Source: Pomacea canaliculata (taxonomy: Eukaryota > Mollusca > Gastropoda > Architaenioglossa > Ampullariidae). From it: DNA of 64,000 nt. This document shows, in pieces, positions 1-64,000 of this stretch. A program made the position numbers and the translations under genes. The stretch is from assembly GCF_003073045.1 (NCBI RefSeq), contig NC_037597.1:23636158-23700157 (forward strand), given 5' to 3'. The notes below the pieces were generated by a model. It was given only the letters and a program-made list of their open reading frames with translations, did no database searches and was not told the origin of the DNA. Numbering within the stretch: the stretch's first letter is position 1; each line of letters starts with the position of its first letter.

Positions 1-1595
1 CCAGCATCCTCATCAACATCCCTTGACCTTTCATGTGGGAGCTGTCAGCGGTGTCGAAAATAAAAAAAGAATCGCTAACAAAAAGATTACGTTTAAATAA
101 CTTATTTTATTACAATTAAGAGATTGAGGGAATCAGATATCATTTTGTACACAATTTGTGGAATAATTTTTTAGAATTAATACAGAAACTAATCGAGAAA
201 AATGTTTATGGTTATGTTTATAATTTCTCGTTTTCTACAACCACACAACTAAATCCCATGACAATCGTGTTCTGGAAAAATGCATTTATACACGACTTAA
301 CTAACTTGATATTATTTGTCTCTCTCTCTCTCTCACACACACACACAGTGGGAGAGATCACAATAACTACTTTCCATCTTCCTAATGTAACTTCTTGACA
401 GGTCACAATGCCACATTTTTCACACTGCCACAAATCACCACTTTTACTAATATCACTTTCAACCATGACACGGTGTCGCTTCATCACCATTTACTTTGGC
501 AGGCACGCTTCACATTTCCCCGTACTTCACAATTTCTACGTCTGATAATGTACTTTTTATGTAAACGAAAATTGTCCTCTAATATTCTGGAACAATGGGC
601 CTTTCAACTAGTTCTCCGACCATTGTTCCAACTAAGAGGTCAGCTATTGCACTGGGGTCATGATGTAGCTCAACATCTTTCTCACTCACACACACAATTA
701 CACACACATTCCCCCATAAACCTCTGTTTTGCCTTATTTTTCAGAAAAACATATTGTATTAAAAGGTGAATACATTTTTGACAGCTTAGTTGATGGAAAC
801 AACAATGACCAAAGCCAGCTTTTGTACCTACCTTGCTGTAGACTTTCTCCACGACTGAGCAGTGTGCAGCTGGATGACTGTGGCGGCTGTCGCCAACAAT
901 ACACAGGCAAAAGTAAAGAAAGATATAAAGGACAACACAACGTTTTCAATAATTCTGAAAAAGCTGTAGCTTAGATACAAGTCTGTAAGTACGGAAACAA
1001 CGAGGTATTCACCAGTGACCTCATCTTTTACCGACAGAATATGCTCTTTTACGATGTAGACACCACACAGAAGCTGCATTAACAGCAATGTGAGTGAGAC
1101 GATGATGGCCATCGTCTTCCTACTGATGAGTGTCGCGGCCTTCATGGGGAACATGACACAAACCCACCTTTCTACTGCGATTATCATCGTCAGACACCCG
1201 GACGAGTGAACAAAACCGTAAGCAAAATTGACAGTGTGCCTAGTAAGAATCCACCTCCAGAACTGTTCCTGTTTTGGTAGAAAGAAGCCGATGAAACAAA
1301 ACGAAACGCCAATGATAAGAACAATAAGGAACATGAGATCAATGAAGGCGAGACAGAAGAGACAGAGGTTCATCCGATCTCTTAGTCCCTGACGATAGAA
1401 AATAATCATGTTGAGGATATTAGCCGGCACTCCGACAACAAAGAGACAAGGTATCAGCCCGCAGCATACCGTCCTGTCGACAGACTTGAATGTCTGGAAG
1501 GTCATGACACTGTCAGGACAATTGTTGTCTTCGCGGCCTTGGTACCTGACCGAATAATTCGTTAAGGATGTGAAATTATTTTCTTCGCAGCACAT
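1..1595 (-). CDS. GPCR A, class A chemosensory-like receptor (3' end cut by window)
   Basis: Two-exon rhodopsin-class receptor. Exon 1 is 832-1595 and ends at donor AAG|GTAGGT; exon 2 starts at 41 after ..GACAG and leaves the window after its first 41 bases (SHMKGQGMLMRML). The protein opens with an extracellular stretch carrying sequons NFT and NYS, then TM1 (GVPANIL), TM2 (LAFIDLMF), TM3 ending in AVERWVCVMFP, TM4, and a long TM5. The TM3 motif is ERW where most paralogues have ERC; the family lacks a classic DRY. I chose the ATG of MCCEENN because MCC is the start shared by genes A to F; the upstream in-frame ATG at 1622 gives an extension that is not conserved. The intron (42-831) holds short CT/CA repeats and nothing else recognised. 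Its role as a chemosensory or peptide receptor is inferred from the family; the ligand is unknown. Confidence 0.85.
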
Positions 1596-2830
1596 CTCTA
1601 GTTGTAGACACTTGGACAACACGGTTGTGTGTCATCGACGTGTCCACACTAATGTCACCGCAACCTACACAATGTCCTTTGAGCGATTTCCTTAGCACTT
1701 AAATACACACAGTGGTTCGGGTGTGTCTTGAGGAATTTTAAGTTTTTGGCAATTATGTGCATCTGTGTGTACATATAGAAATGTCTTTAGTGTGTGATTG
1801 TGTACTTGATTTGTGTAGTGTGTGTGTGTGTGTGTGTGTTTATATTCCAGAACGAGATAAATGATCAGTGGGTGGAGATGGAAGAAAGATAATATGTTTC
1901 GCGTAATTTATAATAAATGAATAAAAGATGGGAGGATAATAGTATAGGCAGTTTTGAATTTCACTGCACATCAATTTGAGTACTAGGTTAATATTTACTA
2001 TTTTTAATTCGCTGGGCTTTTGATGATTTAAAAAAATGTGAATTAACTAAACCCATTTTCCGTGCTAGAGAGAAAATTAAATAATTACACAATGGATTTC
2101 AAGCTGAAACAAGGATTTTTTAAAAATGGGAAAGTTCGAATGAATTAGAAACAAACTGTAGAGAAAATTATAAAATTTCATAAAATGTTGGAGTACCAAG
2201 AACGGCTTACTTGTCTATTTACCCAAACTCTGAAGGCTTTCCCGGCTTTGCTATTTTATTCCAGGTTTCAATTATTTTGATTGATGTGCAAAACATAGAA
2301 CTTAATTATAGTATGTACGTGTTGACTGTAAAAATAGTTTAAATTGTTGGGGAAAATGTTCTGTCTGTTGCCGCAGTTTCGTTTTAGTCTCTCCTTTTAT
2401 TTTTTTAATTTAAATAAATCGACATTTCTTGTGTTTTAGAATTTTAGAGAAAAAAGGAGGAAGACAGCAGAGAAAACTATTGGAGACTGAGAATAAATAG
2501 AAACGTTAAGGATCATCGTAACAGGTAAACGCTTACTTCATAGTTTGGGTTTACAATACTATTCTTTTTTTACAACACAGTTGCTTTTATTTCTGTTCTT
2601 TACTTCCATTTATTACATTTCTTTTTATGTACCTCTCTACTTAGATGGCGTCTGTGTGATTGCAAAGTATACATTTAAAATAAATAAATACTTTAAACGT
2701 ATTTGTTTACAGAAAAGTTCAATCTGTGTAAGGAAATATAAAGAAGTGGATTCATTAATGACGGTAAGGAATATTAATTTTTATAAGCGAACTGGATCAG
2801 CAAGAAGAAGACTTGATCAGATACATTACT
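1596..2830 (-). repeat. Upstream module shared by receptors A-D, copy A
   Basis: This 5' flank recurs upstream of B, C and D. Shared landmarks are CACTTAAATACACAC close to the start codon, a TG run (1819-1838), AGATAAATGATCA just beyond it, TTTGAGTACTAGGTTAATAT and a block ending in GGTAAACGCTTACTTC. Promoter elements probably lie here, but I see no clear TATA box or initiator that I would call. Confidence 0.6.
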
Positions 2831-4903
2831 GAAAAAGATTGTACTAATAATGGAAGAGTTGTATAGCAGAATGATTCCGTCAAACATTTAAGTTTAACAA
2901 TACTCACGAGCAGTAAAGAGACACAACTTGCAATTGTACTGACTAACAATATGAAAGACACTTTCAGAAACAACACTGATCAACAACAAAGGGCATATTC
3001 TCTGAAAACGTTTATTAACAATAGAAAAAAATATTTAGATAAATAATAATATTTAACACGATAGAGCATTCTCATACCCACAGAGACCTGAAACTTGTGC
3101 ATCGTCATGGCATCCAGTGACAAACTAATTAAGATGATGTAGATAAAAGATTTTATTGAGGACTTGAAACATTATCTAAAAGTTCCTCAATTCTAAAGGA
3201 TGTGTGGAATGTTTTCCAGTTTCCGTCAGGTCACTTATTATGTGTTTTGAATGCAGGACCCACAGATGGAGGCAGTCTGAACTGTAACTGTCTGATTTAT
3301 GATTGTGTGTGTGTGAGAACTGTAATTGTCTGAAGTAGGATTGTGTGTGGATCTGAACTGTAATTGTAGGTGGTACTGAAGTATGATGGTGTGTTGAAAG
3401 ATATAGAGAGATAAAGACATACGAAAGCAATAAAAATAAAGTTTTAAAATGCAGTTGTCTTTGTCTCTGTGTCATTTCCGCTGTTCAACTTTTCTCCTTT
3501 ATTGTTTTTTCTCTCTATTTTTTTGCAGAATACATTCAATTGTCGGTCCGAACTCTGACAGTATGTTCAGTTGCAAACCTTTTCTCTTCAGTTTTCTAAA
3601 AGCCAACATCAAGTACTCGGCTAAGTAAAACATGTTATTGCTCGGGTTATTGCCTGTGATGTCCACCCTGCCTCAGGGTCAAGGTAGCAATTAGGGTGAA
3701 CTGACCGCTGGTAAAAGTCAGCAACGTGCACTCCTACCTTCCTTTGCACGGGTGAAACCATTTAAAAAACGCCTTCAGGAACTTCGGCCTTTTAATAGGA
3801 ATAAAACGCGCTGTTGAAATAAACTTTATTACTATTAGTAAAAAAAAAATATACTACACGAGAAGCATTTGAATAGTGTGCCTACCTTATAGACGTACAA
3901 TTAACTCAGTTCATGTTTCATGTCAGAATAAATAATAATCCCTTATGGTTATCAATATCCATGTTATTGAGCATCATTGTGACCGGGTCATAATGGGAGC
4001 TAAATCAATGTGAAGTGACCTTAGCAATAAATGGAAGAAAACCTGGTGTAAAAAATACATTTTGTACATAAGATGTCCTCGCATTTCAGACGATAATCGC
4101 TGCAAAATATTAAGAGTTTGTAAGAAAGAATCTTGTGAATCTTAGAAGATGTTAATTTTCTTGTACTTTTCACTGTATAACTCCGCTATGGTGAATAGAT
4201 ACACGTTTTCTCCCCTCTGTAATAAGGGGGAAGTCGAGGTCGTCTCCTGACCTTTCTCTGGAATGATGTCTTAGAGATCCCACATTTCTCATGGTGAGCT
4301 TTTAGTGAAGGTTAGAGACCTTTCCTTTCATGCACTATAGCCAAGCCTATGGCCATCATTCTGCACAGAAACAAGTGTTGTTACACGCTTGACGGAGCGC
4401 TCATGAAACGCAATAAAGTTCTTGGTCGTTGAACTTTGACACAAAGCATTTATATGGAAAGATCAATGAGGTAGCATGTTACGGAATAGCGCAGACCGTA
4501 TATTGACCGAATATTGCATACAGCGATTGGAATTAAGAAATGCATTGTTTAACAGATCTTACATGAACTAAGCTAAGTAAATCAGATAATATGACCCGAA
4601 ACAAACTCATCGAAATTAAATTTAGCCGTGACATCCTTCACACAAATCACCAATAACTCAGCTTCAACTGAGCCTGTGTAAAAGAATACCCAATGACAAA
4701 CAGTACAGACAGATTAATAAGCATTTGTGCATTTGGCCTTGGATGTTTATAAAGGAGATTTAAGTAAAATTAACCCTGATAAAATTCTGAATAAAGCAAG
4801 TTTCATGCCGCTGGTACCATACCTACTTGCTATACAAACAGGGAACTGATATAGCGTATGTAGCAAGTAACAGAAGGCTCAAGGTGCTTTATAAAGAGTC
4901 TGA
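2831..4903. other. A-B intergenic DNA, no gene recognised
   Basis: No exon is recognised. The part from about 3900 to 4900 matches the DNA 3' of receptors C and D (31.9-32.3 kb and 38.5-39.9 kb), for example a block around TTTATATGGAAAGA and GACCGTATATT near 4450, so it belongs to the duplicated receptor unit. The text at 3750-3835 resembles the tail of a short retroelement (AACGCGCTGTTGAAATAAA), at low confidence. Confidence 0.4.
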
Positions 4904-6879
4904 TTAATGTTTCATGTGGGTGACACTGATGCTGGTTTTCAAAGACATCCCAGCCTCGGTCCACGAGAACAGCGCCTTGAGTTCCTGACGAAAGCGGGAC
5001 GACATGGCGGCGTAAACGAAGAAGTTGATGGACGAGTTGAACATAAATATCACGTAGCTGAACAAGTGCGTGGCTATGAACAGGTTGCAGTAACTGCCGT
5101 CTGAGCGGAATTCTGGGACAGTGAACCTTGCCAGACCCAAAGCCACGTTGGGAGCCGTACACATGATGTAGACACAGGACATGGCCACCAGCATCCTCAT
5201 CAACATCCCTTGACCTTTCATGTGGGAACTGTCAGCGGAGTCGGACAAAAAAAAAGTTAATCGCTTACAAAATGATTTACGTTAAAATAATTTATTTTTA
5301 TGCAATTACTTACAAGATTAAAAGAATCTGATATTAGTTTGTACACAATTTGTGGAAATATTTTTTTTGGTGATTAATACAGAAAGTAATCGAGAAAAAT
5401 GTTTCAAACGGTTGATTTGTTTTGACTATTCCAGTTATGTTTATAATTTCTTGTTTTCTACAACTGGATAACTAAATGCCATGACAATCTTTTGCTTGAA
5501 AATGCCTTTATGCATTACTAAACTATTACACTCGATATTATCTATCTCTCTCGAGCGCGCGCTCGCACATACACACACAGAAGGAGACATGACAATAATT
5601 TTTTTCCATCTTCCTAATGGAACCTCTTGACAAGTCACAATGCCACATTTTTTCACACTGCCACACATCACCACTTTTACTAATATCACTTTCAGCCATG
5701 ACAAGAGGTCGCTTCATCACCATTTACCTTTGCAGGCATGGCTAGGGAGCTGTTTCGTTTAATCTGTACGCTAAACATGCTTTATCGAGTAACACATTTC
5801 CCCGTACTTCACAATTTCTACGTCTGTTGATATACTTTATATGTAAACGAAAATTGTCCTCTAATATTCAGGAACAATGGGCCTGTCAACAAGTTGTCCG
5901 ACCATTGCTCCAACTCAGCAGATAATTGCACAGAGATCATGACCTAGCTCAACAGCATCTTTCTCTCTCTCACTCACAATGACACTCACACAGGCCCCCA
6001 TAAACGTCTGTTATAAATTATTCGTCAGAAAAAAATATTGTATTATGAGGTTAATACATTCTTGACAGCTTAGTTTATGGAAACAAAAATGACCAAAGCC
6101 AACTTTTGTACCTACCTTGCTGTAGACTTTCTCCACGACTGAGCAGTGTGCAGCTGAATGACTGTGGCGGCTGTGGCCAACAATACACACGCAAAAGTAA
6201 AGAAAGATATAAAGGACAACACAACGTTTTCAATAATTCTGAAAAAGCTGTAGCTTAGATACAAGTCTGTAAGTACGGAAACAACGAGGTATTCACCAGT
6301 GACCTCATCTTTTACCGAAAGAATATTCTCTTTTATGATGTAGACACCACACAGAAGCTGCACCAACAACAATGTGAATGACACAATGATGGCCATCGTC
6401 TTCCTATTGATGAGAGTCGCCGCCTTCATGGGGAACATGACACACACGCACCGCTCTACGGCGATTATCATCGTCAGACACCCGGACGAGTAGGTAAAAC
6501 CATAAACAAAATTTACAGTGTGCCTAATAAGAATCCATCTCCAGAGCTGTTCCTGTTTTGGTAGAAATAAGCCGATGAAAATATACGAAAAGCCGATGAC
6601 AAGAGCAATAAGGTACATGAAATCAGTGAAGGCGAGACAGAAGAGACAGAGGTTCATCCGATCTCGCAGTCCCTGACGATAGAAAATAATCATGGTGAGG
6701 ATGTTAGCCGGCAATCCGACAACAAAGAGACAAGGTACCAGTCCGTAGGATACTGTCCTGTCGACAGACTTGAATGTCTGGAAGGTCATGACACTGTCAG
6801 GACAATTGCTATCTTCGCGGCCTTGGTACCTAATAGAATAATTGGTGAAGGATGTGAAATTATTTTCGTCGCAGCACAT
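4904..6879 (-). CDS. GPCR B, class A chemosensory-like receptor
   Basis: Complete two-exon receptor of 362 residues: exon 1 6116-6879, intron donor AAG|GTAGGT, acceptor GACAG|T, exon 2 4904-5228, phase 2 junction. It has sequons NFT and NYS near the N-terminus, TM1 with GLPANIL (about residues 46-68), TM2 with LAFTDFMY, TM3 ending AVERCVCVMFP (about 143), TM4 after INRKTMAIIV, and TM5 before HTAQSWRKSTA. Exon 2 supplies MKGQGMLMRMLVA (intracellular loop 3 into TM6), the TM6 motif CVYIMCTAP in place of CWxP, and TM7 NSSINFFVY in place of NPxxY. The tail is short, with no lipidation cysteine near TM7. An in-frame ATG at 6981 would add 34 residues, and D has a similar extension, but A and C break it. 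The closest relatives here are A, C and D. A plasma-membrane sensory role is inferred. Confidence 0.9.
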
Positions 6880-7980
6880 CTCTAGTTGTAGACCTTTGGA
6901 CAACACGGTTGTTGTCTTTGTCTTGTCTACACCAATGTTACTGCAACCAATACAATGTCCTGTGAGCGATTTCCTTAGCACTTAAATACACACAATGGTG
7001 TGGGTGTGTCTTGAGTGATTTTAAGTGTTTGGCAACTTTATTTATCTGTGTGTGTATATGTGTATATATATATATTGTGTGTGTGTGATTGTGTTCTTGA
7101 TTTGTGTAGTTTGTGTGTGTGTGTTTCTATATTCCAGAATAAGATAAATGATCAGCGGGTGGAGGTTGAAGGAAGACAATATCTTTCACGTAATTCATTA
7201 AAAACGAATAAAAGATAGGTGTGTAATAGTGTAGGAAGTTTTGAAGTTTACAGTACAACAGTTTGAGTACTAGGTTAATATTTACAATTTTAATTCGCTG
7301 GGCTTTTGATGAATTACAAATGTCGGTTAACTGAATCCTGTTTTCTCTGTTAGAAAAAATGAGATAATTACACAATGGACTTCAAGCTGAAACAAGGATT
7401 TTTTAAAAATGGGAAACTTTGACAGCATTATAAACACAAGATGAGAAAAGTTGTAAAACTGCATGAAGTGCTGGATAATCAAAGACAGCTTATTTGTCTG
7501 TTTACACAAACCCTGAAGGCTTTCTCGGCGTTGCTATTTTATTCCAGGTTTCAAGTAAGATGATTGATCTACAAAACATTGAAGTGAATTATATTATGAA
7601 CGATTAACTGTAAAAATAGCTTAAATTGTTTGGGAAAATATTCTTTTTGTTCGTGTAATTTGTTATTAGTCTCTTATGAAAACAGCTGACAAATTTTATC
7701 GCTTGATTTTATTATTTTTTTTTACTTAAGTGTATCGATGTTTCTGGTATTTTAGAATTTTAGAGGAAAAAACGAGGAAGACAGCAGTAGAAAAAACTTG
7801 GTGGAGATTGAGAAGAAAGAGAGGCCTTTGAGATGATCGTAACCGGTAAACGCTTACTTCTTACTTTGGATTTACAACGATAGTCCTTACTTAGAACTCT
7901 GTTGCTTTTATTTGTTTCCTTGTTTCCATGTATTATATTTCTTTTTATATTTTTCTACTTTGATACCGTCTGTGTGGAGT
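6880..7980 (-). repeat. Upstream module shared by receptors A-D, copy B
   Basis: Collinear with the 5' flanks of A, C and D: CACTTAAATACACACAATGG at the gene side, TG-rich and TATATATA text at 7050-7130, AGATAAATGATCAGCGGGTGG, and a distal block containing GGTAAACGCTTACTTC at 7846-7861. It also contains TTCCAGGTTTCAAGTAAGATG near 7541, which occurs in C and in a close variant in A and D. Confidence 0.6.
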
Positions 7981-9684
7981 GATTCCGTTTTAACTTGCTT
8001 ATAACCGCGTGTGAAGCAAGCACCTGACCAGTTCATGAGGTGAGCTAATGCACTTCGCAGTGGTGTTGACAAATAATGGAAAATAACCGATGTTAAAAAT
8101 ACTCTTTATACACCAGACTTCGTCCTGGCGTGTTAGACGATGAAATATGCTGCATAATATTAAGGTTGCTAAAGAATCATCTTCTGGCTTTTACAAGATG
8201 GGAGTTCTCCTGTTTTGCATAACTCCGTCATGTTGGACAGATGCAGGTTATCTCCCCTACGTAAAGAAAGTGAAAGCAAAGGTCGTGCCCTAGTCTTCCG
8301 TTGACTAAAAAGTCAGGACCTCACCTTTTTCGGGGTCAGCTTCACATGAAGACGGTGCCCATCGCCTCACCCTCTCGATCTCTTACCTTCCCCAACCCTT
8401 TATAGTCAGTGTCGCGTGTGTCAGCCATGTTTCTGCGCCTGCCTGTCTCTCAGCGCTTGGGTCGCACAGGTTATGTATAGAAAGGCTGACAGCAGACGAC
8501 TATGACGTCATATTCCAGGCTATTTTTATCTGATTCGCTGGGTAAAGGAATTTTTTTTCGCTGCCTGTAGCAACGCCTGACGTCATTCCCATGCAACGTC
8601 ACGCGTCGTCTGCTTGATGCTGGAAGAAGACTTGATCAGATACATTACTGATCGGTAATAAAGAAAGATTGTAGTGAAACCTAACAATGCTTATGAGCAG
8701 TAAAAAAAACAACAACACGAACAAACAAACAAACAAACAAACAAACAAACAAACAAAAAAAAAAACACCAACCCAACACAATTAGAGACGGTACTGATTG
8801 ACAGTATAAAAGACGCTTTCAGAAACGACACTGATCAAAAATATTCTGACAATATTTATTTACAGTAGGAGGATATGTTTAGAAAAATAGTGATATTTAA
8901 CACGATAGAGCACTCTCATAGCAACAGAGACCTGAAACCTGTCCAGCGGGTCTGAAGTATGATTGTATGTGTGTCTTAAGTATGTGATTGTATGGGAGGG
9001 GTTTATGCCTGTGAGTATGCCTTAATGAATTCATTGGTAGTTGATGATGTACTGGGTGGTTCTTGACCTTATGTGTATAGCGCTTCTTGCTTATTGCCCT
9101 TTGGGATAAATATCTTGTCAAAACTCCAACATATTTATAAACGTTGAGCTAGTTCTCTGAGTGTTTACACTGCTACCTGTTTCTAGTTTTTGGTCACACA
9201 TACAACTGGTCTAGTCTAGTAAAAGATGAATTTTAATCTGACTTTTACCGTAAAACCGAGGGTTCTATACCTTGCTTAAAAACAACTGTCACTACTTGTG
9301 ACCACACGATGACCTTCCCCTGGAGCGCGATGATGTTTGAAGCTTGTTCAGATAATAACAACGACACAGCACTTCAACTGAAGTCGCCCTTGTACCTCAG
9401 ATGACCCCTGACCTATCCCAGATTCGTCCTGCTTTCATGAACACTAAAATTCTCATGAAACAAGTTCTACACCAATAGATATGACAGCGGGAGGGATCGC
9501 AGCTCGAAAGCCACATTACTTCGTAAGTAAGTTTATATAATATTTGAATTTTAGTAGTTTGTGTATGTGTGTGTGTTAGTGCGATTGCTGGCAAGTCGGT
9601 GTTGTTGGTGAGTAGCATTTTTTCGTTATAATTTGTATTCCGTATTGATGGACTGGTAAAATGAGGCGCATAGAGGGTTGAATG
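7981..9684. repeat. Duplicated receptor-unit intergenic DNA, left part
   Basis: It matches 35.58-37.33 kb almost base for base over long stretches, for instance GATTCCGTT.TAACTTGCTTATAACCGCGTG (7981 versus 35582) and the run ending TGGACTGGTAAAATGAGGCG (9648 versus 37289). The two B-C and C-D intervals therefore arose by one duplication. It contains an (AAAC)n tract at 8721-8756 and a poly-A stretch after it. No gene is recognised. Confidence 0.75.

Positions 9685-9755
<71 letters not shown>
9685..9755. repeat. (TCA)n microsatellite at the left insertion edge
   Basis: About 70 bases of uninterrupted TCA/CAT repeat end directly at the first base of the left terminal inverted repeat. The same microsatellite is found without insertion at 37328-37398. 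Confidence 0.9.
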
Positions 9756-9952
9756 GTGCACCTTATTGTCATGCTCATAGACGTCATGGTGACGAAAAAT
9801 CAGACAAATATCGTAGTCGTGCTCGTCATCACTTATCAGATCTGATAGGCAGACACATCATCCCATCAAGCTCGAAGCTACAACCAATCCAAATGCACCG
9901 CCAAACTAACATTATATCCAATATGGCGGTGTTGTTTGCTTTGTAGGCTTTA
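9756..9952 (+). repeat. Left terminal inverted repeat of the KDZ element
   Basis: 197 bp, starting GTGCACCTTATTGTCATG and ending ..TTTGTAGGCTTTA. Compared by eye with the right copy it differs at one position (GTTGTTTGCT versus GTTGTTCGCT). It contains several short palindromes, for example ATCAGATCTGAT, possible transposase binding sites. Confidence 0.93.
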
Positions 9953-10432
9953 TTATGTTTTGCATAATTAAAAGAAAAATGTCGTATTCATGGATATTGC
10001 TGATATATTTTAAGAAATCGAGAAGGTCCTCAGAACTAAAGGTACTTTTCAACAAATTGATAAGATATATTTTAATAAAATCCCTTTTCCAAAAAAAGGG
10101 CAAATTCCATTATCTTGTGATTTTTTTTCCACCATCAGGAATTCAATAGCATACTAGTAACGCTTCATCGGATTATGTCGCAATCACACAATTTAACTTT
10201 TTGAACTGCTTTGTACCAAGGACTGTAACTCTTAGTAGACGCTTTTGGCATAGACATCGCCAATTAATTTTGTTTACATTATCTTTCAAACCGCCCATGG
10301 ATGCGTGTAAGTATATATATAAATATAAATTTATATATATATATAAAGTATGTATATGTAAAAGTCGAGAGGAAAGTTCGTCATAACCAGACGTATTTTA
10401 CAAGAATTTGCGAGAATATATGTTAATAAAAT
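9953..10432 (+). repeat. Duplicated 5' region of the GTF2I-like gene, first copy
   Basis: Text from about 10020 to 10245 recurs in diverged form at about 10385-10432 plus 11545-11700, interrupted by the solo LTR. The shared core is GCTTCATCGGATTATGTCGC, CACACAATTTAACTTTTTGA and GACTGTAACTCTTAGTAGAC. Each copy is followed by a short ATG stretch and a GTAAGT donor-like site (ATGGATGCGT|GTAAGT at 10299 here; ATGAATGCG..AAT|GTAAGT at 11724 in the second copy). Positions 10246-10285 also match the right subterminal region in inverted orientation (30128-30165). It may be a duplicated promoter with an alternative first exon. Confidence 0.55.
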
Positions 10433-11544
10433 TGTCGCGTGTTGCTTGCTGCGGGTGGGTAGTTGAGGTATGGGGGTCCAGAGGGGGTTGCCCGAGGGGG
10501 AGGTGCGGTCGCCTTTCGCTCTGCTGAGGCAGGTAATGGATCCGCATCGGGAGACACCGTAAGTCAAGCGCTTACCTGATGGGGTCTTTTGTTGCGGGGC
10601 CTGACGGGACAGGAGGGCGAAAACCCTATTAGCGAGGGGAGGATGGAAGTTTTCCTCTCCCCAGAGCCGGGCCTGAGTTTTGGTGTTGAGAGCCTGGGTT
10701 CGGACCGGCAGTTGAGAGAAGAGCGTCGGTGCGAGGAGACGTTGATGTCCCCAGGGCTTGCTGTGTGCTTCCCTGTGTTGGTGCGTCCCTCCCGCATCTC
10801 GAGCCTTCTGTGTGGCGCTCAGGACTGGGCTGTGTGCCTTTTTTCTCCCCGGGGTGGGGACGTGTCCTGGAGCAGTTCCACCTTCTCCTGCGTTTTCTGC
10901 GTGCGGCAGAATGAACGCGTCATGAGCCGAGTGGGCTCAAACACCCGCTCACTAAACCTAGTGGGGTGAAGCAGCAAACAGACGGACGGAGGACTAACGG
11001 ACTACCGTCGGCCAGCCAACCACAGGTACCTGCGTGCGAACAGACCTACGCCGAGGTATCAGCGGACTGTCAGTGAAACCAAGATATTCAAGCCGCGAGG
11101 ACTGTGTGCTTGACAATAGACGACGACCTGTGGTAGTGAGGAGCAATTGTGTCTCAGGCAGTGGCCGGGAGGGGGACTAGTGGGTGCGCTGTGGGGGAAG
11201 TTTGTGTCGCGTGGGACCACGCGGACACCATCAGTAGAGGGGCGTGGCTAAACGCTCAGTTGTGTTCGCTAGTGGTGGGACTCCCCACAGTGTGGCTTTA
11301 TTTTTCTTCTGTTTGTTTTTGTTTTATATATATGTTTTTTCTCTTTCTTTGTTGGGTTGGTGGTTGCATTCTGCGGCCGCCAATAAACTTTAGTCTTGTA
11401 GTGTATTTTCGTGTATGTGTTTTATGTTCACTGAGGAGTGATTGGCTTTGTTGCTCGCGGCGGGCGCGTGGAAGTTTGTCGGTGTGTGTGCGAGTGTGGC
11501 TGTGAGAAAGCAAGTCCCGCGACGCCCGGTCGTGTTACGCGACA
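10433..11544. mobile_element. Solo LTR of an LTR retrotransposon
   Basis: A GC-rich block of 1112 bp begins TGTCGCGTG and ends TTACGCGACA, an imperfect inverted-repeat end pair with TG..CA termini. It is flanked on both sides by the direct repeat AAAAT (10428-10432 and 11545-11549). An AATAAA polyadenylation-type signal is present near 11382. No internal retroelement genes are seen, so this is a solo LTR. The clade cannot be assigned from the LTR alone. It interrupts the second copy of the duplicated 5' region of the GTF2I-like gene. Confidence 0.8.
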
Positions 11545-11723
11545 AAAATCTCTTTCAAAAAAGGCAAAATGCATTAATTTCAGCATCAGCAATTCAATAG
11601 CATACACAATTAACGCTTCATCGGATTATGTCGCAATCACACAATTTAACTTTTTGATCTGCTGTATATCAAGGACTGTAACTCTTAGTAGACTCTTTTG
11701 GCGCGAGAATTTTGCGTGCAAAA
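11545..11723 (+). promoter_or_regulatory. Probable promoter and 5' leader of the GTF2I-like gene
   Basis: This is the second copy of the duplicated 5' region (first copy about 10040-10245). It directly precedes the proposed first coding exon at 11724. It is conserved between the two copies around GCTTCATCGGATTATGTCGC although the surroundings differ. No certain TATA box is seen, and the transcription start is not known. The solo LTR ends immediately upstream, so its own promoter could contribute. Confidence 0.35.
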
Positions 11724-14700
11724 ATGAATGCGAAAAGAGGAAATGTAAGTAAATATAAATTGGTTTTACTTTACGCATGAAACTCCTTACTCTTACGGGC
11801 AAATATTTTACTTCTGGCTTGTGTGATAATGTGAAAAGTGACGGAATATCAACATATTTTTTTTAAAACTTGGTTTCAGAAAGCTGTTTGGGGCTTCAAA
11901 AGAAGCACGGCATTAACGCTGTTTCAGAAGCGCCTGGCAAGGAAGGAGGGTGAAAGTAAGCATCCCATTTTAGCAAGAGCACAAGAATACCACTGTGACC
12001 TTTAACCTACACGAATTGTTGAAAACCAAGCAATTTCCCTGAGCCACCATCCATCCCAAAATCAAAATAGTCTAATGGCTTTGATGATTGATGTGTAAGT
12101 TTTTTCAAATGACTATTTTTATTTCTTTTACAGACAATGTAATGTTTCTCAAGAGAAGCAGGGCGGAATATGCCGCTCTGTCAGTTCTTGAGAAACAAAA
12201 ACTGATAAGGGAGGCTGCAACCCCAGCTCTTCCAATTACTCTGGAGGAAAAAAAGATGTATTTGAAGCAGCTAATGGAGCAGCTGAAGAAGGTGGTAAGT
12301 GTTCACCACATCCCTTTGACACTGGCATAACATGTATAAAATTTCTCTTCCCCTTTGTTTAATTATAAACTGATAAGTATTAGATGTATAGAGGTGCACT
12401 GTACTTTTATTTGCAATCTGATAGTGAAAGTACAATGGAATAATTTAATTTGCAGGTGAAAGTACTTCTACACATTGGTGTAGAATATTACTTCGAAATG
12501 CAGCTAGATGGCCTGAGCCATTTGCTAGCACATGATGGAAAATATAGGAATGTGCTAGCAGAGAGGCCATCGGTTGTATCCGATTTGAAGTATCTGCGCC
12601 AATGTGTGCAGAAAATCCTCAATGACGCATATGGTAAGAGAGTGTCAGTATTTGTATACCTGGGAAAATCTATAAAATCCTTGCAATCAGATAAAGGACT
12701 TTTATATGTTTATTAAAAGTGTCATGCTACAGGGCAAATGCAGCCAGCCTGACAAGCATTGTTCTTGTTTTTGTAACCCACGAAGTCAGCACAGAATATG
12801 CTGGGAAAAAACTGCTTTTTCCTTTACAAGTAGATGCAGGATGAGCTAAGAAACTGCTATAGCAAGTATGAGCACAGCAGTTAATCTTTCTACTGTCTTG
12901 GGGCATGAGATGTACAGTATTGGAGCACTCAATTGTTTGAGAAAATGAGTTACTTTCAAACATCCTATAAGAATTTTATGTATTTACTGTATTGTTCCGA
13001 TAATTTTCTACCACTGCATCTGATGTGTGAATGTTTGATTTCAGGAAGAGCATTGGGGAGGGAAGAGTGTAACGTCCGCTTCCCTTACAAGAAACACTCT
13101 CTGGCACCTGTAGTCATAGTTACAGGGATGCCAGAGGGTGTAAACTTGAAACACCCCTCCTTTTACGGTATTTCTACCTTAAGGAAGATCATCTCCAAGA
13201 AGGAGATGATCAAAATGGACCTTATAGCCCAAAGGTAAATTTTTATAGTTTTCCTCGTACATAAATGGTCTGTTAATTCTGGAGGCAAAGCACAGTAGAG
13301 TGTGAGGTCTCTCGCTTAAATCTTTGGTTTGTTCAGTTTCAAGATATGATCATGGTACGACAATGAAATCCATCTATACAAATGTCCTTGTGCAGTGAGG
13401 TGGGAGAACCGAGTATTCCACAAGCACCAGTGGTGGCAAATATGTGAGTATATGATATATGATATACTTCTGTGGGACACTGGAGAATAAATGCAATGTA
13501 TGTGGAAATAGCAGCAGTGGATTTAATTTTCAATATTTTTTACAGAAGCAGATCAGTGTTAACAATATGGGAACTGTTTATTTTTAATGGTACAGTAAAG
13601 TGTGAGATCTCATGCTTACCTCTTCTGTTTTTCAAGTTTCGTGGCTTCAGACCCATCCTCGGAAGTAACACAAAACACCTTGGGGCAGGATATATGAGTA
13701 TAGTTTACAACACACAGGAATTTTTTTTTTGGTTCAATAATGTGTACAAAAGCAGATTAGTTTGACCAATACAGTATTCCAATGGGTATGTTAATTCTGA
13801 AAGCTAAGCACAGTACAGTTTGAGATCTCATACTTAAATTTTTGGTATCTTCAGTTTCACAAGAGGGTTAGGGTGCAATGATTTGTTTCATCGATACAAA
13901 TGTCATTGTGCAGTGTTGCACAAGAACCAAGTCCGTGTGCCGCAGAAGTCATCCACAGCAGCGTGGAGACAGATATGTGAGTATATTAGTGTGAAAAACA
14001 GGAATATAAGTACAATCTATGTGGAAATAGCAGCAGTGGATTTGAATTTCGATGTTATTACCGAAGTGGATCACTTTTAACACTTTAGGAAACCTGTTCA
14101 TTCTGAATGGTACAGTACAGTGTGAATCTTTGGTTTCTTCAGTTTCATGGCCTCAGACAGAGCCTCAGGAGTACAAAACACCATAGCGCAGGATATGTGA
14201 GTACAGTGTTCCCTCGTTTATCGCGGGGGATCGGTGCTATGATCAGCCGCGATAAACGAATTTCCGCGAAATAGGGACATACATGAAATAATAATATATA
14301 CATGTAAAACAATATCATGTGAGTGTAAAGTAATATATTAATAATGGTATTAATACAGTACAATAACAAATTAGTGTAAAAAAATTATAACTTTACTCAG
14401 AGAAACCCAAAAAACTGATGCGAACTGGCTGCGAGATGGGAGATAACAATCATGGCTTGTCGCTTACGCATAGCAATGGATTTCTGTTACACAATTATTT
14501 CTTTCTTTCTATCTACAAAATAACCATGGTATTTTAATAGAAATACTAATACAGCTTCATTTTTCGTCTTTTTCCTGTTGAAGTATCTATGGTATTTTGT
14601 AGAACGATAATTCCCAGCACGAAAATATCGATCGATAATTCACTCAAAAAAAACCGCGAAGTAGTGAATCCGCGATAGATGAACCGCGAAGTAGCGAGGG

Positions 14701-17700
14701 AACGCTGTATACTTTACTATATACCGGATTTTTTCCATTAATTTGTACACAAACAGATCAGTTGAGACAATACAGGATTCCACTGGGTCTGCTTATTATG
14801 AAAGCAAAGCACAGTACAGTTTGAGATCTCATACTTAAATTTTTGGTATCTTCAGTTTCACAAGAGGGTTAGGGTGCAATGATTTGTTTCATCGATACAA
14901 ATGTCATTGTGCAGTGTTGCACAAGAACCAAGTCCGTGTGCCGCAGAAGTCATCCACAGCAGCGTGGAGACAGATATGTGAGTATATTAGTGTGAAAAAC
15001 AGGAATATAAGTACAATCTATGTGGAAATAGCAGCAGTGGATTTGAATTTCGATGTTATTACCGAAGTGGATCACTTTTAACACTTTAGGAAACCTGTTC
15101 ATTCTGAATGGTACAGTACAGTGTGAATCTTTGGTTTCTTCAGTTTCATGGCCTCAGACAGAGCCGCAGGAGTACAAAACACCATAGCGCAGGATATGTG
15201 AGTATACTTTACTATATACCGGATTTTTTCCATTAATTTGTACACAAACAGATCAGTTGAGACAATACAGGATTCCACTGGGTCTGCTTATTATGAAAGC
15301 AAAGCACAGTACAGTTTGAGATCTCATACTTAAATTTTTGGTATCTTCAGTTTCACAAGAGGGTTAGGGTGCAATGATTTGTTTCATCGATACAAATGTC
15401 ATTGTGCAGTGTTGCACAAGAACCAAGTCCGTGTGCCGCAGAAGTCATCCACAGCAGCGTGGAGACAGATATGTGAGTATATTAGTGTGAAAAACAGGAA
15501 TATAAGTACAATCTATGTGGAAATAGCAGCAGTGGATTTGAATTTCGATGTTATTACCGAAGTGGATCACTTTTAACACTTTAGGAAACCTGTTCATTCT
15601 GAATGGTACAGTACAGTGTGAATCTTTGGTTTCTTCAGTTTCATGGCCTCAGACAGAGCCTCAGGAGTACAAAACACCATAGCGCAGGATATGTGAGTAT
15701 ACTTTACTATATACCGGATTTTTTCCATTAATTTGTACACAAACAGATCAGTTGAGACAATACAGGATTCCACTGGGTCTGCTTATTATGAAAGCAAAGC
15801 ACAGTACTGTTTGAGATCTCATACTTAAATTTTTGGTATCTTCAGTTTCACAAGAGGGTTAGGGTGCAATGATTTGTTTCATCGATACAAATGTCATTGT
15901 GCAGTGTTGCACAAGAACCAAGTCCGTGTGCCGCAGAAGTCATCCACAGCAGCGTGGAGACAGATATGTGAGTATATTAGTGTGAAAAACAGGAATATAA
16001 GTACAATCTATGTGGAAATAGCAGCAGTGGATTTGAATTTCGATGTTATTACCGAAGCAGATCACTTTTAACACTATAGGAAACCCGTTCATTCTGAATG
16101 GTACAGTACAGTGTGAGATCTCATGCTTACCTCTTTGGTTTCTTGAGTTTCATGGTCTCAGTCCCAGCTTCGGAAGTAGCACAGGTGCAGGATATGTGAT
16201 TATATTTTACTATAAAACACTGTAAAATATATTGAATAGTATAGAATAGTATGAAAATATGTAAGTCTAATGTAACTGTCATTATTGTGCAGTGCAAGTA
16301 AAGAATGTAGCAACTGAAGTAGTGCAATATTACCTAAGAGTTTCGTATTTATCAAGATCATTTACAGAGCTTTTGATATTCTAAGATAAGCCATATGTTT
16401 GTCTATAGTTATTGGCATTGATTAATTTGTTTTCTTTTCTGACCAGGGAAGAGGCACCTACAAACCCTTTGCAACTTAGTAAGGCAACTGACTTTCTCAT
16501 TAATGCATGCAACGAAATGATATGCAGTGTCTCTATGCAAATATTTATCTGCTCTTTGTGCGATATCATGCAAACATAAAAATAACCTATCTAGATTCTG
16601 TTAAAGCAGAGACATATTTGTAGGATGCAGTATATGAGATAGCTGAACAGATTACCATTTTGCTGCCTGTCATCCATCCCAAATTCTGTGACAACACCAA
16701 ATGTACATAAGAAAAACCCTGTTTGTAGTCATGACTTTATGCAGCCTATGTAAATCAACACCGAGTTTTGTAAGCACAATGCTCAGGCTACTGTTTGTTT
16801 GCTCATGAAGGCGAATTTGGAAGGTCTCAGTTGAGTGAAGCAGATTGGTCATAGGCATAGTCATAGTGAAGGCAGACACTGATTACAATTTTTCACTTGT
16901 AAGTTTGATCTATTCATTTTGTCCAGGCACAGTAATGAAGTCTGCAAAGCAATCCAGGGAGAAAAGCCAAAGAACAGGTGATAATTTTTTTGTTAATAGA
17001 TTTGATAGGACATAATTTACAACTGTTCTGCTTTTCTGGCTGACTGTATTGTAAAGTGTAGTGATGGCTATGTCTTGTCCATAGACATTGTCCTTTGAAG
17101 GAGAAGTCGCAGCCTTCTCCAGTATAATCAGATTTTCCAATCAGCAGATATATATATTTGTGATACCAGCAGTAATTTTGTTGATGTGGAGTCACAACTT
17201 ATATTTAATGTTATTATGCAGGAGTCAGAACTCTGTGGTCAGCTGCAGAAATACTCGTTGTCCAGCAACATTTCAGCCAGGAGTTGGCTGGGCTGAAGCC
17301 AGTGAAACGAAGCAGCATTGACAGCTTTTTGGCCCAGCAAACAGTGGTTAAAAGAACAGCTACTGCACTGGGAAATTATCTATTAAGGAACAGGTAACTT
17401 CAACACTTACCACAATTAAGTCGACATGATCCTCCATAGCTACAAGGAAAAGAGTTAGATTTTGTCGTCTCCAATATCAGCATGTTTGGGAGGGGAACAT
17501 GCAAAGTCCCACTAGGCAGCTAGGGTTGGACAAGACACACCTTGTGCAAAGCACTTGACACCAGTGCCATGCAGGCTGGAAATATCAGGGGAAGAGGAAA
17601 GTTGTGAGGCCAAAGCAGACTTGGAAAATATCAGTAGAGAGCTAGACAGTGGATGCCGAAACCACATGGGCCCAGTTGAACTAAATAAATGGTGTTGGTG

Positions 17701-17832
17701 CCAGCTGCACTTACAATTTATAATAATGGCTTATGATATTCATTTCTTCTTGTACAGCTCGAAACATAACTTTTTTTAAATCAATTTTTAACTTCATGTT
17801 TCAGGAAGAAAATCAGACAAGATGATCAGTAG
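11724..17832 (+). CDS. GTF2I-repeat-like protein encoded by the KDZ element
   Basis: A nine-exon model with consistent phases: 11724-11744, 11880-11955, 12134-12294, 12456-12633, 13045-13234, 16447-16478, 16927-16977, 17222-17393, 17805-17832. Every intron is GT-AG, and the 909-nt frame is open (302 aa). Residues about 130-208 resemble a single GTF2I repeat of TFII-I proteins: an LRQCVQKILNDAYG helix, RALG, a FPYKK step, then VTGMPEGVNLKHPSFYGI and LRKIISKKEMIKM. The repeat is split by the exon 4/5 junction after AYG. The N-terminal 86 residues are charged and helical (FLKRSRAEYAALSVLEKQKL); the C-terminus is basic (KPVKRSSIDSFLAQQ, RKKIRQDDQ). GTF2I repeats bind DNA in vertebrate TFII-I, so an accessory DNA-binding or nuclear role in transposition is inferred. 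Exon 1 and the short exons 6 and 7 are the least certain. It converges with the transposase gene. Confidence 0.75.
13260..16215 (+). repeat. 495-bp tandem array with exon-like half-units, in intron 5
   Basis: There are about five units; the last full ones (from about 14740, 15235 and 15730) are nearly identical at 495-bp spacing, and the first (13260-13760) is diverged. Each unit consists of two related halves of about 245 bp. Each half has a pyrimidine-rich CTTCAG acceptor-like border and an ATAT|GTGAGT donor-like border. In the first near-canonical unit the exon-like parts are 13855-13976 (122 nt) and 14143-14196 (54 nt). The 54-nt part is open and symmetric in phase 2, matching the exon 5/6 junction. 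The repeated 65-codon ORFs starting MFHRYKC arise from this array and are not taken as separate genes. Confidence 0.85.
14204..14707. mobile_element. 504-bp MITE with TA target duplication
   Basis: Terminal inverted repeats CAGTGTTCCCTCGTTTATCG and (inverted) CAGCGTTCCCTCGCTACTTC are flanked by TA on each side (14202-14203, 14708-14709). It interrupts one array unit at GTGAG|TA; the neighbouring units at about 15200 and 15696 show the empty site GTGAGTATACTTTACTAT. There is no coding capacity. TIR type and TA target fit the Tc1/mariner group, with ends like pogo/Tigger elements. Confidence 0.85.
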
Positions 17833-19169
17833 TGAATCAAAGCACCTCACCCACACTGATGACGCTTGAGATGTTGGATTGAGTCTGATGAAGGGCATTC
17901 CGTACTTTCAAGACACATTTTTACTGCCATGTCATCCGTTTCACAGAGCTGACTGATTGGGGTGGGGGTGGGGGTAGGGGTTCTTTCTGGGTACTGCAAC
18001 TTCTTTATCACCATCCACCTGTGTGATAATGCTACATGATATAGCCCAACAAATTAAAGACATTCAAAAATTGCAATTTTTCCTTCTTAGTAGCTGTCAG
18101 TTGCATGGAGCTATATGCATTCTTCATTGTGTTGATGTCTTTGCAGACATAAACCATTTTCCCAGTGATGTGGTTTGAGCTTAGTACAGAAAAAGCACAT
18201 GTATGATTATGTGTACTAGTAAAGTTAAACAATGTAAGGAATGTGTTGCTGTCCACGCGATTTCGACATGGTAGGGGGTTTTGGTTGTGTGGCTATTACT
18301 AAGCATCAGATCTTATGAACTGACTATTTGATCTACACTGTTGGTGTTGCTATTGTGCTTATGTTGTAACTGAGTATATAAAAAAGCAATGAAGTGGAAG
18401 ATTATAATTTTTTTTAATTGGTCTTTTAGATTAAATTCTTTGCTGGCATGTGTTTGTGAAACAGTGATCCTCAGGATTCATCATAAATTTAAAACAATTA
18501 TTGTCATTTTGATGTTTTTTGGTGTAATGAAAAATTGTCTTAAGTATTTAGCTTGCCTATCAATAAGGGATGACCAATTTTATGCCATGTCAAATAAAAC
18601 CAAGCATACTGTATCATATATTCTGTCATTTCTTAGCTTCATTTCATGGTACTTTGTGTTCAGCTGTTGTGTCATAGGATAAGCAGTTCTTAACTGAACC
18701 TTGGACTTCTCCCTAGAAGTTTGGGGGACATATTGGGTTGTTGCCATGTTTGGAGCTGATGGTTGAAGAAAGAACGTGTTCTGGCGTCTGGTCTTGACAG
18801 CAGCACTGATTGTTTTGCCTGTCCTCTGCACTAGCACTTTAAGGCATCAATTTTCGGTTTACTGAAAAAAAGCTTGCCTGAGGAATCAAGTGGGTTGTAA
18901 TCTGAGATTGGCCATGTACCTGGTACAATGGCAACTTCAACAGAAATGGTAATTCTTCATGATAGGAATACATCAACGCACCCAGGACTGTTATAGCCAT
19001 GGTATGTCTAGAAACAGCTGTTGGTCGGATTCACATTCGCATCCTGTTAGAAAAAAAAATGTACCAATACCGTCTGTCATAACCATACGGAACCGCCCAC
19101 CCCACCCCACCCCCAAGGAAAAAAAACCGCCAGCATTTATTATCAGCCACCCAAGTAAAAACATGCAGA
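17833..19169. other. 3' flank of the GTF2I-like gene, nothing else recognised
   Basis: Probable 3' untranslated and intergenic DNA inside the element. It has a G-rich run at 17957-17979, an AATAAA at 18593 that could serve polyadenylation, and a C-rich run at 19095-19113. No exon or known repeat is recognised. Confidence 0.35.
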
Positions 19170-19880
19170 AGTTCATACAGAACAGCAAAGGAACTGCTAG
19201 CTGAAGAACAGGCTGGCTTCAAACTGAGCAAGAGCACAAATATGGAGATTGCAACTGTCGCATTCTCATTAAAGAAGTATGTTGAGAGGTACCTCTATCC
19301 AAAATTCGTGAACGTCAAACATGCATTTCACATAGTGTGTCACAAGAGGTTACGGTATGATACAGAAGTTCGACATCGAAGACTGCCTCGTTCAAGTCTT
19401 CTCAGCACTATAGCATAATTCAACCAGTGCAGTACTGCTCAATAACCAAATAAAACCTTAATTTCGCACCACAGTACGTGTACGTCAATATCTACATGAA
19501 CAGGGTGCAGATCGAAGAGGTGAGTATCGTCCAATACTTGGGAGCCACGCTCTCCAAGGACGGCAGTTCCTCGTCAGATATCCACATAAGATCACAACAG
19601 CAACAGATGCGATGGCTACGCTGAATAAGATATGCATAGAAATAAGAGAAGGTTCACTACCAAGTACATTGTACAAGCTGTACAAAGCCCTGGTGGTGCT
19701 GTTCCCGCTGTACGCATGCGACACGTGGACTTTGCTCGCCGAGACGGAAAGGAGAATCCAGGCATTCCAGAACAAGTGCCTGAGGAGGGTGTCCAATGCC
19801 GCTGTGGCCAAAGGAAGAACTGACTTACGAACCTGTAAGACTGGACTGGTCGTCCTGTACAGGACCTGCTGACTACCGCC
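19170..19880 (+). mobile_element. RTE-like LINE fragment, reverse transcriptase parts
   Basis: Pieces of a non-LTR reverse transcriptase are readable on the plus strand: LLAEEQAGFKLSKST (19200), then SSAVLLNNQI (19428), then QYLGATLSKDGSS (19530) and PLYACDTWTLLAETERRIQAFQNKC (19706-19780, shown here only as a landmark of the C-terminal RT region). The pieces are in changing frames with internal gaps, so this is a dead 5'-truncated copy. Motif order fits RTE-type LINEs common in invertebrates. It lies between the two convergent genes of the KDZ element. Confidence 0.75.
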
Positions 19881-20189
19881 CCAATAGCTAAGAGCAGTGG
19901 CCCTGTCAGCTGCCGCATCTATGCATGTGGTCTCTCAACGACATGTGCCGGTCAAGGGACGACTGACTGAGTGACACTGGCTTTCATCCAGTATGCTCAC
20001 CCTCCAATTTTATGCAATCTTCATCCCTTTGAAAAAAAAAGGAACAAAGTTGGGAGCTGGTATTGGCTTTTTTATGCAACTCTTGCGGTGTAATCGTTGT
20101 GGATTTTGTTGTTAAGTTTTGCTATGTCTAACTTACATATCCCTGCATGTGGAGCACTATCAAGGCGCTTGATAATAGGTGGTGTCAAG

Positions 20190-20760
20190 TAGAAATAAGT
20201 GTAAGATAATGACGAAGGTTGTAGTAAACTATGTACTCTACGCCAGTGAATATAGTATAAATCACATTCCGTATAACACATTTCAAGCAAACTGGAAGAC
20301 AATAGAGAGTGAACGCCTCAGGCGAATACTTAACATCTTTTGGCCAAATACCATCACCAACAAAGAACTCCACCGAAGAACTGAAACCGAGTCCATCACC
20401 ACGCAGGTTCAACGAAGGCGTTGACGATGGATTGGACATGTGCTCCGCCAGCAGACAGCAGACCTCTCCACAGTCGCCCTACGATGGACTCCAGACGGCC
20501 GAAGAAAACGAGGCCACCCAAAGGAAACTTGGAGAAGAACAGTGGAAAGGGAGATGAAAGGAAAGTGCTGGACATGGGGCCACCTGGAGCGGGTTTCAGC
20601 CGATCGACATCAGTGGCGGACTCTGGTTGAGGCCTTATGTGCAACCTGATGCACGAAGAGGAATAGATTGTCCATCCACGACAAGGAGGTGAAAATGGTA
20701 CCTACATTCCAATACATGGGCACCATCTTACATAGGAACTCTAATGAACCTGAATGATAA
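20190..20760 (+). mobile_element. LINE fragment, reverse transcriptase C-terminal end
   Basis: A second LINE piece reads ERLRRILNIFWPNTITNKEL (20310), then RWIGHVLRQQTADLS and GHPKETWRRTVEREMKG, and ends VEALCAT followed by TGA. This is the usual C-terminal end of an invertebrate LINE polyprotein. One in-frame TGA stands where WRW is expected (20423). A short further RT-like piece (FQYMGTIL) follows at about 20706. It is non-functional and probably part of the same nested LINE cluster as the preceding fragment. Confidence 0.75.
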
Positions 20761-22958
20761 ATACTTAATGTCTAGAAATTACCAACCCCACCCCCCCACC
20801 CCCAGAGTACTGATCCATGAAAACGAACGCCGGATTAATGATATGTGTGCAATTGCATAATCCATACTGTGTCGAATTATGACATTGTCAACTTGTATTC
20901 CGCGTACTTACTGTGACTGTACTCAAGCTTGTGTTGTCAAGTTTCACAAAGTTGCCAAGTATAATTTGTAAATAATAAAATAATGTTTATGCACTGGTTG
21001 GGTGCTGTAATGGACTGAATGTGGGCCCTGCGCGCAATGGATAACTTTTGCATTCATGCATTCGCCCACTGTCACGTATAAACCGCAGACATATGCGCAT
21101 TCTTTCAAATAAAGAAATAACGAGATCGCTAGGTGGCTGTACCCTCTTTGGAGGCAGAAATAATTATTACAAACAAGCATCAAATCAAAAGGAACAAAGT
21201 ATTAATGATCAGTATACCGTTCTCTCTCCGTCGGCAAACACAAATAGATTGCAAGTAAAATATATCGATAATCCACACATCAATATAAACAACTATCCAT
21301 CATGTTCATACAAAGAAAGTTCGTCACTTGCCGAAATCTACATGGCATCAATCACAGAGTTACAACACTACCGGTACATCCTTGAGATTCAACAAGTTAT
21401 AACAGTACAGTCACTTTCCGGTCCTCGGTTTTATGAGTCATCTCTATTATCCTCTTCTAAAGTTCAATAAATGGTAAAACCAAAAGTGTTTTACAATACC
21501 AAGCGTTGTTATCAGGCGGGTGGGTCGGATGAGACAAAGCTGACTCAAAGGAATATTTACAAGTATTATTCAGATATAATATTAAAACTTAGCTTTCGGT
21601 CGCTTTTTCTCATTACTGTTCATCATGGTGATAATTACAATGTTCACAATTTCAACAGTTAAAGTTCACACTTCACTAATAAAGCCAATGTTCACAAGTT
21701 CAAAAGTTACAGTTCACAATTGACTAATAGTTACAAGTCCCGCGGACCATTAATGTCTTCTACAAGACTGTAATCAAAACCTAACCCCAACATTAATAAA
21801 AGTAGAAAATAGATTTTCTACAGGTGCAATCTCAGCAGGCATTCCACCGAGTTTACGGACAAAACAAATTAGAACACTGTGCTCTCGGTTTATTGTGCAG
21901 TACTCCGAGTTTATTTCTTCACCACCATGTCCACACTTTTCCAAATGACTGTAATAATGTCTTTATTATTAATGTGTTTACTAAGTGTGTAAATTTTGGC
22001 CAGTCTTGTTGATACTTGTCAAGTAGTTAAAACTGAAACAGAATTGTGGGGGGATAGGGGTTTTGCAGGCATTCATTAACACAAAAAGGTCAGGTTTGAT
22101 TGCTGTGCTTTGAAACAGATCCACTTGACATCACTATATTTCAGTAATTTGACAGTTACTAAAAAGGTGCATGTACAAATGCACTCCATGAAAAAAAATT
22201 GTCAATAATGACAATAACAATCTGAACGAATATGTCTAGCTTACAATCTATATAGGTGTGCAAACTTATGGGAAAATAGCATGAAATGTAAGAAATTCGA
22301 GTTACAAGGCCAGAAGTACATCACAGCAAGCAAACTATACACAAAAATATGCGATCACAAATTTACATATAAAGCATTTTCTAAGGCACACCTACATCAC
22401 AGAGGAAGCTGGGTGTATGGTGGGAATCTGGAAACATCAGCATACAAAAAGAAATGAGTTAAATGAATAATTGAATGACAAAATGCTGTTGTGAGAAGCA
22501 GGAAGACTGTTATTAAATATTTAAAATGTTCCTATCATTCCAGGAAGTAGTTAAACAATTTTGAATCATGTTTGTGTGCAGGATATTTTGCATTCTATTT
22601 TACCACCAGAATTACAAGTTCACTGCACTGTACCGTGATAATGCATATGATGAAAAGCACATGTTTAAGATAAAGTGTGTTCCACATCAAGACCAAAAAT
22701 TTTCATCTACAAGTTATTTGCAGCATTTCTCTTTGCTCTATGTAGAAATATCATGAGAAAGAAGGCTGGACAGTTAAAAATAACAGAGGTAAAATGTCAT
22801 TTGCTAACACTGATTTGATGACATGGTATTTCTACTAAGCATACGTTGCTCAGCTACTCCACACATAGCAAAAATGTTCATTCAGAAATGAGATGAGGTT
22901 CAACCTATACTTGTAGTGAAAGTGAAAGGCATGCATAAAATTTGAGAAGGCAGATATA
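20761..22958. other. Intergenic DNA between the two element genes
   Basis: No exon is recognised. It has a C-rich run at 20789-20803 and short repeated text around GTTCACA and AAAGTT (21630-21720). The 3' untranslated region of the transposase should lie at the high-coordinate edge. Several short open frames exist, none with family features. Confidence 0.3.
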
Positions 22959-25900
22959 TCATTCATCCAGATTTTCAGAATCTTCGTTGTCAGAGTCTTC
23001 CTCCGGATTTTCATCACCCTGCTGAAGCATACACAGCACTTCTTCGAGTTCCAGCTCCGACAGCTCTTGCACTTCTGTATCAACAGAAAGAACATCATGA
23101 TGTGCTGACAAGAACTGCGAAGCTGGCTTAGGAAGTGCTGTGAGCTCAGCAAATTCTAAAGACTCTAAGTCATTTAACATATTTTCCAACTGAACCATAT
23201 GTTGAAACATTAAGGCACGGCAGCCACGGTCATACTGAGTTGTACTTTGCAATCTTTCAAGGTGTTCCTGACACTGTCTTAGCTTCCATTGATACCATGA
23301 ATGAGCTGCTGCTGCATCTTTTTTGAGCAGCCCTTTCTCTTCAGTACATCTGATCATAAGATCAGATAGCTGAATAAATTTTCTTTTTAATGATGATGTT
23401 CTGGGACACACCATATACCCAGCTGCCCCTGTCAGCAACATCTGCAAACTGGAGTGTTGCAGGCAGGGTTTCTTGACCTTCAACAGGTGAAAACTTGTTA
23501 TAAATCGTGAGCAGACTCTTCAATCTTTTGTTGTGTCTGCTCACAACTGTGCTCATTTTCTTGGCCACTTCCTGGCCACCTGAAAATTTGAGAACACTTC
23601 CATTAAGTTTATTTATGTTTCGCTCATTTTATTGCTTATTTATTTATTTTCGGATAAGAGCAGTGACAAAGAATATGGTGGTGTTTGATACAATGTAAGA
23701 CAAAATTCCACATTTCTCCTTTCTCTACGTGCATGCAAAGTAGGAGGAACAGCTACTTTACATTACCATGAGTACTTTGATTGACTCAATCATGTTAACA
23801 CCCTTGTAAAACCATTGAGGAAATGAAATGTTTACTCACGAGCTTCTGCCAGCTGCATCAGACTGTAGCTTCTTTCTGCAGCCACTGATCTCATCTGCTC
23901 CAGCACCAGCTTGCGTTTGCTGACAACAGCTGATGTCAGCTGTTCTCTGTACTGACTGCTGTCCTCTGAAGATCGCACAAAGCCGTACTGGTTTTCCAGC
24001 CTTGTTACCTTGGCAGCCAGTCTATGTGGACATTATATATAAACATTGTACATGCAATATCACAGTTACAGGACTGTATATTATTGATAGAACTGGTACC
24101 TCTAATCCTGTGTTTCAGATGATCCTTTCATGTTATAAAATACACAAGTCGACCAACCATACAAAGTTATTGTTTCATATGGTGAGCACCACAAGGGAAA
24201 AAAAATCTACGTACACACTTAGTTCAGTCCTGCTGTCATCAGATCCTGTTGAGGCTGCAGAAGCTGACCTGCACAAGATAGCAGTTTCTATTACTGCATG
24301 TGTGATGATCTGACACTTATTCTCTCCTCTATATGTACCTTAACAGGTCAAATGAAAAGCACAAAATGAAACATTTTACCCTGCTAAGAAAGAAAATTAT
24401 TCTTTTAAATGATTACAAACATAAAAAGCCTTGCTATGGACATAACTTGGCTGCATGTGTACAAAATTTGCCATGCCTGACTACAGGACAGAGCGAAGAC
24501 ATGTTTTAGGACAGAAAAAACTTACTGGCATTTATTCATTTCAAATAAGGTCAGCATGTACTTGTCCTTCTCATTGGAAGACACTGACAAAAAGGCAAGA
24601 AAGGACAAGGCATATTCATTACAGACTTGAAAAATAACTGACACAGACAAGTCAAGTTGATCTGTTGTAATTCCAATTTTAACATAGTGCATATTTAGGC
24701 TGTGGAAAAGTAAAATTAGAGAAAGCTTATTTTAGATCACCTTTTCTCTTACTGTAATATTACAATTGACAAAAATACTACAAAATACCATCATTTCTCC
24801 TGCATGCTGCTTTTTCTTCCTCTCGCCACTGCAAAACCTTCGCAGCATCCACTGGTCTGTTAATTGAAAACAAAAATATATGCAATTACAAATGTCATCC
24901 TCTATTAAGAGGAAGGTTTGTCGCAACTTCATAAACAAGCGTCCAAAAAACAAATATGCCTAATTACCCTGAAAAGAGCGTGTCAGCTCCTGAAACTGAG
25001 TTGATGAGGCTTCACTGTGGATTCGGCTTTCACCATTTTCTGCGCAAGATGTTTGCCTGTTAAGCATACACAAACATATGATATTTTTTTTTTGACAAAC
25101 TAATCTGATCAAGTATGAGTACAAATTAATGTAGGAAGAGAAAGGATGATAATAAAACTTTCCTATTACTTTTATTGATTCAGCAACCATGAGTCATACA
25201 GCTTGTTCCTCTTGCCATAAAACAAAATGAAGGAACACCTTGCAAAACAAAACAAAACAGGAAAATTGTTTTTACTAACCTAATCGCTTGCGTAACTTTG
25301 ACGCATAATGGAGGAGAGCATCCGTCAGCAAATCTACTCTCCTCTGTGGCGTCATCATCTTGCTGATTCCTGAAAATTTTCGGAGATAGGACCACAGGCG
25401 CTCAACTGTCTCACCGTCTGTCAGGCCTATCCCAGCTGCTGATCGTGGGCCATACTCTAGCTGTAAAAAGTTATCTGTAGCTTTTTATGAAGATCTAAAT
25501 GGTACCACTGGACTGTTGCTGACAAGAAAATGAGTCATTGCATTTTTGACTACCTTTGTGGTTTGTTTTTGATTATGTTTTCACTTTATTCACCAATTTT
25601 ATTTCTTTTAATGTTTTCCGGTGTTAGCACAATGATTTTGATGTAACATGTTACTTCCTGTTGCTGCTGTTGGGTGATACAGTGATACACTTTTTTTAAA
25701 AAATGATCGATTCTGAAGTGAGCATGGGTCCTTTGGCTTATGATACATTGACAGAATCTGGTCCTATTTGTAGATGTTACCTGACATGACATCTTATGAC
25801 CAAAGCTGTGGAAAATAGGCAAGAGAATTGTACTCTTGATCCAGCTCTCCTCTGTTGCTTTTCTGCAACATAATTATTTTATTACAATAAATGAAAGAGA

Positions 25901-28900
25901 AACCAGTGGTATCAAAGACTCTTCTATTTAAGATATGTTTCAGCCAGCTGTAAGTCCCAGTCTGTGACAATGATGAGTTACAAAAAGACACTCTGCTACT
26001 GGGAGGTCTCTCCTGCTCATGTCACCAAACTGCTTCATTTAGATGATGGACACCATGTCTCATTAGAAGTGTTTCATGCTCAGTCTACTCATGAGCAAAC
26101 TAGTACCCTGTTACTAAAAAACATTTCAGTTATGTCACTGACTTTCTCCTATAAGGGAAGAAATTAGTCCAACAACCATTCTTAACTCTTCACTGCAGCA
26201 AATACACCATGAATCTGCCAAACACATATACATACAATAACAATTTTAAGCACACAAAAGTACCAACCTTCAGATGTGCTGATAGAACACATGCAATGTC
26301 ATACATGATGGAGATTTTCTGCGATGTTCTTGTAGCAGTTTCTCCATCAGGCAGACAGCATATCCCAACCTGAAAACAACCTTCTTATTATTATTGCTTG
26401 CAATTGTGCTGTAGATGGAAGATTCATGACCATGTCCATAAAGAACACAAAATATGGGAACTGCCTCAAACAGTAAACAAAAGTCAACAAGAAATGAGTC
26501 CATTACAACCTTTCACCGTGCTTTAGGCTGAAGAAACGATGGGGAATTCGTGCCTGCTACAGGCACAACCAAACACAGCTGTTTCGTCCAGCTTATCTGT
26601 TTGGATTTCGACTGTAGCTTCCCTGCTGAAAGTCACTACAGTCCTGTAAAACAATGACGTGAGTGAATCAGTCTTGCAACATATGAATCCGACACACAAT
26701 CTCACCTGTTGATGCATGCCTTTCTATACCAAACAATTATATGTAAACATGTCAAACATAATAATGATTAACCACTCACATGTGTGATCTCAAATAAAAA
26801 TAGCCTTTAAATCCAAAAAACGTAAACTCTGAATAACTTACCCCATCTCCTTTTTTTGTGAGACAGACATAATTCTGTACAAAATCATCTACTTCTGTCT
26901 GGTCCAGGAAGTAACGCCCTGTGGAAAGCCTCACCGGGGCTTTTGCCAGATGACTTTTTCCGTGATAGGCCAAAGTTGGCATCAAATGAAAATATTCGGT
27001 TCTGAAAGAAATGAAGATCAAAATTAAAAAACTACTAAGTACAAAGCCTTCCTTAACACACATGCGAATAGCACAGAAAAAACGCAAGTGAAACAGCCCA
27101 AATAATACTCACATTTTCAGACAACACTTTTTGACTTCCATCAGTTGCAGGGTCTTCTGCATTAACCTCAATGTCTTCTTTGGCCACCTATATTTCACAA
27201 AACAATTTCGTTTGTATGGTACTTACATCCTTTATACATTTCCATCATCACTGTTATTACTACCTGGTGCATGAAGTTAAAAAAAAAAACTGGCATCCAC
27301 AAGCCTCTGCTACCCTGCAATAGTTAAGTCTATTTCCTGAATATTAAAACTTACATGGCAGGCAGACAATCAGTTCCATCATTCAAGATCTGGATCAATG
27401 TGTTGCAAATGCTGCAAACTGGTATTCATGGTGCATGTACATTGTAAATGCATCAGTTACTAGGGCCTGATATACTCCATTAACCTGCAATACATGCAAA
27501 AAATACATGCTGAACACAAGTTTCTGTACTAGTGAATGAGTCGTCTATATCAGTTCATACGTGCAGCAAACTTTGTAAGTCAGCACATATAGCATTGCAC
27601 ATGCAATCATTCACACAGAGCACCTGCTGCTGCTAATTTACACAGGGTAAATAAGAACATTTGAATATTCGTTGTGGGCTGCATCCTGAATCACTATGTA
27701 TTCCTTGAGAAAATGATTACTATTAAAATAACCTTCAACAATCAAACCCTGTGAAACAGTGGCGCCTGCCTACTAAAAATCTTCAATTATGCAATTAAAC
27801 CTCAAACTAAGGATCACCCAAAAGCTAATTCCAGCACATTACCATGCACCATCAGTATTGTTGACTGGCCATTTTTCCGATATCCCCTCATAAAATGACT
27901 AAAGTGAAAACATGTAAAAACATAATTATATGTGGAGTTTCATAAAAAAAAAATGTGCTGCAAATCAAGACAAGCAGAAAATAATGATATATTTTAACCT
28001 CACTCCATAGCCAACAGTACAACTAATTTCTATTCACTATTAGCCATCCAGTTAAAAGCATAAAAACTTATATTACTAGCATTTTAAGTAAATATCAACA
28101 TGACCAGGACTGACATTGCATTATGTGATTCAAATTCTCACTACCATAAAAGTTGCCTAATTACTATAGGTAACAAATATGAAATGAAAACACATTTGAA
28201 AAGGCCACAACAAACCTTCTTGCTGCTCATGCTGTCTATCTTGCTAAGTCGGGTTGCCAATGCATCGACAAAGCCCTTAACTGACACCTGGCATTCAAGC
28301 ACTAATGCACGCAACCACTCCATGACATCCAGTTTAAATGCCACAGATGGTATTTCTGGGGAAGAACCCCAAAGGCGATGGCGTAGTAGTGTGACGGTGT
28401 CACTCTCACATGAGCAAAATTCAAAAGTAAACAGCTGTGGGCCACCTAGACATAAACAAACATGTTTTCATTGATGATGCAGCAAACCATACCATACCTA
28501 GAACATCATTTTTACTGTCATTTTGTTTTATTCTTACAATACATGTTTATATTTTTACCTCTCATTCCAATCACAGTGATTTCCCTTGTACGTTTTGCAC
28601 AAGATGGTACCTTGTGATTGCTATGCACAAAAACAGGCAAGTTGGCTGCATATGGCACAAAACAATATCCCTAAGGAAAACAAAACAAAACAGAAAAATC
28701 CATTAATAACGCTCATGTACCAATTGAAGTAGTCAACATGCAGTCCATATAAATACTTTGTTGCAGGTGGTGGTTGCCCCTGACACCCCAAATACTAAAT
28801 GTTCCTTACATTCCATAATTTCTGGACTATTGAATGCAGCATTCTTGTGACGATCTACAAAATCCTCCTCACAGAATAGTGCATTGCTGCCACAATCCAA

Positions 28901-29848
28901 AAGCAGCGGATTGTTGGTAAATTTAAACCACAGCAGATACACTGGCTTCGGTCTGGAAACAGCACACAGCTCAGTGTGCACAACCAGCAGTTTCGTGGCG
29001 TATCTTTTCCCATTTGTCAGCACGATTTTACTTCTCTTCTCCAGTAGGAGCTTGCTCCATTTTCTTGGATCTACAATTATGACAAGAAAATATATTACTT
29101 TTAACAATCCTGTGTATGCATTTTTTGACACTAGTTTGGAATTTATAAAGAGCAATATCTCAGCCTAAGGCCAACTTATTGCGCTGAACAAGATAAACAA
29201 TATCAAGGAGAGCCGATCCTCTCAGCCTGCTAGGTGAAGGCACAGAACTCTCTCATAATAATAATAGCAATAAGCAAGAAAAATAAATATTACCCTATTA
29301 CTAAAAAAAAAATTCATAAAGGGAAGATCCTTCATACATACCTACGGCCATAGGCTCAACATCGCTGGATGATGTTGTCGGGATCGGTTGTTGGGAGGAA
29401 GCAGCAAATACTGTAAACACAATAGTCCAACACTTTTATCCAAATTACCAAAACATAAACAATACAAAACAAAACATAAACAATACCAAGGAGAGCCGAT
29501 CCTCTCAGCCTGCTAGGCGAAGGGACGGAACTCTCTCGTAATAACAATAGTAATAAGCAAGAAAAATAAATAAAATAAAACTGTCACCGTATTACTAAAA
29601 AAAACTTCATGAAGGGAAAATCCTTCATACATACCTACGGCCATAGGCTCAACATCGATGGATGATGTTGTCGGGATCGGTTGCTCTGAGGAAGCAGCAA
29701 TAACTGTGTCTGGCTGGGAGGGAGCAGCAGAAACTTTTTTCTTTCCCTTATTCTCTTTAAGGGTTACCCATCGCCCTGTCAAGTGTTGTAAATCTTCACT
29801 ATCTTTTCGGTTGCTTTTCTTCTTTTGTCTGATCTTGAAATACGACAT
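22959..29848 (-). pseudogene. KDZ transposase, spliced, frame-disrupted copy
   Basis: About 16 exons, high to low: 29635-29848, 29342-29410, 28757-29070, 28559-28670, 28216-28445, 27113-27187, 26842-27001, 26510-26643, 26268-26369, 25781-25862, 25280-25460, 24968-25056, 24789-24851, 24217-24263, 23840-24021, 22959-23579. The order fits KDZ transposases: a basic N-terminus; REITVIGMRG; a CxC cysteine cluster (FEFCSCESD) with RHRLWGSSPEIPSVAFKLD and LLECQVS-like LVLECQVSV; then the RNase H core FDANFGLSRKKSSG (probable first Asp), DETAVFGCAC, IMYDIACVLSAHL (second Asp), PIFHSFGHKMSCQ and LEYGPRSAAGIGLTDGETVER (probable Glu); then coiled coil and an acidic tail. At least five frame changes (exons 7, 8 twice, 9, 12, probably 10 and 16) each sit beside a short homopolymer, so decay or sequence error are both possible. 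Exon 14/15 joining is uncertain. Confidence 0.85.
29200..29710 (-). repeat. Tandem duplication containing a transposase exon
   Basis: Positions about 29200-29410 and 29490-29700 are diverged direct copies, both running from AAGGAGAGCCGATCCTCTCA through ACCTACGGCCATAGG. The distal copy is the end of exon 1 and the proximal copy is exon 2. Both encode the same Ser/Thr/Pro-rich peptide (QPIPTTSS.DVEPMAV), in frame, with the same GTATGT donor and phase 1 borders. This gives a repeated linker near the N-terminus. Confidence 0.8.
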
Positions 29849-30179
29849 TGTACCTACACATGAACTGAAACTAAATACAAGTTTCAAAATACAACAGAAA
29901 GAGCAACAGTGCAATAGTGGGTGTCTAATACGAGATATGACATTCAGAACGAATTTTTCTTACCTGTATAAGAAACACAAAACTATCCTTATTGTGCACG
30001 AACGAAAAAAGGAAACCGGAAGTATGGCCTATGTATGTATAGGATGCATGCTGGTTTACAGAAAAAAACAAATACAGAGAGAAAAGGACCTATAACTATA
30101 CAGACTTTTTAGTTATGAGGACTTTTTTAAAATTATGCTAAACAAAATTGGCGATGTCTATGCAGCATCGATTCATTCA
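29849..30179 (-). promoter_or_regulatory. Probable promoter region of the transposase and right subterminal repeat
   Basis: Between the transposase start (29848) and the right terminal repeat. Positions 30128-30165 (AAAATTGGCGATGTCTATGC) match 10246-10285 near the left end in inverted orientation, just inside the terminal repeats, as expected for subterminal transposase-binding DNA. No definite core promoter motif is called. Confidence 0.4.
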
Positions 30180-30376
30180 TAAAGCCTACAAAGCGAACAA
30201 CACCGCCATATTGGATATAATGTTAGTTTGGCGGTGCATTTGGATTGGTTGTAGCTTCGAGCTTGATGGGATGATGTGTCTGCCTATCAGATCTGATAAG
30301 TGATGACGAGCACGACTACGATATTTGTCTGATTTTTCGTCACCATGACGTCTATGAGCATGACAATAAGGTGCAC
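30180..30376 (-). repeat. Right terminal inverted repeat of the KDZ element
   Basis: Reverse complement of 9756-9952 with one mismatch noted by eye. The outer end is ..GACAATAAGGTGCAC, followed directly by CAC/CAT microsatellite. Confidence 0.93.
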
Positions 30377-30388
30377 CACACCACCACC

Positions 30389-30461
<73 letters not shown>
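30377..30461. repeat. (CAC)n-(CAT)n microsatellite at the right insertion edge
   Basis: About 30 bases of CAC repeat pass into about 50 bases of CAT repeat and then into AATAATAATCATCATTATCA, which also follows the uninterrupted CAT tract at 37398. The CAC part is not seen in the uninterrupted site, so it arose by later slippage or came with the insertion. Confidence 0.85.
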
Positions 30462-32344
30462 ATAATAATCATCATTATCATGTGCCAAACTTTTCCATTT
30501 ACAGACAATAAACTGTGTCACAATCAGACTTTTAAATCATTTTGAATAATATCTATACACATTTGTATCAGTATTGTTATCGGAGCAGAGGATTTATGTT
30601 TTGACCTGTTCTGCTTACATTGAGTGTGCGTGTAAAAATACTTGGTAACAAAGCTGAGAATTAAATTTAAACCTGTTACCAAAGTGGATGTTCTTCAGTT
30701 CGTCAATAATAACAGTTTAGACTATCCTAGCATAATAATAATAGCACTAGACTATTCTGGCTTACAACAGTGATAATAAACATTTAAAATAAATGTAGCT
30801 TTGCAGTAAGTATTTCATATCCATCATCACTGTTATACCTTAAAAATGCTCTGAAAACGCACCTCTTCTGTAAACGTTACTAACAACCTTTCCCATAATG
30901 CTAGTCCTCTGTCACACCCTTCCTTTTGTAATATCATGTTACTCTCAGCTCTTGTTCTTGTTCTTTGTGTTTTTTGTATTTTATTTTATTCTTCGTTTAG
31001 TACGATTGTTTATCATTTATAGTTCATATGTTATTTGTTTGTTATCCTATCCTTCGTATGCTGTCCATGTTTCTCATTCACTAAGAGCATGCTCCGTAGG
31101 AGTGTGAGTATGCGCTTTACAATACAAGTGTTCAGAACCACAGCTTTACAATTCAGATTGTAGATCACCGAATGCAAATCCTCAGCCGAATTGTTTTACT
31201 GACATTGCTAACATTAACTAGTCTAGCAGGAGAGGAATAAAGGAATAAAATATAAGATCTACCATATAGAAGTCTAATTCGTCTCCTGACCTTTCGCTGG
31301 AATGATGTCTTAGAGATCTCACATTTCTCATGGTTAGCTTTTAGTGAAGGAGATGCCCATTTCCTCTCCTGTCGCTGCCTCACCTCCCCCAACCCTGTAT
31401 AGAGTCAGGTACCCGACAGCTGGGTCGAGTGGGAAGAGGGACGAGTTAGATGCGGGATCTTCGAGGTTTCTTTGAGTACGGACGACCTTGTTCGAACATC
31501 TTGGCTATTTACTTCCATGAATGGAAAGAATTAAATAAAACACTTAAGTGACATGCGAAGATCACATTCACGTTTCATTAAAGGACACATTAGTTTTTGA
31601 CCAGGAGCGGTTTTACGAGCAGGCACTACCGAGTCAAATGTATGTAAGATAAAAATTGACAAAACACTTACGTGACAAAATAATAAAGAAGGTTCTGATA
31701 TATACGAAACTTATCAAAATTCTTCAAGTATTTCGCTAGGCTTTAAAATTTATGTTATTTTATACACGTGCGCGCGCGTGTGTGTGTGTGTCTCTGTGTG
31801 CGCGAGTGGAGGGTAAAAAACAGAGAGAGAGGGAGAGCAAGAAAATATTTGCTTTTAGAATTTTTGAAAGACTCTTTGAATGCTCTAGAGCCAAGCCTTC
31901 GGCCATCACTCTGCACAGAAACAAATGGTGTTACATGCTTGACGGGGCGATCAAGAAACACAATAAAGTTCTTTCTGTTCGTCCCAGGGGGGGGGGGGGG
32001 TGGTTGGTGTTCTACGCCGTGCCAGCAACTGAGGCAAGGCAGCCAGCCCTGTAAACAGATGCCACGTGCAGAGAAAGTCCTTGGGGGCTGAGCTTTGACA
32101 CAAAGCATTTATATGGAAAGAATAATGAGGTAGCGTGTTACAGTAAATCGCGGACCGTATATTACCCGAATCTCGCATATAACGATTGCAATTAAAAATG
32201 CTTTGTTTAACTGAACTTTCGTCAACTAAGCTAAGTAAATCAAATAATATACCCGAAACAAACTCATCGACATAAAGTTTAGTAAAGTTTAGCCTTGACT
32301 TAGTGCTTTATAAAAAAAACGCGAAGGACATCCCAAGAGTCTGA
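30462..32344. repeat. Duplicated receptor-unit intergenic DNA, right part
   Basis: Continues the duplicated unit after the transposon. It matches 37.40-39.90 kb from AATAATAATCATCATTATCA onward. At about 30830-30890 a CR1/L2-type LINE tail is readable (LKNALKTHLFCKRY), also present in the paralogous copy. A CG/TG run at 31766-31803, a poly-G tract at 31986-32000 and the 3' flank of receptor C complete it. No gene is recognised. Confidence 0.65.
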
Positions 32345-34315
32345 TTAATGTTTGATGTGAGTGTCACTGATGCTGGTTTTCAAAGACATCCCAGCGTCGG
32401 TCAACGAGAACAGCGCCTTGAGTTCCTGACGAAAGCGGGACGACATGGCGGCGTAAACGAAGAAGTTGATGGACGAGTTGAACATAATTATCACGACGCT
32501 AAGCAAGTGCGTGGCTATGAACAAGTTGCAGAAACTTCCGTCTGCGCGGAATTCTGGGACAGTGAACCTTGCCAGACCCAAAGCCATGTTGGGAGCCGTG
32601 CACAGGATGTAGACACAGGACATGGCCACCAGCATCCTCATCAACATCCCTTGACCTTTCATGTGGGAGCTGTCAACGGTATCAAACAAAAAAAAAAAAA
32701 AATTAATCGCTAACAAAATGTTTTACGTTTAAATAATTTATTTTATTGCAAATACTTAAGAGATTGAGGGAATCAGATATCATTTTGTACACAATTTGTT
32801 GAATAATTTTTTAGAATTAATACGGAAAATAATCGAGAAAAATGTTTCAAACAGTTGATTTGTTTTGACTATTCCGGTTATGTTTATAATTTCTCGTTTT
32901 CTACAACCACACAGCTAAATTCCATGACAATCGAGAGCTTGAAAATGCATTTATGCATGACTAAACTAACTCGCTATTATCTGTCTCTCTCGAGCGTGAA
33001 CACACACACACAAAAGGGAGAGATCACAATGACTACTTTCCATCTTCCTAATGGAACTTCTTTACAGGTCACAATGCCACATTTTTCACACTCCCACAAA
33101 TCACCACTTTTACTAATATCCCTTTCAACCATGACAGGGGGTCGCTTCATCACCATTTACCTTGGCAGGCATGGCAAGGGGAGATTACTCCGTTTCCTTT
33201 AATCTGTACGCTAAACATGCTTCACATTTCCCCGTACTTCACAATTTCTACGTCTGTTGATGTACTTTTTATGTAAACGAAAATTGTCCTCTGATATTCA
33301 GGAACAATGTGCCTGTCAACAAGTTCTCCGACCATTGTTCCAACTAAGAGGTCAGCTATTGCACTGAGGTCATGATCTTGCTTAACATCTTTCTCACTCT
33401 CTTAAACACACAATTACACGCACAGAGCCCCATAAACCTCTGTTTTGCCTTATTCTTCAGAGGTTGCTAAATATTGTATTATAAGGTTAATACATTTTTG
33501 ACAGCTTAGTTGATGGAAACAACAATGACCAAAGCCAACTTTTGTACCTGCCTTGCTGTAGACTTTCTCCACGACTGAGCAGTGTGCAGCTGAATGACTG
33601 TGGCGGCTGTCGCCAACAATATACAGGCAAAACTAAAGAAAGATATAAAGGACAACACAACGTTTTCAATAATTCTGAAAAAGCTGTACCTTAGATACAA
33701 GTCTGTAAGTACGGAAACAACGAGATATTCACCAGTGACTTTGTCTTTTACCGACAGAATATGCTCCTTTACGATGTAGACACCACACAGAAGCTGCATT
33801 AACAACAATGTGAGTGAGACGATGATGGCCATTGTCTTCCTACTGATGAGAGTTGCGGCTTTCATGGGGAACATGACACAAACCCACCTTTCTACTGCGA
33901 TTATCATCGTCAGACACCCAGACGAGTGAACAAAACCATACAGAAAATTAATAGTGTGCCTAGTAAGAATCCACCTCCAGAACTGTTCCTGTTTTGGTAG
34001 AAACAAGCCGATGAAACAAAACAAAACGCCAATGATCAGAACAATAAGGTACACGAGATCAATGAAAGCGAGACAGAAGAGACAGAGGTTCATCCGATCT
34101 CGCAGTCCCTGACGATAGAAAATAATCATGTTGAGGATATTAGCCGGCACTCCGACAACAAAGAGACAAGGTACCAGGCCACAGGATACCGTCCTGTCGA
34201 TAGACTTGAATGTCTGGAAGGTCATGACACTATCAGGACAATTGTTATCTTCGCGGCCTTGGTACCTGACAGAATAATTTGTTAAGGATGTGAAATTATT
34301 TTCTTCGCAGCACAT
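32345..34315 (-). CDS. GPCR C, class A receptor with a GC donor site
   Basis: Two-exon receptor, 362 residues: exon 1 33552-34315, exon 2 32345-32669. The fold landmarks are as in the paralogues: GVPANIL in TM1, LAFIDLVY in TM2, AVERWVCVMFP after TM3, CVYILCTAP in TM6 and NSSINFFVY in TM7. The ERW variant at the TM3 end is shared with A only, so C and A are a sister pair for this trait. The exon 1 donor reads AAG|GCAGGT instead of AAG|GTAGGT in A, B and D. A GC-AG intron preserves the phase 2 junction; the nearby GTACAA four bases on would shift exon 2 out of frame. The ORF also reads through the junction to a stop 15 codons on. The poly-A of exon 2's 5' intron edge is harmless. Confidence 0.85.
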
Positions 34316-35560
34316 GTCTTGTTGTAGTCTTTGACGTGTCTGCGCGAATGTTACTGCAACCAACACAATGTCCTGTGAGCGATTTCCTTAGCACTTAAAT
34401 ACACACAATGGTGTGGGTGTGTCTTGAGGAATTTTAAATTATATTCATCTGTGTATGCACAGGTACATATATATATATTTTGTGTGTGATTGATTTCTTG
34501 ATTTGTGTAGTTTGTAAATATATGTGTGTGTGTGTTTCTCTATATTCCAGAATGAGATAAATGATCAGTGGGTGGAGGTGGAAGGAAAATAATGTGTTTC
34601 ACATAATTCATTAAAAATGAATAAAAGATAGGTGTGTAGTAGTGTATGAAGTTTTGAAGTTCACAGTACGTCAGTTTGAGTACTAGGTTAATATTTACTA
34701 TTTTAATTCTCTGGGCTTTTGATGAATTAAATAATGTCAGTTCACTGAATCTCTGCTAGAAAGAAAATTAGATAATTACACAATGGACTTCAAGCTGAAG
34801 CAAGGATATTTTAAAATGAGAAACTTTGACAGAATTAAAAACACAAGATGAGAAAAATCATAAAACTGCATGAATGGATCAAAGACAGCTTACTTGTCTG
34901 TTTACACAAACCCTGAAGGCTTTCCCGGCTTTGTTATTTTATTCCAGGTTTCAAGTAAGATGATTGATGTGCAAAACATGTAAGTGAATTATACTATGTA
35001 CGTGTTATCTGTAAAAATAGCTTAATTTTTGTTTCGGAAAATATTCTGTTTGTTCGTGTAATTTGTTATTAGTCTCTTATGATAAAAGCTGACAAATTTT
35101 ATCCCTTGATTTCATTTTTTTAAACTTTAATTTGTCGATGTTTCTTTCATGTTAGAATTTTAGAGGAAAACGAGGAAGACAGTAGAAAAAACTTGATGGA
35201 GATTGAGAATAAAGAGAGGCCTTTGAGATGATCGTAACCGGTAAACGCTTACTTCATAGTTTGGATTTACTACGATAGTCTTGCTTTTATTTGTGTCGTT
35301 ATTTCCATTTATTATATTTCTTTTTACATATTTTTCTACTTAGATGTATTACTTTTCTGTGTGATTGCCAAGTATATTTTTAAACGAAATGAATAATTTA
35401 AATATATTTGATTGCAGAAAAGTTCATTCTGTGTCAAGAGATATAAAGAAGTGGAGTCATTAATTACGGTAAGGAAACTTCAGGGAACAAACTGGATCAG
35501 AAAAATAAAAGACATGTTCATATAGATTAGTGATTCTAATAAACAAGATTATACTAATAA
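34316..35560 (-). repeat. Upstream module shared by receptors A-D, copy C
   Basis: It aligns with the 5' flanks of A, B and D through CACTTAAATACACACAATGG, a TG/TA tract at 34455-34540, AGATAAATGATCAGTGGGTGG and GGTAAACGCTTACTTCATAG. The closest copy is B. Confidence 0.6.
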
Positions 35561-37327
35561 TAGAAGAGTTGTTTAGCGGAGTGATTCCGTTATAACTTGC
35601 TTATAACCGCGTGTAAAACAAGCACCTGACCAGTTCATGAGGGGAGCTAATGCACTTCGCAGTGGTGTTGCTTAATAATGGGAAATAACCCATGTGAAAA
35701 ATATTCTTTATATACCAGACGTCTTTCTGGCGTGCTAGACGATGAAACATGCTGCAGAATATTAAGGGTTGCTAAAGAATCTTCTGGCTTTTACAAGATG
35801 TCAGTTCACCTGTTTTGCATAACTCCGTAATGTTGGATAGATGCAGGTTATGTCCCCTACGTAAAAAAAGTGAAAGCAAAGGTCGTGCCCTAGTCTTCGT
35901 TGGCTAAAAAGTCAGGACCTCACTTTTTTCGTGGTCAGCTTTACACGAGGATGGTGGCCATCGCCTCGCCCTCTCGCTCTCTTACCTTCCCCAACCCTTT
36001 ATAGTCAGTGTCGCGTGTGTCAGCCATGTTTCTGCGCCTGCCTGTCTCTCAGCGTTTGGGTCGCACAGGTTATACTGTATATAGAAATGCTGACAGCAGA
36101 CGACTATGACGTCATATTCCAATCTATTTTTATCTGTTTCGCTGGGAGAGGAATTTTTTTTCGCTGCCTGTAGCAACGCCTGACGTCATTCCCATGCTAC
36201 GTCACGCGTCGTCTGCTTGATGCTGGATCAGCAAGAAGACTTGATTAGATACATTACTGATCGGTAATAAAAAAAGATTGTAGTGAAACCTAACAATGCT
36301 TATGAGCAGTAAAAAAAAACAACAACAACAAAAAACAAACAAACAAACAAACAAACAAACAAACAAACAAACAAACAAACAAAAAACAACACAATTAGAG
36401 ACGGTATATACTGATTGACAGTATAAAAGACACTTTCAGAAACGACACTGATCAAAAATATTCTGTGGCAATATTTATTTACAGTAGGAGGATATGTTTA
36501 GAAAAATAATGATATTTAACACGATAGATCACTCTCATATCCACAGAGACCTGAAACCTGTCCAGCGGGTCTGAAGTATGATTGTATGTGTGTCTTAAGT
36601 ATGTGATTGTATGGGAGGGGTTTATGTCTGTGAGTATGACTTAATGAATTTATTGGTAGTTGATGATGTACTGGGTGGTTCTTGACCTTATGTGTATAGC
36701 GCTTCTTGCTTATTGCCCTTTGGGATAAATATCTTATCAAAACTCCAACATATTTATAAACGTTGAGCTAGTCCACTGAGTGTTTACACTGCTGCCTGTT
36801 TCTAGTTTTGGTCACACATACAACTGGTCTAGTCTAGTAAAAGATGAATTTTAATCTGACTTTTACCGTAAAACCGAGGTTTCTATACCTTGCTTAAAAA
36901 CAACTGTCACTACTTGTGACCACACGATGACCACCTGCAGCACGATGATGTTTGGAGCTTGTTAAGACGATAACAACGACACAGCTCTTCAACTGAAGTC
37001 GACCTTGTACCTCAGATGACCCCTGACCTATCCCAGATTCGTCCTGCTTTCATGAACACTAAAATTCTCATGATACAAGTTCTACACCAAGCATTAGATG
37101 TACCACTGACGAGATATGATAGCGGGAGGGATCGCAGTTCAAAAGCCACATTACTTCGTAAGTAAGTTTATAAAATATTTGAATTTTAGTAGTGTAAGTA
37201 TGTGTGTGAGTGAGCGCGCCTGCTGGCAAGTAGATGTTGGTGGTGAGTAGCATTTTTCATTCTTTCGTTATCATTTGTATTCCGTATTAATGGACTGGTA
37301 AAATGAGGCGCATAGAGGGTTACATGG

Positions 37328-37397
<70 letters not shown>

Positions 37398-37398
37398 G
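37328..37398. repeat. (CAT)n microsatellite, uninterrupted paralogous site
   Basis: Flanked by AGGCGCATAGAGGGTTACAT on the left and AATAATAATCATCATTATCA on the right, the same flanks that lie on either side of the 20.6-kb transposon at 9.7 and 30.5 kb. Confidence 0.9.
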
Positions 37399-37779
37399 TC
37401 AATAATAATCATCATTATCATGTGCCAAACTTTGACAATTACAGAGAATAAACTGTGTCACTAAAGGTATCACAATCAGACTTTTAAATCATTTTGAATA
37501 ATATATATACACATTTGTATCAGTATTACTATCGGAGTATAAGATTTCTGTTTTGACCTGCTCTGCTTACGTTGAGTGTGCGTGTAAAACTACTTGGTAA
37601 CAAAGCTGAGAATTAAATTTAAACCTGTTACCAAAGTGGATATTGTTCTGTTCTTTAATAATAACACTTTAGACTGTCCTAGCATGATAATAATAGCTCT
37701 AGACTGATCTGGCTTACAAAAGTGATAATAAACATTTAAAATAAATGTAGTTTTGCAGTAAGTATTCCATATCCACCAC

Positions 37780-38415
37780 CTACCCACTGTTGAATACTTT
37801 AAACATGCTCTGAAAACAAACCTCTTCCGTAAACATTACTCCTAATAACCTTTCCCATAATGCTACTCCTCTGTCACACCATTCCTTTTGCAATATCCTG
37901 CTACTCTCAGGTTTTGTTATTGTTCTTTTGTTCCTCTGTGTTTTTTGTATTTTATTTTATTCTTCATTTAGTACGGTTGTTTATTCATTTATAGTTCATA
38001 TGTTATTTGTTTGTTATCCTATCCTTCGTATGCTGTCTATGTTTCTCATTCACTAAGAACATTCTCCGTAGGAGATCGCAGGTCACCGAATGCAAATCCT
38101 CAAGAGAATTGATTTACTGACATCGCTAACATTAATTAGTCTAGCAGGAGAGGAATAAACGAATTAAATGGAAGATCTGCCATTTAAATGCATGATGATT
38201 TCCCATGGGAGCTTTACAGACACTGTCTATAATATTCCTGTTTGTTAAGTGTTTCACACTTTTGAGTCATTAAACTACCTTATTAATCCCCAGCCCTAAA
38301 TGATTGCAATGATGATAATCATCATTATTTGTGTGTGGTTGTACTTTTGTAAAGCGATTTTAGACTGCCTTAAACGAAAGAAAAAAGCTCTGTATAAATA
38401 AACCATATTACTATA
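37780..38415 (+). mobile_element. CR1/L2-type LINE 3' tail
   Basis: A decayed end of a LINE polyprotein (FKHALKTNLFRKHY) is followed by AT-rich DNA and the typical tail GTAAAGCG..GCTCTGTATAAATAAA. A sister copy without the final tail lies at about 30.83-31.13 kb because the whole interval was duplicated. Confidence 0.5.
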
Positions 38416-39900
38416 AGTAAAATAAACAACTACATGCGAAGTGTTTCAACAGTGTGACTACCTTATGGATGCACAATTAACTCAGTTCATGTTTCATGGC
38501 AGAATAAATAAAGTTCCTGTACAGTCTTGAATATCCATGCTATTGAGCATCATTGTGGTTGATTACAAATGGGCGCTAAATCACTGTGAAGTGACCCTAG
38601 CAATAAATGGAAGATTTTAGACGATTACCTCTGCAAAATATTAAGAGTTTGTAAGAGAGAATATTGTGAACCTTACAAGATGTTCTCTTGTACTTTTTAC
38701 TGTACAACTCCGCTATGTTGAATAGATACACGTTTTCTAGGTCGTCTTCTGACCTTTCGCTGGAATGATGTCATAGAGATCTCACATTTTTCATGTGAGC
38801 TTTTAGTGAAGGAGATGCCCATTTCCTCTCCCTGTTGCTGCCTCACCTCCCCCAACCCTGTATAGAGTCAGGTACCGGACAGCTGGGTCGAGTGGGGAGG
38901 AAGAGGGACGAGTTCGATGCGCCATCTTCGAGGTTTCTTTTAGTTCGGACGCCATGTTCAAACATCTTGCCTATTCAATTCCCTGAATGGAAAGAATTAA
39001 ATAAGTCGCTTGATTTACATGTGAAGATCACATTCACGTTTGGTTAAAAGACACTTACATTAATGCTTTACCAGGAGTGGTTTTAAGAGCAGGCATTTCC
39101 GTGTCGAATGTATCAAATATAACAATTGACAAAACATTTACGTGACAAATTAATAAAGAAAGTTCTGATATATACTAAACCTGTCAACATTCTTCAAATA
39201 TTTCGTATTCTAGTTAGGCTTTAAAATTTACATTATGTTATACGCTCGCGCGTGCGGAGGGGAAAAACAGAGAGAGAGAGAGACGCAGCAAGAAAATATT
39301 TGGTTTTAGAATTTCAGATACTCTTTTAAAGGTTTACTGCAGTATACTTTTTGAAAGGACTGAGGTCATTACAAGATACATTTCTTCACTAAATTATAAC
39401 TTTGTCATGCTCTAGAATCAAGCATACGGCCATCATTCTGCACAAAAACAAGAAACATTTATATGGACATATTAATGAGGTAGCCTTTTACACTAAATCT
39501 CAGACCGTATATTGACCGAATATCGCATATAATGCATTGTTTAACTGAACTTTGATGAACTAAGCCAAGTAAATCAGATAATATGACCCGAAACAAACTC
39601 ATTGGCATGAAGTTTAGCCGTGACATCCTTCACACAAATCACCAATAACTCAGCGTCAACTGAACTCGATGTAAAAGAGTACTCAATGACCCACGGTACA
39701 GACAGATTACAAAGCATTTGTGCATCCGGCCTGAGCTGCTCAGACAAAAGATTTTAGTAAATCACTTAGATAAAATGCTGAATAAAGATAGTGTCATGCC
39801 GCTGACACCATACCTACTGGCTCTAATAACTGAGACAGCGTATGTAGCAATTAACAGAAGGCTCAAAGTGCTATATTAAAAAAGAAACGCAAGAGTCTGA

Positions 39901-40662
39901 TTAATGTTTAATGTGAGTGGTACTGATGCTGGTTTTCAAAGACATCCCAGCCTCGGTCCACGAGAACAGCGCCTTGAGTTCCTGACGAAAGCGGGACGAC
40001 ATGGCGGCGTAAACGAAGAAGTTGATGGACGAGTTGAACATAATTATCACGAAGCTGAGCAAGTGCGTGGCTATGAACAGGTTGCAGAAACTTCCGTCTG
40101 GGCGGAATTCTGGGACAGTGAACCTTGCCAGACCCAAAGCCACGTTGGGAGCCGTACACAGGATGTAGACACAGGACATGGCCACCAGCATCCTCATCAA
40201 CATCCCTTGACCTTTCATGTGGGAGCTGTCAGCAGTGTCGGAAATAAAAGTAAATAAATCTCTTAAGAAATGTTTTACATTTAAATAATTTATTTAGTTG
40301 CATCTGTTTAAAAGATTGAAGGAATCAGAATTTACGATGCACAATTCCTGAAAATCTTTTAGTGATTAATACAGAAGCAAGTCGAGAAAAATGTTTCGAA
40401 CAGTTCATTTGATATTAGTGGACTGCTGTTAGACGATTTTTTCTAGTTAATTACTAAAACCATACATAAGACTACAAAGCTTCAGGTTTATTCACATTTT
40501 TGATTAAATATTAAAACGAGGCCGGAGACTACAAAGCTTCTGGTTCAGTCACATTCATTGTTTAGGCTCACCGAAACTAAAAGCGGAGAACTTCGCAAGA
40601 GGCTAAGTGTTGGTCTTGGCAGACAGACAGCAGTCCACCTATACACATCTATGCTCGGATAT

Positions 40663-40695
<33 letters not shown>

Positions 40696-41588
40696 ATCAC
40701 ACACACAGAGCCCCATAAACGTCTGTTTTGCCTCATTCGTCAGAAAAAAATATTGTATTATAAGTGTAATACATTTTTAACAGCTTAGTTAATGGAAACA
40801 GCAATGACCAAAGCCAGCTTTTGTACCTACCTTGCTGTAGACTTTCTCCACGACTGAGCAGTGTGCAGCTGAATGACTGTGGCGGCTGTGGCCAACAATA
40901 CACAGGCAAAACTAAAGAAAGATATAAAGGACAACACAACGTTTTCAATAATTCTGAAAAAGCTGTACCTTAGATACAAGTCTGTAAGCACCGGAACAGC
41001 GAAATATTCACCAGTGACTACATCTTTTACAGAGAGAATGTCCTCCTTTATGATGTACACACCAGACAGAAGCTGCACCAACAATAATGTGAGGGAGACA
41101 ATGATGGTCATCGTCTTCCTACTGATTATTGTGGCTGCCTTCATGGGGAACATGACACACACGCACCGCTCTACGGCGATGATCATCGTCAGACACCCGG
41201 ACGAGTAGGCAAAACCATAAACAAAATTTAAAGTGTGAGTAGTAAAAATACATCTCCAGAGTTGTTCCTCTTTTGGTAGAAATAAGCCGATGAAACAATA
41301 CGAAAGGGAGATGACAAGAACAGTAAGGTACATGAGATCAGTGAAGGCGAGACAGAAGAGACAGAGGTTCATCCGATCTCGCAGTCCCTGACGATAGAAA
41401 ATAATCATGTTGAGGATATTAGCCGGCACTCCGACAACAAAGAGACAAGGTATCAGCCCGCAGGATACCGTCCTGTCGACAGACTTGAATGTCTGGAAGG
41501 TCATTACACTGTCAGGACAATTGTTGTCTTCGCGGCCTTGGTACCTGACCTTCGTTAAGGATGTGAAATTATTTTCTTCGCAGCACAT
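39901..41588 (-). CDS. GPCR D, class A chemosensory-like receptor
   Basis: Two-exon receptor, 360 residues: exon 1 40831-41588, exon 2 39901-40225, with a normal GTAGGT donor and a phase 2 junction. The motif set is that of B: AVERCVCVMFP, CVYILCTAP, NSSINFFVY. Two residues fewer than B and C: the N-terminal TNYSVRY of the paralogues is TKVRY here, removing one N-glycosylation sequon. The intron (40226-40830) is shorter and differs from those of A to C in its middle because a MITE-like repeat occupies 40417-40638. An in-frame ATG at 41693 would add 35 residues similar to the extension of B. Ligand unknown. Confidence 0.88.
40417..40638 (+). mobile_element. MITE-like interspersed repeat, copy 1 (intron of D)
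   Basis: About 220 bp with outer ends GTGGACTGCTGTTAGACG and (inverted) GTGGACTGCTGTCTGTC. It matches 56521-56738 in the opposite orientation. Inside is a duplicated motif (TAGTTAA.TACTAAAAC and ACAAAGCTTC.GGTT, twice) and a conserved block GCGGAGAACTTCGCAAGAG. It is non-coding. A SINE cannot be excluded; the end repeats favour a MITE. Confidence 0.6.
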
Positions 41589-42920
<1,332 letters not shown>

Positions 42921-44432
42921 AAGAGATTGTACTAATAATGGAAGAATTGTATAGCGGACTGATTCCGTAAAAGCATTTAAGTTAAACATAACAATACATG
43001 AGCAGTTAAAAAAGTTGATTGATAATATAAAAGGCACTTTCAGAAACAACACTGATCAATAAAATTCTGTGACAATATTTATTAACAATAGGAAAATATA
43101 TTTAGAGAAATAATGATATTTAACTCGATAGAGCATTCTCATAGCCACAGAGACATGAAACCTGTGCAGCGTTATGGCATCCATTGACAAACTAATGAAG
43201 ATTTTGTAGATAAAACATCTGGTGAGTATGACTTAACTCATTGGTGGTTGATGATGTACTTCTTGTAAATTGCGTGTGAGCTCACCTGCTGGCAAGTAGG
43301 TTTTATCGGTGAATAGCATTTTTCATGTTTTCGTTATAATTCGTATTCCATATCAATGGACTGGTAACATTCATACACAAATTTTGCTTTCATGATCATT
43401 AAAATGACATCGTCGTACAATGCAGACATTGCAATATCATCTCAAAACAGGAAGAAGAGAGGAATAAATAATCTTGTAGACAAATAACATCTTTAGGATT
43501 CAGATCAGGTAGTACTACAGTAACATCACAGTCAGGTGGCTTGCAATGTTTTCATCTGAATACCGGTCAGGGTATCAGTGTAAGGGACATAACTCGAATA
43601 CGTGGTTCCATGCTGCCACCCCGAGTACAGTCCCATGGCCAACACGTTACACTCGCGCTTGTGACTACATGTAAAACTTCCGTAATGCATTTCAAAAGAT
43701 GCAATTCATGTTTTTTTTGTCAAATACATATATCTTTTCGATATTATTTACTGCTGCTACAAAATACAAGTGCAGTTAAGATTGAGCTGAAGTCAGGAAA
43801 TCCCTGCTGATGATTTTGCTTTCACAGAGTGCAGTTGTAAACTATAGATAGCATCTGAAGGTTAGACTGAAGTGTGTGCTCATCCTTGTTTACTTACATT
43901 GAGACCGATGGAACTGATTTCATAAATTAGTTTGTCTAGGGCGGGCATCAACTGTATGTTTTTAAATATAACTTTGAAGTATGACTAGAGAGGTGTTTGG
44001 ACAATTTCTCCTCTATACTTATAATTGGTTGCGCGTGCAATACATCGGATTCACTTTGTTGTGTCTTGTAATATACAAACGACTGACTTTATCTTCAGCA
44101 AATAAAAGATAATTGACATCGCTTAACATTGGATGCACTTTTCACCATCGATTCAAAAGGGTCTTTGAACAGTTTTGTAAATTTAGTTTTGGTGATACAG
44201 TAGATAATGATACATTTCTGGATGTTTTTATAAACTTTTTTTTATTTCCTTCGGAATATTCACACGTACAAACAAATGAGAGAAGCAGAAGACGGTAAAT
44301 ATGGAGAGATCATCATGTACCAAAGACAATGCACAACGAATATAATGGTCATTGTTAATTTTTATTTGTTACCACTTACAGAAACAAAGTGAGACCACTT
44401 TTCCTTTCTTTCGTATCTTTAAGCACTAAAAG

Positions 44433-44474
<42 letters not shown>

Positions 44475-46879
44475 AAAAAACCCCCCCAAAAAAAAAAACA
44501 AAAAACTTCATTTAGATTTATGAAGTAATCATAGCCTTATAAGTCTTTACCACAAGCGACAAACCCATATTCTGTTTTAAATATACTACGATTTAGCATG
44601 AAAAAGGAAAAGAAAAACTACAATAAAAATAGTCGCCTTTCTTTTTAATACCTCAAAATAGTCGCTTGTTTACTTACAACAGTCATGGAAGGTTTAAGAC
44701 GGTTTCTATTGTTGGAGTTCTTTGGTAAAGGAATTTAGCTTTGCAATTTTTTTTCGTTTTTTTAATGCAAAGTATTCTTTCCTACAACGACTGTCATTTT
44801 AAGAATTGAGACTGTGTTACAGCGTCCGACCTTAAGCCAGTGCTTTTTTAACAAAACAATTCTCACATTGTTATCACTGTTATCACTGTACTTTGGTTCC
44901 ACATCATCTCCAAAATGAGTTTGCTAGAGATTTGACAACCGTACTTAAGACTAAAGAAAAGACTTGAACTGAAAAGGTATCAAAGAACTCACTGGACATA
45001 CATGGTGGCCACCTTAAACAGCTCAGATAGTCTTTTTAGACGCGATTGTAATTACACAGCTCATGTCACACCCAACATTTATAATAATTATATATTTGCC
45101 AGTTTAAAAGCATTTTTAAACATTTTGGAGTGTAAGTATTGCTGGGACATCGTGATGAGGTAGGACTGCTGTCATGTATTGCTCAGGTAAAATCCTTCTA
45201 ACTAAAAGCCACGACTACGCCATTGAAAGTAGTTCCTTGCAAAACAGCCTATGACTTCCATTTTATTATCAATGTAAGGTACTGTTGGTTGTTAACAATT
45301 TAAAAAACATGCTTTCTGTCTGTTTACAAGACAGATGAGTGATTTTAGAGTTGTTTCTGTTACTTATGTTTTTAAAGCATAGCACAGACACTCACCTCAG
45401 AAATTGCACTTAATGTCTCCTGGACTTCATTACAAAGCGGATTAAAAGAAGGCATAGGAGTAAAACTGTCTTCAGTCTCTTGGAAGGGTTAGGGTTAGAA
45501 TGATATTTACTTTTGTATTCACCAAGTTGCGAGTTGTAGTTAGCATTTGTCTTCAAACTATTGATAAAAGCAACCCGTTTGTGTCCATCATCAACCTTTG
45601 TTTAAAAGAAACAAAGTCATGGGTGTTTGTTTGTATTATATTGCACTGCATTGCCTTGAAGGGATCGTCTAATTAATAGTGCGTATATTTTAATTTATCA
45701 GAGGAGTTTGTTTCACTTGCATTTCGTTGTTATTCATGTTTTTTTCCGGCAAGCAAAGATGTATTATACAACGACAATAACAGACTGACAGTGGAATAGA
45801 GCTAAAATAAAAAAAAACGTAAACCAAAACCAAAATATCCGTTCTATCTTGGGAATAAGAGAAAAAAAGGCTAAGAAAAATCCCCAAACCAAATAGCTGA
45901 CACGAAACATGGGCGAACGTCGTCCACTTGCAGGACCTGTTTCATGTTCCACTAGAACTATTTGTTTTCGTTATATCAACACTACAAGGGCCATTAAGTC
46001 TACCACTGTTTTAAAGTTCACGCCTTTGTATTTCTTCTATATTTTTATTGAGAAGGAAATTTTAAACCAGATGAACACAGATGAGATAGATATACTAAGA
46101 AGAAAATTGACAAAATAGTGGTGTAACAGTTAAGTATTCTTTCTGTCATTTTGTCGACACTCTTTATGAAGATCCGCTTTTAGTAAGAAGAACATTGTTC
46201 ATTGTTTGCATGAACTTCAGTTACAATAAAATAAAGGTTACAATGGATTCGTTTATGTTAAATTCAAGTTTTAAATTCATCGGAACATTTATTAGAGGTT
46301 AAGGCTTTTGGGTTTTTTAAAATATTGTTCACAAATGCCTAAAACATGGTCTGACTATGGCGTTGAGAACCCTTTAAGGTTGCTATTATCATTGCATACT
46401 GTACGGATTCGACAGCCATAAAGAATAATCGTTCCTTGAAGCAAAATCCCGACCGGTGGGTTTTAAATCAGAAATTTTCAACTTATCGAAAGACTCAGGC
46501 AGGGATGCCAAATTTATTTTTGGTCCAGTTTGCAATGATGTGAGCGACACCAATGTACTGTTATCTCTTTGATGAAAAGAAAGATAATGATCACGATGAC
46601 GATGATAAAAGGGTGGACAAAATGATGATGAAACACGTTAGTTAAATGAAAATCGAAATTCATGTGTCGTATTTTCAATAACATTAAATCTGGACCAACA
46701 TGGTGCCCATGGTCGCCCTCATGGACCATGGGTGTCTCCCGAGGGTTATGCTGATACCTGGCGTATGTAAACTATCAGTAAGTTTATATTAAACAAGAAG
46801 CTCATTGTATTACTCATTACTCTTTAAGTAGCTCTCAGTGACCTCTGACCTATGGGTTCATCAAACTCAGAATATGGAA
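42921..46879. other. D-E intergenic DNA, no gene recognised
   Basis: The first 400 bases still resemble DNA upstream of A (for example GGAAGA.TTGTATAGC, AACACTGATCAA and CATAGCCACAGAGAC around 42930-43170). The rest is unique here, with a poly-A tract at 44433-44506 containing a C run. Short open frames show no family features. Confidence 0.4.
44433..44506. repeat. Poly-A tract with internal C run
   Basis: About 40 A residues, then GG, more A, seven C and further A. It may be the tail of a retroposed sequence, but no body is recognised next to it; length in assemblies is unreliable for such tracts. Confidence 0.8.
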
Positions 46880-48562
46880 CTAGTCGTATTCTGTACACTT
46901 TGTTGTCGTGGATTTGATGTCCATTTTGGAAGACACCGCAGGTTTGGTGCACAAACAAAATATTGTTAGCTCCTGACGAAATCGTGATGACATGACGACG
47001 TAAACAAAAAAATTAATTGTGGAATGAAGCATATATATCACATGTCTGAACATATGTAAGGTGAAGAAGATGAGGCAGAAATCACCATCCGCGCGGAACT
47101 CTGTGATGGTTAATCGTGCCAAGGCCAGAAAAAAGTCTGGAGCTGCGCAGAGAATGTAAACGCAGGACATAGCCACCAGCATCCTCATCAGCATCCCCTG
47201 ACCTTTCATGTGCGAGCTGCCATGGTGATGACAGAATAAAATGGTGTGTTATAAACATTATTATAACTTACTGAAAAATGTAAGATATTCAAGATAGTCT
47301 TACGGTAAGAAATGAACATGTTTTAGTGACAGCATTTCCGTAGAATCATCCCCTTTCTGTAAATTTTTTTTTTGCAGTTATTGAAAGTATATTGTTCTGC
47401 ATTTGCGAGGTAAAAGTATTTGATTACTGGAGAGTCACCAGAATAAACAAGAACATCTTTCCAGCAGACAGGAGGTTGGTCTGGCAGCAAGACAGACAGA
47501 CCTTAACAACTCGTCTTCTCTCAAGAATTAACAAAGCTCAAGGTAAAACTGTGATCTTAGCTGCTCGGGATGGAGGTATCGAAGACGATACTAATATAGA
47601 AGTTTTTTTAAGATAGAAAGATAGAGAACGGGACCAAGGATCTAACCATCATTGCCTTTTTTTATTATCCAACGTTGGTCAACCTAATGACTGTTTTCTG
47701 AAAGAGCCGTTCAGTAAAAACAGTTGTTTACAAAGAAAGCCTGACAAACTATATTTGAAGAAAACAGTTCCAATGTCAGAAAAAGTGTAGACTTGACTCA
47801 CCTTGTGGCTTTTCGCCATGTCTGTGCAGTGTGAAGCCTTAGAACAGTGATGAGCGTGGATACAAGTACAAAGGTAAAATTGGAGACGGAAATGCAAGAT
47901 AAAACGATATTTTCGATGATTTTGAATATACTAAACTTGAGGTACAGATCTGTTTGGACTGCAACGGTAAGGTATTCACCAGTAATGTCATCTTTCACTA
48001 TCACAAGTTTCTCTTTTATTACATACACACCGCACAAAAGGTGAATGAACGATAATGTTAGTAGCAGGATGATGGCCATGGTCTTGGTGCTGATGAGTGT
48101 GGCGGCCTTCATGGGGAACATGACACACACGCACCGCTCGACGGCGATGATCATCGTCAGACAGCTGGACGAGTAGGCGAAACCGTAGACAACATTTAAA
48201 GTATTCACTACTAAAGTCCACCTCCAAAGCTGCTCTTTTTCTGGTAGAAATATACCGATTAAGCAAAAGGAAGAACTGACAAAGAAGCTGGTGACATAAA
48301 TGAGATCAGTGAAGGCGAGGCAGAAGAGACAGAGGTTCATCCGATCCCGAAGTCCTTGGCGATAGAAGATGATCATGCTGAGGATGTTGGCAGGCGCTCC
48401 GATCAAGAAAAAAGCTGGCACCAGGCCGCAGGACACCGACCTGTCAACAGCAGTAAAAGTTTGTAAAGTCATCGTCGGATCGGGACAGTTGTTCAGTGTG
48501 CGGGTTTGAACACCGTCAGAAAAGTTCGCAACAGATGTGGAGTTGGTGTCATTGCAGCACAT
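46880..48562 (-). CDS. GPCR E, class A chemosensory-like receptor
   Basis: Two-exon receptor, 365 residues: exon 1 47802-48562 (donor AAG|GTGAGT), exon 2 46880-47216 (acceptor GGCAG|C), phase 2. It starts MCCNDTNSTS with several sequons. TM1 has GAPANIL, TM2 LAFTDLIY, TM3 ends AVERCVCVMFPMK, TM6 has CVYILCAAP, and TM7 is STINFFVY, a variant of NSSINFFVY. It is clearly diverged from A to D and nearer to F and G. The C-tail is longer, with Ser/Thr residues (VSSKMDIKSTTTK) that could be kinase sites. The intron 47217-47801 shows nothing notable. Start codon choice is well supported since no upstream in-frame ATG exists in the same open frame. Confidence 0.9.
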
Positions 48563-51500
48563 TTCTGGGGATCATCAGAGGACACGTGAAGACACAGGAT
48601 CGAGTCCCCGTCCAGCCTCCAGGAATGTTTGAAAAAAGTAATACAATGATGAGCGTTTTATACATCACCTCGTTTGGCAAAACAAAAGAGTTCTGAACAC
48701 TTTATGTGTCTTTTCTGTGAAAGGTGTTTGCTTCTTGCTATTTACATCGTTGATCGTCCTGATACTTGAGAGGTATGTATAGTGTATGAAGTGAAAGTGC
48801 AAGTGTGGGTGTGACGACATCAAAATTAGTTTAAGATTATTAAAGTAGCATCCACATAGAAAAATCATTATAAGAATCCCCAGTATTCGTGAACTGTAAA
48901 GAAATAAGAGACACTACAAAAAATTCTTGAAGATTTTCGAGAATTCAGAAAAGCATGAAATTTCTATGCATAAATATGGGTATTTCGAAAGTAAATAGTA
49001 AATCGACGGTCTGATGATTTACGTTTCGTAGATAAATGAAATAATGATGAAACTTAATAGAAGGAGCATTGTTGTGGTGTTTGTATAGGTGCAAGTGAAG
49101 CCGACCAATTATTTTAAAAGCGCAGGTTAGGGATATGTATGGTTATAATCTTGGTAGCTTTTAGTTTGCTCAAGGCGTAGTTCACAGGAAAGAAATATCC
49201 AATTAGTGCTGGTCAAATCAGACTTTGATAGAAAATGGGTGAGAAACAGGCAAGTCATCTTTCTCGCGGGTTCTGATGATGTGGAGGTAAAAGGAAGAGA
49301 CATGGGCTAGAGAAACACACACAGATAGGTAGCTGGATTTTAAGCGATGTAAATGGATGATGGTTAGAAATGCTTTGCTGTTTATTTCTATATATTTTTA
49401 ACATTAACAAAGCTAAGTGGCTAAAATAAGCCGTGAAAGATTTAAAAGCGTTTTAAAGTTGTACTGCAGTTGCCTTCGATACAAGTACATACATTGTACA
49501 TTTGTACAATTCTTTATGATTTTATTAAAGTATTACTATTAGCTTTGAGATTACTAAAAATAATAATGTCAACCAACTATTCACTTTACAGTGAAGTCTC
49601 ATGGCATGAGGTTAATTATATTTTTCATAGGCTGAGAAACTCAATCAGTTTGTCATCTGAGTTTATTTTTTACCTACAAAGGCTTTAACATTTGGACAGA
49701 CGACCCTGAAGCAATTCTCATCTTGACTTCAACTGTTTAGGAAATCACAGTTGTTTCTTCCAGTAGTAAAGTAAACAAACAACATCAAAGACATTGTAGG
49801 CAAAGAAAGGTTAAATGCGTTGCTAAATCAAGATGAAATTAAACAAGTTTTTCTGAAGAAAGTAGCTTTAAATTAGTTTCACATATTAGCGTCTGGTGTC
49901 AATTAATTTTTGTATATTCACAAGAAAGACAACAGATCAGTGAAATAACAGTCATTTAAAATGTTTATTATCATTTTACTAACATAGATTAAAGTCAAAT
50001 AATCAGATACCGACAACATAGTGTATCGCGCATTTGTTGAAGTTGTACAAAATAATAAAGAGGTAGTGGGTCTTTTCAGCAGGCAACCTAGCAAGAGAAA
50101 TGAGAACAGAGATGCGATTTGCATTGGGTCTAGGGTGAGAGATGTGACAGAAGTCGCCATGTACTGTCAAAAGGGTGAGAGAGAGAGAGAGATGGAATGA
50201 AAGGGCAGTACGTACAGAGACGTAGGTACAGGCAGGAGAAACAGAAAAGGATGAAAAGCAGACAGACCACGAGTTGAGATTAGCTTAGCTTCACAGTTAG
50301 CTACACAACTACAAGTAGCCGGTAACAGGAAGGTTAGCCATCATGGAAAACCGAAACCACCATACTTTGATGATGGCAATATAGACATCTATCTTTTCTA
50401 TTTTGGAAAATAAAACTTGCAAGCGCATTTAACTGGCCAGAGTAAAACTGGAACATTTACCTCGCGAGTCTGTTGACAGGAACTGTCCTCACGACTTACC
50501 TTGAGTTTACCTTGAGCAGTTTCTCGATTATGACGAGCTTAAGTACCAGTTACTCCAGAAGTATCAGGACTCATAAAAATAACTTTGGAGTAAGCTTAGA
50601 GTGTAACTTCCTGGACAGTGAATCCATGATGAGTTTTCTTGTGAAAACAGGACATCTTTGTGACAGATGGCTCCAACTGCCAACCATAATGATCACAAAA
50701 CATCATGATGCAATACATCGCTTCTACCATCTTCTGTTGTCTCCCACCACCACACCAGTCACAAGACCTGTTATCTACCTTCAATCAAGACTAAGCCAAT
50801 ATATATATATAGATAATAGACATGTACAGATATATTGTGTGTCCTTTCTGAGGTTTGTATTCAATTATTGTACTGGATGCAAGACTGACAAACTCCTCTT
50901 TGACACTGGCACAGTGCACTAAGCCCACCTCCTATAAATTCTGTAAAATGACAACAGTAGGCCGTTAAACCAGGAAAAGGGTGCAAGAAAGGGAAATAAT
51001 GTCGAGTAAAATAAAACCGATTTCTGAAGCTAAACAAAAATATGAAGATAACAGCCTCGTCAAATATAGAGAACGTAAAAACAAAAGAATTCGTGCAGAG
51101 TTAGCGAAGAAAAACCAAAGGAGATTACCATATTAAATACTGACATGTTTACAGGCATGAGACTAAAACATGCATGTTAAATCAGGAAACTTTTTTCTGT
51201 GAAAAACTCCGTCTTTAACTTGTTATAAACACAGCTACGAGTGATACAACTAAACAGCGAAAAGAATCGAGCATACTGACTTGCAACAACGATTGGCCAG
51301 GGAGCAGTACCAAGAAGCAGAAGATACAAAATTTAGTTCCAGAGACACAAAAAGATGGCAAGAACTGTTTTAGTACTCTTTAGGTGTTTCTATCGTCAAC
51401 CATGTTTAAAGAACTGTCAGTAGACTTTCGTTACCTTGGCATTCACCATGATGAACATAAACAATATCTTTTGGCACACTTAATTTGTCACATTTGAAGT

Positions 51501-52083
51501 GAAAAAATGTGTTTGCTTCTAACATAACAAAATCCTTGTAAAATGTTATCATGTTCGAGTTCTATAAAGAAACAAGGTAACCTTATATGATGCCATTTGA
51601 GCGTACAATGATTTACAACTTCTGGAAACTGTAAAGGAAGTCTGTTTGAATATTTTATTTATTATTTATATTTATTTATTTTTATAAAGAAATGTTTTTG
51701 CTCCATTTTGATTTTGAGTCACAGTGCTTTATCGTCAACCGAGGTCTAAAAACAAAATCGAGGGCATTAAAAAATTATTGTCCTCAACAACATTTACACT
51801 GTAGGAAGTCATAACAATACTGGTTATTAGAAACCCGCATTGTTTCCAAAACCAAACTTTTTGGGAATGTAATTTTGATATTCAATCTTACCTTTATTGC
51901 ATTAATAATCTTGTCTTTTTTCATTTAAATTCTAATTATTACTGTGCATTTTATATGCAAATAGGAACGGGAAGACAACTTTAGGCTAAAGTGATTTACT
52001 AGACAGCAAAGTCTGAAGCTGCTTTTCTATGGAGGTCTTGTTTGTGTTGCCGGAACTGACTTTTGCATTTGAAGACATGTAAC
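48563..52083. other. E-F intergenic DNA, no gene recognised
   Basis: AT-rich, with short GA and TTTA runs (50175-50193, 51650-51685). Open frames up to 149 codons (50473-50922, plus strand) lack family features, and I do not call them genes. No clear similarity to the A-D upstream module is seen. Confidence 0.35.
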
Positions 52084-53662
52084 CTAAGTACACAGGTAAA
52101 GCTCTGACAGCTCCTTACGAAATCGTGATGACATTATAAGGTAGACAACAAAATTAAGTGGTGAATTAAGCATGCTAATGATATGTCTTAACATATGCGT
52201 ACACCAGAAAATGTGGCAGTAAGTGCCACCAGCGCGGAATTCTGGGACACTGAATCGTGCCAGACCCAAGGCAATGTCTGGAGCCGTGCACAAGATGTAG
52301 ACACAAGACACGGCCAACAGCATCCTCATCAGCGTCCCCTGACCTTTCATATGAGAGCTGCCAATGAAGAAAAAAATTGCACAAGCAACAGCAATAGCAG
52401 TGTATGCTCAGACCTAAGAATTTGTTGAGAAAGCCGACATCGATTCAAATAAAAATAAAGACCTGATGGAGGGTGATGTCCTCCGATACTGAAGACATTC
52501 TTGGAATACTTAGCCTTAATGTAAAAGTACAAATACTTTTTATCGTTAACCCTGGCAATTTTGATTAGTAAATGTTTGATGTCTCATGTCCAAAGATGGA
52601 TGCTTTGAGATTTCGCAATGAGAATAGTTTTTATCTGGCGCACACGAAATCACTCTCAAATTTGTCACAATGAATGGCCAACAAATGTTTTATTTTGGGC
52701 AACAAGCTATCAGGGTTTTAGACAATAGATTAAATGTGTTTTGGACCTAACATTATCAGTGTTTCATGCAATAAATTACCACAATAAGATGTTTCAGAAG
52801 TGAGTAGCTAGATAAACAAAGTTATACATAAATAATTTTTGCAACATTTTGTTGAGCGAAATCCTACCAGTTTGTTCAAACAAGAGCAGATGTTTTAACA
52901 TACCTTGCAGATTTCCTCCATGTCTGAGCCGTGTGCAGCCTTACTACTGTGATGAACGCAGATGAAAGAACACACGCAAAACAAAAGAAAGAAATAAAAG
53001 ATAAAACTATGGTTTCGATGATAATGAAAAAGTTATACCTAAGATACAGATCGGTAAAGACTGGAATAACAAGGTACACACCACTAACTTCATCTTGTAT
53101 CGTCACAACATTCTCTTTCGTAATATACACTGCACACAGAAGTTGAACAAAAGTTATTGATATTGAAATAATAATTGCCATTGTTTTTGTACTGATGAGT
53201 GTGGCGGCCTTCATGGGGAACATGACACACACGCACCGCTCGACGGCGATGATCACCGTCAGACAACTGGACGAGTAGGAGAATCCGTAGACAAAATTTA
53301 AAGAACCTAGTATTAAAGTCCATCTCAAGAATTCTTCTTTTTCTGGCAGAAAGATACCAATTAAACACGAGGAACTGAAGAGAAAAACAGTTGCGACAAA
53401 CATCAGGTCAGTGAGGGCGAGACAGAAGAGACAGAGGTTCATCCGGTCCTCGCAGTCCCTGGCTGTAAAACACGATCATGTTGAGGATGTTTGCTGGTGC
53501 TCCGATTAAGAAAAGCGATGGCACCAATCCACAAGATAATACTCTGTCAAAAGTGTAAAAGACCTGTGAGCTCATTATACTATCAGGACAGTTGTCCAAT
53601 GCGCGACCTTGTATCAAGACAGAAGAATTGGCGAGGGGTGTGTAGTTTGTATCGCAGCACAT
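52084..53662 (-). pseudogene. GPCR F, frame-disrupted class A receptor
   Basis: Exon 1 is 52904-53662 (donor AAG|GTATGT), exon 2 52084-52357 (acceptor GGCAG|C). It starts MCCDTNYTPLANSSV with sequons, TM1 has GAPANIL, and TM3 ends AVERCVCVMFP; exon 2 gives CVYILCTAP and TM7 NSPLNFVVY. Exon 2 ends early (ELSELYLCT), giving a shorter tail than the paralogues. After FYSQGLRG the frame changes: the paralogues read CTGCGAGACCGG here, this copy has one extra G (near 53445), so the frame for DRMNLCLFCLALTD is offset by one. Everything else, including both splice sites and the remaining frame, is intact. It is either a very young pseudogene or a single-base sequence error. Confidence 0.8.
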
Positions 53663-56600
53663 TCTTGGTAACCGTCCAATCGCAAGTCAACAGCAAGAAT
53701 GTGCCATCGTCCTTCCTCTAGAAAGGTGACGAGAAAAGTAATGTCTTTTCAGGTGGTTCTTGTCTGCTCCGTGAAGCTCGGCTGCTTCAGGTGTTTTATT
53801 GGATAATCTCGGTAAGGAAGCAGTTGTATAAAGTAGGTGGAGGGGATAATGTTTTTTTTCCCTAAATGACATGCATGAGTGAATTAAGTGCACAGAGTAT
53901 TTCTGCATTAATTTGATTTTCAATTTTCTGATGATGTGCGAGAAATAAAAAAAAAATAATTATTCGTTTGATTAGAAAGTAGGAAAAGGCTTTTAAGTAG
54001 GAGTAAAAGTATCTTCACGTATTTTAGGCTGAAAATTATTTTTCATTTAAAAAGAACAAACAATGAAGATAATCTAAGAAATTATTATTAATTTAAAAAT
54101 AAATTTGCGAACACACAAAAGGATAATTTCTTCTCGATTGCGCTCAAGGAGGAGGCAAGCAATGGAAATAAGCTGTTTACTCCTATTTGCTTGATTATAA
54201 CCAAGTATGTTAACATCACTTTGGGAAAGAAATATTATTTTTACATTTGTGTAAAGTAAAAATAAAAATATTTTTTTACATCATCATTCTGCTTTTCATG
54301 TTTGATATAAATTACGCAAAAACAAAACTAAAACGGATGGATGAATTCATTGATTCTGGAGAAGGTGACTGTAGCAGCACTTGAATGAATGGAGACAACT
54401 GCATTTGATGATAGGGAGGAAGGTGAGACGTGATGTCTCAGAATACGAAAGGGTGAGGAGAAATGACAGCATGAAACCTATAAGTAGCACATTCAGTTTT
54501 AGGCAAAATCCAAAGATTGATAGCAAATCAAGAGAGACTGACCAAAAATAAAGATAAGGTGAGTGCAGGTGCAATAGAACGTTTGAAAATCATGTAAATA
54601 ACGGATGCTGGATGCATGGAAAGAATTTTACGGTCCTTGTTCCTTTGCGAGATTCGAACAGTGGACTTTGTTATTGACTTGCGGAACCTACCTAAGATAG
54701 TCTTTGGTTGAGAGCATTGGCCGTCCTGTGAACATTGCAAGCGTCCTACTCATACACCGCCACAAGGTGTCGTGGACAGACCAGATGTAATGGTACCCAA
54801 CTCCTGTTTAACTCTTTTGACCAAAGCCAGAAATCATCTGCAAGCGGCATCATTGTTACATGTGGGCATAGAGTTACTCTCCCTGGTCGTTGCCTTCGTC
54901 ATAGAATGCATTCATTAACCAATTCCTTCATTAGCCGTCATCTTTACCAAGACTGCCGCCATGACAGACAACTTGTCTTTGGTTAGGATAGTGGAGATTA
55001 TCTTTAGAGAAAACTTCTATGGAGGTCAACCATAGGGGTTCATTTCTCCACGTGATGTGATTCCTGCCCTGTCCTGTCATCTTGCTTCGTCGGCCCGTCG
55101 CTATTTAAGCACCATTTAAACTGAAATTTTTCGAGACAGTCTTTGTTACAAGATTTATAAAACTCCCCATCCAAAAAAACCTAAATATGAACAGAGCATA
55201 AACGAAAATTAATTTCTTTTAACAAGAACTCGGAACTATTTACGAAAAAATATCGATGTTTTGTTATAACTGTTTAAAGCACCTCTAAATGCCCTACAGA
55301 CAAGATGAACGTGTATTAAATAAACAATAATTGCACATCAATATAAAAAGAATCCCTGTGATTGCCTTTGTTACCGCCTTGTCTTATTAACTTCCATCAC
55401 ATCAAAACAGAAACATTTTATCCCACATGTTAAGCCAGTTAATTTTCTGGTGATGTACAGGAAAAAAAATATTTGTTCGATTCGAAAATAGGAAAAACCT
55501 GTTAAGGACAAGTAAAAATATTCACATATTTTTCATTTAAAAAGAACAAACAATGAAGATCATACAGGAAATTATTATTGGGTGTACGGACAGAATTTTA
55601 CGGTTACTGGTCCTGAATGAGATGCGGACAGTGACCCCTGTCTTATTATTACGTCACATCAAAACGGAAACGAGCCAGTTAAACTGAAATAAAACTAGTG
55701 TAACGAATATTATATACCAATACTCATCACGATTGATGAGACATAGACATAGACGTATGTTACAACAAGTCTGGTCTGAGATGTCTGAGGCTACCAACAT
55801 ATGGAGAAGAGGGAATTGAACACAATGCCGCTACTTCTTTATATTTATTAACTTACAATAAAAAACTATCTTTTATACTCCGTTTTAAAGAGCATTTTAA
55901 ATTCATTTAAGTGATGTTAATTTTAACAAATATACTTTTTATTTTCTTGTAGTAAAATCAACCGAAAGACTGTAACTGCCTAGGACAGAGAATTCGAAAT
56001 CGTTCAGTAGGTCAAAAGTTCGACATTAAGAAAAAACTATTTATAAAATAAACACACACACAAAAGTACAAAGCAGCCATATATTTTATACGAATATACA
56101 TTTAACTTTAAATATAACTTACTGTTTTCTTCTCATTTTCGGTTGTTTGAGTACAAATCCACGCAGAATTGAGTAACTGGCAACGAATGTCAATATGGCG
56201 CTTGATCAACAAAACTTCGCGTGGTTTCAAACCAAACAAAATACCTGATTGACTTTTACAGCCTTCAGTGGGAGGTAATCGAAAGAGGAACAATTCCTAA
56301 AGGTTTCCGTGTTGTCTCCCTTATGTATTCATTCATTAAGCACAGAATTAAAAGCTCAGACTCTACTGTGGTTACCGCAGTGTGCCGTCCGCCTGTGGCG
56401 CGTATTCAGGCAGCAAAATGAACATTCTATGGCAGTGATTGTATAACAACTAGCAGCATCCTAACCCTCATAAGTTAAAGTTAAATATCTCTCTGCCTCT
56501 GACACCGGGTCAGTATACTTAGCTGTCTGTCTGCCGAGACCAACGTTTAGTCTCTTGCGAAGTTCTCCGCTGATAGTCTCGGCGAGCCTTACCAAGGAAT

Positions 56601-58154
56601 TTGACTAAACCGGAAGCTTTGTACAAACATGCCTCGTTTTAGTAGTTAACCTGAAATGTGAAGAAACCGGAATCTTTGTACACAACTGCCTCATTTTAAG
56701 TAGTTAACTAGAAAAAAATCGTCTGGCAAACAGTCAAACCTCCAGGCGCACTCGTAATAATCGCTGGGTAGGGAGGAACTGTGCAAACACCACCATTGGC
56801 AAAGTCGATTGAGGCGTGGCTGTACTCTCGTCTACACAGTTCTTATCCTTATTTGTTCATCTTTTTTCCTGTGGAGGACGCCAGCTAGTGTTTATACCTC
56901 CCTTTCATACCTCTCTTTATAGAAGTCGATAAAGTAAGTTCCGGTCAACCAATGATTTGTCTACCAGTGATAAAATTAAAACTCTACTTATTTCAAAATT
57001 GAGACTAACCCAGAGTGTCTAAACTCCAAACGTGATAAAAGTGACCAAACTTTTTGTTTAACCGGATTTTTTTAATCTTTGAATTTGTAACCTGTCTTGT
57101 GAAAAATGTGTACAAAGATGGAGCACCCGCAATGAATAATCAAACAATTCTACTCTCACTCATGCCAGAAGAGCAGTAACATAACTCGCTTGAGCTTAAC
57201 ATAGTTTCATACCCATGATTCCACTTTTGTAATGAAAATGTAGTTCCATTCATTCAAAATGTTTATAAGCACTCATCTGCAAGCTACATCCGGTCACATT
57301 TAGTGGAGGTAGTACTAATTGTTCCATTAAATACATAAATACTGAATAAAACCCTCCGTAGCTCGTAGGACTAATGAGGGTCATGTATAGTGCAAGTAGG
57401 CGAGCAAGCATCCTGATGTGATGTGTATAAGTATGTGTATAAGTATGTGTATGTGTCTGTGTATCCAAAACAAGGGTAGTGAAAGAGAGAGGGAGAGTGA
57501 ACTAGGGTGTGTACTTTCATATATGTGTGTGTGTGAGTGTTTTTGGATGGTGGTGTAGAAACTGTAGATAACAGTGTAAGTAGTTTCGTCTGTGAGTGTG
57601 GATGTCAGTGTGATTCATATTTGTCAAGTGGCAACCATCATCAAGTCAAATTCTTAGAGCATTGTCACTTGGAAAATAAACGAATTCGTCTTCTTAAACA
57701 CATCAAGATAACCACGGATAATACTACGACGAAACATACGCCCGAGACTAACACATTTTTATGTGTCTAATAATAAAAAAATTTAAAATTGATTTTTTTC
57801 AGGAAAGTCAGATAATGTGATTTAATGTTAACATCTTTCGGTGATTTTAAATGACTGTAATTTTAAAGAGTACTTTATGCAATTATTTAGTCACCGACTG
57901 CTCAAGGGAAATAACATAAAATGAAGTGTTTAAAGGGCGGAAGTATGATATGATAAAATTTGTCTAGAAATAACTGCGTGTGAAACTACCTTCACGAAAA
58001 AAGGTGTTTCTTTTGGACGAGGACTGTTACTTCAAAAGTTAAGGAGTGCATGCTTCTGCCGTTCAACATGTCACTCATCATGATAAGAATTGAATGCTTA
58101 TATAAACTACTCCGTGGATAATACTGGACACGACTGATACCCGTATGACGATAA
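53663..58154. other. F-G intergenic DNA with internal duplications
   Basis: No gene is recognised. Diverged direct repeats are present: 53918-54085 resembles 55440-55575 (shared TTTTTCATTTAAAAAGAACA and ACAATGAAGAT), and 54605-54665 resembles 55580-55640 (GAATTTTACGG). A MITE-like repeat lies at 56521-56738, and TG/CT runs are at 57420-57540. Confidence 0.45.
56521..56738 (-). mobile_element. MITE-like interspersed repeat, copy 2
   Basis: Inverted copy of the repeat in the intron of receptor D. Ends read AGCTGTCTGTCTGCCGAGAC and, from the other side, TTGACTGTTTGCCAGACG. The internal duplication is clearer here: TAGTTAAC plus GTACAAA.CTTCCGGTTT in two versions. A hairpin-forming block GCCGAGACTA..TTGGTCTCGGC is present. 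Confidence 0.6.
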
Positions 58155-59691
58155 TCACACTATTTTAGTCGATCTGAAGCGGGCTTTAAAGAACTTGGAG
58201 TAGCAGTACATCGCTGTCAGGTCTTGGCGAAATCGTGAAGACATTGCGATGTAAACAAAAAAGTTTATGGAAGAATGGAACATGTATATCACATATCCCA
58301 TCATATGCAGGCAAGAGAAGATATTGCAAAAACTGCCGTTAGCACGGAATTCTGGGACAGTGAATCTTGCCAGAGACAGGGCTACGTTGGGAGCCGTACA
58401 CAGGATGTAGACACAGGACATGGCCACCAGCATCCTCATCAACATCCCTTGACCTTTCATGTGGGAGCTGTCAGTGAGAAGACAAAAATGATGTAGGAAC
58501 GAAAGTTATTTAAAATTTACCTCATCATTATTTTTATGAAGGACGAAGTTAATAAGTCAACAAGGAAAGGGAGGAAGTGTGATCTACCTGTGTTCTCAGA
58601 ATTAGGCAAATGTTTAATTAACAAATATGTTGATCTTCGCCACATTCCAGAACATTGTCATAAGTTTGGTGAACAATCATGGTATGCAAAATATATCCTT
58701 AAATACAAATATGTCTTGTAGTCATAATGTCTTTCTTTTTATGATACGCAGCTTTGGTAACGGATAAGTGCGCCATATCAGCAGCTTTATATTAGTAATA
58801 TAGCTCTGATTATAAGCTCTCCAGTATTCATCAGGATTGAAGTTTTTAATAACAAAAATTATAGAAAACAAGATTAATGCAAATAATAACGAATGAAGCC
58901 CTTGCCTACCTGGCTGTCGACTTTCTCCATATCTGAGCAGTGTGTAGCCTGATTACAGTTGTAACTGTAGCTAAAAAGACACAAGTAAAAGTACAGAACG
59001 AGATACAGGCTAAAACGATGTTTTCAATAATACCAAAGATGTTGTAGGTGAGGTACAGATCAGTATATACCGGAAGGGAGATATATACTCCAGTGACTTC
59101 ATCTCTGAATGTAAGAACCTTGTGTTTAAAAGCATACACACCACACAGAACCTGTATAAATAAAAGTGTCAGAAAGAGGATGATGGCCATGGTCTTGGTG
59201 CTGATGAGTGTGGCGGCCTTCATGGGGAACATGACACACACGCACCGCTCGACGGCGATGATCATCGTCACACACCCGGATGAGTAGGCGAAACCGTACA
59301 TGAAATTTAGAGAATGAATTACTAAAGGTCCTCTCCACCTCTGGTCCTGGTCTGACAGAAATAAGGAAGCCAGACAGCCAGCATCGACGACTAAGACAGC
59401 GGTGATATACATGAGGTCAACGAAGGCGAGACAGACGAGGCAGAGGTTCATCCGGTCTCGCAGTCCCTGGCGGTAGAAGATGATCATGCAGAGGATGTTG
59501 GTCACTGTTCCTATTAGAAAGCAAGGAGGCACCACACCACAAGATACCACTCTTTCGACATCGTAAAAAGTCTGTGTAGACATGATGGTGTCAGGACAGT
59601 TGTCTACTACACGTCTTTGATAGTTGGCAGTGAAGTTAACCAACGAAGTTAGGTTAGTTTGGTTAGAATACATTTTCTCGTAGACTCTCAA
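58155..59691 (-). CDS. GPCR G, class A chemosensory-like receptor
   Basis: Two-exon receptor of 364 residues from the first ATG: exon 1 58910-59691 (donor CAG|GTAGGC), exon 2 58155-58467, phase 2. Alignment with the MCC start of the paralogues favours the second ATG at 59673 (MYSNQTNLTS), giving 358 residues. Sequons NQT, NLT and NFT lie at the N-terminus. TM1 has GTVTNIL instead of GxPANIL, TM2 LAFVDLMY, TM3 ends AVERCVCVMFP, TM6 CVYILCTAP, TM7 HSSINFFVY. The tail is basic (KARFRSTKIV). The first 85 bases of exon 2 are identical to D while the rest has diverged. The intron 58468-58909 is short, with nothing notable. Confidence 0.9.
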
Positions 59692-62600
59692 CCAACCTTA
59701 CACTGTTTAACGGTAGTCAAGACTTAGCTATTTTTACAGTAAGTAATTCTGGTGTTTAGTACACTGTTTACTGCCGTGTTACAAGTCTGCTTTGATGAGC
59801 TTCTGTGTCCCAGTCTCATTATTTCGTTTGCAATGGTCGGAAACGGAAAGAGTGAAGGCAAATGATTCACAAAGTGCGATATATAGGAACAGTTCATGTG
59901 GGTGTATCCCCCCCAAAAAAAATATATATGAATGCAAAATCGAATTAAATGAAATAACAGGGAAAACTAAAAGAAACTCAAATAATAGTTTATTTAAGTA
60001 ACAAAAAAAAAAAATAAAAATAAATAAAACCTCACAGAAAAAAGATGTGATTTCATGATAATTTAATTCCTTGGCTGAGCAAAAAGGAAAAATTTAACAA
60101 AGATTTTAGTGCTTATTTTAAAGCAGTAAATAGGCAATTTAGTTCGTTTTATTACGGGTGCGTCAATAATAATGGAACAAAAAAACACTTTTAAAAAGTA
60201 TTACACTCGCGTATGTGTAGCCTGGCAAAATAATAATCACCTGTTACAGACAAGAATACATGTCGGTGCCTGGCGTTTATTAACAAAAATGTATTGATCA
60301 TCGTGATATTATCTAGTGGAAAAGGAAACGCATGTTTGTGTACAAGCTAATGACTTGGGATGAAGAGATTAGAGGAAGAGACATGAGGAGAGAAGAAAAA
60401 ACAGATACAAGGTAACACGGAGCTACATTTTGTGAACTGTGCAACCGGTGGACATAAGCTGTTTACTATGACTCAGTCACAAGGGAGGGAGCGACAGAGA
60501 AAAGTATACTTCAACTCTTGGTAACATGGCAACAGCTGTTTATTAATGTACTCAAATTGTAATATTAAAATATTATTTTTTAATCAAACAATTGTTTGTG
60601 CACGGAACATTAAGCTCACCTCCAAGTGTGTTTTACAAATTCAAGTTTGATTAATTTCAGTCACGATGTGAATTAATGGTTGTGAGGACTTGATGTTCAG
60701 GGAAGCAGGTCTGGCTTAGTCTGGTCTTTTTAATTGGTTATTTCTGCCAATCGGTACTTTGTCTGTCGACACCGGCGTCAACCATAATTAAGAATGTTTT
60801 GACAGATGATCTTGGAACATCAGATTAGAAACCAAGAAAGCTTGTCTCATTCTAATGAAAGTCAGGAGGTGACCCGACTCCATATAGTGTTCTTTGTATC
60901 TTGTTCTGTGTAGGATATTTAGAGCAGTTTGTTTTGGCATATCTTCTCACTTGTTACCCTGCGTGTATGTGTGTTTTGGGGAAAGGGGAAGATGTAGAGA
61001 ATGTCTCGCACCTGTAGAAAGGGATCCATGGCATACCTGTATAGTCGTTAACTCATGAGGATTTCTGATGCTGGTCTGTTTGAGAGGGTAGAGTTGATAT
61101 GTGTTTAACAACCACAACTAAAACTTTGTTATAGCTAGCTACAACATGTTTTCACTGACATTATGTTTTATAATTACTGACGTGGTATTTGCAGATTAAC
61201 CTTCCTATTCAAATAAATAGGACTCGAGATGACCCTAACCCAGTATCTAACTGCATCCAGCTGTAGACTTCTTCATAAAATACTTGCTTTAATTAGAACA
61301 CGTAGAACAGTTCTTTTCGTTGCATCCACCAAGTTTGTGTTTCATCCGTCGTGGTGTTCACCATGTCCTGACATAGATATTGGAAAATAAGACAGGATGC
61401 AAGGTCTTCGACTCCATATGATGGCAAGAGTTTGAAAATTACAGCACGCGTCCTATTGATTCAAATATAAGCGGTTATGCTGGTGTTGACAGGACTCTTT
61501 ATTTATCCTGGAGTTCTAGAGAACTTTTGAAAAATTTGCTTAGTTGCGATCGAACCCTGCCGCATACCTTCATAATGACACCAAGAAACAAGTCTCGAGC
61601 CAAATTCTTACAGTCAGTGCTTGTACAGTCAGAGCAGCATCCTGAGTAAGTTCTTATGTAAGATTTTTGTGTTGCTCCACCACTAAAGATTGTAGGCATT
61701 GCAGTGTTCTTCACAATTAAAATCTTTTTGTAAAAGACCTCTTATAACATTCATGTTTAATAAATTGTTCATATGCTCAGCACAGATTTAAACCTGCCAC
61801 ACATAGATACATACACATAGCCATACATACAGCCAGACATAGATAAGCCACGTGAGTTATGCCTCCCTTAGATAGGGTAGCCGTTTATTTATCATCCCTT
61901 TCCAGAAAAAAATGATGAAAAAGTAAATAACAAGAATCCTTTAAAGAGCTTTGTCATTTACAATACGTACGCTTTAATCGAAGATGTATTAGAGGTAAAG
62001 TTTCGTGGCAGTGGCCGCAGCATTTTCAACTCCAATAATGTGTGGTAAAATTGGTCAGTAAAAAACTCTAGTTAAATATCGAGCAAAGGCTACAATTTGA
62101 AGTATGTAAAACACTCGCAGTTTGAGCCACGAGCTTAGGCTAGTTTTAGAGCAAGTTAACCACTTGTAGCTGGCTGCTCGAGACATGTGACCCCCGTAAA
62201 CAGATCCTGGTTCCCGCATTGATGCAATCGGGCCACACAATGGGCATCTATAACACAACCTGTGACTTACTGAAATATTAACAGCGTCAAATGGAAACAT
62301 AAAACCTCAAGGAGTAGCGAGTTTTAAACACTAAAATACCCGCTCAATATTGCTCTACCCTTACCGAGATAAAATGGTCCCACCGCCTGGTGGCAGCACT
62401 GGGAAGATATAGGCTTGGGGGAGAAAACCCTGACAAAAATAAAACAAAACACAAAAACCGGATGTGATCTCAGCATCACTAAACTTTCTAGGATGAAAGA
62501 ACCAACCAGAAAACTGCTTCTCGAGTGAAAGCATTCTTCGATGACGCGACAACTAGGTGGTCAAAGATCAGGAGCCATTGATCACGTGTTCGCGACCAAG

Positions 62601-63354
62601 GCAACCTGTAGAATGGACGGGTATCCACTGCGGGGTGGCTTAGCGAGGAGATAGGTGCTGCCAAAAGTATAAACCCAAAGTTAGGATAATAGATAATGAG
62701 ACACAATATCAAGAATACTATCCTTGATTGGCCGCGAGATTCAAGTTAATAACATCCGCAGGAAGAAAGACAAATATAATACTGAAGTCAGCTCATCAGC
62801 ACGCGGTCTGTCTTGGTAAGTGGAGCGTTCGCACGCTACTCCAATGTTAATAATAATCATCATCGTTATAGAGACACGCAAAAGCGAAATAATAATAATA
62901 ACAATGCAAAATTTGTAAATAAAGACGACCCACTTCTTTACCTGGTTTCCTGTAGCGTACGCGGGGACAATAAACCCGAGTGAGAACTGAGGTAGAAAAT
63001 TGTATGAAGTAAAATTATTGGATTTTCTTTTTTTTTCAATGCTTTTGCTTAGTTTGGATTTGAGACTTGATTATAAGAAATTTGCTTATTTACAAAAACA
63101 TGACCTGAGGTGAAACACGAAATCAGAAGGCCATTCCGCCTCAAGATTTTTGAATAAAAGATGTAAAACATTAGACCAAGTTTAGCAAAGTTGTACATGA
63201 TGGTTAAAAACTTTAGAAAACTTGAACAGACATTTGCTCATATCTGTACATTTACAAATTTGAATCTGTGGGACATTGGGGAAGAGTGCAAGTCTGACTT
63301 CTCATCGCTCTGGTAGTAATGGCTAAAATATTATGGAGACTATGCTTCTGTCCA
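59692..63354. other. G-H intergenic DNA, no gene recognised
   Basis: AT-rich DNA with short A-rich and AAT runs (60001-60035, 62844-62905). No exon of the receptor family is recognised until the relic at 63.36 kb, and no transposon ends were found by eye. Confidence 0.35.
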
Positions 63355-63436
63355 CCATTGAGGGTATGCTTGGCTAAAGTAATTAAATATAATGAGGATG
63401 CTTCCCGGCACTCCTAGAAAAAAAGCTTTCAAATGG
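63355..63436 (-). pseudogene. Relic of a receptor exon 1 (TM1)
   Basis: On the minus strand the text reads AFFLGVPGSILIIFNYFSQ, close to FFLIGAPANILSMIIFYRQ of receptor E over the TM1 region. Flanking sequence does not continue the receptor. It lies below receptor H exon 2, in the place where another array member would be expected. The match is short, so chance similarity is possible. Confidence 0.45.
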
Positions 63437-63641
63437 TTACATAGTAATTATATGATAAAAATAATTTTTGAAAGCATTATGGGCAGAATTCTTTAATTTA
63501 AGTGAAGTAAAGTTAGTCTCATTCCACATTGCATATTTCAGAATAGTTCGACGAAAGCAAGGATAAGGTAGGAGCACCTGGATGCTACCTGGCTGACAGA
63601 AGTCCGAGTAAGTTTTATTTTCACGAGACTAGACTTGAAAC

Positions 63642-63933
63642 TCATCTCAGACGACGAAGACATCTCTGGTTACAAAGCAGCTTTAGTTCCTGACGATATC
63701 GCGATGACATCTTGATGTAAACGAAGAAGTTGCTGGAGGAGTTGACCATCACAATGGCGTGTCTCACCCGGTGTGCGATCACGAAGACCCGACAATAATC
63801 GCCGTCCGCGCGGAACTCTGGGATAGTGAATCGTGTCAAGGCCAGTACAACATCCGGGGCAGTGCACAGGATGTAGACTAAAGACAGGGCCACCAGCATC
63901 CTCATCAGCATTCCTTGACCTTTGAGGTGCACG
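63642..63933 (-). CDS. GPCR H, exon 2 only (5' exon beyond window)
   Basis: Last coding exon of a further receptor: acceptor GACAG|CGTGCAC, phase 2, reading SVHLKGQGMLMRMLVALSLVY at the start, TM6 LVYILCTAPD, and TM7 NSSSNFFVY, then a short tail ending CLRRLR. Compared with its neighbours it has VHLKGQG for SHMKGQG and SLVY for SCVY. Exon 1 should lie at higher coordinates, outside the window, assuming the usual 0.4-0.9 kb intron. Orientation and spacing continue the array. Confidence 0.88.
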
Positions 63934-64000
63934 CTGTCAGCATCGAGACAGGATAGCATGCATTATGAAGTAACTTTACTGTGCAAGATCATGAAAGTCG

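Follow-up and report, generated by a model that had tools for sequence, protein, structure and literature searches.

A TFII-I-type GTF2I repeat encoded opposite the transposase in a KDZ-type DNA transposon from an invertebrate genome

Proteins of the TFII-I family carry several GTF2I repeats each, along with a leucine zipper and a nuclear localisation signal; RGATTR is the known TFII-I core, and TFII-I has been implicated in Williams-Beuren syndrome. TFII-I is called vertebrate-specific (PMC10721858), its I-repeats are called unique to the family (PMC3493543) and GTF2I-like is named among the families not found in Dictyostelia (PMC6873476). In GTF2IRD2 a hAT transposase is described as attached to a TFII-I gene, and hAT elements are said to be misannotated as GTF2IRD2 (PMC10641963). 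DNA transposons with a second gene are represented by the Nuwa-type Harbinger, a two-gene element with a Myb/SANT protein (PMC12730594), and by the RAG1L/RAG2L elements, the genes of which are convergent (PMC7204232). No report linking GTF2I repeats with KDZ (Kyakuja-Dileera-Zisupton) or invertebrate transposons was recognised in a literature search that had most subscription papers outside it, and protein databases may already contain GTF2I relatives from other invertebrates.

The window analysed here is a 64 kb stretch of one chromosome (C8:23636158-23700157) from a genome of 440 Mb in 24 contigs, which was searched in full. A KDZ-type DNA transposon of 20.6 kb was identified at 9756..30376 within a CAT-type microsatellite, on the basis of terminal inverted repeats (TIRs), KDZ and CxC1 domains and a homologous element on contig C3. 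The left TIR (198 nt, 9756..9953, plus strand) is 99% complementary to the right TIR (198 nt, 30179..30376, minus strand). Transposase pieces matching Pfam KDZ (PF18758) were found on the minus strand at ~26642-26538, 26368-26318, 26321-26268, 25831-25778 and 25484-25278; the five pieces joined by hand matched profile positions 69-213 of 217 with E=6e-20, and a single minus-strand exon gave E=6.5e-11. The KDZ-associated cysteine cluster CxC1 (PF18802; 28255..28428, E=2.9e-8, 34.2 bits, cut-off 26.9) sits upstream of these exons on the same (minus) strand. An open minus-strand frame at 22962..23519, which is 95-100% identical in the C3 copy and matches no Pfam family, is the probable C-terminal exon of the transposase. 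Several of the transposase exons are open singly, with a frame offset near 26320. No hAT domain was found in a Pfam scan of the second gene's model and of the minus-strand frames of 21000-30376.

The second gene lies on the plus strand (11724..17832), convergent with the transposase gene, and has homologous exons in other copies of the element. The first-pass annotation had placed it inside a KDZ element, and the 198-bp TIRs do enclose both genes, with KDZ and CxC1 on the minus strand; its description as fully open over nine exons with consistent phases was likewise upheld, the nine-exon model comprising 909 nt and 302 aa with a single terminal stop and GT/AG at every intron. Addition of an exon at 13396-13443 gives an open ten-exon model of 318 aa, and addition of seven phase-symmetrical array exons gives an open model of up to 17 exons and 456 aa, both again with GT/AG introns; with splicing read from DNA alone, the choice among the 302-, 318- and 456-aa models is one of predicted exon usage. 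N-terminal exons 2-3 (11880-11955 and 12134-12294) are recognisable in several other copies and are followed by exon 4 (12456..12633), exon 5 (13045..13234) and the region 13396..15967, which holds exon 13396-13443 and tandem cassette exons in 495-bp units (2.9 near-perfect copies, preceded by one more divergent copy). Copies of a 63-nt cassette exon are located at 13914, 14915, 15410 and 15905 and copies of a 54-nt cassette exon at 14143, 15144 and 15639, and the phase is kept whether these exons are used or skipped. The gene continues with linker exons (16447-16478 and 16927-16977), a C-terminal exon of 57 aa (17222..17393) and the last coding exon (17805..17832, stop at 17832), all on the plus strand. 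An HMG box at the N-terminus was considered and rejected, as Pfam gave no match in the window's N-terminus and a single counterpart exon, from the second family of copies described below (family B), matched HMG_box_2 weakly and below the cut-off (E=0.037).

A 339-aa hand-spliced model was compared with Pfam GTF2I and gave a match at residues 133-203 (E=2e-15, 57.3 bits against a cut-off of 27), which covers profile positions 1-71 of 75; the start of the repeat is encoded by ~12594-12633 in exon 4 and most of it by 13045-13217 in exon 5. One GTF2I stretch was found in the model, and a single GTF2I-type domain, at residues ~130-208, is what had been proposed from the letters alone, along with this profile search as its check. 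Exon 5 by itself, unspliced, passed the cut-off at 49.4 bits in a six-frame Pfam search of the whole genome. Among PDB entries matched at E up to 10, all ten distinct sequences were repeats from TFII-I, GTF2IRD1 or GTF2IRD2, with E-values between 7.5e-11 and 1.1e-4, and a profile of exons 2-5 built from six copies returned the same ten, all within the GTF2I part. A hand-spliced family-B repeat outscored that of the window (E=1.8e-18). Because the GTF2I repeat itself matches, misannotation of the GTF2IRD2 kind is no explanation here. When viral contigs and bacterial and archaeal genomes were screened for GTF2I relatives, 47 and 52 pattern matches respectively were obtained, none of which was confirmed (tblastn).

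A tblastn search of the genome yielded 35 stretches with E of 0.001 or less, and the Pfam GTF2I search yielded 22 with E of 0.01 or less (20 above the cut-off; 20 clusters on 8 contigs). When the latter was relaxed to E=10 it yielded 31 stretches, the weakest of them (C8:13651422, E=5) unclassified, and the same 20 stood above the cut-off; for large families the copy counts are minimum values. Two families were recognised. Family A consists of 9 window-like clusters and family B of 11, and in four family-B members the repeat is 36-49% identical to that of the window. The exon order of family B is that of family A: next to many of its repeats an N-terminal exon can be recognised, and at two loci there is a C-terminal exon nearby. 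A family-B search gave further, partly broken loci (at least 40 stretches with E of 1 or less). Copies are clustered on C2 and C7, partly through segmental duplication. The whole-genome search revealed no clear host TFII-I gene present as a single copy, all above-cut-off matches falling in the two multi-copy families.

To assess linkage to KDZ, the genome was probed with a KDZ exon of 69 aa, which matched 23 stretches in 21 clusters, and a distance limit of 20 kb was set. A KDZ exon was found within this limit of 5 of the 20 GTF2I clusters (expected 0.038) and of 7 of the 15 genome clusters of the C-terminal exon (expected 0.029), the expectations being Poisson values that assume independent copies, which the near-identical copies here are not. 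By family, 4/9 A clusters and 1/11 B clusters were linked; a family-A copy on C4 has, beyond the count of the probe, a KDZ-region fragment in a blastn comparison. The layout was convergent in three of the five GTF2I-KDZ pairs (window, C3:22.45 and C3:8.355) and same-strand in the other two, both on C7, and was convergent in all seven pairs with the C-terminal exon. At C3:22.435-22.456 Mb a second element of ~21 kb was found with both ends, carrying GTF2I and KDZ inside it in the convergent arrangement of the window; the sequence inspected there comprised 20 kb of the element with its surroundings and, separately, its far end. The KDZ exon at C3:8.355 shares 74% identity with that of the window, and the GTF2I copies there are degenerate members of family B (26.1 bits, just below the cut-off). 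The C-terminal exon is also present in KDZ elements that belong to a different family (C7:14.51, C21, C7:17.79, C9:13.42 and C6:8.37); no GTF2I match was obtained at these loci at E up to 10 (Pfam), nor was any GTF2I-like frame recognisable in 1.4 kb of sequence upstream of this exon at C7:17.80. The repeat is thus not a requirement of all KDZ elements here. At C11:13.70 and C9:19.64 a close KDZ exon (94% and 82%) stands without GTF2I or the C-terminal exon in its vicinity, apart from a weak N-terminal match at C9:19644232.

Exons 2-5 of the second gene are under purifying selection between copies: dN/dS ranged from 0.156 to 0.659 and was below 1 in all 42 measured pairs among ten copies (42 of 45 possible pairs had at least 20 codons; simple counting, stop-bearing codons dropped, copies not independent), in agreement with the earlier suggestion of selection until recently. 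The nine pairs that include the window gave values of 0.26-0.49, one pair reached 0.90 (33 codons) when exons 2-3 were taken alone, and the C-terminal exon gave 0.17-0.47 in six pairs.

The two halves of the gene have dissimilar histories. Identity between the window and C3 was 74.8% over 11545-13262, 95.0% over 14938-19359, 96.7% over 22935-27491 and 88.6-94.6% in three segments between the last two, and synonymous divergence was much higher in exons 2-5 (0.98) than in the C-terminal exon (0.13). The shift in identity falls around the cassette-exon array, as it does in the C2 copies (78% before the array, 91% in part of it). At C7:14.51 and C21 the KDZ exon is only 52% identical and the C-terminal exon 91% identical. 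From these comparisons the GTF2I-bearing half appears to have been exchanged between elements, and the cassette-exon array is a likely crossover place; because 11545-13262 is 75% identical, as against 89-97% in the aligned segments of 14938-27491, the GTF2I half would act as a swappable module.

All nine recognisable element ends, from six loci, lie within ~30 bp of a CAT/ATG-type repeat (the left and right ends of the window's element, both ends on C3, two on C2, which duplicate each other, and one each on C10, C1 and C14). An unrecognisable end on C4, the ends at C6, C11 and C12 and other TIR matches are outside this count. Related units (CAC, GAG, AATC) intervene at the window's right end and on C1 and C14, and the C2 arrays are short, one of them imperfect. 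For comparison, only 0.4% of the window is no further than 10 bp from an array of this kind at least 12 bp long (three arrays, two of which are the element's flanks). In the window both flanks carry CAT on the same strand, as expected from insertion into one array; on C3 the repeat is inverted, and part of it may therefore derive from the element or from recombination. No 8-bp target-site duplication is clearly readable in the microsatellite flanks of the window and C3 elements. The ends as a whole suggest sequence-directed insertion into CAT/ATG microsatellite. Enrichment of RGATTR at the element ends was also considered and rejected, the counts being below expectation (3 against 3.9 and 2 against 4.0); if the protein binds there, its site therefore differs.

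The reading that we prefer, with a probability of roughly 0.55, is that the second gene is a resident accessory gene of the KDZ transposon, encoding a DNA-binding protein that helps transposition. This reading draws on what was observed directly: the GTF2I domain and its position within the TIRs, the KDZ gene on the opposite strand, the element on C3 with a matching layout, the linkage in further copies, selection between copies and the microsatellite flanks. The predicted protein has conserved N-terminal exons, one GTF2I repeat, a linker that optional cassette exons make variable, and then a C-terminal exon that is likewise conserved. As to expression, DNA binding by this copy, the DNA bound and the role in transposition, we infer that the gene would most likely be co-expressed with the transposase, that the repeat would bind the ends of the element or else the CAT/ATG microsatellite into which it inserts, and that the DNA-bound protein would help to assemble the transposition complex or to choose the target. 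Several observations weigh on the other side of the accessory-gene reading, these being the unenriched RGATTR, the two same-strand pairs on C7, the sub-cut-off score at C3:8.355, the GTF2I-free KDZ elements, the single KDZ-linked cluster among the 11 of family B and the one pair with a dN/dS of 0.90.

A different account, which we regard as rather unlikely, is that the transposon captured a TFII-I-like gene from an animal host and that the protein acts on host transcription or silencing and not on the element's ends. Additional genes of unrelated kinds have been described in KDZ elements, namely TET/JBP (PMC12730594) and an F-box in a Zisupton isoform (PMC12062965), and for TET/JBP in fungal KDZ elements a role as host-directed cargo, in transcription or silencing, has been proposed (PMC12730594). 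Host-gene capture is also favoured by the separate history of the GTF2I half (75%, against 89-97% in the aligned segments of 14938-27491) and by the finding of no GTF2I match in other KDZ elements here; against it, no clear host TFII-I gene was seen among the above-cut-off matches of this genome, and the element repeats are not nested among vertebrate repeats in the tree described below. Insertion of transposons into an ordinary host gene family would account for an open multi-exon gene under purifying selection and for the clustering of copies on C2 and C7, partly by segmental duplication, but is very improbable, as the 20 clusters are scattered over 8 contigs and as both the window's gene and the C3 copy are enclosed, along with KDZ, by a pair of TIRs, which rules out a host gene with a nearby insertion at these two loci. 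Finally, convergence or chance as the source of the resemblance is virtually excluded, the match being far beyond chance given E-values of 2e-15 and 1.8e-18 for hand-spliced members of two families and a PDB list in which every match is a TFII-I family repeat.

In a tree of 8 element repeats (four from each family) and 8 vertebrate repeats, the vertebrate set was placed on one side of a branch with support of 80/88 and in 84% of bootstraps; the tree is unrooted, is based on 77 columns, includes 8 of the 10 PDB repeats and 8 chosen element repeats, and its support is below the tool's mark for strong support. The grouping apart of the vertebrate repeats (80/88) disfavours recent capture of one particular vertebrate repeat. 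The tree being short and unrooted, descent of TFII-I from a transposon and passage of an ancient host gene into a transposon look alike in it. Since the second gene of a transposon carries a true copy, the GTF2I repeat is not limited to vertebrate host genes, and it may have a mobile past. The part of the first-pass annotation in which the TFII-I unit was shared with a mobile element is borne out by true GTF2I repeats, under purifying selection, in a TIR-bounded, multi-copy KDZ element. It can be put forward tentatively, as a possibility with the odds against it, that the vertebrate TFII-I genes are a domesticated second gene of a KDZ-type transposon, the single repeat of which then multiplied in tandem; TFII-I would in that case be a former transposon protein, and the later hAT fusion of GTF2IRD2 a second encounter with a mobile element.

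A true GTF2I repeat, under selection, in an invertebrate DNA transposon contradicts the descriptions 'vertebrate-specific' (PMC10721858) and 'unique to the family' (PMC3493543). The element gene provides an out-group for the GTF2I repeat and opens the question of where the TFII-I genes came from to testing; the cargo genes of KDZ elements, a short list, gain a predicted DNA-binding module, together with evidence of entry into CAT/ATG microsatellite.

Compared with the vertebrate TFII-I family (GTF2I, GTF2IRD1 and GTF2IRD2), the element protein has in common the GTF2I repeat over nearly the whole profile; it differs in having one repeat where the family has several per protein, and in its flanking domains. 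The TFII-I genes are vertebrate host genes, whereas those described here form 20 dispersed clusters in an invertebrate host, that of the window within a TIR-bounded element. In GTF2IRD2 a host gene gained a hAT transposase (PMC10641963), whereas in the present case the repeat belongs to a KDZ element and no hAT part was detected in the regions scanned. The Nuwa-type Harbinger and RAG1L/RAG2L elements likewise combine a transposase with a second gene, but both of their proteins differ from those of the window. With KDZ transposons the element shares the KDZ domain, the CxC cluster, a multi-exon transposase, TIRs and the presence of a cargo gene; it differs from them in its microsatellite flanks, in which no 8-bp duplication can be read, and in its cargo, which is of the TFII-I type and not TET/JBP or F-box.

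A microsatellite of the CAT/ATG type was found within approximately 30 bp of all nine recognisable element ends, namely those flanked by 9685-9755 and 30377-30481 in the window and, in stretches from other loci of the same genome, by L019:7610-7645, L021:7480-7510, L022:1365-1395, L052:55-126, L053:200-240, L054:78-102 and L055:35-100, which suggests that such repeats are targeted by this KDZ family. The element is surrounded by mutually similar receptor-like exons on the minus strand (828-1631, 6112-6981, 33506-34387, 40827-41693, 47798-48571, 52876-53475 and 58906-59697), probably a chemoreceptor cluster that received the insertion; two of the three exons tested matched 7tm_1, both under its cut-off.

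Within the second gene, a tandem array of 495-bp units was identified (13396-16200), each unit bearing two cassette exons (63 and 54 nt), both phase-symmetrical. Identity between elements rises sharply at this array, as if the GTF2I half of the gene had been swapped by crossovers there. One unit is broken by an insert of approximately 500 bp (14204-14707; short inverted ends cagtgttccctcg / cgagggaacgctg), giving a spacing of 1001 compared to the usual 495; this is probably a nested small transposon. A direct repeat of approximately 120 bp (10127-10249 and 11578-11702; 89-93% identity), the latter copy of which stops just short of the second gene, may have a role in regulation or serve for binding.

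The KDZ reading frame is shifted by one base near 26320 (26318-26368, minus strand) and, as divergent copies on contig C7 seem to share this offset, it may be old or reflect unrecognised structure. A segmentally duplicated region of C7 (13.68-13.82 Mb; L010-L013, L027-L029) carries several copies of GTF2I exon 5 together with KDZ-like exons in the same orientation, with CEP76_C matches within one stretch. A copy of the second GTF2I family (family B) adjoins a minus-strand open frame (L037:2-283), which appears to resemble a MULE/FLYWCH-type transposon protein.
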